NCBI RefSeq assembly: GCF_964204865.1
Contig: NC_135251.1
Location: 23,312,001-23,376,000, forward strand
DNA: 64,000 nucleotides
Reading direction: 5' to 3'
From: Styela clava
Lineage: Eukaryota > Chordata > Ascidiacea > Stolidobranchia > Styelidae
The translations under genes and the position numbers were made by a program. The notes under the pieces are model-generated. The model saw only the letters and a list, made by a program, of their open reading frames with translations. It was not told the origin of the DNA and searched no databases. Positions 1-64,000 of the stretch are shown piece by piece. Position 1 is the first letter of the stretch. The number at the start of each line of letters is the position of its first letter.

Positions 1-689
1 TAGAGAGATAATTTCAAGATCAAGAGTCGGGTGAATATCTATTTCATACCAGACAATTTCATGCCCTCTCGTGGATAAGAAAAATTATAGTGGACTCCTT
101 TAAACAGCCAATAAAGGCATCAATACCAAACATTCGAAAAAAGAATAACACTTTAGATTCAAGTTACGAAAGAACAAGAACAGCAACTTTTGTTATGACC
201 GTATATATGTATAATACCAAATAGACAATTTATTTTTTTAACCTTTGAGCAAACGTAGCATATTCCTCATTACCTATACCCATTAAAGAGTATGTCGTAA
301 ATGGAATGACTCAGCAACTTTTTTTTAAAATATCGTGTAATTGCACATTTATCACATTTGTTATGAGTTGCATTAAACGTAGTATCAAAAAAGGTTTTTA
401 TGCCGTCTCGTATAATATTTTCAAAATTACCAATTATTGAAAATCATTGCTATCAAAGGGGTGATTTCTCGAAAACACGAAAATAAAGGTAGCACTACAT
501 ACCACACACGCACTACAGAAGAAGAACACCTATATGTTTGATCATACACTGTGGTGGAATAGCAGCACGACATGGCCATACCTAATACCGAACATAAGAT
601 ATTAAATTAAGCATTCACAGTGGAATATCAGCGCGCATTTTGAGAATCACCACGCGACCCATATTTCAATGCGCGCACGTAAAGTATGA
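1..689. other. AT-rich sequence, no gene seen
   Basis: I see no ORF with protein-like composition, no splice-bounded exon and no clear repeat end here. The last ~50 bases grade into the satellite array that follows. The stretch 601-690 is locally richer in CG dinucleotides (GCGCGC, CGCGCAC). Confidence 0.5.
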
Positions 690-3600
690 ACAAACGTATT
701 GCTTTTGAGAAATGAATCGTCACTGTTTGAAGTTTGAATACACGCTATGTTTGGTATTATATATGGCCAAGTCAAAACGTGCTGCTACTGTTCGGACATA
801 ATGAAATCAAATCTATAAGGTATCTGCTTTACTCCGAATGTGTCGTAGTGCTGCCTTTATTGGCGGTTTTTGAGAAATCGTCCTTTCAAAAAGATATTTT
901 TTTAAAAACTTCGAAAAAAATCCACAGGAGGGCGTCAAATCATTTTTTGTTATTTTAGGATTCGCCGTCTTATTCCAAGTTTAATGAACATACAGTTTTG
1001 ATGTATGACCAAGAGAGAAAAGTTTTTGATGAATTATCCAGTAAATTAAGTTGAAATACCTAACCGTTTTTAAATATGTTACATCTACATAGTTGATAAA
1101 ATTGAAAATTATACGCTATGTTTGGTATTATATATGGCCAACTCAAAACGTGCTGCCACTGTTCTGACATAATAAAATCGAATCTATAAGGTATCTGCTT
1201 TTCTCCGAATGTGTCGTAGTGCTGCCTTTATTGGCGGTTTTTGAGAAATCGCTATTTCAAAAACGATAATTTTTCAAAAATTTGAAAATATTCAACAAGA
1301 AGACGAAACATGATTTTCCGTTATTTCATACTTTCCGCAACTCATTCCAAGTTCAATGGACGTACAGTATATATGTATGTCCAAGAGAAAAAGATGTTTG
1401 ATAAATTATCTAGGAAATTTAGTTGAAATACCAAACGTTTTGAAAAATGTTACGTCTGCATTGTTTATAAAAGTTTGAATACACGCTATGTTTGGTATTA
1501 TATATGGCCAAGTCAAAACGTGCTGCTACTGTTCTGACATAATGAAATCAAATCTATAAGGTATCTGCTTTACTCCGAATGTGTCGTAGTGCTTCCTTTA
1601 TTGGCGGTTTTTGAGAAATCGCCCTTTCAAAAACGATAATTTTTTGAAATTCCGAAAAGGATCCACAAGAGGGCGTCAAATCATTTTTTGGCATTTTAAG
1701 ATTTGCACACTAATTCCAAGTTTAATGAACGTACAGTTTTGTTGTATACCCAAGAGAAGAAAATATTTGATGAATTTTCCAGTAAATTTAGTTGAAATAC
1801 CAAACCGTTTTTAAATATGTCACATCTACATTTTTTAATAAAATTGAAAATATACGCTATGTTTGGAATTATATATGGCCAAGTCAAAACGTGCTGCTAC
1901 TGTTCTGACATATTAAAATCGAATCTATAAAGTATCTGCTTTTCTCCAAATGTGTCGTAATGCTGCCTTTATTGGCGGTTTTCGAGAAATCGCTATTTCA
2001 ATAACGATAATTTTTTGAAATTTTGAAAATAATCCACAAGAGGACGTAAAATGCTTTTTGGTATTTTATACTTTCCGCAACTTATTCCAAGTTTAATGAA
2101 CGAATAGTATATATGTATGTTCAAGAGAAAAAGATGTACGATAAATTATCTAGAAAATTTAGTTAAAATACCAAACCGTTTTTAAATATCTTACGTCTGC
2201 ATTGTTTATAAAAGTTTAAATACACGCTATGTTTGGTATTATATATGACCAAGTCAAAACGTGCTGCTACTGTTCTGACATAATGAAATCATATCTATAA
2301 GGTATCTGCTCTACTCCGAATGTGTCGTAGTGATGCCTTTATCGGCGGTTTTTGAGAAATCACCCTTTCAAAAACGATAATTTTTTTTAAAATTCCGAAA
2401 ATAATCCACAAGAGGGCGTCAAATCATTTTTTGGCATTTTAGGATTTGCACAATAATTCCAAGTTTAATGAACATACAGTTTTGATGTATGACCAAGAGA
2501 AAAAAGTGTTTGATGAATTATCCAGTAAATTAAGTTGAAAACCTAACCGTTTTTAAATATGTTACGTCTGCATTGTTTATAAAAGTTTGAATTCACGCTA
2601 TGTTTGGTATTATATATGGCCAGATCAAAACGTGCTGATACAGTTCTGACATAATGAAATCAAATTTATAAGGTATCTGCTTTACTCCGAATGTGTCGTA
2701 GTGCTGCCTTTATTGGCGGTTTTTGAGAAATCGGCCTTTCAAAAACGATATTTTTTTAAAAACTTCGAAAAAAATCCACGAGAGGGCGTCAAATCATTTT
2801 TTGTTATTTTAGGATTCGCCGTCTTATTCCAAGTTTAATGAACATACAGGTTTGATGTATGACCAAGAGAGAAAAGTGTTTGATGAATTATCCAGTAAAT
2901 TAAGTTGAAATACCAAACCGTTTTTAAATATGTCACATCTACATAGTTAATAAAATTGAAAATTATATGCTATGTTTGGTATCATGTAATGCCAAGTTAA
3001 AACGTGCTGCTACTGTTCTGACTTATTAAAATCGAATCTATAAGGTATCTGCTTCTCTCCAAATGTGTCGTAATGCTGCCTTTATTGGCGGTTTTCGAGA
3101 AATCGCTATTTCAATAACGGTAATTTTTTGAAATTTTGAAAATAATCCACGAGAGGACGTAAAATGCTTTTTGGTATTTTATACTTTCCGCAACTTATTC
3201 CAAGTTTAATGAACGTATAGTATATATGTATGTCCAAAAGAAAAAGAAGTTTGATAAATTATCAAGGAAATTTATTTGAAATACCAAACCGTTTTTAAAT
3301 ATGTTACGTCTGCATTGTTTATAAAAGTTTGAATACACGCTATGTTTGGTATTATATATGGCCAAGTCAAAACGTGCTGCTACTGTTCTGACATAATGAA
3401 ATAAAATCTATAAGTTATCTGCTTTACTCCGAATGTGTCGTAGTGCTGCCTTTATTGGCTGTTTTTGAGAAATCGCCCTTTCAAAAACGATAATTTTTCG
3501 AAATTCCGAAAAAGATCCACTAGAGGACGTCAAATCATATTTTGGCATCTTAAGATTTGCACACTAATTCCAAGTTTAATGAACGTACAGTTTTGATGTA

Positions 3601-5735
3601 TGACCAAGAGAGAAAAGTGTTTGATGAAATTTAGTTGAAATACTTAACCGTTTTTAAATATGTTACATATACATAGTTGATAAAATTGAAAATGATATGC
3701 TATGTTTAGTATTAAATATGGCCAGATCAAAACGTGCTGCTACTGTTCTGGTTTGGTGAAATCGAATCTTTAACGTATCTGCTATTCTCCAAAAGTGTCG
3801 TATTGCTGCCTTTATTGGCCATTGTCCGAGAAATCGTCACTCCAAAAACGGCATGCTTGGGAAATTGAAAAAAATTATATGAAGGTTGTAAGACATTTTT
3901 CACTTTTTCATACAATTTGCATCTTATTCCAAGTTTAATAACACACAGTATCGGTGTTTGAAAAAGTAAGAAAACGGAATATTACGATATTAGGTGAGTT
4001 TATTTGAAATACCAAACCTTTTTAAAATATGTGAACATCTACGCTATTCAAATAATTGAGATATACGCTATGTTTGGTATTATAAATGGCCAAGTCAAAA
4101 CGTGCTGCTACTGTTATGGTATAGTGAAGTCGAATCTAAAAGGTATTTGCTTTTTTCCGAATGTGTCGTAGTGCTGCCTTTATTGGCGGTTTTCGAGAAA
4201 TCGCCCTTTCAAAAACGATTATTTTTCGGAATTCAGAAAAGAACCCATTATAGAGAGCGTAAAATGTTTTTTTTTTTATATTTTAAACTTTCCCAATTAA
4301 TTCTTAGTTTAATAAACGTACAGTATTCATTTGTGACAAAGAGAAAAATATATTTGATCAATTTTCCAGCAGCTTCAGTTGAAATACAAATCCATCTTAA
4401 ATTTGTTACGTCGACAATGTTTATAAAACTGAGAATACACGCTATTTTGGTATTATATATAGCCAAGTCAAAACATGCTGCCACTGTTTTGTTATAGTGA
4501 AATCAAATCTATAGGGTATATACTTTTTTCCGAATGTGTCGTAGTGCTGCCTTTATTGGCGGTTTTCGAGAAATTCCCCTTCCAAAATCGATAATTTTTC
4601 GAAATTTTGAAAAGAATCCACGAGAGGGCGTAAAATGTTTTTTTGGTATTTTATACTTTTCTTCTGCAACTCATTCTAAGTTTATTAGACGTACAGTATT
4701 AATGTGTGACAAAGAGAAAAATATATATTTTATCAATTGTTCAGCAAATTTAGTTGACATACAATTCCTTTTTAAATTTGCTTCGTCCACATTGTTAATA
4801 AAATTGAAGAGTATACGCTATGTTTGGTATTATATATGGCAAAGTCAAAACGTTCTGCTACCGTTCTGACATAATAAAATTGAATCTATAAGGTATGTGC
4901 TTTTCTCTGAATGTGTCGTGATGCTGCCTTTATTGGCGGTTTTTGAGAAATCACCAATCCAAAAACGATAATTTTTGAAATTCTCAAACTAATTCAAGGA
5001 GGTGCGCAAAATTTTTTTTATTATTATTTTATACTTTCTGAAACTTATTCTAACTTTAATAGACGTACAGTATTGATGTGCGACAAAGAGAAAAATATAT
5101 TTGATCAATTATCCTGCAACTTTAGTTGAAATACAAACCCTTTTTTAATATGTTACGTACCTTTGTTTTAAAAATCGAGGAATATACGCTATGTTTGGTA
5201 TTATATATGGCCAAGTCAAAACGTGCTGCTACTGTTCTGGCATAATAAAATTGAATCTATATTCTATGTGCTTTTATCCGAATATGTCGTAGTGCTGCCT
5301 TTATTGGCGGTTTTCGAAAAATCGCCATTTTAAAAACGATAATTTTTTGTAATCCAGGACAGAATTCACTAGGAGTCGCAAATGATTTTTTGCTGTTTTA
5401 TACTTCCCGCAACGTATTCCAAGTTTAAAAGATGTACAGTATTAATGTGTGACAAAAAGAAAATGATATTTTATCCATTATCTAGCAAATTTATTTGAAA
5501 TACAAAATCAATTTGAATTTGTTACGTCCATGCCGTTATTAAAATTTAGATTACACTTTATGTTTGGTAATATATATGGTCAAGCCAAAACGTACTGCTA
5601 CTGTTCTGCTATAGAAAAATCGAATTTATAGGGTATCTGCTTTTCTCCGAATGTGTCGTGGTGCTGCCTTTATTGGCGGTTTTCGAGGAATCGAGGTTCC
5701 GAAGAGGATAATTTTCCGAAACTTTGTATTTGCGG
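690..5735. repeat. Satellite array, ~371-bp unit, about 14 copies
   Basis: The landmark 'CGCTATGTTTGGTATTA' (with variants) recurs near 742, 1113, 1483, 1853, 2224, 2595, 2966, 3338, 3697, 4066, 4438, 4814, 5186 and 5555, a period of about 371 bp. A second constant box, 'CCTTTATTGGCGGTTTT', sits about 115 bp after each landmark. In the first ~3 kb two unit types largely alternate: one has ATAATGAAATC followed by CTTTACTCC, the other has TAAAATCGAATC followed by CTTTTCTCC. That implies a ~741-bp higher-order repeat. Units diverge towards the right end and the last breaks off near 5735. Short ORFs in the array are translations of the repeat and vary in frame between units, so I do not call them genes. 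Confidence 0.93.
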
Positions 5736-6497
5736 AATACCTGAAAATTCATTTTTCGCTTAGTTAGTCTTTTTTTAAACACTAATTTCTTGTTAAATTT
5801 AATGTATTCATTCAGTTTAAGAATTTTTCATCTATTTTCGTGCCAATATTATATTTTGATCAGCATTTTCAATTTTCATATTTACCTTGTAAGTGAACAC
5901 TATATGCGCGTGGAACCTATATTCAATGTGTAAAAATATTCTGGCTGAAAGTGCTGCTAGCTTCACAGTGGTGTGATGATCATGCGCATTGAGCAATTTG
6001 TATACGACGGTATGAAGTGGATGGAGTTTGTAATTTAATGAGTAAGAATCGTATAATAAAATAACAATTGAATATACAATGGATTCGTTGACGCATCGCA
6101 GCACAATAGCTTCTTTTTTATTTGTATAATACAATTTTTCTAATATCTCCAAGTATAGAATTAACCTAAGTGGTCATTTTCCAATAAAACGTTGGAAGTC
6201 GACTCTACACACCACAATTTTGCAAAACAAACGAATGCCACATGTGCTGCACTGCTGCAAACCAGCTGTCCAGTGTTTGTAAACAGATCCGCGCCGGGAC
6301 ATGTGGTAGAGTTTTGGAACAGCAATATATAGATGCTTTTCAAAACAATGTTGCATGCCGCCATAAAAATAAGATCATGCGATTAGATTCATCAAACGAC
6401 AAGTTCTTGCAAATGCCCTTTTTCGAAATTCATTTGTACAACCAGTTCTGTCAATAGCGAAATGCATGATAAAATGGCAGCAAATCACAAAATCAGA
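5736..6497. other. Intergenic, no gene seen
   Basis: Both strands have short open frames (for example minus 5832-6152) without recognisable domains, signal sequences or splice-bounded structure. Nothing else is supported. Confidence 0.4.
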
Positions 6498-6690
6498 GAA
6501 AAAGTTTATTTCATTTTGTCAAACCAAGAAAACAATATAGGCATACATATATCAATATCAAATAAACCAATGAGCATATATAATTATGAGTACTGTATAT
6601 ATGCTCATTGAATAAACAGATCGGTTTTCGGTACATGACTGGGTGGCAACGATACGACCTTTGGAGTGCCACCCAATTCAATTGAATGAG
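6498..6690 (+). repeat. Dispersed repeat family A, copy 1
   Basis: Contains 'TTTGTCAAACCAAGAAAA' and, further on, 'ACTGGGTGGCAACGATACGACC'-like sequence. The same two blocks in the same order occur at 42925-43060, and in reverse complement at 43745-43885. Between the blocks lies a perfect 14-bp inverted repeat (6569-6582 with 6596-6609, AATGAGCATATATA). No coding capacity is visible. It is probably a short non-autonomous transposon or SINE-like unit; its class is unknown. Confidence 0.65.
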
Positions 6691-7098
6691 CTTACAAATA
6701 ACAGGTTCTGGCTCAATATATCAATACCTCTAATGTTTGTTTACTATATACAATATTTACATGTTTATACCATTTTAATTATAAAAACAAAACTATGATA
6801 CCGGTATACCGTTCTTTTAACTAACCGAATTAACCACATATTGAATTTGAAAAAATAAAAATGATCGAAACGAAATAAAATAGAACTCAGGTATTCAAAG
6901 ATACGAATTATTTGGGTAACCGTCTGGTCAATGTCGGTATGGTTAACCAGTCGTTTCAGGCTCATGGATTTGATGGTATATAGAGGACTTGCACGGGTCA
7001 CGTGACCTTGTTACTGGACGGCAATAAAACAAAAACGTCCATTTGGCTCCTGTCAGTTGCAAGTCGGATTATACGTTTCCGTTTTGTTTGGCTGTTGA

Positions 7099-7297
7099 AA
7101 ATGGTTATTTCGTATTGTTCCGCTGGCTGTACGTATAGTATAGACAACGAAATGGATCTTCAGCTATATTCCACTGTTTTCAAAAGATCCGGAACGTCGC
7201 GCAATGTGGATATCATCTATTCGAAGGACTGCTTGGTGTCAAGTCCAGAAGCCATCTTACTCGTGTTTCACTGTTTGCGGACAGCACTTCGTTGATG
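7099..7297 (+). pseudogene. THAP zinc-finger exon 1, frameshifted
   Basis: The frame starting at ATG 7099 reads a CSAGC motif, the first zinc ligands of a THAP domain (C-x3-C). About 20 codons later the reading frame must shift by one base to continue with SKDPERRAMW, the THAP core with its invariant tryptophan, and then CGQHFVDG, the C-x2-H ligands with the following HF. The exon ends at a good donor (GATG|GTGAGT) whose phase fits the exon at 8011. The right-arm copy keeps the same core motifs. I infer a dead transposon gene; a host THAP gene is less likely given the duplicated, frameshifted context. Confidence 0.68.
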
Positions 7298-7565
7298 GTG
7301 AGTCATGATGTGCCGTTATCAATTTTTTTAAATATTCATAAGCTCCCTCATTTCAATGAAAAGCAGATGACAAACTACTGTTATTGGTAGGCTTAGGCCT
7401 ACTTGCAGACTTGACTCGTGTAAGGTATTAATCAATAATTGCCATAAGGTATTGTTTCCCTAGTTAGCAGGTAATCTATTAGTAAGTGTAAAAATTTGAA
7501 TAGATAACTAAAGTTTAATGCCAGTGCTAATGCAAAAAATAACCAGAATTTAATTGAATTCTCTA

Positions 7566-7860
7566 TCTGAGAATACGCTCGCCACCGCATCTCTGATCCC
7601 CATGGGAGTTTCACAGGTTCCAATCCCATGCGGGGATAGGTATGTGCGAGGGGACGAGGAGATTGCAGCTCTCCTCCCACTAAGGGTGGTTCACACGACC
7701 GCTGGTCGATTACGACATCCCCCATCATCAAGTCCATGCTTCTAAAACAAATAACTGGCTAACTAATCCCGACATAGAATGGTAATCGTACGATGTTGCA
7801 CCTTGCAATCTGTCCCCAACCACAGATAAATTCTATCCTAAAAACTACCCACATTGTTAG
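7566..7860 (+). repeat. tRNA-derived SINE, inside THAP intron
   Basis: Matches the fuller SINE at 61645-61964: the shared 'AATACGCTCGCCACCGCA' block, a degenerate B box (GGTTCCAATCCC), the 'ATGTGCGAG' block and the 3' segment ending near 'AAATTCTATCCTA'. The A-box half is missing. It is carried in both arms of the inverted duplication. Confidence 0.8.
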
Positions 7861-8010
7861 GCATAGTTGCGTTTTAAATTGAAAGAAATCTTCATTAATG
7901 GTCAGAAGGTGTTGTCTGATTATTTTGGTAGTTAGCAGGTAATTTATTACTGATCTGATACACAAACTTGGCACTGTCAAATGATGCTTAGTGTTTAATT
8001 TATTTTCAGG

Positions 8011-8095
8011 AAAAAGGGAAGATAACCCATTATCAGCTGCTTACATGTCCCATCGATATTTGAATTTTCGCCATCCCCAGAGAAGAAGAGAATAG
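8011..8095 (+). pseudogene. THAP-domain exon 2 remnant
   Basis: A polypyrimidine tract ending TTATTTTCAG at 8010 is followed by a frame reading GKREDNPLSAAYMSHRYLNF when joined in phase to the donor at 7297. That resembles the C-terminal part of THAP domains, where HFxxGK is followed by a short loop and a proline/aromatic end. The frame stops near 8093. Intron length is about 710 bp, enlarged by the SINE. There is no transposase core downstream. Confidence 0.5.
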
Positions 8096-8099
8096 TTAG

Positions 8100-9348
8100 A
8101 AAAAGGAGGATTTTGAAGAAAGGAAAAAGGCAGGACCATTTCAACAAATTCTGTTAACTTGTATGCGTTGCAATATTAATTCGCAGTTGTTAGCATAAAC
8201 ATTTAATGTGTCTTCCGACTAGACCTACCACACTTTAAAAAAAAGCCGCCTACACCCCTTTTCACTAGAACCATAATACTGTAAAATATTTGATAGAAAT
8301 TACCCCCGAGGCATAATATCTTTCATTTGAAAGGGCTGTGGAGGCAGATACATTTTTTACTCTAAATTATGGAATGTTACTTCCAGGTTATCTTATCCTT
8401 GCTTATAGATATCTTGAGGTTAGTGACTCCAACTGACCCATGCATGCCACACTGAAAATTCTCTTGTGTACCCATAAAATAAGGCTGTTGGAGCCTTCAG
8501 ACCTTGAAAACAGTCGAATCTGAGCACGATGGATTCATGTGAAACACATAATACACGTAATATGCATTTAGAGGCAAAAATATCCCATCCTGAGCAGCAC
8601 CGATCCACAACATCCTGCCTATGGAATCAAAACATTAGACAAATTGGTGTACTGTGCGCATTCACAAATTTTTGCGAATCAAGTGTGCCTTTTGACTAAA
8701 GAAAATTTAGCATTGAAATGGTCAATCTCAATATCAACCTAGTATCTGCAGATAAAACCAATTGTTTTTTAAAAATACATTTTTGATGTGCTTTATTTTT
8801 CAAATATAATTTATAATTACTGTAAAGTGTGTGATACATTTGGTACCATGAATACTATTTGCAAATTAGCTTGGGTTACACCCCTCTCAAATAAAAGTTT
8901 AGATTCTTAAGTCGTATCTCATAATATTCTTTAAACAAAAGGTTGCGGCTAGCTGGCTACCCATCAGAATTTCCTTTCAGATCACAAAGTCGCAATATTA
9001 CGCCTCGCTTAAGTTTCATTGGCAACTGTATCTGGTTGTAGTATCGGTGTCCAACGTTAGACTGAAACCTTCACGACCAAACCCACCGAAACAATTTTTT
9101 TTTCTTGATAGGGTCGTCTCCACCAATCCACAGTAATGACAAGTTACTTTGTCATTACGATAAGCATCAATAAATGGATACTGAGGATGTATTATCAAGT
9201 CACGCAAGCTGAGGTCTTGTGCCACTGTGGTCTTGTTGCAACTTATACTTTGCCATCCATCTATTCCATGGTCGCACCCATATCTGTAAGATAATGGATA
9301 CAGATAAGAGTTTTCATAAAATCTAACGATCAAAGAGTGTGAAATTTA
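8100..9348. other. Interior of THAP element, no intact gene
   Basis: Single-copy interior between the inverted arms. A minus-strand open frame at 9016-9333 contains one CxxC-type pair but no domain I can name. No transposase catalytic motif is visible. Confidence 0.4.
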
Positions 9349-9743
9349 GGGCTGGGCATTTTCGAATACCTTGTGATTTCAGAATCGAGTCGAATAATTT
9401 TTTCGAATCGAATCTCGAATACTCGAAAATATAAAATTGTAAGCGACTTTATCATAGTAATTGGTCCTCTCAACAAATGAATTACTGAAGACATAGAATA
9501 AATCACTCAGATAGATTACTGAGCGTTCACACAGAATAACAAACACGTTTTATCAATAACTCACTACAGAAAATAGTCATATGTTAGAATTTCGTTGAAA
9601 AAATATGACTTCAATGAAAAAAAATTGGGGAATTCACCTCGACCATTAGCGGAAAGATAAAAACAAGATGGCGGCGATTCGAAATTCCAGTCTGAACCGA
9701 TTCGAATAATTTACTATTCGATTCGAATGGAAATGCCCAGCCC
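9349..9743. mobile_element. hAT-like MITE (395 bp)
   Basis: Ends are perfect 13-bp inverted repeats: GGGCTGGGCATTT at the left and AAATGCCCAGCCC at the right. The subterminal zones are full of TTCGAAT/ATTCGAATCG motifs. Similar AAATTTA sequences flank both sides at slightly different distances and may be remains of a target duplication. No coding capacity. It sits at the inner edge of the right arm of the THAP element. Confidence 0.8.
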
Positions 9744-9889
9744 GGGTAAAATTTATGTCCATATCCCACCACAGCCACTAGTCGTAAATGAATTTGATTC
9801 CGGGTAGCATACCTTTTTTACCAATGACAATAAAAAGACATTTTGAATCAGTTGTACAAGCACCATTAGGATTGGATTTATCTGGGGGG

Positions 9890-10082
9890 GGAGCCAGTTA
9901 TTTGTTTTCAGAAGCATGGACTTGGATGGTGGTGAATGGTCGTAACCGATCAGCGGCCATGTGAACCACCCTCGGTGGGAGTGGAGCTGCAATCCTCTAG
10001 CACATAACTATCCCCGCATGGGATTGAAACCTGTGAAACTACCAGGGTGATCAGAGATGCGGTGGCAAGCGTTTTCCTAGAT
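9890..10082 (-). repeat. tRNA-derived SINE, inverted copy
   Basis: Reverse complement of the SINE at 7566-7860, carried in the right arm of the inverted duplication. It shows the same degenerate B box (as GGGATTGAAACC) and the TGCGGTGGCAAGCG block. Confidence 0.8.
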
Positions 10083-10207
10083 GGCGAATTAAATTGAATT
10101 CTGGTTATTTTTTGTATGACCAGTGGTGTTAAACTTTAGTTATCTATTCAACCTTTCACACTTAGCAATAGATTACCTGCTAATCAGGAAACAATACCTT
10201 ACAGCAA

Positions 10208-10470
10208 TTGATTATTAATTCCTTACTGTCTTACACAAGTCAAGTCTGCAACTGCAAGTAGGCCCACGCCTAGGCCTACTAATAACAGTAGTTGATTATT
10301 AGATTAATTCTTTACTGTCTTACACAAGTCAAGTCTGCAACTAGGCCTAGGCCTACTAATAACAGTAGTTGATTATTAGATTATTGATTATTAATTCCTT
10401 ACTGTCTTACACAAGTCAAGACTGCAACTGCAAGTAGGCCCACACCTAGGCCTACTGATAACAGAAGTTT
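10208..10470. repeat. Local triplication, ~100-bp unit, in right arm
   Basis: The segment 'CTTACACAAGTCAAG' followed by AGGCCTACTRATAACAG occurs three times in tandem. The left arm has one copy (in reverse complement near 7380-7430), so the triplication happened after the arms were formed. Confidence 0.85.
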
Positions 10471-10574
10471 GTCATCTGCTTTCCATAGAAATGAGGGAGC
10501 TTGTGAATATTTAAAGAAATTGATAACGGCACACTATCACCACTTTATCACTCACCATCAACGAAGTGCTGTCC

Positions 10575-10760
10575 GCAAACAGTGAAACACAAGTAAGATG
10601 GCTTCTGGACTTGACACCAAGCAGTTCTGCCAATAGGCAATAGATGATATCCACATTGCGCGACGTTCAGGATCTTTTGAAATCAGTGGAATATAACTGA
10701 AGATCCATTTCGTCCATGTCTATACTATACGTACAGCCAACAGAACAACGAAATAACCAT
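10575..10760 (-). pseudogene. THAP exon 1, inverted copy
   Basis: Reverse complement of the THAP exon at 7099-7297. It keeps the AMWISSI and CGQHFVDG-type motifs but has a small insertion between them and substitutions in the zinc-ligand region. Dead copy in the right arm. Confidence 0.65.
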
Positions 10761-10934
10761 TTTCAACAACCAAACAAAACGCAAACGTATAATCCGACTT
10801 GCAACTGACAGGAGCCAAATGGACGTTTTTGTTGCCGTCCAGTAACAATGTCACGTGACCCGTGCAAGTCCTCTATATATCTATGAGTGAGCGACACATG
10901 TCCTTATCTTTGCATTAACTTTCCTTTCTTCATA

Positions 10935-11060
10935 ATAACGTTTTAAACCTTATTTTAGGTTTTGTCTGCTTTCCCGAAGTTTATGTTAATATGTCATTGT
11001 ATTTATCTGGGTAAATATTGCCTTTCCTTTTGAAAGAGGTTTCAAAATAAACTATGTCTA
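10935..11060 (+). repeat. Dispersed repeat family B, copy 1
   Basis: 'AAACCTTATTTTAGGTTTTG' through to 'AAATAAACT' is similar to 61343-61452, which directly abuts the right end of the large retroelement. Both copies end in an AATAAA-type sequence, suggesting the 3' end of a transcribed element. No coding part is visible. Confidence 0.6.
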
Positions 11061-11189
11061 TATTTAATAATCCCTTGACTTGGACCGGTTTTAAAGACAC
11101 TTTCTTATCGTTAAAAATTGTCGCTTTTGCCGATTGGTTGTTACCGATGGAATGGTTTTTATACTCATAAAGTGATGGGAGAACTTACA

Positions 11190-11287
11190 GCGCTCATCCT
11201 GTCCCCGTAGATGGGGGTGACTTGGTCCCGCAGTAGCTTGCCCCGGTTGTCAAAATGACCACGCGCCGCCACTGGACCTACCGTACT
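11190..11287 (-). other. Possible coding exon, unrecognised
   Basis: This ~95-bp patch is markedly GC-rich against AT-rich surroundings. On the minus strand it is open for about 30 codons, including RGHFDNRGKLLRDQVTP, and ends at a strong splice donor (GCT|GTAAGT at 11189). The upstream boundary could be the AG before GTCCAGTGG near 11287. No neighbouring exon was found, so it may be a stranded exon, a pseudogene piece or chance. I do not recognise the protein. Confidence 0.3.
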
Positions 11288-11499
11288 ATTTATTATCACA
11301 GCTTATGGCGACCCACTTAACTTTAATTTAATTTTGTTTGTTTTTTATGACATAACACAGAACACAGCAATGGCTAATCATTGCAAAACTACCGTGTTTC
11401 TTCGAAAATAGCACCTGGCCTGAAAATAAGATAATAACTTGAATTTTCAAAATAATTTTAATTAAACCCTACCCTTGAAATAAATTTAAAATGTGTGGG

Positions 11500-12035
11500 A
11501 GAGGAAAGGTTCATTGGCCTGAGGTAAGGTGAAGATCACACCACTATTCGAGATCGTGTGATATGGATGGATGTCGGTTTTTATATAATGTTTAGTAAAA
11601 AATCTTGTGATTTTCTACAATGTGATTTTATTTTTGATAATTGAACACAAAAGACCTCTTTCAAAAACAACCATAGTGATATTCTTCAAAAGAAAATAAA
11701 TTTAAATCCTGTCTAAATTTCGGGGAAACACGGTAAGAAGTGCTGTACAGTGCACAAAACTGCTATGCGTAAAAAAGCCACATGGTCATTTTTGTGTAGC
11801 AAACTTTTGTTCCTTTGAAAAGATCGTAAAAGGAAACTTTTACAGATTAGAATTTAAATTAAATTTAATTTTTTTTTGTTATTTTGAAGATTTACGTATT
11901 CCAGTCGCCACCGATTCTAATAACCAGTATAATTATCCAAAGCTTTCTACATCTTTTCACGACCCCCTAAGATTCCTTTTGCGACTCACCAGTGGGTCGC
12001 GACCCATAGTTTGGGAACCGCTGCTCTAGCTAGAT
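11500..12035 (-). mobile_element. Non-autonomous hAT element, copy 1
   Basis: The right end on the plus strand reads GTTTGGGAACCGCTG, the reverse complement of the CAGNGGTTCCCAAAC terminus typical of hAT/Charlie-type elements. The whole segment is the inverted counterpart of 42125-42710 (shared blocks: GGGTCGCGACCCA, the run around ACACAAAAGACC, and AGGTTCATTGGCCTGAGG). No ORF. Confidence 0.8.
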
Positions 12036-13435
12036 ATATAACTTCAGAAATGTGATATATTTTTGTTTTATTCACTTGTATAAATTGCCTTATTCTCGAA
12101 AATGGATTGACATCTGTCAAACATAAAGTATACCTAGACTGCGAAAATTATAATTAGTCTAAAGCTCTTCTTAATCTTTTTGCAATTTGTATTACTGTTT
12201 CTTAATAATTTCCATGATTTACATCATCATGTGATATTCTTTTTTCCTGTAATTTTTAGTCTCGTTTTAGTACTTTTTGAGGAAGTTATTTATGGAGGCC
12301 GATGACTCAATACAATAGTCTTTCGCGACACCTCGTCACTTGCGAAACATTTTCGATTTAATTATATTATCTCTATTATATATTAATGTTATTTGTTTAC
12401 AATGTTTCATGCAGGACAAAATAAAATATCTGAATCTTAACCGGGATTAAAACTTAGATAATTTCAGTCTCGCCCGCCCCCTTCCGATTATATTTCATGA
12501 TTATAGTTTGTTCATTCTGACTGCAACGTGTAATTTAATAGTATATATTTACGCTTTAATGAAATATTGCCTAATTATATTTAGTTTTTATATATATTTT
12601 TTGCGATTTTGCAAATTTGTAAACGCCGTTAGAAAAATCCTACTATCTGCTATAAATTTTCAGAAAGTATATTAGTAAATACATATATATTCATCGCCTT
12701 GTTTCATTATTAATTTGATTGTGATCATTCTAATCTGCGGTTGTGTTGACGAAATAAAAGCAATACTACTCAGAACATATCATGACAATTCGTAGACACA
12801 AAAATACGTAGTAAAGTGCCCGATTAAATTTTGTTTTAATTCGTATTTTTGTGAACTCGACAAATTTGAGCTGTTCGTACAACACTTACGGTGCTCCAGT
12901 ACTGTACGTACCAATGTGGAGGCAGTAAAGCAAAGAAAACCTAAAGGAAAATGCCCTGGTACGTATACTACAGTAGCACCCGAAATTTTGCGGTTTGCAA
13001 TGTCTAAAGAGGCGTTTTTAATCGGTCGCGGACCATCATAAAAACAAAACTTAAGATGTCCTCCGTTTTATATTTTAGTTTTTTGTATTGCCGCTTTTCA
13101 ATTAAGAAAAAATTTGGATTTCCACCATTGACATCTACCAGAAAAAAAATTCATTCTTCGATGTTCGAACTCGCCAGAAACACCACTTATGTATCTATCG
13201 AAGCGTGTGCAGACTCGTGTTTTTGTCGGAAATCCGCAAGATTGATTAATTAGCGACGCGGCACCTGTTACCAAATTTTGAATAGTAAATTGCTATTCTA
13301 ATAGTTGAATATATGCGCAGCCCTACTCAGTAACCAGTAATTATTGACTCGATTAATGTTATGTGGATAAACTTGCTTTTTATGTTATATGTAAATTCGA
13401 ACGTAAATCGTAACTTGGCTTATTAAGTTTCGAAA
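12036..13435. other. Non-coding, AT-rich
   Basis: No supported gene. The plus frame 13056-13253 lacks domains and overlaps the probable interior of the hAT remnant ending at 13542. Confidence 0.4.
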
Positions 13436-13542
13436 AAACGTTTGCGGCCCGCAGTGAATTTCTGGCTCGTTGCGGACTCTTTCAAATGCTTCGCGGATTC
13501 ATTTGAGACCGCGGACCCGGGTTGGGAAACACTGTCTTAGAC
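13436..13542 (+). mobile_element. hAT element terminus
   Basis: 'GGACCCGGGTTGGGAAACACTG' variants with a ~20-bp GC-rich subterminal stretch rich in CGCGGACC are characteristic of hAT/Charlie ends (CAGTGTTTCCCAACC on the other strand). The left end was not found. Confidence 0.6.
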
Positions 13543-13639
13543 CGTAAATATATACTACTACTTTAGACAGTAAATAAATAATGCCAGCCTAATATTAGCT
13601 ATCAGTGCCTGTAAGCGCACGTAGATTGAGGTTTTTAAT

Positions 13640-14010
13640 AAAAAAGATAATTGTGAACATCTAAGCCATTTTGCGAGCGCCAACCCTCTAAAATCTGAAT
13701 TACTCTAAAAAAAGCGTCAATTTTTCAAGGGTGAAAAATAAAAAGGAATTTTTAGGGGTCAAGGGTCGGGGTCCATTCGCGCAAAAGTTTGTTTTTGAAA
13801 AACTCACAAAGGCGGTCTTGAAAGTTTTCGCGCAACCGCGAAAGGCACTCACGCCGCTTGTCAATCAATCATTTATTTCGGTACTCTGACATAAAAACAA
13901 AACAACACAAAAACTGGACAAACAAACAAAATGCGGAGATACCTGGAAGGCGAGCATAACTTAAAATAAAGTTAAAAAACGTAAAAGTACCGGTACGCGC
14001 CCGCCCACCA
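13640..14010 (-). mobile_element. Probable LINE 3' end
   Basis: On the minus strand the segment runs through ATGTCAGAGTACCGAAATAA into TGATTGATTGA, the short direct-repeat tail usual at 3' ends of CR1/L2-type LINEs. No reverse-transcriptase frame remains. Confidence 0.4.
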
Positions 14011-15488
14011 AAAAAAATATTACTGTATTACTACAAGAATACAAAAAACACGATTCAGAATCGGGCAATGCTTTTTAAGGGATCTGTGGACAACTTACAC
14101 AAAATATAACAAAATTTAGGTACATAAATTAAATGTAATAGAAGAGTAGTAGTTTTTGGAAGAGTAGTCTAATTGCAAAAGTCTTCGCTGGAATTTAGTA
14201 AGATTTAAAGTATTACTGCGTTTCGTTTAACCAAATCATGTTTTCTACGTTACGGTACCATATGTCATTTACAATGCATATGTTCCAATTTAGCATCTAA
14301 TAATACGGTACTACTGTACCAGCAGTTTAATTTTCGGTGACGTAGTCAGTTGGGGGTTAGGATTGACATATGCAAAAATTGTTGAGCCAGGCCAACTACA
14401 CTAGAAGGGGATGTGGTACTAAACTATACCAGACCCCAGTTTATCTATCTACAGATCTAGGCTACCTCGCTGCCTCATGCTTACTGGTACTTCTATGCCT
14501 CATTAAAGTGCAGAAGTGTCTTGAGTGTAGACTGACCAAATTACTGTACCTGCTAAAGTTCAGAAATTGTACTGCAATACCTGAATTCCAAACTAATAAT
14601 ACTGTAATATGCAAAGTGTGTGTGATTATGTGCAATACAGATCCCTGATAGCCTAAAACTGTAAAAGAATATTCATGATAGGTATTTTGCTTCACAAAAC
14701 ACTGAAAGACAGAACTGCAGAAAGAAGATACTGAAATACTGAAATATGCTAGATATGAGTTCAGAACAGCAGGAAGGTTCATAAAAAACTGAATAAGGCC
14801 TGCAGGCCTTATTTTGCTTCGAAATACAGAAATACTAAAAAATCAACAATGGAATAATATGAATGGCTGGATAATACTGAATGATGTTTACGAATATATT
14901 TGTTTATTATATGTAACTATGTTCTATGATTATTATTTTTTCATCATTTATTTATTTTAACAAAACTGTTATGAATCCACAACGTGGACCTTTAAAAAAA
15001 AAAAAAAAAAAAAAAAAATCACTCATGTCTGGTTACAGTAGCTAAACTCTGTTAATCAGTTAAATAACACAGAACTTAAAAATTACAGCAAGTGCAGTAC
15101 CTAACCTACCGCAGTCTGGAAGTAGTGTCGATCCATATCGCAGTATTGTTACATGACAATAATAGACAGATAGAGGTAGATTCTATGTAACAAAGTATTC
15201 ATTCATGTACAGTACACATCCAGACATCATTTCTGAGTTTATAATAAGAAACAATATAACATTTATAACTACAATATGTAAAAAATTCGATAATGTATTA
15301 GTTATGTTTAGCATAATTTTGCTATCTTTTGTGCGCGCTTAGCAATTCGCCGCACTGCATGTCATTTTCAATATAAGTTAATTGTGTCATATACCCGTAT
15401 ATATTTTCAGAATTTGTTGCTGTAGTATTTAATATTTTACTATATTCTAATATTACTGTAGCAATTTGTTATAAGTGAACAATCTATT
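14011..15488. other. Non-coding upstream of SUMF1, with poly(A) run
   Basis: No gene seen. A poly(A) run at about 14994-15018 may mark the end of a retroposed sequence. Plus 14370-14648 and minus 14462-14782 overlap each other and have no protein-like features. Confidence 0.45.
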
Positions 15489-16625
15489 ATGTTATTAAAA
15501 TTGGTTTTGTTCATCTTGATCTTATGCACCTATGATATTTCTTGTGAAGAAAATGCAGAACGAAACCAAATGAACGATGCAAATGGGGACAAAAATAAAG
15601 ATAAGAGTTGTGGCTGTGATAAGCTTAGTAGGAAAAAGGATGATCAAGATGCAGAAGTTGATGATGTTGTAATAGAAACTGAAGGTGAACCTGAGATCAC
15701 ACACCTTAAGGTCGGTGAAAAATTCTCTGCCAAAATGGTATTAATTCCAGCAGGCCCCTTCAAAATGGGTACAGACAATTCACCCGTACCACCTGCTGAT
15801 GGAGAAGGTCCATTACGAACAGTCACGTTGGATGACTATTATATTGATGAAACTGAGGTTAGCAATGAACAATTTGAGCAATTTGTTGATGAAACTGGGC
15901 TTATCACAGAAGCCGAAAAGTTTGGGAATTCATTTGTACTTGAAAATTTCATCAGTGAAAAAACGAAAAAAGATATAAGTCAAGCCGTTGCCCAAGCTCC
16001 TTGGTGGCTACCTGTGGATAAAGCATCGTGGCGCTATCCTGAAGGTTTGGATAGTGACATTAGGAAACGAATGGATCATCCCGTTGTTCATGTATCATGG
16101 AATGATGCGACAGCTTATTGCAAATGGGCTGAAAAGAGGCTTCCAACGGAGGCAGAATGGGAGAAGGCGGCAAGAGGGGGGCTGAAAGATAGACTTTTTC
16201 CTTGGGGCAATAAACCCAATCCTAAAGACCAACACAGGATGAATATTTGGCAAGGCGAATTTCCTAAAACAAATACTGAAGAAGATGGATATTCATCCAC
16301 AGCACCTGTTTTAACATATGAGCCAAATAAATATCAACTTTATAATATGGTTGGAAATGTATGGGAATGGGTGCAAGACTGGTGGACAATTGATCATAGT
16401 GCAAACCCAGTTGAAAATCCAAGTGGCCCGAAAACTGGTACTGATAAAGTAAAGAAAGGAGGCTCGTACTTGTGCCATAAAGATTATTGTTATAGATATA
16501 GATGTGCTGCACGAAGCCAAAATACACCAGATAGTTCAGCTTCAAATTTAGGATTTCGGTGTGCTGCTGACAAACTCCCTAAATATTTACAGCCAGAGGA
16601 AATATCTAAGCATACTGAACTATAA
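15489..16625 (+). CDS. SUMF1: Formylglycine-generating enzyme (sulfatase-modifying factor 1)
   Basis: SUMF1 oxidises the active-site cysteine of newly made sulfatases to formylglycine in the endoplasmic reticulum. The 378-residue frame starts with a signal peptide (residues 1-19, hydrophobic core LVLFILILC) and an acidic, lysine-rich linker, followed by the FGE-sulfatase domain from about residue 75 to 366. The catalytic pair of the family is present as Cys329 and Cys334 in CHKDYC, and the strongly conserved [16 protein letters not shown] follows. Other family signatures are [19 protein letters not shown] and GNVWEWV. Length matches vertebrate SUMF1 (about 374). The gene has no introns here, whereas the human gene is split into many exons, so this may be a retrocopy or a lineage with intron loss. 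Intact frame and conserved catalytic residues argue for function. Confidence 0.96.
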
Positions 16626-16642
16626 ATATTTTTGAACATTCA

Positions 16643-16648
16643 AATAAA
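16643..16648 (+). promoter_or_regulatory. Poly(A) signal of SUMF1
   Basis: AATAAA lies 18 bp after the SUMF1 stop codon, followed by a T-run. This would give a very short 3' UTR. Confidence 0.7.
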
Positions 16649-17184
16649 TTTTTTTTTCATAATTTAGTGCCAAGGTATTGATTTCTATGACATTGTGCAA
16701 TGTGCAATATCTATGAGTTTGTTAATTCAATTTTAAATAAGAATATCAGACGAAAGTAAACGTAGTAATCCTATTTGATCTGCTGTTTGCTGGTTTACTA
16801 GCATAATTTGGTGATAATATGTCTTGGGTTGTGTTGAGAGTGTAATCATTTAATTAAACACATTATTGTATTCGGATAAAAATTATGGTTTTTCAATCAA
16901 TTCATTATAATGAGGAATGGAATATGCTAACAATAACAGTGCACAAGATCTATCATTGCATCGCCAATACACAAATTTTTCTGAATGCAATTGATGACAA
17001 ATTATTCAGATATGTTTGAGAAGTCAATAGTCAAACTGGAGATGCATTTTGCTTAAAATTTTATAGCATAACATGACAAAATCTATGCATAGAAGAATAC
17101 CATGTTGCAGTTTTTTTGAAATTTTCATTCGAAAGCATAATTGATTATTCTTTTAATTGATATTAAATATATTGCAGCAATAAC
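16649..17184. other. Spacer between SUMF1 and THG1
   Basis: About 530 bp of AT-rich sequence. TTGCAG ends at 17178, just before the THG1 start, and could be a cis- or trans-splice acceptor. Confidence 0.4.
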
Positions 17185-20165
17185 ATGGCAAAAAGTAGAT
17201 TTGAATATGTTAAGCACTTTGAAATACTGGATGAGTGTTTGAGAAACTGTTGGATTGTTGTCCGAGTTGATGGAAAGAACTTTCATAAGTTTTCTGTTGC
17301 ACATAACTTTAAGAAGCCTAATGATGATAATGCTCTTGATCTTATGAACGAATCTGCATGTGGAGTAATGAGGCTATTTCATGATATTATATTAGCCTAT
17401 GGAGCTAGTGATGAATATTCTTTTGTGTTTAAAAAAGCAACAAAGACTTACAACAGACGAGCAAGGTAGCAATCATTCAGACCTTCTCTAAAAATCAGAT
17501 TTTTCTCCGATTTATTGCTAAAATTATTTTCTTTGGTTTGCAGCAAACTATCATCCACTGTGGTCTCACAATTTTCAAGTTCTTATACTTTTCATTGGAC
17601 GAAGTATTTCCCAAATCAAAAGCTCCTTTATCCGCCTGTCTTTGATTCTAGAGTTGTGTTATATCCATCCGACATGAATATGAGAGACTATCTGAGCTGG
17701 CGTCAAGCTGATTGTGAGGAATTTTTTTGTTGAAAAACGATATTTAGATTATTTTTATCGATGTAGAAGTATTTGATGATATTAGGGCACGCATACTTGA
17801 AGCAAATATATCTAGTATGATCATCATTTTTCATATGAAAAACATATAGTTTTCCAAACTAATAATGAAAAAGACGAGTTTAAAGATAGTAGGAAAATCT
17901 TCATTCAGGCAATGGTACAATTCATTTGGGAGAGAATTAATGACCCTATTTCTTCAACTCTCAAAAGATACACTTGTACTTATAGTGCGAAGTGAAATGG
18001 TAGCATATTATTTCGCAATCAGCCAGATTCTTTGACTTGGTGTGACTATTACCTACATGAAGTGACAAAGTTTGACTAGAACTTTACAATATATATTTCA
18101 GGTCACATTAATAATCTTTTCAACACCTGCTTTTGGAATTTGGTACATGATGGTATGACAACAAAGCAAGCTGAAGCATCTCTCAAGGTAAAAAAAAATT
18201 GGTTTCTACACATTTTAATTTCAAGGTGAAGTCTGATAAGATCATTATTATTATTGCATGATATACAATAGTCTATTGTATCGCTTTGTACCAATGCCCT
18301 TGCCACAAGATGGGAGTGCCGCATCGCCTACAACGTATAACAATTGACGTTTTTTCCACAGGGAACCAACTCATCTGAGAAAAACGAATTGTTGTTTTCG
18401 AAATTTAGAACAAATTACAATGATCTTCCTCAAGTCTACCGCAAGGGGACGATAATTTTGAGAAAAAAGGTATTTTTACATATCCAACTTTTATTGGAAT
18501 ACATCTGCAAATGCGAGAAAGCCGACATAATAATTTTTGTTTACCGCGGATATGAACCTCGACCTATGCACATCCTCTTGTTTGTACGCTTTATTCTTGG
18601 CCACCGTTCCGTAAAAATTGTCGCTTTCATGTCGAGAAGCAACAATACTATCAGTCATTTAGGACAGATGTGACGTTTGCATACTGATTTCATGGGAAGT
18701 TACTTTTGCACTGAGAGTTGACAATGGTGGACCACCCAAAAAGCAGATAACAGCCACCTCACGCGTACTGGTGCAAAAACACATGAAAGGGAGCCGCCGG
18801 AAAGTTCCCCGAGCGTTTACATTGAATTGTTGACTTCGGTTTTGCATTCTGTTCTGTACCATTTGCTGCAATGAGCAACTGCTGCGAAATTGGGTCAATG
18901 TGGCACCGGCGTGAAGATCGATCTAAATAACACGTGATTCATAATATAGTTACCGCCTTGAAGATTATTGCATCTTGTGCGTATTGTTTAATTACGATTT
19001 AAGAGAGACTTCATATTATTGAAACGCCAAGGACCACCCATGAACTCCCGACCGCACGGAACCGGGTTACCGCTGAACGAACTTTTGCCTCGAGGACTCT
19101 CGTAGAAGTCGATTGTTTGGGAAAAGTCGAACAAAATCTTGCATATGACGAAATGGCCCTGCAGCTACGATGTGTATTTATGTAACAAATAAAATGACGT
19201 TTTGTCATTCTCAGAACGTTGGCAAACAACTTATTCTAGTTTGTTTTGCGACAGGATTGTTTCGGGTAATTCGGTCAAACTTTCTACGAAGATGCAGCGT
19301 ATCTATTGTAAAAATCAATTGGTGTTACATCTCCTTGTATACACATAGTATCAACAAGTAATTTAATTCCATTGAGTAGAGCAATGGTGCCCATTCAAGT
19401 TACTTGTCTCCGATTAAAATCGGACCCTGGGAACGGCAGTCATTTCGTCAATAGCCCCGTCGTTGGTGTATGGTCACGACTGCACATTTTTGCTACCTTC
19501 ACTGATTCTGATATATTTTAGTTGAATGAATTTACGCACGCTATTGAACCTCCATTGCGCTTGCCACAACAATTTTGTAAAAAACTAAAGCCTTTTGAAA
19601 TTTTATTTCGTTATTTTCATGACAAATGATGTTGATTGAAGTGGGTATCAATGCCCGAAAATCAACATAATAAATGAATTTTTGCTCGAAGGGAGGATCA
19701 GGATAACTTCTGTGGTCTTTTCATCTCGATTTCGCAAAACTTTCATTTTCTGAATCCCTAATATTTAGTTTTTGCTGAAAGTATATCAGAATTGATCGCT
19801 TATTCACTTTATATTAGCAGTTTTTCACTGTTTTAGGCATATTGACTACGTCCATAAACAGAAATTCGTGCTAAAAACTCATATTGTTATCATATTATTT
19901 CGTCTTGTTTTTTGAGCCAAGTTGGTAATATTCGGACACGAGTTGAAAATTTTTATTTTTCAACGTAGCTAAATAAAACTAGTCTATATATTATATCTTT
20001 TTTGTTAGTGTCAATTCATGCAGTTGTCATTTTTCACAGGGTTGTGCAGATTATTCGAAGAAAGATGAACTTTTTCAACCAAACTCAAACAGCAGATTTG
20101 AAGTACTACACGAAGATATCATAGGACAAGACTTTTGGACAGAACATGCTGACCTTCTGACCTGA
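17185..20165 (+). CDS. THG1: tRNA-His guanylyltransferase, five exons
   Basis: THG1 adds the extra guanosine (G-1) to the 5' end of tRNA-His by 3'-5' polymerisation. Coding exons by splice consensus and matching phase: 17185-17465, 17544-17713, 18102-18187, 18362-18469 and 20040-20165, giving 256 residues; yeast Thg1 is 237 and human THG1L 298. The metal-binding residues are visible as Asp29 in [11 protein letters not shown] and Asp76/Glu77 in [10 protein letters not shown]. Exon 2 carries the family motif [10 protein letters not shown], exon 3 HINNLFN, exon 4 YRKGT and exon 5 [10 protein letters not shown] before the stop. The start ATG is the first in frame and lacks the mitochondrial leader of the human enzyme. 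Intron 4 is about 1.57 kb; the others are 78-388 bp. Identity is very secure; the last splice junction is the least certain. Confidence 0.94.
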
Positions 20166-23100
20166 ATTTGGATTGTGCCGGCAGAGTAGAAGTGAGAATG
20201 ATGAGCCACAGGTGCGGTGCGGTCTAGCACTTCTTTGCGAAAGAAGTACGGGAATTGGATATCAAAGTTTAGAAAGGGGTCACTGGACAACAAAAAATTA
20301 TCACACATTCGTCACGTGGTTATTCTATAAATAAACCATGAAAAGTTATCTATAATGACTATTTTTATCGCTTACTTTGTCTGCGGAAGAATAATTTGTT
20401 CAAATCTCTAAGAACAATTTCCGTCCACTGGCTTATTCACAAAGCCTATCTGAATATCTTGACAAACAAGATAATGGCCCCACGTAACCAGATACTACTT
20501 TGAGGCCTAAAGTAAACATGCGCCGTAGTTGCCACACGCGGATGTAGGCTGCAGAAAACTGGATTTTGAACAATCGCTGGTTTGTTGTGTGTGCCTCGGC
20601 CGGTGTAAATATCCCTCATCAATCATGTTTACCCGGATCGTTGTTTGTGTCCGATGGCTTAATATCATAAATAATATGTGCTGGACTGATACATTGGATT
20701 ACGCTGGTGAGGATTATCTTTTTGATATTATTGAGGTTTTCGGTGCAAATATGATTATATACTTTTCAAAATTATCGAATGCTTTTCGACTAGTTGAATA
20801 TCAATTAAAATCGTTCAAACTGAAATTTATGGAAGTCTTCCTTTTACGCCATGATGGATGTTTATTAAAGTACAAAATCTGTATTTTCATATTTACTGAT
20901 AAACAGCTAATGACTATGCATTTTTTATGTTCGACTGCAATCATAGCATAATGGATCGTGAAGGGCATGCCAAATGGCAAGTATCCTTCTTGCTCTCTTG
21001 CGTGAATGACTGTTTCTGTGAAACAATGCCTGGGTTTACATTGTGATATACCGTGGATTGCGGAAGTAGACATTGAGTTGAGTCCTTGTGAGTTTCGAAC
21101 AATTACCATATTTCAATACCTGATGCAATTAATTATAATAATAATTATTTGTTACAAAATTTACTTGAATGAATTGTTATAAAACTAGAGGGGGTAACTT
21201 TTCGAAACGTATATTAGGTATTGAACGATTGTTATCACTTTTTGAAGCATAGCGTATTTATTTATGTTGGTCGTGTATTCTAGACTCGGGGCAATCGTTT
21301 TGCAACCATGTATCTTTGTAATCATCTGTTATTATCGATAATAAGTAATGATGTGACCCTTTTGACGTGGCGTCCGTCTGGATATCTCTCGTCTTGACTG
21401 AAATTTTGCTAGAAATTCACCTTTCTGTAACAATGTCTTATTGTTCTGTGAGTAAGACGCCATTTAAGGCGGTTTAGATTCTACATTAGATTAAGAAAAA
21501 ACGGAAGAGAGTGGTACAAACAATTGCTATCGTGAACAGAGATGCATCATCGTTAAGATATGATATGCAAATTGATAATGCGACAAAGGGATGGGCACAA
21601 TGACATGGGTTTTCTTGTTCTTCAGTTAAGTGGAAATGTTGTTCACCGCATACCTCAGGGCGACAAGTCCGCCATGTTCGATTATTTGAATATGCAGCGG
21701 CAGTATGAAATCAAAATGGCGGAGATTGTTCAGTTTATCTCAACGACCGGTGCGCATTGTCCGAGAGCTGAATGACCAGAATAGTTTACGTGTAAAATCG
21801 TGCACTGACGTTCACTTATCATTCGATATTAGGACTTCTTCCGCCATGGCGCACTCCGCGCGCAAAGTATCCGTAACAACATAAGATATATATCCGTATT
21901 TCGAATGCGCTTTTGAATATCGGAAGATTGGTAAATTGCTTATCTCGAACGCACCTAAAATGCAACATCCTATTAGCAGCGTATCATAATTGGTTGTTTA
22001 AGTAGTTTTGTTAACATATTCTGCTCTACATTCCTCTAATTATAATTGTTCGGAGTTTTCAACAATATATATTTTCGGTACTCAGCCTAATTTTAAAACA
22101 ATTCGAACCTGCCCTTCCAAATTTAATTCTTGTTTGTGCATCCAGCCACTATTGCTGAGAAGACTCTGGCATAATTCCGAATAAATAACCATATTATAAA
22201 TATCTCGAGTGACATTCAACGACAGCAATATCGACCATGGCATGACATTCCACTTTTACAGAAATTTGAACCAAAGTTATGAATTCACAAATCTTCCGAT
22301 GTACCCCCTTTCATTGTCGTTTCAATGTATATTTCAGCCGGCGCATGATAACGACATAAGGCAGATAATTTTATGTCAGTTGCACCTCATGTACACAGTA
22401 TCTTTCACATTGGATTTATCTTTTAGGTAATTTGAAACTCAGTTAAAATAGTTCCAACACAGTGGTTCGGACTCGGAGTATGAGTTTTGAGTAATCCCAA
22501 GTTTAAGAATTCTTTGCATTTGACGGTTATGAAACATGGAAATTTGTAATCCAAATAAATTCAAAATTTCTCAACGATATCGCGATACGTTTTTACCGCC
22601 ATCATTATTGTTACATTCGAATCTAACTTCGGCATACATAGGCTTAGAGATATATAGTATATATTTTCCTTTTTCGATATTGACGGTAATGACGATAATG
22701 TCGCTGTAGTTTTTTTTACTGTACATCAATTTTCAGAATGGGGCCAAGGTGCGCTCTTAGGTTTTGAAATCCAGTATTTTTTGCTGAACAATATTCTCGC
22801 CCTGCCTGTTTAAGTGAACCCTAACGCGAATGTCGGTGTCATTAGTTGGGGCTGGTTGTACAGATGTCTCTAAAATTGCTGAACTATATATATGATATTG
22901 TATCGGATTTTCCTAATTATCAGCCGAGAGCCTTTGTTCTGTAAATTTTTGCATGAAATATACCATGAAGTTTGGTGGATATATGAAGATGAACCATGAA
23001 TAAAAAGGCTTTAATATCTTACTATATTGACAATGCTAGAAATTACAGTCGCAATAATAAGGTGTGATATTGACGTAAATCGTGATGGACCTGTCCCTTT

Positions 23101-26100
23101 AAGCCCACCTACTTACAGCTCAGTACACCACTTTTGGGTAAATCTTTTACGCAGTGACAATATTTCGGATTTTTAATAATTTCTTCCGTCCCCATACTCA
23201 AGGTAATAACTATGAAATGAAATGTGCATTTTTGGCTCAGATATTTTGTTCTCCATTTTAAATACCCAATGTCGGCATTGATTTTGCGTAAAGACAGAAA
23301 TCAATTAATTAAACCTCAGCAATAACTGAATATATATTACAATATTAATTTCAAATATTGCCAATATTATCATTCTATTCTTAGAAATATTCATTACATA
23401 TTGTATTTTTATATTTGGTACCCATGTCCAAACGGATATAGTCTATTTTGATTAAATTGATTTAATGAGGTTTCTCGAAATGAGAAAATATATATTCTCT
23501 CTCTTGCACATTTGAGTTATTTATAAAATGGAAAATGATATGTGGTCACGTAGATACAAGATTTTCCGTAATTCTCTATGATATATTAAAAAATAACATA
23601 TGGTAAAGAGGAAAACTGGTAGAACCTGTCTCGACCGACCGCCATTTTGACTTTACATATTGACTCTGGAGAAAATTGAAAAAATATTCAACAAATGAGA
23701 TAAGTGGGTTTATATCAAAAGTTCGTGTAGCACTGAAACAATTCGAACGATTTTAAATTTAGGAGCGGAATGGAATTTTCTCATTATGTTAACCCATATT
23801 TTTCGGCAACGACTTTTAATTTTTCAATTTTAATTTTTCAACATCTGCTGTTGAACTTAACTAGTAGCATACCTGCGTCGACTAAGTTTTGTGGCACGGT
23901 TTTGCCAGATTTTCTTCCTTAACTACAATCAAAGTTCTAATGCTTTCACTGATTTCTTTCTGCATTACATTCTTAATCTTATATCAAAAAATTCACTATA
24001 AGCTTCTAGCATGGCCCCTCGAGAGGTGAAGCCTGTTAGTTCGATACTCTCGAACAATGGCCTTTACTTCCCCGCATAAACGATAATCCTCACCCAAGAT
24101 CTTATTTTAATAAAATTGCACTTTCGCACGTTTGCGATGTGGCCATATTTTTATCATAAGATTATTATTCGACTTGTAATGGGATTATGGTAGTGGTAAA
24201 GAACAATAGAGTCGGATGTTTAAAGGTCGTGCCTGGGATGAAATTTTCAACATGAGCCCAATCTGTATAGTCTGTGTTTTACGTACTTACATTGGTTGTT
24301 TTTTTACTTTAAACAAAGAACAATAACACAGAGAAGCCGGATTTTTAAAAAATATTTATATAAAATGTAAAAAATACACCTACCGTTCCCAGGCAACGCA
24401 GTCTGGGACAGTGGACTTGCTTGTTAATCAAATCTTTCTTCGTTGTAATAGGTTTACAATATATCCTTGGTATGTGATCCTATCAAAACAATAATGGTGA
24501 GAAGTAAAGAGAAAATATTAGTATTTTAAATATTATACGTGGCACTCCTTTACCAAGATTGTCGCAAACAAAATCGCGATAAATTAACAATACGCCAATT
24601 AAAGACACTTGATAAGAGTAAAACAACGACACGATTGTTATAGTTTGGCAGATAATACCTTGTAATCGTCGTAAAGAATATACAATTATTCTTATAGAAT
24701 AACACCAGTTATGCAACCAGAGGGGTTGGAACAGTCAACAACTCTAGGGTGTGAGTTGAGCCTTGCCTCAGATCCGAATTGAGTTAAGCGAAGACAAACT
24801 TTATTTCCGTCCAAGTCTGCTGGTGTGTATTGAATATCAAATGTTGAGTTATATCTCATGAGTAACTTACATGAAGTCTTTTTGAAGTTAGTTCAGTTTT
24901 GCCATACGTTAAACAAGTTATGCGGCATACGCTGGAAAAGTTATGTGGCAATACGAATTGGACCCCACAAATTGCACAGTACAATAAATGATTTGAAGCA
25001 AGCGGTGTTTTGGAACACTAGCTATTTTATCTTTAGTCGTTACAACTCTGATATGCAATATCAATTTGCTTGGCCGCACAAACGATGCCCTTGTTGCGGT
25101 TTACATAGACAGTCGAAACCAAAACTATTTTAGGATGTAACAGATCATTTATATTGCTAGAAGGTTTGATATTAGTCACCTAAAACCTTTATTCGAAAAG
25201 TAACTACACGGGGAAAGTGTTGTCACAGCGAAACAAAGATTTCCTACAAATATCTTATCACTAGAGAAAACATGAATAATTGTGTAGTTAGTAATAAACG
25301 TAACAGCATACTGGTGATTGTGGTTATCATTTAAAAGCGAATCACATATACTGTATGTATACTATATGCACCTTCTTCCAACATTGTTTCAAAAACCGAT
25401 CTTGTGAAAATCTCTTTTTCAAATCTGTTGTTTTGTAGTTAGCACATTATCGAAAACTATCTGAGACATTCGAACTTTCAATGATTCCATGATTGGATTA
25501 AACGCAAAGTTCAAATCTTATTGTTTCGCAATGTGCATATTTAACGGTACATACCGGAAACATTCGTTTTGCAAAACTACCTCCAAAATGCCCTTTGCTA
25601 ATTAACAAGAGTCCTGTGGTTTCACTCAATGATCTCAACGACACGTACGAAGTGGCGGCGCCGAAGTTAATATTTACAATAGATTTCCCTACCGATTGTT
25701 GTTGTCATCAAGTATTCTGCAGTCATCATTTCTTCTATTTCACACATGCAAACATTTTTCATTAAAATTTGAACTGAAAGACCCACATTTTGAAACTAGC
25801 TGTTTAACTAAAAGTTTCCCGTACAGGAATATCTCCTTTATTGAGTATATTACCAGTAAATAGATGGACATTGATGAAACATCGCTATAAACATTGCTGT
25901 TCATTTGCAATTCTTCGAATAATACAATGACGTCATCGAATAATAATTTCATCCAAAATAACATCTCTCTAGCTTACGCATTCCCGATTCGGCATTGCAC
26001 AATACAATATGCACGTAATATTAGTATTACGTAGTATTGTGCTAACACGTCTGTCCGATGACAGAAACTCATACGTAATACTATGTAACGGAACAGATTA

Positions 26101-28037
26101 TAATAAAATAAAAAAGTGCACTAGAAAATATACAGTATCACGCCTTTCAAAGCACCATTTTCCTATCAAGTTTAAAAAACACAATATCGGTAAATAAAAA
26201 TGCACAAAACAAAACAAATAGCATATTTACGTTTAAAATGTTATAATGATCATATCAACGGCACACATCACAATATATGTGCATACAGGCGTTACTTTGT
26301 GGGAACTGACATTTAAATTTCGGGTGAATGAACTTATGGCCAGTCAAATAAATGGTGACTGGACTGACTATGGTTTTGTCAATTCCTCTCATTTTTATTT
26401 TCAAGTGTTCGAATATGACGTATTTCCGCAAAGCGACGCTGAGAAAACCACTTAAGATCGCTGATTATAAAAGAAAACTGACGTCATTTCATGCAAATCT
26501 CAATGGAGTGACGTTGCGCAGAAGATACTTGAGAAAGTAGTCGAATTTGTTTTCCCGGCGTACGTTGACGTAACGGCAATGTAAACGGCATGGTGTACTA
26601 TAGCTATTAGATTATCCCGCAGACAAAGGCAAATATAGATAGGTGAAAATATAACATAATTGGATAATTTCCGCATTCAACCTGCGCCTTCAATGATCTC
26701 TCATGATCTGATAGGTATTTGCCTACCACATACCGTGCTAGATGATTTCGAGCGCCAGACAAAAGAGAAAGTGTATTAGAATATTTTTATCGATTGAAAG
26801 TTGGACTATATGACGTATGTTACATTCTTTCAAAAAAACGCCAAATAAATTATACACGTAGTACGTAAACAGGTAATGCATATCTCAATATTTTAATTTA
26901 CATTACTTACAATGTACCTTCCCTAGAAAAACATAGGTTTTTTGAACCCAACTTATTTACTTCATCGTTGAATAGCGTGAAAGCATTTGTGACTACAGAG
27001 TCATGAAAGGATTATAAGAAGTATGGATTCAAATTTCACGCTCTTGTCAGTTATCATAAATCGGCGTGAATCATACTCAGATTATCTCTAAATGCGATTC
27101 GAACGCGAAACCGGCCAGTCATTTTAATCGCCACTAATATCAAAAATATTTCTTTCCAGTTTATGCGAACAGCGAGGTCAGAAACTAAATCGTTTGCGTT
27201 GGTGATCTAATTTGCGAAAAATTGGATTAATAACTTGGGCGTTTCATCGATTGTAAAATGGATAATTTGTTTGATAAGCAAAATAAACAATTCCGTGACG
27301 GAAATATTTATTTACATGAAAGTTATCGGATCGTTAACATTAAAGATCGTGACTGACGTTATCCATTGCTGAATACAGCATTCCCGCTCCAGCGATTTGG
27401 ATCCGTTGTCAAAACAATATTGTATGGTTTACACGGACATATGACAATTGTGAGTAATCGGTACTTTCTATACCCCCGTGTACCGCGTACCTTTCGTATT
27501 TGCTCGTAAGATCTCGATATTTGTAAAACAATAAAGTGGACCATGGAAGTAAATCATCACACATTTATTTTAATCGTGGACTTCTGGATCAAGCACTACC
27601 GTTATCATTGCTGGTATGCGTGTGCAAGACCATCTTATAACTGTAATTATGACCGTATAACAGAAAATCTGATTTCCGAGGGAAATGATATCAAACCAGA
27701 TAAATTCTGTGGCTTTGAATTAGATATAAGATATGACTCCCAGAAATTACGATAATAGTTGTGCGATGACACAACATGTTACTGCCTTATTTTTCGAAAA
27801 TATACTAAAAGCAAATAAGATACATATAGTGTTAAAGCACGTAGACTATTGTTATTTGATAACGGTTTGTGTAACGTCATCGAGCTGAAGACATCTATTC
27901 AGATAGTATTGTGTAATGTTATACTGGCCAAAAATACACGAGCAGCAATACTATTCTCGTATACTACAATAGAGAAAAAAGGCGAACCAGATATCTCTTT
28001 GCAAGGGCACATACATAAACCTCGACGTTATAGGTAG
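20166..28037. other. 7.9 kb intergenic, no gene seen
   Basis: AT-rich sequence with only short frames (longest 140 codons at 20529-20951) that lack domains, coding-like composition and matching splice sites. I found no tRNA, rRNA, repeat with clear ends or transposon here. Space for distal regulation of THG1 or of the secreted-protein gene downstream is possible but not shown. Confidence 0.45.
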
Positions 28038-28044
28038 TATAAAA
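28038..28044 (+). promoter_or_regulatory. TATA box of the secreted-protein gene
   Basis: TATAAAA about 30 bp ahead of a probable transcript start near 28068. The first exon would be untranslated and end at a strong donor (TTCAAG|GTAAGC, 28174/28175), joining the acceptor TTTTCAG at 28393 just before the ATG. Confidence 0.5.
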
Positions 28045-28394
28045 CACGAGTGAAATTCAGAACAGGCATCACAACGAATTATACTCGAGTATAGGTACAT
28101 AACCAGTCTGCGGAATAGAACTCATTATTGTCTTCCAACTGTTTTCTCTTTAATTTCACTGATATATCTTCAAGGTAAGCAAGTTATATTTGACCCAAGT
28201 TTGAAGTTTTAAAAGTCAGTCGCTGATAATCAACAAGATACTAAATACCGTATGAATCATAGCTTTTGAATTATTAATTAAAAGTTGATTTCTAAATATA
28301 TATATACGCAATTCAAGAATTTTCCAATTCTATTGATTGAGTACGAGATTGAATATTATACGATATATTTACAATATAATATTAACTTTTCAGT

Positions 28395-29218
28395 ATGAAC
28401 ATCGCGATGCTCATCACACTTGTTACCGTCATTTCGTTCTTCACACTGTGCGAAGCTAGAAGCATTAGAACGTAAGTATAAAATATGACATAAATTTTAA
28501 CATCTATTTCACTGACAAGCATTATTGTCGACAATTCAGAATTTAATATGTAAACACATTTCAGTAAAACAGAATTTTGTAAATAAATAATTCAATCGAG
28601 TATTCCTATTGCTAAATTCCTATTATTCGTAATTACAGAAAACGTCAATCTGGAGCAATGTGGCAACTTCAACGACGTAGAAGAGATCTATGGGAAACCT
28701 ACAAACGTTTACAAATAATATACAACCGAATTCGATCAGAAGATTCAATCAAATACGTACCCACTAGCGTTGCCAGTGATGGAAGCCGTTCAAATGGCGA
28801 AGGAGCTTTTGCAATGATCTCTCATATTTTAGGACCCGATTTCCCTATATATCTGGATGATATGCCAACAGCACATCATCAAAGAATGGGCAGAATGGTA
28901 CAGGAGAGTCTTATTCCTCGTCGAAACGCTGCCGTCAGGCAAAGGACGGTACAACTACCCAGTGTATCCCGCGGAGCTAGTATCGAAGTGATTAATTCCA
29001 ATACCAATACCAGAAATCTCCAATTGGCTAGGTCGTTTGCCGGTAACGGTTTCATTCTCAAGGTTGTCACTGATGCGGATAAAGTTAAAGAAGGCGGCCG
29101 GAAGAAAAATCCGAGAAGTGTCAATGAAGTTATTCACTTGTGTGGACAAATTAACCATGAACTGAGGAATAAGAGTTTGAAATTAAGATGTGAAGTATTT
29201 TTAAAAAACGAAAGCTAG
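28395..29218 (+). CDS. Unrecognised secreted protein, two coding exons
   Basis: Exon 28395-28471 encodes a classic signal peptide (residues 1 to about 21, LITLVTVISFFTLCEA) and ends at donor GTAAGT. Exon 28639-29218 follows acceptor TTACAG in matching phase, giving 218 residues. Just after the signal peptide comes SIRTKR, a dibasic processing site, then an arginine-rich amphipathic stretch (LQRRRRDLWETYKRLQ). The C-terminal part has further basic clusters (EGGRKKNPR, IPRR) and only two cysteines, close to the C terminus (HLCG and LRCEVF), which could form one disulfide. I recognise no domain. A processed peptide or small secreted factor would fit; that is inference. TATA promoter and 5' UTR intron are visible upstream. 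Confidence 0.8.
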
Positions 29219-32200
29219 ATAAATAGCTCGATCAAAACATCTTGATGCGATTAATATTTAGTACAATTTCGTACACCGGAATGAATAACCGAGTTTGTGA
29301 ATGCGAGTACCGTCTCACAGAAGAGCAAATGAAAAGAAACTGATTGCGGGATTGTTTGAAACGTCTTTTCTGGTCTACAGTGAGTCTGAGACCTTATAGT
29401 GGAACGCAGATATTGATTCATCGACAAAATATTTATCAATCATATTTATTTATTTATTCTGTGCTGCAGCGATAACTTCACACCAGTGTTAGACAACTGC
29501 TACTGCTTCTTTTAGTAAAATTGTTTTTGCTTGTTGCTTTTTTTTTTTCAATATTATTATTTTAGTTCCACCTAGCCGCCATTGCATTTCTTTGCGTATA
29601 TGATAAAATTTATCCTTTAATTATCTATATTTATATTTTTTTACACTCATCGATGCAAATTTTTATTATTCTATTGCTTGTTCCAAACAAAATAAAAAGA
29701 AAATAAGATACCACAATAGAAATTGTGTGACGTCTACGAAAAGAGCGCTATGACATTGCGGCACGACAAAACAGGTCGTACTTTGTTTTAATTGTTTATA
29801 TTTATTAAAAACCAAGCCCAACAATTAATTTTTTCGAGACTTTTCAGAATTAATATATCATGATCCGAGGCATGTAAAGTAATCTGTTTGTACGACACAC
29901 CTGTTCATAAATCGAATAGGATGTTTTAGAAAACACAATTCGATATTAAAAAGAAATAAACACGGCGGCTGTGACGGCATCATTAGCCAAAGCCACACAT
30001 TTAGTAAACTCCAAATTACTGAGAAGAGATAAGTTTCACATGAACGCAAAACCTATCAAACAATTTAACGTTGATATCTAGAAAATTTTTATTAAGCAAG
30101 CCAATTAACCCTTTTTCAAAAGTTTACACAAACGAATACTTTACGTAACGTCGACAAAAAATACTTTACAAAATGGCGAAATAATAATCGGCCAAATGTC
30201 GATCGATTCTAATCATGCAATGCAATCTTGTTAAATCTGTTGTATTTACATCACGATTAAATCGGCGGATGTCTTTAAACATTATTATTGTGCCAAACTA
30301 TGAAACTCGCCTCACACACCAATTATTCTAACAATAGTCACTTTGTATAGAAATAGATAATCCTGTAACCAAGCTATCGCTTTGTCAGGAGTTCTTCATA
30401 TACACAAACGAACCAATATAATATGCTCTATTACTGTAAAATTTAATGCAATTTATATTGCTTTAAAAACTTTAAACTTTTGGCTTAAGTCGTAGTGAAC
30501 AACTAGAATCTGAAATTATTTATTCCTTATTGTTTAGCGATTAAGCGGATTATTGAACTCATAACGGACTCCAGCAAGTTCTCGTTGCATATTGTTTACT
30601 TAATGCTAGAAGTGGTTTAGCATATGGCGTATTAAGTCACGCCGCTCGAGATGATCCCCTAGACACCCAGTCTACAAAATACATCGTTGCTAAAACAGAT
30701 TTTATTTCTCGCCGCAGGACGCATTGATTGCAGCATTTACAGCGATTATCTTTTTTTCGGATCATAAGCGCTGTTTGCCGGTTCTGGTCGCGTTAGGAGA
30801 AAAGGAAAATCTAAAATATATTATTCTGAAATATTCTAATATTAAAAAACTATTGTTAAAAATATGGTTTTGCAGATTTGCCGTTGTAAAAAACTTTATC
30901 ACTGTGGCTACACAAAAACTTCACAGAAAAATACATATCAGCAGAAACATTTATAAACGCCGAAAACGCCCGTATAATAAATAGGTTATGACGTATTTGA
31001 TGCCACCCTCACAAGAAAACGTTTTTTTCAGTAGATTACATCATTTTATGGCCGTTTAGGATATTTAGCATATTTTAATGGCATATTGAATTCGATTACA
31101 TAGAAAACGTAGTTACCCTTTTTATATATATGAAAAGTTGTTCGCAATGCTATTTTTTACATAAAGCGCAATAGATTAAATACCCAACGTATTGATATAA
31201 ACTGCTATTAAATGAAGCCTGCCAATCTCAGTGTTATTAAGTCGAATAAAAGATTGCACTTGCACCATTTTTTTATTCTAGCCCAGTGCCATGGAACGAC
31301 AATTGTGAACGTAGAGGACTATGGCCAATAATAGATACGAACGACGCTTTCTCACTTTTGTCAGAAAGAAACCTAAACAAAACCATTTATTCAAAACTCT
31401 GTTATGCTCACCCCGGGCTCAGATATTAACCAGAGGTTTATCGCTATTTCGTCATAATTATCTATATTGAATGACTGGTTTATCTGGTTTAGCAAAGATT
31501 CCAAACATTGAATAGCTTAAGCAGTTACACGTTATTATGTTTTGTGAAAATAACATTAGCAGCATTTTGGAAATTTCACGTCCCAGTTCAATTCCAAATA
31601 TACTAGGTTAACCACGAAGCAATATGAATATCCCTTAAAGTTAAACACATATGTATCAAAAACAACCCTTTGAGAAATTTCATGTACTTTGCATTTTGAG
31701 CGTTCATGACACATATTATAATAAGAAGAAGATAAACAAAGGCAACGTCAATGAGACACCAAGACCGCAAAACCATTGGACGTCATAAAACGTGGCTGTG
31801 TGCTTTCCTCTTGTGGACCAAATGTGGCTTCGATATAAACTGGTTAAATTCCGGGAGGAAAGTTATAAGCATGTGTGATAGTCATAACAATGTACATAAA
31901 ACCCTTGAACTAATATTTGATCGTTAAACTATTTTTTGAAATTGTATTACAGCTGCCCAGTGACTTTGCCACTATCGGTTACCAGCACAAATATTGGTGT
32001 ACATGAATTTACTGTCGCTCATGTATGTGAATCATGTAGCCTATCCATCTGTCCTTGATTGATCGGAATGGGCTAAAATATTTATAATCCTGTTTATTGT
32101 AGATAATGGCCAGATTAAATTTTTACTAAATCCCCAACCCGAAAAAAGATACCACAAGAATAAGTAAGATAAAACTCGTTAGCAAAAATCAATTTAAACG

Positions 32201-32814
32201 ACAACCCCAATACAACTTTTCAGCGCAATCTTACAATGAAGGAATATATTTATTTATATAATTCTTCGTTCTCAACACATATCAGTGTCAATTCTGTATG
32301 ACGCTTTTATTTCATCACAGTCACGAGACTCACGAACATATATTTGGTTCGACCATCGTGACGAACACTCCTATAAAATATGCTCAATCAAAAACAATAT
32401 CTCCGAGCAGATATGATAAAGGGCCAGACTAAACAAAACGAATTTTAATAAACAAATAATAGTAAATAAATATTTGGCCATTTCAGGTTTCAAAAATTGT
32501 AGGCTCGTGAGAAACAATCACCTTGGACGCCCTTATTAAAAATATTCACGAACTTTTACTAATTCTGATGTACTGATGCGCATGTAGAAAACGATATTCG
32601 ATAAGGTATAACATCAAAACACAAATATTATCATTTCGTTCTCAATCCATTTAAATCTTTATTTTAAGTCGGTTATTAGTTTGGTATGACATAAGTGTTA
32701 CCAAAACTGCATCTTTCTAAATGTATTGAATAAGGTAACGACGAATGCCCCATTGTTGCTTTTGTATTGAAGGTACCTCAATAAGTCGCGTTCATGATTC
32801 TTTTGTTGGAAATG
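29219..32814. other. Intergenic, no gene seen
   Basis: AATAAA near 29690 may be the poly(A) signal of the upstream gene. No further coding evidence on either strand; plus 30724-30984 is a lysine-rich chance frame in AT-rich DNA. Confidence 0.4.
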
Positions 32815-32822
32815 TATAAAAA
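32815..32822 (+). promoter_or_regulatory. Possible TATA box upstream of the seven-exon gene
   Basis: TATAAAAA at about 32815, followed some 30 bp on by TATTCAGTTTC. It is 860 bp before the first recognised ATG at 33682, so an untranslated exon would be needed. Confidence 0.3.
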
Positions 32823-33681
32823 CTATACTCTGCGACGCATATTCTATTCAGTTTCACGCTTTATGTGTCGAGATTTTGCCAACATAATATGTGTGTGAAT
32901 ATATTTATGTTTGAATCGGTCATATTATATAATTTTTTGCTGCTTAACAAAGTGGGGTCAGATTATTATCTCGTATCAATACGCAAGCATTTTACCTGTA
33001 AATTTGAGTAGTTCGACATAAGGTTGTGACGTGGTAAAGTATACTAGTGATTTAACGAGATTAAGGATGATTATAATCGCAGTCTTTCATTGTGGTATAG
33101 ATATGAACACATTCATTTAGTTTCGGGAAAGATTATGACTTTATGAAACTTCTTTCCGAGCGAGGTTTATCTTTGTGGTAGATTACAACGTATGTATATA
33201 CTTCAATACATACATCCATAAATATGAAAGTTATATTATCTAAATTGTTTTAAACCTTATAACCAATGGTGCTTGACAAAATAGATTTATTTGAATTATC
33301 GTAATTTCGTTTCGCAATATTTAAACATACTGTATTTGCGCACAAGTAACTCATTCCTTGATTTCAATTTGGGACATATATATTGTGAAGAAGAATGAAG
33401 TCGAATAAGTATGCGCATTAGATTAGAATTTTACTGGATAGAAAGTTTCTTGAAATTGAACGGATGAAGAAGCTTACAGCTAATGGAGTACATCGCACTA
33501 TAACTTTCTTGGGTAATACAAGGAATGCAAGTTTTTAAGTTTAGTACACGACGTGCCCGTGTTTATGACAAAAGTTCACGATTCCTAATGCCTCGAATAT
33601 ATCAAATTTCCAGAGTATGCTTAAATGCGTTATAAAATAAATTGACCCAGTAAAACTAACTGTACTGCTGCAAGTTATATA

Positions 33682-36600
33682 ATGACAGATACGTATACTA
33701 GTAATGCTAAACTCCTGCAGCAGGCATTTGCACGTCAATCGCGGGATCGCAAGACACAATTTCCGATTTTGGCATCCAGCCATTTAGCCAATGGAGAAAA
33801 GTATTGTACGAACGATCCGGGGGTAAAACATACCTTGGCTTACAGACAGTTAATGAAAGAGCCAATACATCTCAAGCTGTCTGATTATACCACGCCAGAT
33901 ACAAGGCACGTATTTTTTTTTATAGCTAGGGTGAAGCATCAAATTGTTTGAGTGCATTAATAAAAAGTTACTCAACGGAAAAAGTATGCTATAGACAGAG
34001 TGCATGTAGTTACCTAGGGGTGTAATGGTGCTCTACTGCTCTATATATCTACAAGATTGCGTTCTACATAAATCAACGATTACATCGAGTTTATTGCACG
34101 TTATAGAAAAACGATGAAATGCTATTTTTTGTTTCATCCGAAATATTTTATGAGACCACTCGCAGCCAAATAGCATCTCGATTGGATGTTACATCTCTAT
34201 TCAGATAAAGAAATAAAATAATGTAATCTTCTTGCCATGGTAACAATAGGTTTTGTCGTTTTAAGGCTAGTGAACTATCGCGCTGTTTAGGATTTTGTAC
34301 AAACAAATTCAATTGTCTGCTTATCAGCAAGCTTAATCCATTTACTGGCGTGACGAAATGAAGTAAAATATTTAAATCTCATGTAGATAATGGTTAACAA
34401 ACGATCCTAAATAATAAGCAGTGAAACATACAATATACAAAATATATTCACGAACATCGTAATAAACAAATTATATTTTGTCATAACATAGATAATAAAT
34501 ATCTAAATAATGTTTATTAACATTACTAATTATACCATTCTAGTATTTGAATCAATTCCAAGTCCAGCTGTTCGTAAAATGTTTGGAAAATTCTATACGA
34601 ATAATTTTTTATTTTTCGTTATTCAGAACCTCCAGCAAATCAAACACGCGTGAAACTTCGGACAAATCGAATATAAATAGCAAGCAAAGGAATGTGATTT
34701 TCCCGTCTTTACCAAGAAAATCACATGTCTCACATGATAGAATAAAGTCCACAAAGACAAGCGAGGGTTGCCGTATGCCTCACGCCCATCATGTGTTCCC
34801 AAAGAAAAATGAACAAACCCTTGAAAATCAAAAGACATCGCAAATGTTACCTTCGGAAGAGTCAACCAGATCCCAAGAAAATCGCCGCCGTAGATGTAAG
34901 TTTTGTGGCAGCATGTATCACAGTACTAACGAACACTATTCTGGCAAATTGCAGACAATTGAAAAATACAGGCGTATGCAAATACTGAAAAAAGAAAGTA
35001 AAGTTGAGGCGGAGCACCATGGACAAAAACACTTCGAAAGTAGCGACATCACCAACGATGGTGGGTCGTACTCAACCAGATCACATAACGAAGAATCCGT
35101 ATCACGACAGGTCCAAGTCTTGGATCGCGACCAACAAACATATATCAATCATATTGAATCAGATAAAACAAATGGAAAAAATCAAAAGCGGACTAACGAA
35201 AAACCAAAGATATCATATAGTAAGTCAGACAACAAAGATAAAGTTGAACATACGCGAATCAAAGTGAATCTAGAAAATGAAAAATCGAAATCTTTTAATA
35301 GTTTCAAAATACGGGCCAATACAATGCATAATTTAAGGTCGCCCACAAACAAATCAAACGAAAATTTCGAAAGAAGCAAATCTGCTGACAAAGCATCGTA
35401 TTTTACACACAAACCACGGACGCAGAATTCAAATTTTAAACTTCATGCCTATCATTCTGTTGCAAAAATACCCCAAGAAAAACCTAGAAAAGGAAACTCT
35501 TCAACAAAAAGTAGCGAAGCGTCGGAACAGACAAATCTATCAATATCAAGTCAAGTTCGAACTTCGGAAAGTAGTAAATCTACCACACCTCCAAATACCA
35601 GGTTTGATAATAGCGTGTATACTGTGAATAGTGAATACCAATTTTAATATTGAAGAATACTGTTTAAAATTACATTTTTTCAGTGGTTCGATGTGGCACA
35701 TGAAAGAACTTATCAAATATCGCAAAGCTATGGCAATTTATCTCGATGAAAGATGGCAAAATAATCGCAAAGAAAAATTTTATGATAAACTCGAACAGCT
35801 CCAATTGAATCAACAGAGAAAGAAAAATAATTTAACGAAAAAGGAGAAGCAAAAAATACATGAATCAAAAGACAGGTAAAGCAGATAGCACAATATACTC
35901 GTTCACGTTTGTAGAAATGGTGGAAAGTTTTCCTTTGAAAACAAAAATCATAGGCATATAGCGCACCAAATTTCTCATTGTTCAGAAGTATGCATTTGGC
36001 GTTTTCTGCAGCTTAATTGCCCGACTGCTTACCATAATATATTACTTGTTCCAACTAATTGGACCTTTTTATGAGTACGCATCAGCAAGAGCTAAATTAT
36101 CATGGAAATTAGCATGACTGAACATCAGCATTTGAATCAACGTGTTGTTGTGTCGGCTGTCTTATATTACCGTGATGTAGTATTGAGATGTCCTAAAATG
36201 AACTGTGGGTTAAGATGTTCTACTTTAACTCAAATTTCACTTCCAACATACAAAATCTAACATCCATAGCATTTCCTTTATTTCCCGTCGCTATATTCCC
36301 AGAGCGCTGACAAGTTCATTGCGATATGTTCTTGAACTAATGACTTCGGTTAATAATATGGATCTATATATGACGGAGGGATATTGGAGTAGTGTTTGTT
36401 CATAATGGTACCCAATTGCTAGCACGCCCGCAAGAAACTTGCATCTTTATTACAGTATTTTCTGTCCCCCATGAGACTTTTACTATTGTATTAATATACT
36501 GTTCACAGTTGTGTTAGGTTGTTGTGATGTTCTTGGGTTAAGACTAGAGAGCGTGTCCATTTTTCAACGTCTAGTTATGCTGGTTACATTTGGCAACAAC

Positions 36601-39600
36601 TTGTACGCCCCTGAAAAAAGCTTTGTTCCTCCTAAGTAAACTAAGCTATGCGTGAATATACTACGTTGCTTGTAAAGAGGCTATGCCTTCTTAAATAGAT
36701 TATGGCCTATTGCCAATTCCAATACATTATCGACAAAAATATATACTACTCGGAATGATTGGCACCTCTGATCACCCTGCGTAGATTCGAATCCCGTGGG
36801 GCATACTGATGTGTCAACTGATTGCTGGTCTCCCTTGACCCCGCCGTCAAAGGGTGATTTGCATAAGCGCTGGTGGTATACGGCTTTTTCCCCAGTCAAA
36901 TTCATGCGTCTGAAAAATTGACTGGTTGACCATTCCCATACTCGACATGGACTGGTAAGCGGACGGCCACGGTTGCCGTATGGTTGAGCCTTTTCATCGC
37001 CTTTCTTCAACCCCGGGATAAATAGGAAATTCCTATCCTAACTACAGTACAAAAAAAAAAGAAGCTTGAAACACTGTCACTCTACCATTAGGATGGGATT
37101 GTATGGACGAGGTGACGGGACAAGTGGTGGAACAGCAGTCGGCACCAAACCTGCTAAAATACCGGATAATATCCAATGACCCATGAAATGTGATCATAAA
37201 ATTACCAATCACTGCTGCTAGAGTATTGAGACATATTCAACATAGTAACAAACAGACCATGATATAAGTTAAGTTAGGCCTGAGAAATTACATTCACGTA
37301 AAAGCGGAAGGTAACGTTAGAATAGTTTTAACTAGGCATAACCTGACTGAGGGAAAAAATATTAAAACAACCTACTTTGATGATCTCCCTGTTTCCGCTC
37401 TACTCCATTTCGTTTAATAAAAAATATCTAAACCTGCAATTACAGCAGAAGAACAAATCGCGCGCTTCCAAAATTGAACGACAGGCGAAGTTCTCAAAAT
37501 GCAGACGACACAAATTATTAGTGCGCATGCGCGACCGACCATTGACCCCAGAAAATTTCTTGCTATAACCATGTACAAAACAGTCTCAAAATAGACATAC
37601 CGTAAATGCTCGTTTAAACGCCCGGTCTTGATTAAGGGCCCGTTTGAATAGCCGCCCGTGTGAACAGGACATAAAGATAAATAAGGGCCGGTGCTTGAAT
37701 ACCCGCCCGGTGTAAAAGTTTTGCGGATTTGTACCTGCGGTGCGTAGAAAAAGTCAAAATTTTCATTATTCTCGTTTAAATCATACTTGAGAACTGGAAA
37801 TGACAATATACGGTATTAATTATTGTAACGATCGATCTTATCTACCGGTATTTTTGTGTGAAATTTTACTTTAAAAATAACAAGCGCCCCTGCTTGAATA
37901 AGGGCCGGTTTGAATAAGGGCCCGGTTAGTGAGTATGTTTAAAAAAATAAGCGGTGGGGTATTAAACGAGCAAATACGGTATTCATGTACAATGTACATG
38001 AATATGCCTATTTTGAGACTGATTTCGCGAGTTACAACGAGGTTATAAGTTTCATATCCACCCGTCTGATTCATGACATTTAAAACTGCATGCCCTTTTA
38101 AAGTACTGACAGCTAATTCCAGCCTAGTTTCAGCAACTTTATCGGAACTAAAATTTTGATTATTGCAACTAAACTAAAGCTCGTTGGAAGACTAAATTGA
38201 CTTGTTAACTTATCTGATTTACACCAATTGAATTACACGCAATTGAAAACTGACTAATTGGTAACGGAACAACAAAAACGAGCTAATATTTGCAGCCGCG
38301 CCTAGAACTTTGCCTTAGTGAAAATGGGTCTGAACTGCTGCTAAAATTTCCATTGTTACGTCGCCATTTACATCTTGCCGATTGGCCATATTGCGGAAAT
38401 CAATTCTCAAGGAAACAACTCATAGAATCAACAATAGCCACATGAACAAAGTAAGTCAAATCGTCTTCGATTTCAATATTTCATATTTATTCGTAGACAA
38501 TTAGAACAACTCCGTTTAATTCGTGAAAAGCATCAAAAAATCAGAACTAGAAGACTATCCACGCAGCATGTCAAATGGAAATATGTCTTGGGCAGCGGGG
38601 AATCAGATCGAGAGCAATATGGACTACCATCTGAATATTACGTGAGAATAGCAGTTTGTACTTTAACGTCCTACCCATTTATTTACAAATACTCTAAAAT
38701 CTCCAGGAACAGAGTCCTTACTTGCTAGTGTAGAAATTATCGTAATTTTAATGGAACAAAGCTCACATCCACATCAGACTCATCGAGCAAAATCACCACC
38801 CTAACTGCGTGCAAACATAAATATATATATATTTATTTCATGGATATACGCGAGCTTCTCCAACTAAAAGCAAAAGTAAGTTACTCTACACGTTTGGCGC
38901 AGCAGTAAGGCTTATCGTGCTAAGCGTTAGGAATACGCTCGCCACCGCACCTCTGATTACTCTGCGTTGGTTCGCAGGTTCGAATTCCATACAGGAATGG
39001 TTATGTGCGAGTGGATTGCTGAACTCTTCGTCGCCGTGGAGTGGTTCACGTAACCGCTGGTTGATTACAGCTTCCTCCGCCATCAAGTTCATGCTTCTGG
39101 ACACAAATAACTAACTAATCTCATAACCGACATGGAATGGTGACCGGACGAGAGGCCGTGATTCGCCATATGGTTTAGCCTGGATAAATATGTAAATCAT
39201 ATCCATTGCTGTAAATAAATATAGTATATATGTTTATATTTATAATCGCGGGCAATTACAGCTCGGTTGTGAACTGTTTTACCTAAAAAAAAGTTTGTAT
39301 TGAATAATTTGTGTATTTAAATTTTAAATAAATATATAAATACCACCGAGCTGATATAAATAATGTGATGTACATTATATAGAAAATATTTTAAACAGAC
39401 GTATTACGGCTTTACACCCGATGAAACGAAGAAACTGGAAAAATCTCCTATGGCTGTTTCCCAAACCAGAAAAACCCAATCGGCGAGAAAACAACATTCT
39501 TCTCAGAAATCACTACTTCCGTCAGAAAATGAGCAACAGGAATTACGACGAAAAAATAAAAAAAGGTAATAAATAATTATTCTAATATAATAGTTGAATG

Positions 39601-40047
39601 AATTGGTCACATTGCATAAAATATCAACGGCATATATAAAGTTGGTTTTGTTATTTTCTTCTTACACAGGTTCAATCATTTATTTGCGACAAGGTCAAAA
39701 ACACAATCTGATCTAATCGGCAATATAATCAGAGAGGGCCTATTCACCGTTGATATTCCACAAATATCAGAAGAAAATAAACTACCGGATGAAAACATTT
39801 CAAAGCTCAGAAGTCCAGAAAAGCGACCTCCAGTACGACGTAAGACCTCGCGATTGCTAGTTAAAGATGTAGTCGATGATGCCAAGCATATTTTGGATAC
39901 ATTGGGTGAGCTATATGAAATCCACACGAAGTGGTGATTTTACTTCAATTGGTAACCTACTTTAGCACAAAATAATCAAAAATGTTTCTTTCTTTAGATG
40001 AGAACTGTGCCGACGACTTGGAAAGCATATCTAATGCAGAAAGATAA
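33682..40047 (+). CDS. Unrecognised charged coiled-coil protein, seven exons
   Basis: Exons: 33682-33905, 34627-35601, 35684-35875, 38497-38641, 39399-39565, 39670-39905, 39998-40047. Phases match at all six junctions and the total is 662 residues ending at TAA. The first intron appears to be GC-AG (AAG|GCACGT); the rest are GT-AG. Exon 1 (LLQQAFARQSRDRK) is basic. Exon 2 is long, low-complexity and rich in Ser, Lys, Asn and Thr, with one CKFC pair. Exon 3 is a lysine/glutamine-rich helix, probably a coiled coil (WHMKELIKYRKAMAIYLDE, then QLQLNQQRKK), continued by exon 4 (QLEQLRLIREKHQKIRTRR). The end is acidic. The composition suggests a cytoskeletal, centrosomal or ciliary protein, but I recognise no family. 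Introns carry SINE and MITE insertions. Confidence 0.78.
36755..37045 (+). repeat. tRNA-derived SINE in intron 3
   Basis: Shares GGCACCTCTGATCACCCTGC, a B box (GATTCGAATCCC) and the 3' segment ending 'GGGATAAATAG...CCTATCC' with the SINE at 61645. The A-box end is missing. Confidence 0.75.
37600..37979. mobile_element. MITE with TA target duplication, 380 bp
   Basis: Terminal inverted repeats CCGTAAATGCTCGTTTAA and, on the other strand from the right end, CCGTATTTGCTCGTTTAA agree at 16 of 18 positions. TA flanks both ends exactly (37598-37599 and 37980-37981). Interior repeats of GGGCCCGTTTGAATA-type sequence are present, with no transposase. The TA duplication fits Tc1/mariner-like mobilisation. 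It lies in intron 3. Confidence 0.82.
38890..39215 (+). repeat. tRNA-derived SINE in intron 4
   Basis: Contains GCTAAGCGTTAGGAATACGC, B box GGTTCGAATTCC, ATGTGCGAG and the 3' end 'GGATAAATATGTAAATC', matching the SINE at 61645-61964 along its length. Its 5' end differs (TTGGCGCAGCAGTAAGGC). Confidence 0.85.
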
Positions 40048-40477
40048 TTAGGAAGACAAATAGCTTTCATAATTTAGAACTCAAAGAATATTCTGATTTT
40101 TGAGATGCACTGAGGTGCCATCAATAAATTGAATTACATATGCCCGTAGAAGCATTACGCTTACGCGTTGATTAGTGCAAATGTATTGTATTATATAACA
40201 GATTTTATATTAAGCATTTTTTTTTTATCAAAACATGTATTAGTACATCGAGAATATTGATACATTCGAGGCCCGTGCATATATGAACATTTATAATGCA
40301 GTGAAAACCCCCTCACTCCTAGAAAAATATCACATTGCTGGTTTATTTTGGGTATATATGGTAATAAAAAAGTTATGTACACTCGTGCATGATTTATAAA
40401 TTGTCTTTCCAGAGGAAATTGTGAGTTATTTAGCAGGAATTCTTAACACATTGAATAACTAAACTTGGGCATAATAG
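40048..40477. other. 3' flank of the seven-exon gene
   Basis: AATAAA-like sequence (CAATAAATTG, near 40120) lies about 75 bp after the stop. No other feature. Confidence 0.4.
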
Positions 40478-41620
40478 AGATGGCGGAATCGACTCCGGAT
40501 TCGATTCCAGAATTGATTCTTCGTGGATTCGACTAGAATCGATTCCGATGACTTGGAATCAATTCTTAAAGGTAAAATTTGGATTGCAAACAAATTTTAA
40601 CGTTTTGTGACACATATATGTATAAACCGCTATGTGGAGTTGCTACGACGCTCCAAACTTTACTATATTTCTACACTCTTCTCCCACTCGCTTGTTTACG
40701 CGGGTCAAGGACTCGTGCCACATTTCATTCGTATATTTTTTGTATTATTTATTGCGTTTATACCTCCTATTCACTTCAAGCAAGATGCATTAGGAAAAAT
40801 GAAACGCCTGTTGCAATTTTAAGTATAATGTTTACACCGCAATCCGGCAGACCGGAATGGCGAAATAGCTCTTCAATAGAACGAACGCATATTTTGAAAA
40901 TCGTATTAATGATGGTATGGGCAGCTTTGAAGCAAGATGCGGCGACATTGGTGAATTGGCCAGGGAGGTGGAGGCTTCAGCTGAAGTATAGAAATTTTGA
41001 CATATCAGCGATTCAAAAAGAAATGTATGTAGCAATGGTGGCAACAAAACAAAAAATCTTATCCAAACATCGCAGTTGTTGTCCAAAAGTACCTCTGTAA
41101 TCCATCAACATCCGCTGCATCAGAAAGAGCATTTAGCTCAGCGGAGTTTACTTTCTGTGAAGGCATGTGAACGAATTGAACTTTAGATTGCAATGGATTT
41201 TTGTTTGCTCCGACAGGGATTTTTTGGGCTCAAAGTGGACATACAGATCGTTTTGTTTTTATGTTGTTTTTATTATTGTAAAAATTCATTTTCTTGTTAT
41301 TGTTATGGAAAAATACTTTTCTCACCTACTGGAACTATTGCTTTGAAATTTTCAGTGGTTAAAAACTGTAATCTTTTCTCTAAAAAGCTATTACGTTTAT
41401 ATATATTATGCATTTCAAATATTTCTGTTGGCTCTTAGGGATACGTTTTTCGTGTGCGATTTTAGTTTTGGTCTTTACGTCAATATATTTGAACATTGAT
41501 TTCTAGGTCGATTCCATTTGGTATTGTTTAAGTGGGCATGTTTTCTCGGTAAGCTATGTCAAAGAATCTAGATTCGCAATCGAAAATTCAGGAATCGGAT
41601 AAGAATCGAATACTTGTAAG
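40478..41620 (+). mobile_element. Degenerate hAT transposon
   Basis: The left end is rich in GGAATCGATTCC-type motifs and the right end has the related AGGAATCGGATAAGAATCG; such subterminal repeats are common in hAT elements. Plus-strand frames near 41060-41165 read KYLCNPSTSAASERAFSSAE, which matches the C-terminal dimerisation region of hAT transposases (core SERxFS). The frame is broken before and after. It is probably a relative of ZBED1-like hAT elements. No intact catalytic domain is visible. Confidence 0.7.
41240..41445 (+). repeat. Dispersed repeat family C, copy 1
   Basis: Similar in reverse complement to 44245-44455: shared blocks include GATCGTTTTG and TTGAAATTTTCAGTGGTTAA with the same spacing. 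No coding content. It lies next to the hAT remnant, so it could be part of that element. Confidence 0.55.
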
Positions 41621-42119
41621 TAGTCATATAGCATCCTTAGGCATAAATAAAGATTTTTCCAGTTACAGCTGCTTCTAGTTCACAAATTGAAATATCCTTT
41701 TTTTTATTTGGAAAACCTTTCCTATGTTGTATCAAACTAGATTCTGTCAAGAGTAAAAGCATCATTTTAAAATATCACATCTTTAAAATATTTGCATGTC
41801 GTTTTATAAATTAATTACTTTTTCAATTTCAATTTGGTAATAAATAGATAAAAATAAATTCCCACCATGTGATTCGGAAGTGGCATAAAATTGTCGATAT
41901 CAATAACATTTTCCTCACCTTCGACTTCAAGGATTTGTTAAATACTTCGAATATATGCTAAAATGGTGTTGACGATTCAGCTCACTTAAAAGATAATCTA
42001 GTACCTAACGATTTATATTTATTTCGGAGTGAAGTATGGCGCCATGTCAATCTAAATATGTAGCAAATGATACCGATAAGATACCGAAAGCGTTATCAAT
42101 TGAATAAAATGGTCATTAT
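41621..42119. other. No feature seen
   Basis: AT-rich spacer between two hAT remnants. Confidence 0.4.
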
Positions 42120-42124
42120 TCTAG

Positions 42125-42710
42125 AACAGCGGTTCCCAAACTATTGGTCGCGACCCACTGGTGGTTCGCAAAAGGAATCTTAGGGGGTCGTGAAAAGATG
42201 TAGGAAGCTTTGGTTAATTATACTGGTTATTAGGATCGGTGGCGACTCGAATACGTAAATCTTCAAAAAAAAACAAAATAATTTGAATTGAATTTAAATT
42301 CTAATCTGTGAAAGTTTTATTTTTACGATCTTCTTAAAGGAACAAAAATTTGCTACACAAAGAATGACCATGTGGCTTTTTGTACGCATAGCAGTTTTGT
42401 ACACTGTACAGCATTTCTTACCGTGTTTCCCCGAAATTTAGACAGAATTTGGATTTATTTTCTATAAAGAGAATAACACTATGTTTTTTTTTGAAAGAGA
42501 TCTTTTGTGTTCATTTATCAAAAATAAAATTACATTGCAGAAAATCACAAGATTTTTTACTAAACATGATATTAAAACCGACATCCATTGTTTTTATTTG
42601 TATTTCCTATACAAAAATCAAGTGACAAATATCATAACTGTGATATCACCCAATCTTGAATAGTGGTGTGATCTTCACCGTACCTCAGGCCAATGAACCT
42701 TATTGCAACT
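42125..42710 (+). mobile_element. Non-autonomous hAT element, copy 2
   Basis: Begins CAGCGGTTCCCAAAC, a hAT-type terminus, and continues GGTCGCGACCCACTGG. It is the plus-strand counterpart of 11500-12035. The other end is not sharply defined; similarity runs to AGGCCAATGAACCTT near 42702. Confidence 0.8.
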
Positions 42711-42837
42711 GAACTAAAGCTATTCGGAAGACATAATAACACAAAAATTATTTGATTTACAACTACTTTTTGAAAACACAACGGAAAACTAACACGCAAA
42801 ACCGCAAAAAGGAGACAATATTCACAGCCCTACTTTA

Positions 42838-42910
42838 GGCTCGGTGTTGTTGTGCATCGTGCTAATCGTTGGAAATAAGCTCGACACCGCACCTCTGATT
42901 ACCCTGCGTG
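42838..42910 (+). repeat. 5' part of a tRNA-derived SINE
   Basis: Contains GCTAATCGTTGGAAATAAGC and 'CACCGCACCTCTGATTACCC', ending abruptly at CTGCGTG where a (GA)n run and repeat family A begin. The SINE seems interrupted by that insertion. Confidence 0.65.
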
Positions 42911-43060
42911 TAAGAGAGAGAGAGAGAGATTTCATTATTTTGTCAACCAAAAAATACAGTCATCAATAAAATAGCATTAGCAAATAAAATTGTCTTGATA
43001 TGGACAGGAGGGAGCGATACGACCATAGGGGCCATCGCAGTCAGCTCCCACCATATACAC
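42911..43060 (+). repeat. Dispersed repeat family A, copy 2
   Basis: Starts with a short (GA)n run, then TTTTGTCAACCAAAAAA and GGGAGCGATACGACC, matching 6498-6690. An inverted copy lies 0.7 kb downstream, so 42911-43885 may be one element with inverted ends. Confidence 0.6.
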
Positions 43061-43744
43061 TGATTATACTCTACTGATGCAAATTATTGTGCATAAAGTG
43101 TGGTGTTCAAATATAAATATAGGTTTATAATTAAAGTACTCCCATCATTGTATGCAGTATTATAAAATGTTACATTCTGTATTACTCGTGTACTAAGCCT
43201 ACCCATTTCTAGTCAACAAATTGACTCTTTTTTCTATTAACCATTGATCCATATTTCAATTTTCCTGAAGCTCATATTAAAATTTTGTTATGTTTATTCA
43301 AAGGCTCATGGCCTGGATTATAGAACTGTGTTGTGTTAGTCAAATCAAATTTGTTTATGTTATCTTACTAATTCCTGATTTATTGCACTGTAATGTGCAA
43401 AGTAGAATGATATTCATCCCATGTATTTATGTTGTAAATCTAGTCCTTCCCAAGTTTATACTTACACTCATATATTTACGAGCTTCCATTAAGTTTTGGG
43501 ATTTCAAACTTTCTGTTTAGATTTATAAAGTGCAAAAATTTTCCCAATGTTGTGCCAAAACAATTTTAATTAAATAAATGGCATACCATAATTTTACACT
43601 CATAAAAGCATATTTCATCATAAATCAGTGATATCAATCACCCCAAATCAAAAAAGATAAACTAGGAAAGACATAGTGTATATAATTAACAAAGATGAGA
43701 GGTATTGATATAATTCACACTAAACCTGTTAAATTATTTTATTA
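43061..43744. other. AT-rich sequence between inverted family A copies
   Basis: No gene. The short plus frame 43290-43520 is hydrophobic and without domain support. Confidence 0.4.
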
Positions 43745-43885
43745 CTTACTTGATTCTATTGGGTGGCAACAGACTCTGATGACCCCTAAAGGTCGTATGG
43801 TTGCCTCCCAGTCATATGCCAAAAGCATGAATCTGTATATTATTTATATATTGTGTTTTTTTTCTTGGTTTGACAAATTGACAAG
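43745..43885 (-). repeat. Dispersed repeat family A, copy 3 (inverted)
   Basis: Reverse complement matches family A: GGTCGTATGGTTGCCTCCCA and 'TTTTCTTGGTTTGACAAA' occur in the mirrored order. Confidence 0.65.
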
Positions 43886-44244
43886 TATACTCATCAATAG
43901 ATTTCAGCAGATGGGTTTCGAAAACGTTTCTTGACCTAAACAAGAAGGTCAATCAATAGGAAAATTTCAATAATTTACATCTTGTGAATCATGTCTACAG
44001 AACAAAGCGAACAATGATGATCATCGTAAGAATAGTAACATTTTAATTTGCCTAAACTTTGGTGGTAGAGTATGATAGATGAAACCATTACAAACAAACT
44101 GATCCCACTGATAGTTCAGAGCAATTTAGAAGTAATTTAATTGAGCAAAAATTAGCAATTATACTTATCAAACAAGAGAGCTATGCTCAAATATATGGAC
44201 ACGTCACAAAGTGTCGCTATTTTTCATTCTGACACAAAAAAAAA

Positions 44245-44455
44245 ATCTCTCGGAGTTGACAGAAATTTTTGAAATAAATAAAAGTAATAGCCTTCTGTCG
44301 AAAAAATCAATCTTTAACCATTGAAAATTTCAAAGAAATTGGTCCAGTAATCAAGGAGAAAAAGCGATTTTTCAAAAACGTGTCAAAGAACAACAAGAAC
44401 AACAACAAGAAGAAGAGTGTCAGCATAAAATGCAAAACGATCGTTATTTCCACTG
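44245..44455 (-). repeat. Dispersed repeat family C, copy 2 (inverted)
   Basis: Reverse complement of the block at 41240-41445, with TTAACCATTGAAAATTTCAA and CAAAACGATC. A CAA/GAA-rich stretch lies at 44390-44415. Confidence 0.55.
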
Positions 44456-44565
44456 ACGTGTCCAATAACAAAGATATGAGAAATGGACCATTTAATTGAT
44501 CAACAATAGCATGTAAATACAAAAGACATGAAAAAGGTATATTAATTGAAATTCCCGCAGTGTGT

Positions 44566-44735
44566 GTACCAGGTTAGGGCTAGGCTCAAACCCTATGAGT
44601 GGGTTCGCATCCCGTGGGTGATAAAAATGTGCGAGAGGATTGCTGGACTTCTCGCCACCGCAGGGTGGTTCCCGTGGCTTCCTCCACCATCAAGTCCATG
44701 CTCCGGAAAGCAAATAACTAACTAACTTCGAATTC
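44566..44735 (+). repeat. tRNA-derived SINE, diverged copy
   Basis: Carries GTGGGTTCGCATCCCGTGGG, ATGTGCGAGAGGATTGCTGG and 'CACCATCAAGTCCATGC', all shared with the SINE at 61645. The A-box part is replaced and the 3' end is cut off after CTAACTAAC. Confidence 0.7.
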
Positions 44736-44739
44736 TAAT

Positions 44740-44880
44740 TTTGGCCCGCGGCTAAAAAAGTTTGGGAACCCCTGCTCTAGGTGCACTTTGGGAACCTATG
44801 TATATTTTCAACTTTTTAAGGCTCGCGGCCCCCTTCTGGAGGCTTTTCCCACTCGTGGCCCCCCCCCCCTGTTCATCATT
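44740..44880. mobile_element. hAT element termini
   Basis: 'AAAAAGTTTGGGAACCCCTG' is a hAT/Charlie-type right end. It is followed by GCGGCCCCCTTCTGGAGG and a C-run, a composition typical of the subterminal part of such elements, probably belonging to the degraded transposase just downstream. Confidence 0.55.
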
Positions 44881-44988
44881 TTCAAAAATTTGACGCCTTA
44901 GATTGTATTATGTACTTACGACCTTTTATAGAATGCAAAAACAAAAAGGCAAGAAAGTCATTTATTGAAATCACTCAATGAGTGAACC

Positions 44989-45023
<35 letters not shown>

Positions 45024-45089
45024 TTGCAAAATCCTTGACACAAAAACCCTTAAACAAAAAAAAAAAAAAAAAAAGAAAGTCAAAGCTTT

Positions 45090-45566
45090 TTAGTAAACAA
45101 TCATTGGAAGTACTGCGTATCGAACTGTCTGACTAGGATCCTTATTACTGCAATAGGCATCGTATTTAATATGTAGCCAGTTCTGCAGGTGATTGTCACT
45201 GTCAACATCAGGACGATTTCTAGATTTTGCTTTGTTGGTAACAAGATCAGAAAAAAACAGACTCGCACCGCTAAGTTGTGCAAATTGAACAAGTAATGAA
45301 GAAGCTTTCTTGCTAAGTACAGAAGTACCGTAGTGGGTAAGAATCGCAAGTGGGAAAACCAGAAACTCGAAAAGTCTTCTTTGCTTGATTTCAAAGCAAA
45401 CTTGTTGGCATACGTCGGCCGCCATGTCATCAATAAAGCCAACGTAACTATGGTTCCATTTTCGTGTTTTGGACATTGGGAATTTACATATAGAGATATA
45501 CGGTAGGCTTCTGCAGTTATACACAATATTGTGAAGAAATACCTCACTTACACCCTTTGTAACCAA
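45090..45566 (-). pseudogene. hAT transposase fragment
   Basis: The minus-strand frame of 158 codons reads FIDDMAADVCQQVCFEIK, which resembles the region just before the first catalytic block of ZBED5/FAM200-type hAT transposases, and near its end KAKSRNRPDVDSDN, like their C-terminal KxRNRLxxxxDxR block. The middle of the protein (catalytic core) is missing and a second frame is open in parallel, so it is an internally deleted, dead copy. Poly(A) runs at 44992-45019 and 45057-45074 lie downstream. Confidence 0.5.
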
Positions 45567-45622
45567 TTTATTTCCACATCCTACTTTACTTAATTATAGT
45601 ACCTAATTTTACTGGTACCGGT

Positions 45623-46128
45623 AACTTTAATTACTTATTACAATCTGGACTATAATTTGGCAATAATAGGCTCTAATTTGGGGAATGAAATGGTCTCGCG
45701 GCTCTCGCCCATCTCTTCATGCACCCAATTCTGGCAACTTTGGTTGGGCAACTTGGCATTTGACTCCAACTATAACAGTATAATCAGCTTGGCAATATGT
45801 TCTCAATAGAATCTTCCTTTTATATTTTAATTAACGATTAGAAGATCGATCAATTTGGCAATGGCAACCATTACAAAAATATCAATATGGTGTGGCAAAT
45901 AATTTTTTTTTTTTTTCTAGTATTTATTTTTTTGTTTACTGTATAGTATACCCTAAATTTATCATGTTTTATTCTTACTTAAATAACTTCTCAGTGGTTG
46001 TGTGTGTGTGTGGCTGGTGGGTGCATGTAAGCGCAGAAGCGTGTGTGAAATAACCTAATAATTTTAGGTGAGTAAACACGTACCACTTCCTCTTGGCAAA
46101 ACCTTCCATCTTATATTTTGTACGTTAT
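45623..46128 (+). repeat. 506-bp terminal direct repeat, left copy
   Basis: Starts AACTTTAATTACTTATTAC and ends TTTTGTACGTTAT; the same 506 bases recur at 60837-61342. It does not start TG or end CA and is not followed by a primer-binding site. It contains a TATA-like stretch (TTTTATATTTTAATT near 45817), a (GT)n run and a consensus splice donor (TTTTAG|GTGAGT at 46068). I infer a promoter plus untranslated first exon for the transposase-ORF2-env transcript rather than a canonical LTR. Confidence 0.85.
46068..46073 (+). promoter_or_regulatory. Splice donor in the 506-bp repeat
   Basis: AG|GTGAGT at 46067/46068 is a full consensus donor. Joined to the AG at 46357-46358 it removes 291 bp holding several upstream ATGs (near 46261-46312) and makes 46379 the first ATG after the junction. 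Confidence 0.45.
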
Positions 46129-46175
46129 TAGGCGCATGTTCACTAAACAACGTAGCTAATAACTTAACCGACACT

Positions 46176-46233
46176 TTCAATTGTCTAGGGAATACGGACA
46201 ATACATTCAATTGTCTAGGGAATACGGACAATA
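46176..46233. repeat. 28-bp tandem duplication
   Basis: TTCAATTGTCTAGGGAATAC plus 8 more bases occurs at 46176-46203 and again, unchanged, at 46206-46233 (period 30). It sits in the presumed intron ahead of the transposase. Confidence 0.9.
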
Positions 46234-46356
46234 TCTGATACATAAATAATGCTATTAACGATGAATTTCATGCGTCATGAACTAACGATGAGTAGATAAG
46301 AAGAATATAAAATGAATTTAACCACACGAGAAATTGACATTCTGAATTTTATTGAT

Positions 46357-46358
46357 AG
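46357..46358 (+). promoter_or_regulatory. Splice acceptor before the transposase
   Basis: GAATTTTATTGATAG ends 20 bases before the first in-frame ATG (46379). The transposase frame itself opens only at 46346, just after a stop, which fits expression from a spliced RNA. Confidence 0.4.
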
Positions 46359-46378
46359 GTACCGGACCAACCAGCGAT

Positions 46379-47305
46379 ATGAAAATCCGGAGTCTGGCAG
46401 CCCTTGGGGTTTTGTCAAATGTACGAGACTGTATAGGATTCTTGCGGGAACATCGCGTACTCGCCCGCGGCATGAACTGCCCCAAATGTCGAAACGCCAT
46501 GGTAGAAGAAATCAATAAGGCAAACAAGCTCGATGGGGCAAGGTTTAGATGTAGGAAAGCTAATTGCCGTAATACAACGACAATAAGAAAAAACTCGTTT
46601 TTCGAGAGAAGTAAAATCGACCTGGTTAACTTGGTGATATTATTATATTGTTGGGCCATGGATGTATCGCAGAGACAAATCGTATATGAAATAGATGTGA
46701 GTCCCCGTATTGTTGTAGATTGGTTGCATTTCATACGAGAAATATGCTCGACAGAACTCATTCAGAGTTTTAAAAAGATCGGTGGCAAAAAAATGACAGT
46801 CTGCATCGATGAAACGCTGATAGCCAAACGAAAGCCATGCTCAAATTTTAGGGCCCGAAAAATCAAGCCTATTTGGTTGTGGGGGGCTATATGTTTGGAA
46901 ACCAAAGAAATATGTTTGCAATTAGTGCCCGAAACTGGTAGAACTAAAGCTACAATGGAAGAATTGATAAAGGCAAACGTTGCACCACATTCAGAAATTT
47001 GGAGCGATTGTTTTGGGTCCTACAGAGACATAGAAAAGTTGGGAATGGGATACACGCATCGAACAGTGAATCATAGCTTGATGTATGTCACTGATGAGGG
47101 GGTAACCACAAATAGTGTAGAAGGGCTTTGGACTGGAGTGAAAGAAAAATTTAAAAAAATGCATGGGACAAGAAGGGAAATGATCCCGTCTTACCTAGAT
47201 GAATTTCAATGGAGGAGAAGACACCTCCCACACGAACGTTTTGCCAAAATTTTAGAGGCAATAGCGAATAATCCAAAGTATGATGTAAACAGGCTTGAAA
47301 ACTAA
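46379..47305 (+). CDS. Merlin/IS1016-type DDE transposase
   Basis: 308 residues from the first in-frame ATG. The N-terminal part has a zinc ribbon (CPKC, then CRKANC) and a helix-turn-helix-like segment (VSQRQIVYEIDVSPRIVVDW). The catalytic triad of the ISXO2-like/IS1016 family is complete: Asp144 in VCIDETL, Asp210 in IWSDCFGSY and Glu248 in NSVEGLW, with a 37-residue D-E gap as expected for Merlin. Merlin elements are otherwise cut-and-paste DNA transposons with short inverted ends; none are found around this gene, and the next ORF starts only 96 bp later. In the element read as a circle it follows pol, the position of integrase, which Pol lacks. I infer that it performs, or once performed, integration. 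An independent nested Merlin insertion is the main alternative. Confidence 0.9.
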   Translation: MKIRSLAALGVLSNVRDCIGFLREHRVLARGMNCPKCRNAMVEEINKANKLDGARFRCRKANCRNTTTIRKNSFFERSKIDLVNLVILLYCWAMDVSQRQIVYEIDVSPRIVVDWLHFIREICSTELIQSFKKIGGKKMTVCIDETLIAKRKPCSNFRARKIKPIWLWGAICLETKEICLQLVPETGRTKATMEELIKANVAPHSEIWSDCFGSYRDIEKLGMGYTHRTVNHSLMYVTDEGVTTNSVEGLWTGVKEKFKKMHGTRREMIPSYLDEFQWRRRHLPHERFAKILEAIANNPKYDVNRLEN

Positions 47306-47367
47306 AGTAGGAAAGAAAAGAAAAAAAAAAAAAAAAAACTACGTTACAATGTTCATATTACTTTAAC

Positions 47368-47369
47368 AG
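47368..47369 (+). promoter_or_regulatory. Splice acceptor before ORF2
   Basis: TTCATATTACTTTAACAG ends 32 bases before the ORF2 start codon. Confidence 0.4.
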
Positions 47370-47401
47370 AATTAACAATACAATCCTATAAGAGACTTAT
47401 T

Positions 47402-48760
47402 ATGGAAAACACGAATAAAAAAGCTGCATCGGTATTTTTGTTAACAACTACAGCTAACTGGGGAACTACTCAACAAAGAAAACATGTATCGTCACTAATT
47501 GGACCGGATACGAATATAGCCGACATAACGGAGGTGGCTGAACTAATGCTCTTAACTACTCAAATCGTGACGACCTTACAACAGAAGACGAAACAATTAA
47601 AGAAGCAGGCAGAAAAAGGAAGGTTTACTATTGGGTATGTGTTGGATAGCGATCCTACCACGACCCATGAAATAACCACCACAACCACAGACCAAGTCCT
47701 CGAGCCAGAGCCGTCCACAACAACATACGAAATAGCAACCTCAACTACTAATCCAGTGCCAGAGTTTGAGGCAGATTATGGGGAAGAAAGTGATGGAGAA
47801 ATGACGAACCTTGCGTATTCGCCACCAAGCCCTGCCTACTCACCGCCAAGCCTTAAGCACTCGATTACTAGCTGTCCCCCTCCGCTATCGGAGGAAAGTG
47901 ATCTCGACGACATTGATGGAGTGCCCATGGACTATCCGGAAGCGTATTTTGCATGTGAAAAGACAAAACCCTTTGTCGAAATGCCGCTACCGTTACCGGA
48001 TGAAAGTGAGGCCGACGCTACGACCCCGAACAACGAAATACAAGAGGTAGGCGAGATGACTGTAGAAGGAGACTTCAGGTGTCAGGGGGCAATATCCATG
48101 GCAAACCTTATAACCATAACTTCAACTGAGGGGGTTGAGGCTTGGAAGGGAGAGTGTGCTGGACCGTCTAATCGTCCCAACTCTGTGACAAGAGAAGAAA
48201 TATCGCTACCATTATTGACCAGTCGGGAAGAACGTCAGAAACAATTGAGAGAAAGAGTCTATGATTACGTCATCACAGGAAATTGCGAAAGCCACCTACA
48301 TGACATCTGGTGTGGAAAGAGGGAGTCAGATAGACTAACTCAATTCGACAGAGGATTTAGCAATAAAGCCATGCAGCGAGTGTGGGAGGCCGCCTGTGTT
48401 CGTATGTTCTTCAAAGACGAACAGAAACAAGAAAACGTGCTGAGATACCTGAAACAATGTACTGAAATGTTCACTCGATGGGGAGGGACCCGACTCTCGC
48501 GCAGTGAGGCACCTCGCCCAATGAGAACCCGACGGCATACATCTCGTAAGTTCAACCCTTATTCGTTGAGTTATCTTCGACCTAAATCAATGCAATCCTG
48601 CAGCAGCCCCATATGGTCACTAATAAACTATGAACTCGAAACGGATGTGTTATTACCTGAGAGTGTTATATTTGCTATCCAAAAATTATTGAAAGTAGAT
48701 TGCATGGAGGCTGAAAAGATCTACCTACAGTCTCGAAATGGCAATTTCTCAGCGAACTAA
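47402..48760 (+). CDS. ORF2, acidic protein of unknown function
   Basis: 452 residues, ATG start 96 bp after the transposase stop. The N-terminal third is Thr-rich with a short coiled coil (TTLQQKTKQLKKQ). The middle is strongly acidic and Pro/Ser-rich (EESDGE, SEESDLDDIDG, PDESEAD) and includes two heptads like the RNA polymerase II tail, YSPPSPAYSPPS, at residues 139-150. The C-terminal third is basic and helical, with cysteines and a Trp-rich patch (HDIWCGKRESD, FTRWGGTR). No known domain is recognised. Acidic-plus-basic layout and position between integrase-like and env genes resemble viral regulatory proteins, so a transcriptional role is conceivable but unproven. Confidence 0.75.
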   Translation: MENTNKKAASVFLLTTTANWGTTQQRKHVSSLIGPDTNIADITEVAELMLLTTQIVTTLQQKTKQLKKQAEKGRFTIGYVLDSDPTTTHEITTTTTDQVLEPEPSTTTYEIATSTTNPVPEFEADYGEESDGEMTNLAYSPPSPAYSPPSLKHSITSCPPPLSEESDLDDIDGVPMDYPEAYFACEKTKPFVEMPLPLPDESEADATTPNNEIQEVGEMTVEGDFRCQGAISMANLITITSTEGVEAWKGECAGPSNRPNSVTREEISLPLLTSREERQKQLRERVYDYVITGNCESHLHDIWCGKRESDRLTQFDRGFSNKAMQRVWEAACVRMFFKDEQKQENVLRYLKQCTEMFTRWGGTRLSRSEAPRPMRTRRHTSRKFNPYSLSYLRPKSMQSCSSPIWSLINYELETDVLLPESVIFAIQKLLKVDCMEAEKIYLQSRNGNFSAN

Positions 48761-48838
48761 TTGGAACTGTAAATGAAGTAATAATAAAACAGGCATGCCG
48801 TGTTGTACATAACCATGAACTTTTGAATTTTGTTTTAC

Positions 48839-48840
48839 AG
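48839..48840 (+). promoter_or_regulatory. Splice acceptor before env
   Basis: GAATTTTGTTTTACAG ends 47 bases before the env ATG, with a clear pyrimidine tract. Confidence 0.5.
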
Positions 48841-48887
48841 ACTATTGTTAAATAAAAGTTACAAACTAAAAAAAAAAACTAAATGAT

Positions 48888-51299
48888 ATGGCCGGCCCAT
48901 CCTCCGATGAATCCAGAATGGTGCACGTTTTTAATTCTCGTACTAACAATAATTGGGTTGGCGTCGCATTGGGTTTATGTGCTATGGTATTGTTGTCGAG
49001 GGAAAAAGTCTTCTGTGTTATGGGAGAGTTAAATTTGGGCGTGGCCTCGTTGAACGAGGGTACCTTGATCAAGGCGAGTCAATTAAACGCCACGCATTGG
49101 GAACTGACAGATCCATCTACTCCATGGGAACAAATTGATTTAAAAAACTGCTGGAACGTAAGTGACGGCGACAAAGTATATAAAACTCCGGCTCTCTATT
49201 ATTCCTCAAATTTCGGGTATGTGGTTGCGGAAGAGAAAACTTATCAACAACGTAATTATCCCCAGGGAAAATATTGGGAAAGTCCTATCATGCTAGAACG
49301 GGAGTGCCTGTGCAAACGGCGAATTGCCTGGATAAAGCCTGATTTACAACGCTCACTTCTTTATAAAAATCAAACGTATAGGCGACCTATAGGCCAACAT
49401 TTCCGATTTGCATGGCAATGGGCGCCGCAACCAAGCAAAAGGCGCAATAAACACGTCCAAACGATGACCAATCTAATGCTTACGACCTTCACGGCGTATA
49501 AAGCTATGGTGATCCGATTGCTACAATTTTACGCAACAGTCGATGTAACAACTCAAGTCACAAAAGCAATTCAATATCGTGGGACAGAAGGTGGCGTCGA
49601 AGTAATGGATTTTGACAAAGGTATACTTCAGACATTTTTAACTAACTACGTAGACAAACAAGGACTGTCCCCTTACATGAACCGAATTCGGTATCAGTTT
49701 ACCGGGCACGATTTAATATTTGAACCCCTAGAAGGCGATTTTTTAATACAAGAAGTCGATGATGAACATAACAGCGTGTCAATTCGAAACACTACAAAAT
49801 ACGTAGGGGTTCTGAATGAGACCTTCTGGCCGGTATCCACTAACATATGGCCAAGTGATTTTGATTTCCCGGAATGGAATGAGAAAATTAGGTGGATCGC
49901 GCCAACTCATATTGTTAATTGGACTCACGATGGGGAAGTGATACAAAAACATGGACCTATGGTGTTATATGACACCTATCCGTCCATGTTGCACTGGGAC
50001 AGTGAATGTAAGCGACGAATTGAAAGAAATGAACAATGTCAATACCCTGTCGGGAGTATGGAAGTAAAAATGCGGTTCTGGGACGAAACTAAGTATGACC
50101 CTGCTCGCAACCGAACTCAGTTCCCGGCCCCACCTCTTATGCTAAAAGGAGGCAAATGGCCAAGTCGGAACGCGCAAGATCCGCTTAGTGTGCCCGGAAT
50201 AGGAATTCCTGCCCGGAGAAATAAACGCTTTATATTTGAGGCAATAGCTCTAATATTTGCAGGAATAAATTATGCAAACACAAGAACCCTTATTGGCGAA
50301 ATTAACGATCGAATTGACGAAATGACTCGACAGGTGAACACGAGGTTTGCCCAGAATGAAGAGGCCTTAAGACAAGTTGCGTCAAGACTAAATGAATTGT
50401 CCCGATCGACTTTTATTCAGAATCAACGGCTAAGTGAGGTCATCTTTCAAATGGTTAAAGAGCGCGAATTAAGAAGACAGGAATGGAATTTCTTACAGGG
50501 AGAAATTGACCAGAATCAGCGATTATTACTACGGGAGTTGGATACGTTTCTGCATGAATTCCAAACAATCGAAGCCATGTCTGTAGCTGAGTTAGAGGTG
50601 AATCAATTAGTGTTACACGTTTTGAAAAATTCAACGGCAAAACCATTATTTGACAAAACCAAGGCGTATTTAATACGGGTAAAAGATGGTATCCTGCATT
50701 TGAAAGAATACGCCCGACTTCTAACAGCAGTAGAGGAGGAGGCAAACCAAACGATTCAGAACAATGTAAGGCAAGCAGAGGAAATGAGACGTGGTATGCA
50801 AGGCGCAGACAGAGAACTAAACGAAGCCAATGAATTGTGGGTGAGTGGCTTAAACCATTCCCTAATATTAGTAAACACGTCAGAATGGGACTTCGAAAAT
50901 ATATCGGTCGAACACATTAATATGACATTAGATTTAAATTTCACTAACATAGTGGATGAAGCTATGAACCTAGTAAATAAAGGACTCGGAGAAGTCGGGA
51001 ATGTTTTCAAAACCGGGGGGGAGGCGGTAGGAAATTTCTTCGGTGGAATTTTTGGTGGGGTATTCTCGCCTTTCCTAAAAGCATTAATACCGATTGCAAT
51101 CGTGGTTGTGATTCTTATAACAATGTGCTGCTGTATCCAGAATCACCCAAATTGCGCCCCTGTAAAAGCACAGCTGCCGCCTTACTTTCAGACAGGAAGC
51201 CCATTAGGTTGGCGAAATATTGAAAACAGGCAAAAACACCACGAAATAAAGAAAATGATAAAAGACGGTGCCGAAACGGCTGCTATAGCAATATTATAA
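48888..51299 (+). CDS. Envelope-like class I fusion glycoprotein
   Basis: 803 residues. A hydrophobic segment near the N terminus (24-36, VGVALGLCAMVLL) may act as signal or anchor. A furin-type site RRNKR lies at 443-447 and is followed at once by a hydrophobic, fusion-peptide-like stretch (FIFEAIALIFAGI) and by a long heptad-repeat helix (about 465-530). A second helical region precedes a C-terminal membrane segment (about 732-749, ALIPIAIVVVILITM) followed by three cysteines and a ~50-residue tail. Many Asn-X-Ser/Thr sites are spread over the ectodomain. This is the layout of Env/F proteins of retroviruses and errantiviruses; no specific family is recognised. The frame is intact, so the element may form enveloped particles; that is inference. 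Confidence 0.82.
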   Translation: MAGPSSDESRMVHVFNSRTNNNWVGVALGLCAMVLLSREKVFCVMGELNLGVASLNEGTLIKASQLNATHWELTDPSTPWEQIDLKNCWNVSDGDKVYKTPALYYSSNFGYVVAEEKTYQQRNYPQGKYWESPIMLERECLCKRRIAWIKPDLQRSLLYKNQTYRRPIGQHFRFAWQWAPQPSKRRNKHVQTMTNLMLTTFTAYKAMVIRLLQFYATVDVTTQVTKAIQYRGTEGGVEVMDFDKGILQTFLTNYVDKQGLSPYMNRIRYQFTGHDLIFEPLEGDFLIQEVDDEHNSVSIRNTTKYVGVLNETFWPVSTNIWPSDFDFPEWNEKIRWIAPTHIVNWTHDGEVIQKHGPMVLYDTYPSMLHWDSECKRRIERNEQCQYPVGSMEVKMRFWDETKYDPARNRTQFPAPPLMLKGGKWPSRNAQDPLSVPGIGIPARRNKRFIFEAIALIFAGINYANTRTLIGEINDRIDEMTRQVNTRFAQNEEALRQVASRLNELSRSTFIQNQRLSEVIFQMVKERELRRQEWNFLQGEIDQNQRLLLRELDTFLHEFQTIEAMSVAELEVNQLVLHVLKNSTAKPLFDKTKAYLIRVKDGILHLKEYARLLTAVEEEANQTIQNNVRQAEEMRRGMQGADRELNEANELWVSGLNHSLILVNTSEWDFENISVEHINMTLDLNFTNIVDEAMNLVNKGLGEVGNVFKTGGEAVGNFFGGIFGGVFSPFLKALIPIAIVVVILITMCCCIQNHPNCAPVKAQLPPYFQTGSPLGWRNIENRQKHHEIKKMIKDGAETAAIAIL

Positions 51300-51539
51300 A
51301 TATAAATCTAGGTAAATTGTCAAAGACTCTCGGAATAAATTGCAAACCCCCAGTGACGCCCAAAACTTCCTGGACTTGATGAAAATCGAATACGTCATGA
51401 CCTTTATAAAATTGCGCAACGCGACCATATAAGGTAGCGATGCTTGATCCCTCGAGAATTGAAGTTTAAAATACACCCATCAGATGTGTTATAAGGTGAC
51501 CAATATTGGCCTGAAAAAGTCAGTCAACATCGGGCATCC

Positions 51540-51845
51540 ATGGCAAACGAATATCAATTACTGTATACAACCAGCAAAAGACTTGGAAATATTCAACAAG
51601 CAACCGAAACAAATGGAACTTATACAACTCAGCCTACATATCAGAAAGATGTTGAGAACTCAACTGCAACTTCTATCCAGACTCAAGCATTAAAAGAATA
51701 TCATACGAACAACCTTCAACTAAATGGACTCACTGGTGATGTTACAAATTTATTAAGTTTTCATCCGAACTTTAATTCATTAATCAGAATCTTTCGATTA
51801 AAAGAACGGTTATTGAATGATTATATAGATACAAACTCAGAATGA
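51540..51845 (+). CDS. Small ORF downstream of env
   Basis: 101 residues, rich in Thr, Asn and Gln, with a leucine-containing C-terminal half (NNLQLNGLTGDVTNLL). No signal peptide, membrane segment or known domain. An overlapping frame (51484-51693) is open over part of it. It could be an accessory gene of the element or chance. Confidence 0.3.
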   Translation: MANEYQLLYTTSKRLGNIQQATETNGTYTTQPTYQKDVENSTATSIQTQALKEYHTNNLQLNGLTGDVTNLLSFHPNFNSLIRIFRLKERLLNDYIDTNSE

Positions 51846-52081
51846 CTTTGGTAAACTTTGAAAACGTAGATTATGTTTGAAGTTAATTGTATAATTTTTT
51901 ACTAGAACTGTAGAACTGTTGAGACCTATAAAGAATTGTAGGGATTTATTAAACAAATTATGTGAAATAAGGAAAGTTACCTAATTCAGATATGTTTTAA
52001 TTTTCGAAATTATATGAGAATTTTAGGCAGAGCCTGGGAATGCACAATCCTCCAATTGCCTTACATAATAAAAATTAATAT
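51846..52081. other. Spacer between the small ORF and the LTR-like region
   Basis: AT-rich, no ORF. No convincing polypurine tract; GAAATAAGGAAAG near 51964 is the most purine-rich stretch. Confidence 0.3.
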
Positions 52082-53673
52082 TGTTATGGGACATAGGAAA
52101 TCACAAACAGTTGACGTATTGTCAAAATTTTCCCACATTGAGTTTCAGGAAATTGTTGGCTGATCGTAAAGTACATGGTGCTATGCTATATTTTGCAAAC
52201 CTGATATTGCCTTATCAAATGGTTATTAAATTTATGGGAAAATAGATTTTGCACGTCGTGAGAATTGGCAGAGAATTAAATATTTTCCATCAACGCTGCA
52301 AAGTTATTATCTCGTAAAAAGCTGGATAATCCCTTAAGAGCCCAAGAAAACATGTTTTCCCATGGATAATCACTAATGCATTGCTGAAGTTCCCAGATAG
52401 GAAATTTATAAATAGATTCAGCTGCGTTGGTTTAATGGCTTCCGTAACTTGTATTCCCATGACTCCCAGTTATTAAAAAATTCTTTGCAAATGACTCATG
52501 TATAACCAAGTATATTTGAAGTTTGTTATTTTTTCTTATTCCATTTACCTTTGTAACTGGCTCTGACGTATGGTGTTTTATTATTATTGGTATATTTTCA
52601 TTGATTAATAGTTAATGTAATATCATGTAATCATGAGATCAAGGATGATCGTGGGACTTATATTAAAAGTTATGCTAGAGCATATTTGCCAGGCGGAACT
52701 TAATATAGGAAATAACATAGATCATGTATGGACATAGTGTATTATAGTGACCACGGAAGTAATACGCATTTATGATATTACGTCATTCAAACATGGGATG
52801 CCCAAGTTTGGTTGGTCAGTAAAAATAAAATAATAAATAAATAGACCACACGAATGTATTGTGGAATTACACAATAAGCTTAAAGGAATAATTGTAACGA
52901 CTTATGCTCACCATTGACAATAATGTAAATGTAATTGTAGTTTATTATCATTATTGTTTATATTTTTATTGTGTTGGTATACTCAACATTTGATTTTATA
53001 TTACCCTATATACTTATGTAACTTGTTTATTATTATATGAATGAAAATTGTAAGTTTGAACCTTTAATTAATGAACTAACCGGACGTTTGACTTACTCAT
53101 ACGATAAGCCGGTGCCCTTCGTAACAGAGAAATTCCTAAGGAAAGACTTGAAGCCTTCTCATGTACTTATATTATGATGAGTCGTAAACCTTAGTTATTT
53201 TTATTAATTATATAGTGGAAGTTATAACCACATACTTAATGTGACTATTTAATGGTGCTGTTTCAATTTGTACATTAAAACCCATAAAAAATAATAAAAG
53301 AAACAGCTAAAAATTCTTGATACAAACCAATACCATTGATCGCCGCATCTAAAACAAAATGGCGGCCACAAAGGAAAAACAAAATGGCGGCCACAAAAAA
53401 AAAACAAAATGGCGGATACGTGTAACTTATGTTTTTTTGAAATTGTTAAGACATCGAAACTTTAAAATAAGATTTGACTATACTAGTTGAGAATTTTTTG
53501 AACATTGATGTCTTTGTATGTTGCTAATAATGTATGATGTTTATCTCATATATTTTTTTGGAATTATTTTGTCCTAGACAACGATAATGAACCCAAGAGT
53601 AATCAAGGGCAAATTGAATGTACCCCACCCCCTGTGGGGTGTGTTTAATTAAACCCCAAAAATCTCTATAACA
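52082..53673 (+). repeat. LTR-like region, single internal copy
   Basis: The right border is placed by the primer-binding site: the sequence ends CTATAACA, three bases before it. The left border is tentative: TGTTATGG at 52082 is a 7-of-8 inverted match to that end, as in TGTTA...TAACA LTRs. An alternative start is TGTAACGA near 52893, preceded by a short purine tract. No long ORF. Triple ATGGCGG sites, a TATA-like CATATATTTT near 53547 and a GC-rich hairpin (CCCCACCCCCTGTGGGG) lie in order towards the right end, as in a U3-R-U5. It occurs once in the window. Confidence 0.5.
53352..53416 (+). promoter_or_regulatory. Three tandem ATGGCGG (YY1-like) sites
   Basis: ACAAAATGGCGG occurs three times at about 26-bp spacing, twice followed by CCACAAA. 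AANATGGCGGC is the strong binding site of the transcription factor YY1 in animals. Position in the presumed U3 suggests an enhancer; binding itself is inference. Confidence 0.6.
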
Positions 53674-53676
53674 TAC

Positions 53677-53694
53677 TGGGGGCTTCGTCTCGGT
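53677..53694 (+). promoter_or_regulatory. Primer-binding site, tRNA-Pro-like
   Basis: TGGGGGCTTCGTCTCGGT follows the CTATAACA border after three bases. It resembles the tRNA-Pro primer-binding site used by many gammaretroviruses (TGGGGGCTCGTCC...): eight bases match, then one extra T, then CGTC. It fixes reverse-transcription start here and not at the 506-bp repeats. Confidence 0.6.
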
Positions 53695-54863
53695 CTTTCT
53701 ATTTTTTAACCGGGGGAGGGAATGTTTGTTTGCGGGTAGTAACGCACCGTGTTAGGTGGGCATAGCGGAAGCCAATGCTGGGAGGGGCCTTGACGGTCTA
53801 AAGGAAATTCCTGATAGAAGCCCTGCACTGAACTCGAGTGTTGTTTTTTATGCAACAATACACCCCATGCCCCGTGTTGAGAATATTAAGGAACTATACT
53901 GAAACTATCTACAAATGTGCATGTTGTATTTTTTTTAATACTTCGCAAATATGATCAAGTGTTTTTCAGTATAAATTTGAAATAGGTTACCGTATTAAAT
54001 GTGTGCATCACTTTAAAAAAAAAATAGGATATATGGTGTCTGACACGTTATATTGTTTTGTTTATATATTATTTAATGATCTGGGATCAAGGCACCGTAA
54101 TAAGGGTGTTCAGTGGGAAACTAACATTGGTTACGGGGAGCCTGACGGTCTATGGTTAATTCCTGATAGGCGCTTTGCTTTTGACCCAACGTTATAGTTT
54201 TGAAAAACAGTATAATGATGTTAAGATATCTTATATCATATTCCGAATTTTATCTTAAGTGTGTTATGCTATTTTAAGAAATTTGTATTGTGTTTATAAC
54301 AATTTTTATGATGCAAAAACAAATTAGTAAATCATTTTATCGTATTTAAAATGTTAAATGTGTGTTAGTATGGTTATATTGTATTTTATTTATTTATATA
54401 ACTGTACTAACATTGGAGTATTTGGTTGTATTAAGATTTAGGCTACGTACTAGGCTTAGGAAAACTTGGGTCGTTCTGAGACCCAAGTCGAAGAAGACAA
54501 CAAGGAAGGGAACGTTTCGAGCCAAATAAGCAAAAACAAAATCCTGTCGGGACTGGCAAAAGAATTGCGTACAACCAAAACGAAAAAAGAAAAAGCAGAG
54601 AGGTAGACTCCAATCGAAAGAGAACGAGGCAACAAACGACCCTTACAACAAGCGGCAAGATAAAAAGGGAATCGTAAAATTGCAAGTAATTTTTATATTA
54701 ATAACGAATAGTTAACCAGCCACTTCACTCAATAACAACGGAAAAAGCGGAATACCAGTCCAGAGAACCAGTCCGAGAAGAGTAACGCCAAGAAGATTTG
54801 GCACTGCATGTATACAATAACAATAATATAACGTTAAATATTTAAAGTAATTAAGGACTAACA
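53695..54863 (+). other. Leader of the gag-pol transcript
   Basis: 1.17 kb between primer-binding site and gag. It holds two related blocks, 53744-53817 and 54092-54169, each running from GCACCGT to GACGGTCTA and TTCCTGATAG, about 350 bp apart. Such a conserved duplicated block in a leader could be a packaging or translation signal. The stretch 54430-54800 is more purine-rich and has no upstream ORF of note. Confidence 0.55.
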
Positions 54864-57749
54864 ATGCCCAATTGGTTTAGTCGAAAAAAAGGGGAGGCGT
54901 CCCGTGAACAAACTAAACTTAATAACAAAATGAAATTAATAAAGCATACCCAAGAAAGACATAAAGAGGTTAGCGCCACTGAAAAAAAGCTTAAGCAAGA
55001 TATACTTGATAAACAAAAACTATTTACTCAAATACAAAAAGACCTTCCCCATGCCAAAAAAGAACTTAAACAGGCAACGAAAGATGTAAAAATGGCCCAG
55101 AACGATTTAGCAGCCATTGAAAAAGCAGCAAAGAAAGCCAGCGCAAAAATCACGATGGAAGAACTTCAAGGTGTACTCAAAAACGAATACAATGCTGGAA
55201 AGTTATACAAAATGTCTACCAGTGAAGCAGACGTCACGAAGTCATATTCAGTGGCTGTTGAACCGTCGGCACCACCGTCTTCAGAACCACCATCATACCC
55301 CGCCACACTTGTTTCCAGAACACCCACGATGAATTCCTGGCCAATTCACCCAGATACCCCAAATGGCCCAAGGTTGGTTGTGAAAAAGGGACTAGACCAT
55401 CAAGAAATAGAAACTATATACCCCAGGTTGCAACATGAAATGGCCGCTTACCCGATTGGAATCGAAGGTGTAGATGTGGTCAGCAATAAAAGGATACGTC
55501 AAGGACGATTATTAACTACACCAGGCGAGGATCCCTACGGAGTTAAAATGCTGTACTCACAAAGGGCGCAGCTTATACCGCCTCCTGTTTTCTCCACTCC
55601 AGCAGACGAAAGGTCAGCAATAATAAATAGAAGACGGTTGGGATTGAATTCAAGAACAGCCAGAGGTGACGGGAAAGGTCCCTATCAAGAGGCAGAAATA
55701 ACAACGCCTCAAATGGTAATACCGGCTCCCGATTATACAAAAGCTAAAGAACTAAGCTCCATAAGGTTGGGACCAAGTCCAAAAAAATATCCCACCGTAC
55801 GCTTAACTCGAGGAAGGCAAAGAAGGGCGCAGCTAAAAAATGGAGTGCTGACGAGAACTGAATTGTCTCGTTCGCCATCGTCAGAAACAAGACCAGTTTC
55901 TCAAGAATTCTCCCTGCAAGGAGGCCCAAAATTTGACGTGATATCCCTTGCCAATGGACAGTTCTTGCAACAAGACCCAGAGTTTCAGCGATCCTTGCAA
56001 GCGGACCCGAATTTGGACTTATCAAGTAATACCGAGACTCCTTCATCATCATCGTCGTCCGAAGAAGAAGAACGGTATGCTCAAAGACCATCGCAGCCGA
56101 ATTTCGTCAAAATTACACAACCACCGTACCAACCCTTGGCTACTTCTTCCAAACCCATGAACGTGGACGAAATGATGGCTATCATGAAGAATCCTGGGAG
56201 ATTAAATCTATTGAAGTGGCTAGAAGACGCGATGACATTTATCGAACATGGTCCAGGCGACACAATAAGGGACAGAATACTGGCCAACGCGATACAAAAG
56301 AAGCTAATTGAAGCGAACCGCCGAGAGGATGCAGAACAAATAGCCGATTTGTTTGACGTACCTCGCCCTAATTGGAAAACAGTCATGGAATTGTTGGCGG
56401 TAACTCATCCACAAGGCATCGCTAACAACGAGAAGGTGATAAATGACTTTGCCTTAAATTATAGTTGGAAAGAAAGGCCCATGCTCGCTATACATGGGGT
56501 ATTACGAGAAATGGATATTGATATCGATGAACAAATTATGGCCGATCCAGATGGCATGCGCCTGTTCAGAAATCTCAGAGCAAAACTTCCCCAAACATTG
56601 CGAATTTTGCTACAAGGACGAGAACATTTCACCTGGAGAAATGTGGCGACAGATCTACAAAAATTCTGGAACTCTGAACTATTAGATGACCAAACCGTAA
56701 GAGTAACAAATAAGATGGATCGGTATTCCAGAACCTCTTCGTATCCAGTAACTTCGATGCCAGCACTACAACAAACATATACACCACCTCCGGTAAACGT
56801 ATATAATATCCAGCCGGCGATGGAAAAAACATTGCGCCAAACACCCTATGAAGAAGGTAACAAAAGGCTTTTGCACGCATACGTTGGGTCTACTAAAGAG
56901 TTCCCCACTGATGTCCAAAGTAATCAATTATTAAGTAATAGAATGATGAACCCTCCAGGTGTTTCGGGTGGCCAAACGACAAGGAGCAATGAAGCACCTA
57001 ATCTACGTGAGAGAGCCACTCTACCAAGAAAAGCGAAAGAAAAAGCCAAGCCGTGGAAGCGAAAAGAGCGTTACGCGAATCCACGAAACACGCCACCTCG
57101 CGAAGAGACATCAGAGCAACAAATTTCTCCTCAACGCCAGCAGTTAACCCAACAAGAAACAACTCCAAGTAGCATAGGCGAAGCCGCAAGAATAGCGGAA
57201 ACACAAGGTGAGCCATACAATTTCTTGAGTCAGTCCAACATCTTTGAACCATTAGGACTGTACATTTCACCTGAAAATGGTCAATCTTTATCAGTCTGCT
57301 ACTTGTGTAAAAGTCCTGGTCACATTTCAAGCTCGTGTCTGGTTAAAGCTATATTGTGGGTCACGGATAAGGTCCTGGGAAAGGATGAACAGGGAAGTTG
57401 GGTAATCAAGCCGCGAACAAGAAAACTGCCAGACAATTTGCGACGAGAATGCAAGGAAAAATGGTCCGATTTCCTAGGCGGCAATAATCCATTAGCACTT
57501 CCATTGCGCGACATTGATGACCTAAACAAATACCTCATATCTCAAGGGTCCCCAACATTAGAAAAAAGGGCAAATCTGTGTGAGCTATACTTTGGATTTA
57601 GACCCAAAAGCCGAGATAAAACTCATTGGCAGAATAGGACGCATTGGAACTTGCCACTTACCCAAACTAAAACAGCTCCTTGCTATTATGTCCAACATGG
57701 TTGGACTGAACATGATATGCAACAAGGACTAAACTCATCTTTAAACTAG
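54864..57749 (+). CDS. gag: Gag polyprotein
   Basis: 961 residues from ATG 54864. The N terminus is basic and forms a long coiled coil (about 15-100). Two late-domain motifs follow close together: PSAP (134-137), the TSG101-binding type, and PPSY (142-145), the NEDD4-ligase type; both recruit budding machinery in retroviruses. A Ser/Glu-rich linker (SSSSSSEEEE) precedes the capsid-like helical region (about 430-610, starting MNVDEMMAIMKNPG). The C-terminal part has a basic stretch (RKAKEKAKPWKRKER) and one CCHC zinc knuckle, Cys812, Cys815, His820 and Cys825. Ends UAG directly after a -1 frameshift heptamer. An intact Gag with late motifs fits particle formation. Confidence 0.9.
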   Translation: MPNWFSRKKGEASREQTKLNNKMKLIKHTQERHKEVSATEKKLKQDILDKQKLFTQIQKDLPHAKKELKQATKDVKMAQNDLAAIEKAAKKASAKITMEELQGVLKNEYNAGKLYKMSTSEADVTKSYSVAVEPSAPPSSEPPSYPATLVSRTPTMNSWPIHPDTPNGPRLVVKKGLDHQEIETIYPRLQHEMAAYPIGIEGVDVVSNKRIRQGRLLTTPGEDPYGVKMLYSQRAQLIPPPVFSTPADERSAIINRRRLGLNSRTARGDGKGPYQEAEITTPQMVIPAPDYTKAKELSSIRLGPSPKKYPTVRLTRGRQRRAQLKNGVLTRTELSRSPSSETRPVSQEFSLQGGPKFDVISLANGQFLQQDPEFQRSLQADPNLDLSSNTETPSSSSSSEEEERYAQRPSQPNFVKITQPPYQPLATSSKPMNVDEMMAIMKNPGRLNLLKWLEDAMTFIEHGPGDTIRDRILANAIQKKLIEANRREDAEQIADLFDVPRPNWKTVMELLAVTHPQGIANNEKVINDFALNYSWKERPMLAIHGVLREMDIDIDEQIMADPDGMRLFRNLRAKLPQTLRILLQGREHFTWRNVATDLQKFWNSELLDDQTVRVTNKMDRYSRTSSYPVTSMPALQQTYTPPPVNVYNIQPAMEKTLRQTPYEEGNKRLLHAYVGSTKEFPTDVQSNQLLSNRMMNPPGVSGGQTTRSNEAPNLRERATLPRKAKEKAKPWKRKERYANPRNTPPREETSEQQISPQRQQLTQQETTPSSIGEAARIAETQGEPYNFLSQSNIFEPLGLYISPENGQSLSVCYLCKSPGHISSSCLVKAILWVTDKVLGKDEQGSWVIKPRTRKLPDNLRRECKEKWSDFLGGNNPLALPLRDIDDLNKYLISQGSPTLEKRANLCELYFGFRPKSRDKTHWQNRTHWNLPLTQTKTAPCYYVQHGWTEHDMQQGLNSSLN

Positions 57750-57784
57750 TACGGAAGTTGTCTGATCCGGTGCGGCAACTTCCG
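57740..57784 (+). promoter_or_regulatory. -1 ribosomal frameshift signal between gag and pol
   Basis: TTTAAAC at 57740-57746 is in the gag frame as T TTA AAC, followed by the gag stop TAG. After a 5-nt spacer comes a perfect 9-bp stem, CGGAAGTTG (57752-57760) with CAACTTCCG (57776-57784), loop 15 nt. Pol is open in the -1 frame from 57716. Heptamer, spacer and stem agree with known -1 frameshift signals of coronaviruses and retroviruses. Confidence 0.92.
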
Positions 57785-60781
57785 GATAAAGTGGTACCTT
57801 GTAAATATGAAAAAATCATAAACAATGAAACCTTACCTCTATTCACCTTTTTGGGAAAACCGGAAAAAACTGACGGTATAAGCCTTACCGATGTATTTGG
57901 AGGTGAATTGATGTATTTAAGGGATATCAAAACTGGAACTATGTTCCTTGCAGACACGGGTAGTTTGCCTAACTTAATGACAAGGCAAACCGCCGAAAAA
58001 TCTTATCCCAATAGTTGGAAAAACCGTCAACCTTTTACAGTGAATGTAAGGGGAATAGGAGGAACTTGCCAAATTAATTCCTTGATGATTATAAACATGG
58101 GAGAGCTCAAAGTTCCATTTGCAACGGGACAGGGCATACCATTAAACATAATTGGGTTCAAATGGTTGGGACCGGTGCAAGCCTTAACGACGATGGTCAC
58201 GGAGATGAACAATCCATCGTCATGTATGAGCAATTTAGTTATGACAGCCGGTGAACCAGAGGGTGACGATCCTCTGGAATGTACCGAGGCGGGGAAACAG
58301 CGCGCAAGGCCTAACAGTGGTATTGGCTTGCGAAACACTAATGACCGAGAACGAAGTTTCAGGGGTCAAAAATCCGAACGAGCTAGTAGAAAGCCAGATT
58401 CGGACCCCCGGGGTGAAGCACGAAGTGCAAGAAAATCATCCGTCATACCTATATCAAACGAAAGAGTTGTCATGAAAGGACCAGTGAACGAATACGTGTT
58501 GAAAAAGGGAACACCGCACAAAGTAAAAAGCGAACTGCAGAAGCTCAGCGACGAAGCGATAGCTCTTGCTGGGGAAACTTACGTCCCGCCTGAACTCAAT
58601 TCACCAGAAAACACAGTAATAACAGAAAAAGAATGGAGGCAAGTGTATCAACCTTATGCCAAAGAGTTGGAAGATCTGAGGGGTCATTTATCGTCTAAAC
58701 AAGAACTGAAATATCCGTGTCACATCGAACTAAAAGATCCCACTGTAAAACCCTTTGTCTCAGGACCATACAACCTGAGAGGAAAAGAACAATCAGAAGC
58801 TCTCGAAGAAGCCGTAAAAAACTTTCTAGATCTCGGAGTAATAGAGACTGGATTTGCGGAATGGAAATTGGCAATATTTGTGGTACCGCAAAAAATGAAC
58901 GAACGACAAAAGCAAGAAACTGGCTGGCAACAATCATGGAGGGTGGTGCAAAATCTCCAACCATTGAATGCTGCCATCAAATCTATTGAAATCGCCCCAG
59001 CGTTAATCCCCGATATTAAGCAAATGGCGCAAGGAAGAGAGGTCTTGTCACTCCTTGATTTAAAAAAGGCATACTTTCATTGTGATGTAGTTGAAGACAG
59101 TAGGACCTTTTTGGGCATAGCGGTCAAAGGTCAACATCTACGCTGGCGAAAACTCCCGATGGGACTTAAGACCGCCGTGGCCCTCTTCTCAGCTAATATG
59201 CAAGCTTGCGTCGTAGAACCTATTACAGCTCTATATCGAAAACACATGAATAATTGCAAGCGGCTTGACGAGGTAAAGGCCTCACCTATAGAAGCATACA
59301 TTGACGATATATTTCTGAGTACCAAAACTGTGGAGGATCATCTAATACTGCTTCAAATAACCTTTGAACAATTAGCTAAAATGAAATTAACGCTCAGCAT
59401 AAACAAATGTTTTATCGGAAAAAGACGAATTAATCTACTTGGTGCGACATTGAGCGGTAAGAAAATAGAAGTACAACCAGAACGATTGAGGGCCTTGAAA
59501 GAATTGACTCCGCCGCGTAATGTATACGAATTAAGGGGTTGGATTGGAGCCCTACGCTACATTGCAGATCATATCCCGAAACTTAGCTTAAAACTGGCAA
59601 AATTTGATGCTCTAACGGGAAACGTTCCGGCTACGCGCGGAAGGGTTACACCAGTGTTATGGACTAAAGAACTATTGGAAGATTATAAAGTCGCTAGAGA
59701 GCAGCTGAATAGCGCGGAGGTCTTGTATCACATAAATCCTGATCTCCCGTTGTTTGTGGAAACAGATGCCTCCGAAAACGGGTTTGGAGCAATTATATTT
59801 CAAACAAACAAAGAAGAAGAACCGCCCTTTACCTCAGTCTACCCAATAGCATACTACAGCCAGAAGTGGAATACGCCTGCGGCAAGGGCATACGATCCCT
59901 GCACGAAGGAACTTAAGGCCCTAAAACAAACTTTGGATAAGTGGCTATCGATCTTACACACTATGCCCTTTACAGTTATAACAGATAACATGGGAGTTTT
60001 TGGCTTGCTAAAGCGAATGAAAGACAATGCAAAAAACCCCAGCCCGCGCATGCTAATTCAACGCTGGCTGAATCATATATCTGGGTTCCAAATAACTAAA
60101 GTAATACATCGAACTACAAGGGAGGTATTTACGTCAGATGGTTTGTCTCGTTCGTTCTGGCTTGAGATGGCATTCACGCCCAAAGAAACTGGCGCGTGGG
60201 CCATACCTGAAACGACAACGAAAAAAGAAGGGGAGAAGCTCGCTGTACGAGAGAAAAAAGAAAAAATTCAACGCGTCTTGATAGCTCATTGCAGACATAC
60301 AGATTGTCCTGTCGCAAAGGAAGGTTTTCATTCTTGGCAGCATTTACAGGAAGTACTACAGGAACAGAGTGGCATTAACTGCGACGTAATGTACATCCAA
60401 GAGGTAATGCGAGATAGCGAAAGGGCTATTGTAACTAAGGATGGGCTAGCAGCAGCTTATGGGCACACGCGGGGAACGACGCCACAATACAATGAATATA
60501 CTGGTAATGAAACACTATATCATGTGACGCGCGTGGAAAACCTAAACTCTATATGGCAAATTGGGTTGGAATCGCGAGGACGAAAGTATATTCATCTCAG
60601 CAGAAAACCGAAATACAAGGTTCGAGGAAAACGGGTGGAAATTTCAGTTAAGCCAGCTGCGCTTAGAAAGGCAGGGTTCCTGATAATAAAAACACCTAAT
60701 CCAAACGTGTTGCTATGCGAAGGACCTATCCCAAGGGACTTGATGAACGTCAGAACCCAATCTCTGAGGACGTCGCTTTAA
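57746..60781 (+). CDS. pol: Pol: protease, reverse transcriptase, RNase H, Tpt1-like domain
   Basis: Made by -1 frameshift from gag; no ATG near its start. Numbering from codon 57758 as 1. Retropepsin active site DTG at 66-68. The reverse transcriptase spans about 300-620, with LDLKKAYF, LPMGLKTA and the catalytic YIDD at 514-517. RNase H follows (about 665-800) with ETDAS, CTKELKAL, ITDNMG and SDGLSRS. An integrase would come next in Ty3/gypsy elements and retroviruses; there is no HHCC finger or DDE core. Instead residues ~820-1007 resemble RNA 2'-phosphotransferase Tpt1/KptA: FHSWQHLQEVL, AYGHTRG (His903), LYHVTR (His922) and GRKYIHLS (Arg942, His946). Tpt1 removes a splice-junction 2'-phosphate from tRNA using NAD+. 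Its role here is unknown. Confidence 0.9.
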   Translation, partial: LVRKLSDPVRQLPDKVVPCKYEKIINNETLPLFTFLGKPEKTDGISLTDVFGGELMYLRDIKTGTMFLADTGSLPNLMTRQTAEKSYPNSWKNRQPFTVNVRGIGGTCQINSLMIINMGELKVPFATGQGIPLNIIGFKWLGPVQALTTMVTEMNNPSSCMSNLVMTAGEPEGDDPLECTEAGKQRARPNSGIGLRNTNDRERSFRGQKSERASRKPDSDPRGEARSARKSSVIPISNERVVMKGPVNEYVLKKGTPHKVKSELQKLSDEAIALAGETYVPPELNSPENTVITEKEWRQVYQPYAKELEDLRGHLSSKQELKYPCHIELKDPTVKPFVSGPYNLRGKEQSEALEEAVKNFLDLGVIETGFAEWKLAIFVVPQKMNERQKQETGWQQSWRVVQNLQPLNAAIKSIEIAPALIPDIKQMAQGREVLSLLDLKKAYFHCDVVEDSRTFLGIAVKGQHLRWRKLPMGLKTAVALFSANMQACVVEPITALYRKHMNNCKRLDEVKASPIEAYIDDIFLSTKTVEDHLILLQITFEQLAKMKLTLSINKCFIGKRRINLLGATLSGKKIEVQPERLRALKELTPPRNVYELRGWIGALRYIADHIPKLSLKLAKFDALTGNVPATRGRVTPVLWTKELLEDYKVAREQLNSAEVLYHINPDLPLFVETDASENGFGAIIFQTNKEEEPPFTSVYPIAYYSQKWNTPAARAYDPCTKELKALKQTLDKWLSILHTMPFTVITDNMGVFGLLKRMKDNAKNPSPRMLIQRWLNHISGFQITKVIHRTTREVFTSDGLSRSFWLEMAFTPKETGAWAIPETTTKKEGEKLAVREKKEKIQRVLIAHCRHTDCPVAKEGFHSWQHLQEVLQEQSGINCDVMYIQEVMRDSERAIVTKDGLAAAYGHTRGTTPQYNEYTGNETLYHVTRVENLNSIWQIGLESRGRKYIHLSRKPKYKVRGKRVEISVKPAALRKAGFLIIKTPNPNVLLCEGPIPRDLMNVRTQSLRTSL

Positions 60782-60836
60782 ACGATCAAAGTGTGTGATA
60801 ACTAAACCGGACTACGTTGGAAGGTGAACTAGAGCC

Positions 60837-61342
60837 AACTTTAATTACTTATTACAATCTGGACTATAATTTGGCAATAATAGGCTCTAATTTGGGGAAT
60901 GAAATGGTCTCGCGGCTCTCGCCCATCTCTTCATGCACCCAATTCTGGCAACTTTGGTTGGGCAACTTGGCATTTGACTCCAACTATAACAGTATAATCA
61001 GCTTGGCAATATGTTCTCAATAGAATCTTCCTTTTATATTTTAATTAACGATTAGAAGATCGATCAATTTGGCAATGGCAACCATTACAAAAATATCAAT
61101 ATGGTGTGGCAAATAATTTTTTTTTTTTTTCTAGTATTTATTTTTTTGTTTACTGTATAGTATACCCTAAATTTATCATGTTTTATTCTTACTTAAATAA
61201 CTTCTCAGTGGTTGTGTGTGTGTGTGGCTGGTGGGTGCATGTAAGCGCAGAAGCGTGTGTGAAATAACCTAATAATTTTAGGTGAGTAAACACGTACCAC
61301 TTCCTCTTGGCAAAACCTTCCATCTTATATTTTGTACGTTAT
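60837..61342 (+). repeat. 506-bp terminal direct repeat, right copy
   Basis: Starts 55 bp after the pol stop and matches 45623-46128 in length and, as read by eye, in sequence. Its internal donor (near 61282) points into flanking host DNA. In the intact circle this would be the single stretch between pol and the transposase. Confidence 0.88.
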
Positions 61343-61452
61343 AAACCTTATCTAAGGTTTTGTTTGCTCCCCTGATTTCATAATCAGTTTTTATTTATTT
61401 GTTTTTATCTGTCAAATGTATTGGTATGCTGATTATGGAGTCGAAATAAACT
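61343..61452 (+). repeat. Dispersed repeat family B, copy 2
   Basis: AAACCTTATCTAAGGTTTTG to GAAATAAAC resembles 10946-11052. The element's right repeat ends exactly where this begins; family B at 10935 also has ACGTT just before AAACC, so the junction may sit on a few bases of shared sequence. Confidence 0.6.
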
Positions 61453-61644
61453 TATAATATGATATCGACGGTTACCGGTATCTCAGCCTCACAGTCTAGC
61501 GAAACTGCCCGTTTGCAGATTAGACGGCCTACCAGCGAACTATTGTGATTAGTACTGTAGTAGATTCAAAATTCCATTATCTGATTATGATCAAATAATT
61601 CACACACAAGGCAGTGGATACCGGTACGGTACAATACCGGTATG
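61453..61644. other. Short spacer
   Basis: No feature besides short GTACCGGTA-type palindromic bits. Confidence 0.3.
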
Positions 61645-61964
61645 CGGCGGTGTGGCTCAACGGGCTAAGCGTTAGGAATACGCTCGCCACCGCACCTCTA
61701 ATTACTCTGCGTGGGTTCGCAGGTTCGAATCCCATGCAGTGATGGTCATGTGCGAGAGGATTGCTGGACTCCTCGCCGTCGCTGGGTCCTCCACGACTTA
61801 CTCCACCACCAAGCCCATGCTTCCGAAAACAAACAATATAACTAATCCCATATCCGACTTGAAATAGTAACCGGACGAGAGGCCGTGGTTCGCCATATGG
61901 ATAAGTCGTCTTATCAACTTTCCTCTCCCTCGGGATAAATATGTAAATCCTATCCTATACAGTA
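61645..61964 (+). repeat. tRNA-derived SINE, best-preserved copy
   Basis: Has both RNA polymerase III promoter boxes: A box TGGCTCAACGGG (61653-61664) and B box GGTTCGAATCC (61722-61732). A ~230-bp tRNA-unrelated body follows, ending GGGATAAATATGTAAATCC. Partial copies lie at 7566, 9890 (minus), 36755, 38890, 42838 and 44566, so this is a family and not a single tRNA gene. No acceptor-stem pairing with a CCA-compatible end is visible. Confidence 0.88.
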
Positions 61965-62176
61965 ACTCTCCACCCACATACCCAAGTGCAATTGCTGAAT
62001 TGACACCAGATACAGATATATATGCAAATATGACTGTATGCTGTAATACCGGTAGTGGTATTCTTTAATTCATTCATTAATTCTTGTTTTTTTATAAAAA
62101 TAAGTTGAGTGAAATATAGAATCACTTTGGGATCTGACACACAGCAGCTCAGACTGCCCTGGTCCATTAATTTGCA
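61965..62176. other. Upstream flank of TAPT1
   Basis: No TATA box or CpG-rich stretch. CACAGCAG near 62148 could be a splice acceptor (cis or trans) shortly before the ATG. Confidence 0.3.
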
Positions 62177-63709
62177 ATGGCTGGAATGTCCTTCATGCAA
62201 TACTTCTCACGAGAAGTTACGCATGGATATTTTTTTGATGAGAATGATTCGAGATACACTGAAAGAAGGCAAAGAGTCTACACATTTTTAAAACAGCCGA
62301 TTGAAATTGAAAAGGTAATCTTTATAACGTTGAGTTGCTTATTAAAAAAATTTAACAGCATCTGAAACCATTGTCAGATTGGTTTCTCTCTCATTTCAAA
62401 TTTCGATTCATTGGTTGTAATAAAAGTAAACTTTATTTTTCAAAGTGGAATTAGTGACATCATTTATTCCTGAATAATTTTCAATTACGATATTTGTACA
62501 TGTTTTCAAGTTAAATGTCTGAATGTCATAGAAGAATAATTTAATATCAAAGTATATATGATATAAATTTTCCTCCAAAAGAATATGACTAAAATGTTTG
62601 TGGAAAAAATGATAGAATAATTTCTTTTACTTTAACAGATGATGACGTATGGTTTTTTCCTGTGCCTTGATGTTTTCTTATACATGTTCACTCTACTTCC
62701 TCTTAGAATTGGGTTGGCATTTTTTCAACTTATTGGTGCTGTGTTTTGCTGTCGGGGATGGAGCAGGTGAATTGTTATTAGATGAAATGTTCAAAAATAA
62801 TTGACTTAAACTTCAAGTCATTTTCAAGTAGTAGAATGATATGCACATTTATTACAAAAATGATCATTTTTTTTTAATTTTTATGGTTGGAAATCCATTT
62901 TTTAAAACTCCCAATAACTTGCTCTTCATTCAAACTGATATTTCAATAATCGTAACTACTTGAAAACTCAACATTTAACTTGTAATATTTTAAAACCTGA
63001 ATGCATTCTTAATTCCAGTATGACCAGTTGACTTGATAGGTTGAGAATACTATAAATTTCATTAACCAGATAGATCAGTAGGGCACAGTTCTTCGATTCC
63101 AAGATGTCCCGCTCCCGACATTTGGTAGAATAAAACAAACACCATTTTTGTGTCTGAAACAAATTCGTTGTTTGTCGCGAAGTTCGTCGGCCGTCACTTG
63201 ATCAATATTGTGTATGCCCGTCTCGATAATAATTTACATCAATCACGACGTTCGTCGGCCGTCACTTGATCAATATTGTGTTTCCAATCCTATGGTAAAT
63301 TTTTTTCCTTCAGTAAATCGGATTATTTTTTCAGAGAAATCCAATAGTGACGTTTTATAATTCGGTTACTTTTAGTTTATTGTGCAGTGTCGATTTGCTG
63401 ATTTGTGCAGATATGGAGACGCAGGTTGTCTCATAAAGGTGGGGTTCTAATTGATGTCGTTTAATGTAGGTGCTAGTTTTGGAATCGGAGAACTGTGTCG
63501 TGCAGTGGATGCTTATCAATATAGTTCTTAATCTTTGAATTATTTTCAGGACTGCAGTATTGGATCCTGCTCAAAAATGTGATATTTTAAAAGCTCTCAT
63601 ATTCGTTATCACTGTATATATGATGTCTTATATCGACACTTCGTTTATCTACCATCTTGTTCGAGCACAAACACTGATCAAATTATATATTATTTATAAT
63701 ATGTTGGAG
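62177..63709 (+). CDS. TAPT1: TAPT1, first three coding exons (runs off the window)
   Basis: TAPT1 is a multi-pass membrane protein linked to the ciliary base and axial skeletal patterning in vertebrates. Exons 62177-62314, 62639-62766 and 63550-63709 join in phase. Exon 1 reads YTERRQRVYTFLKQP, exon 2 the first membrane segment (FFLCLDVFLYMFTLLPLR), exon 3 DPAQKCDILKALIFV and the signature LIKLYIIYNMLEV. The next donor (GAG|GTAATT) follows at 63710 and no further exon lies before 64000. The start ATG is the first after an in-frame stop (62168-62170), so this form lacks the long N-terminal extension of human TAPT1. Identity is clear; the gene is truncated only by the window edge. Confidence 0.93.
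63182..63281. repeat. 32-bp direct repeat in TAPT1 intron
   Basis: GTTCGTCGGCCGTCACTTGA plus 12 further bases occurs at 63182-63213 and again unchanged at 63250-63281. Confidence 0.9.
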
Positions 63710-64000
63710 GTAATTAAGAATTGGATTGCTATAACTTCATTAATATTTGAAATTAGTTTGTCATGAATTTCATTATAACATTAGTACAGGAATAAGAATC
63801 ATAAGACCTAATTTTATGGGGAACCACTATCTCTCATTCAATGCATGCTTCAGATTGCGGGTAATGAGACACGCTAATGCGTTCTACATTACTATTTCAA
63901 TTATGTGAAGTAAGGCTACTCGGTGCAATTCTCAGTCGAATTTGAATGATCTCAAAATGATGCATGTACGATTTAAATAGACAGTCATGATCATTCAAAT
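63710..64000. other. TAPT1 intron 3, partial
   Basis: Starts GTAATT; no acceptor followed by a TAPT1-like frame before the window ends. Confidence 0.6.

What the first reader, a model, noticed from the sequence alone, without database searches (positions are those of the whole stretch)
46379..60781. Retrovirus-like element that appears to use a Merlin DDE transposase in place of integrase
Seen: Pol has protease, reverse transcriptase and RNase H but no integrase, while the same 15.7-kb unit carries an intact transposase with a full D144-D210-E248 triad and zinc ribbon. Known: Merlin/IS1016 enzymes are cut-and-paste DNA transposases; LTR elements use integrase, and DIRS and Ngaro use tyrosine recombinase. 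Inferred: the transposase took over integration. Read as a circle it sits just after pol, where integrase would be. A nested Merlin transposon is unlikely, as no inverted ends are seen and only 96 bp separate it from ORF2.
Basis: partly seen in the sequence, partly recalled or inferred. Interest (0 to 1): 0.95.

Follow-up and report, generated by a model that had tools for sequence, protein, structure and literature searches.

The report
Integrase-less retroelement with Merlin transposase
An animal genome carries related families of virus-like elements that have retrovirus-type genes (gag, reverse transcriptase, an envelope-like protein) but no integrase in the copies examined, and whose ends and target duplications are those of a cut-and-paste DNA transposon of the Merlin type, whose transposase gene they also carry; the papers searched describe no such combination.

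Summary
The 506-bp repeats flanking the 15.7-kb unit are not LTRs: seven other copies in the same 377-Mb genome match the window only from 46131 (one from 46129), and the six near-identical ones end at 60836-60838, giving a 14.7-kb unit. It ends in inverted repeats; 6 of 8 copies with both ends read have an exact 8-bp target duplication, as Merlin transposons do. It encodes a Merlin/IS1595 transposase, an accessory protein, an envelope-like protein, Gag, and Pol with protease motif, RT, RNase H and a Tpt1/KptA-like domain, without integrase. All 7 full-length family-A pol copies sit at the 7 near-identical transposase loci. Of 10 further transposase loci fetched, 4 carry gag-pol and 4 Env (3 both), in the same order; 3 of 4 families scanned show inverted ends plus 8-bp duplication. 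One ordinary Ty3/gypsy control from this genome has an integrase. Replacement of integrase by a Merlin transposase is thus well supported structurally. Not shown: that reverse-transcribed DNA is what gets inserted; cargo on a DNA transposon is the main rival.

The parts
46131..46155 (+). left terminal inverted repeat; true left end of the element
   Evidence: 6 of 7 other family-A loci match the window from 46131, one from 46129; 18/25 complementary to the right end
46379..47305 (+). Merlin/IS1595-type DDE transposase, 308 aa
   Evidence: PF12762 3.8e-16, NF033547 1.1e-23; triad and zinc-ribbon cysteines conserved in families A, B, C; model pLDDT 83.8, best PDB folds retroviral integrases, also ISCth4 transposase, at low TM-scores
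47402..48760 (+). ORF2, 452 aa accessory protein with PWP3A-B_C match
   Evidence: PF20886 2e-11; family B has an ORF with the same Pfam match (8.4e-7) located after Env
48888..51299 (+). envelope-like protein, 803 aa; basic RRNKR site at 50214-50228, hydrophobic segment near the C terminus
   Evidence: 37-40% identical open counterparts in families B and C keep R-x-K-R and the hydrophobic C-terminal segment; no Pfam match above cut-off and no significant PDB match (best E 0.12)
51540..51845 (+). small ORF, 101 aa, unassigned
   Evidence: no Pfam match
51300..54863 (+). region upstream of gag without long ORFs
   Evidence: longest listed ORF 101 aa; colinear conserved blocks with family C
52576..52893 (+). 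block about 88% identical to the family C non-coding region; possible promoter
   Evidence: function inferred only
54412..54440 (+). 29-nt block shared by families A, B and C upstream of gag (cis signal, function unknown)
   Evidence: 100% A-B over 29 nt, E 2.6e-9; nearly identical in C
54864..57749 (+). gag, 961 aa, CCHC knuckle about 57294-57338
   Evidence: zf-CCHC E 0.005, below cut-off; also E 0.0042, below cut-off, in family C gag
57758..60781 (+). pol, 1007 aa, open from 57716 and overlapping the gag end in the -1 frame; no integrase match
57953..57961 (+). DTG protease motif
   Evidence: ADTGS invariant in A, B, C
58928..59452 (+). reverse transcriptase (YIDD)
   Evidence: PF00078 4.1e-16
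59660..60085 (+). RNase H
   Evidence: PF17919 8.7e-20, PF17917 1.1e-16
60305..60721 (+). Tpt1/KptA RNA 2'-phosphotransferase-like domain after RNase H
   Evidence: PF01885 2e-6, in B 7.6e-7, in C 2e-9; PDB RNA 2'-phosphotransferase matches
60812..60836 (-). right terminal inverted repeat; true right end of the element
45623..46128 (.). 506-bp flanking repeat, left copy; NOT part of the element
   Evidence: identical to 60837-61342 but absent beside the 7 other copies aligned
60837..61342 (.). 506-bp flanking repeat, right copy; NOT part of the element
   Evidence: absent at the right end of the 6 near-identical other copies

Best explanation
The unit 46131-60836 is a reverse-transcribing, probably enveloped, virus-like element of an animal genome that has no integrase and uses its own Merlin/IS1595 DDE transposase to enter chromosomes. 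Shown: the whole unit (transposase, accessory ORF, envelope-like gene, gag, PR-RT-RH-KptA pol) ends in inverted repeats, is repeated at several sites with 8-bp target duplications, and the gene set and order recur in diverged families. Inferred: Gag and Pol package and reverse-transcribe an RNA copy, the envelope-like protein allows spread between cells, and the transposase brings the two ends together and inserts the DNA with an 8-bp stagger. Also inferred: the inserting form is a circle in which the two ends abut, because read round that junction the order is gag-pol-transposase-accessory-env, the retroviral order with the transposase where integrase would be.
For: All 7 full-length family-A pol copies pair with the 7 near-identical Tpase copies. 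Copies share ends at 46131/60836; exact 8-bp duplications at 6 of 8 copies with both ends read. Families B, C, D: inverted ends (18, 21, 19 of 25) plus 8/8 duplications. B and C open for Tpase, Env and pol, C also for gag. Protein differences far below synonymous ones, pN/pS 0.39-0.45 for Tpase, 0.31-0.43 for pol, 0.50-0.55 for Env, synonymous change mostly saturated. Genes co-diverge in D, E, F. No integrase match in A, B or C pol against H2C2 + rve in one Ty3/gypsy control of the same genome. Proteins 99% (Tpase) and 100% (Env, first 489 residues bar one) identical come from an ENA contig of 12,025 bases, by its length the same contig. A 29-nt block before gag is kept in A, B, C.
Against: No direct evidence that this RNA is reverse-transcribed: no primer site identified, and the search for abutting ends did not complete. 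From a linear integrated copy a full gag-to-env RNA cannot be made without a circle or a tandem copy, so the replication route is unexplained. 5 of 10 further Tpase loci show no Env, gag or pol in the 20 kb fetched. Pairwise order is not fully congruent: pol A-C 62% > A-B 51%, Tpase A-B 52% > A-C 45%. Window and C8 copies lack the 8-bp duplication; the family E scan found no ends. The envelope-like protein has no recognised relative.
Confidence: 0.7

Rival explanations
1. A giant Merlin DNA transposon that long ago captured gag, pol and an envelope-like gene as cargo. It moves only as DNA by cut-and-paste; the retroviral genes make particles or serve some other use, but reverse transcription is not part of its movement.
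For: Ends, 8-bp duplications and transposase are Merlin-like; the linear gene order cannot give a full retroviral RNA from one integrated copy; Teratorn (piggyBac + herpesvirus, PMC10175614, passages read) is a precedent for a virus on a cut-and-paste transposon.
Against: Protease motif, RT (YIDD) and RNase H are kept in three families with protein change well below synonymous change, which idle cargo would not show; the order is retroviral when closed into a circle; a 29-nt block before gag is kept.
Confidence: 0.22
2. Chance nesting: an ordinary Merlin transposon inserted in an endogenous retrovirus, or the reverse.
For: Merlin elements are widespread on their own (PMC8101967, passages read).
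Against: No inverted pair with both arms in the spacers beside 46379-47305; same arrangement in 7 of 7 full-length family-A copies and in families B, C, D at about 45-52% transposase identity; the duplications lie at the ends of the 14.7-kb unit.
Confidence: 0.02
3. A 15.7-kb LTR element whose 506-bp terminal repeats are its LTRs.
For: Perfect 506-bp direct repeats at both sides.
Against: The 7 other family-A loci aligned lack them; no duplication of 4 or more bases at their exact outer ends, only 4-5 base matches at shifted positions; ends are not TG..CA.
Confidence: 0.01
4. Assembly artefact joining viral and transposon contigs.
For: The window copy alone has an odd 506-bp flanking duplication instead of an 8-bp one.
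Against: Same unit at separate sites on contigs C1, C2, C3, C6 and C9 with different flanks and exact 8-bp duplications, and Tpase with Env in an ENA contig of 12,025 bases.
Confidence: 0.01

Closest known systems
Merlin superfamily DNA transposons (IS1016/IS1595 relatives)
   Same: DDE_Tnp_IS1595 transposase of about 300 aa, DDE triad, inverted ends, 8-bp target duplication
   Different: Merlin elements are, as I recall, small transposase-only units (PMC4202319 passage: inverted ends and a transposase coding sequence of 880 bp on average); here 10-15.8 kb with gag, pol and an envelope-like gene
Ty3/gypsy (Metaviridae), incl. env-bearing errantiviruses
   Same: Gag with CCHC knuckle, PR-RT-RH order; the 21 proteins found for pol are of this kind by their Pfam domains, at 21-27% identity
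   Different: no integrase, no LTRs, 8-bp instead of 4-6 bp duplications, extra KptA-like domain
Caulimoviridae (plant pararetroviruses)
   Same: PR-RT-RH without integrase; chain 8r0s ('Enzymatic polyprotein', recalled as cauliflower mosaic virus RT) is the best solved-structure match; gene order makes sense as a circle
   Different: animal host, envelope-like gene, copies with exact ends and target duplications, own transposase
DIRS/Ngaro/VIPER tyrosine-recombinase retroelements
   Same: RT element in which another recombinase replaces integrase
   Different: DDE transposase with inverted ends and 8-bp duplication instead of a tyrosine recombinase
Teratorn (piggyBac transposon fused with a herpesvirus)
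   Same: virus genome mobilised by a cut-and-paste transposase (PMC10175614, passages read)
   Different: herpesvirus DNA genome and piggyBac, not a reverse-transcribing element and Merlin

Membership tests
Merlin superfamily | DDE_Tnp_IS1595 transposase with DDE triad | tested here: met
Merlin superfamily | terminal inverted repeats | tested here: met
   18-21 of first 25 bases in families A-D; none found for E
Merlin superfamily | 8-9 bp target duplication | tested here: met
   6 of 8 family-A copies and families B, C, D; not found in E
Merlin superfamily | small transposase-only element (recalled) | tested here: not met
   10-15.8 kb with gag, pol and envelope-like gene
Ty3/gypsy LTR elements (Metaviridae) | RT-RNase H of the Ty3/gypsy kind | tested here: inconclusive
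   proteins found are Ty3/gypsy-type at 21-27% but long branch in tree and 8r0s, not Ty3, best in PDB
Ty3/gypsy LTR elements (Metaviridae) | integrase (H2C2 + rve) in Pol | tested here: not met
   no match in A, B, C; present in control L036
Ty3/gypsy LTR elements (Metaviridae) | long terminal repeats and 4-6 bp duplication | tested here: not met
Retroviridae | gag and PR-RT-RH pol | tested here: met
Retroviridae | env homologous to retroviral env | tested here: inconclusive
   basic site and hydrophobic segment kept in A, B, C but no recognised relative
Retroviridae | integrase and LTRs | tested here: not met
Caulimoviridae | PR-RT-RH Pol without integrase | tested here: met
Caulimoviridae | circular dsDNA genome | not testable with these tools
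   a search for abutting ends in the genome was asked and never answered; it would have been indirect at best
DIRS-like elements | tyrosine recombinase | tested here: not met
   no such Pfam match in the six ORFs of A or the nine ORFs of B and C given

The most novel reading that the evidence does not exclude
A temperate pararetrovirus of animals: the integrated copy is excised by the Merlin transposase as a circle with abutting ends; round-the-circle transcription from the non-coding region gives a gag-pol-transposase-env RNA with redundant ends; this is packaged, reverse-transcribed to circular DNA, carried in enveloped particles and re-inserted by the transposase with an 8-bp stagger. It would be a separate, deeply distinct way of being a reverse-transcribing virus.
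Probability: 0.4. Interest if true: 0.98.

Novelty: categorically new. Interest (0 to 1): 0.95.

Why it matters
The virus-like retroelement groups named in Kojima 2025 (PMC12440569; outline, abstract and passages seen) carry an integrase, use a tyrosine recombinase (DIRS), lack an integration enzyme (hepadna-, nackedna- and caulimoviruses; this part recalled) or have an unresolved mechanism (HEART). Arkhipova 2017 (PMC5718144, passages seen) asked whether undescribed combinations of polymerase and integrase types can be found. This looks like one: RT + Merlin transposase + envelope-like gene, kept across diverged families. It makes directly testable whether integrase is replaceable, how an RT genome works with a cut-and-paste enzyme, and whether animals have integrating pararetroviruses.

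Tried and rejected
506-bp repeats as LTRs: rejected, absent from the 7 other copies aligned. Nested Merlin: no fitting inverted pair around the transposase. Relatives in viral contigs for pol and Tpase and in genome contigs for Tpase: none. Ordinary solo Merlins among the other Tpase loci: a scan of 5 loci (L022, L026, L028, L032, L034) gave no exact 8-bp duplication with inverted ends, best 7/8 with 13-14 of 20. Env fold from one sequence: pLDDT 36, useless. Env profile against PDB: nothing significant, best E 0.12. ORF2 against PDB: nothing. Rfam: none at gathering thresholds; two sub-threshold matches in 51300-54900 taken as chance. Primer-binding site by comparison with the host's tRNAs: not done, the tRNA search did not complete. 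Own-genome searches for Env and for the 506-bp repeat: not answered. Literature: ten searches (one search was for Merlin properties) in an open-access PMC library without preprints; in three of them more papers matched than were listed. No listing showed such an element; five papers were opened (PMC5718144, PMC10175614, PMC4202319, PMC8101967 as passages; PMC12440569 as outline, abstract and passages).
Full report
What is in the window. Between 46131 and 60836 lie, all on the + strand, a Merlin/IS1595 transposase (46379-47305), ORF2 (47402-48760), an envelope-like protein (48888-51299), about 3.5 kb with no ORF over 101 aa, gag (54864-57749) and pol (57758-60781). Pfam gives DDE_Tnp_IS1595, PWP3A-B_C in ORF2, a weak CCHC knuckle in gag, and RVT_1, two RNase H models and RNA 2'-phosphotransferase (Tpt1/KptA) in pol; there is no integrase match. 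NCBIfam places the transposase above its IS1595 cut-off.

The borders. I noticed an inverted repeat just inside them (18 of 25 bases; reached by 1 of 50,000 anchored random pairs from the element; a free local-alignment test was not significant, 0.08). The own genome (G000, 376.6 Mb, 379 contigs) then settled it. One search gave 52 transposase matches. The eight best rows (L001, the window, and L002-L008) were aligned: of the 7 others, 6 match the window from 46131 and one from 46129, and none has the 506-bp repeat. On the right, the six near-identical others stop at 60836-60838. The element is thus 14,706 bp and bounded by inverted repeats.

Target duplications. Of 8 family-A copies with both ends read, 6 have an exact 8-bp duplication: C1 ggaagtcc, C3 ccgtacgg, C6 aataccgg, C9 agcacatg, C2 (second copy) gatttgta, C6 (second copy) tataatac. 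The window copy has the 506-bp duplication instead and the decayed C8 copy has none. Recombination between two nearby insertions, aberrant transposition or a haplotype switch in assembly could explain the window copy; this was not resolved. Merlin elements make 8- or 9-bp duplications, with inverted ends of 23-29 bp in most families of one species and 39 bp in another (PMC8101967, passages seen).

Linkage. In one search only 45 of 601 candidates were scored, so counts are lower bounds. All 7 full-length open family-A pol copies lie at the loci of the 7 near-identical transposase copies, on the same strand, 14,394-14,400 bp from transposase start to pol end in six, and 13,640 bp in the C1 copy, which lacks about 750 bp inside ORF2. 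Six of these 7 have an open transposase; in the second C6 copy it is split into two frames. An eighth, decayed copy (C8) has stops in both genes. The six near-identical copies are 99.2-99.9% identical to the window over the transposase side and 99.6-99.9% over the pol side, so the family moved recently.

Diverged families. I fetched 20 kb round 10 further transposase loci out of those. Four of 10 carry gag and pol (B on C9, C on C19, D on C1, E on C13); B, C and D also Env; F on C8 has transposase and Env without gag or pol in the stretch; two have ORF2-like pieces only (L022, L028); three show transposase alone (L026, L032, L034). Where several genes are present their order is transposase, Env, gag, pol. 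B and C are open for transposase (331, 305 aa), Env (836, 840 aa) and pol (1021, 1044 aa), and C for gag (869 aa); B gag crosses my locus border and was not joined. D and E are decayed. A scan for duplication plus inverted ends gave a best pair about 210-360 bp before the transposase and 30-160 bp after pol in 3 of 4 families tried: B aatatttt, C gatccaaa, D ggatattt; E gave none. Because the scan looks for both features over many positions, weaker pairs (8/8 with 11-13 of 20) also turn up by chance; the accepted pairs have 15-17 of 20, begin GGG, and lie just outside the genes. The first 25 end bases match 18, 18, 21 and 19 times in A, B, C, D. B and D ends resemble each other, as do their genes.

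Constraint and co-divergence. Between A, B and C, pN against pS is 0.33-0.38 against 0.83-0.85 (transposase), 0.25-0.35 against 0.78-0.81 (pol), about 0.41 against 0.73-0.82 (Env), and 0.36 against 0.80 for gag A-C; synonymous change is mostly saturated. D is nearest B in transposase (0.91), pol (0.92), Env (0.76) and ORF327 (0.80); F is nearest C in transposase (0.80), Env (0.94) and ORF275 (0.91); E is nearest A. Against full congruence: pol groups A with C (62% against 51%), transposase A with B (52% against 45%); recombination between halves or unequal rates could do this.

Proteins. Transposase: D144, D210, E248 and four zinc-ribbon cysteines kept in A, B, C; the model (pLDDT 83.8) finds retroviral integrases and the ISCth4 transposase among its best PDB folds, at TM-scores of about 0.2-0.35 on the query, so this shows no more than a shared RNase H-like fold. 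Pol: DTG, YIDD and the RNase H acidic positions (recalled as catalytic) are invariant in A, B, C; the KptA-like domain keeps RH, GH, YH and R..IHL motifs, but the arginines just before the GH motif of the solved enzymes are alanines in the window protein, so catalysis is uncertain. Env: R-x-K-R site and hydrophobic C-terminal segment kept in A, B, C; the only database match is an identical stretch of 489 residues (one difference, then divergent) on a contig of 12,025 bases, the same length as the contig of the 99% transposase match, so presumably one contig. Control: one Ty3/gypsy pol from the same genome shows H2C2 and rve integrase domains with the same scan. Other pol-lineage pieces were not checked for integrase.

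Placement of RT. The large protein search, which scored 7,999 candidates, gave 21 proteins at 21-27% identity, of Ty3/gypsy kind by their Pfam domains, 13 of 21 with rve. PDB searches rank 8r0s ('Enzymatic polyprotein', recalled as cauliflower mosaic virus) first, ahead of Ty3 and Pr125Pol (recalled as foamy virus). In an 18-row tree of RT-RNase H (14 of the 21 hits, 7 dropped for shorter matches; L036; A, B, C) the three elements form one group (100/100) on a long branch. Its deeper place is open.

How it may work. Read as a circle closed at the ends, the order is gag-pol-transposase-accessory-env, as in a retrovirus with the transposase in the integrase place. Gag and pol overlap in the -1 relation in A, and the same relation follows from the coordinates for B and C. 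A 29-nt block before gag is shared by A, B and C, and a block of about 319 nt upstream is 88% alike between A and C although their proteins are 40-62% alike, which suggests cis signals or exchange. From this I infer a circular DNA form, transcription from the non-coding region, reverse transcription, and insertion by the transposase. None of these steps was observed. The search for joined ends in the genome did not complete.

Novelty. Ten full-text searches showed no such element in their listings; the library lacks preprints and most subscription papers. The virus-like retroelement groups named in the passages I saw of Kojima 2025 include none with a Merlin-type enzyme.

Noticed in passing
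window 45623-46128 and 60837-61342: A 506-bp perfect duplication flanks this one copy in place of an 8-bp one; each copy holds TGGCAA 7 times. Origin unexplained.
   Followed up: partly
window 60305-60721; L017 and L019 pol C termini: A Tpt1/KptA RNA 2'-phosphotransferase-like domain sits at the end of Pol in three families; one paper search with Tpt1 and retroelement terms gave a single unrelated genome paper.
   Followed up: partly
window 47402-48760; L016:6935-7918: Accessory proteins match the C-terminal domain of PWWP3A/B (PF20886), at different places in families A and B.
   Followed up: no
window 52576-52893 against the L018 non-coding region: About 319 nt are 88% identical between families A and C, far more than their coding regions.
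   Followed up: partly
window 737-5693: Tandem array of a 371-bp unit, 13.4 copies.
   Followed up: no
window about 61650-61900, 38909-39173, 44602-44725, 9989-10079, 7571-7654: A dispersed SINE-like repeat occurs several times in the window, on both sides of the element.
   Followed up: no
L032 about 6272-7030 (minus strand): A diverged Merlin-like frame (about 30% identity, open) with no fitting inverted ends found and, by eye, the second aspartate region altered; possibly domesticated.
   Followed up: no
window 15489-16625 and 17185-17469: ORFs resembling SUMF1 and THG1 (recognised by eye, not searched), the host genes I could recognise.
   Followed up: no
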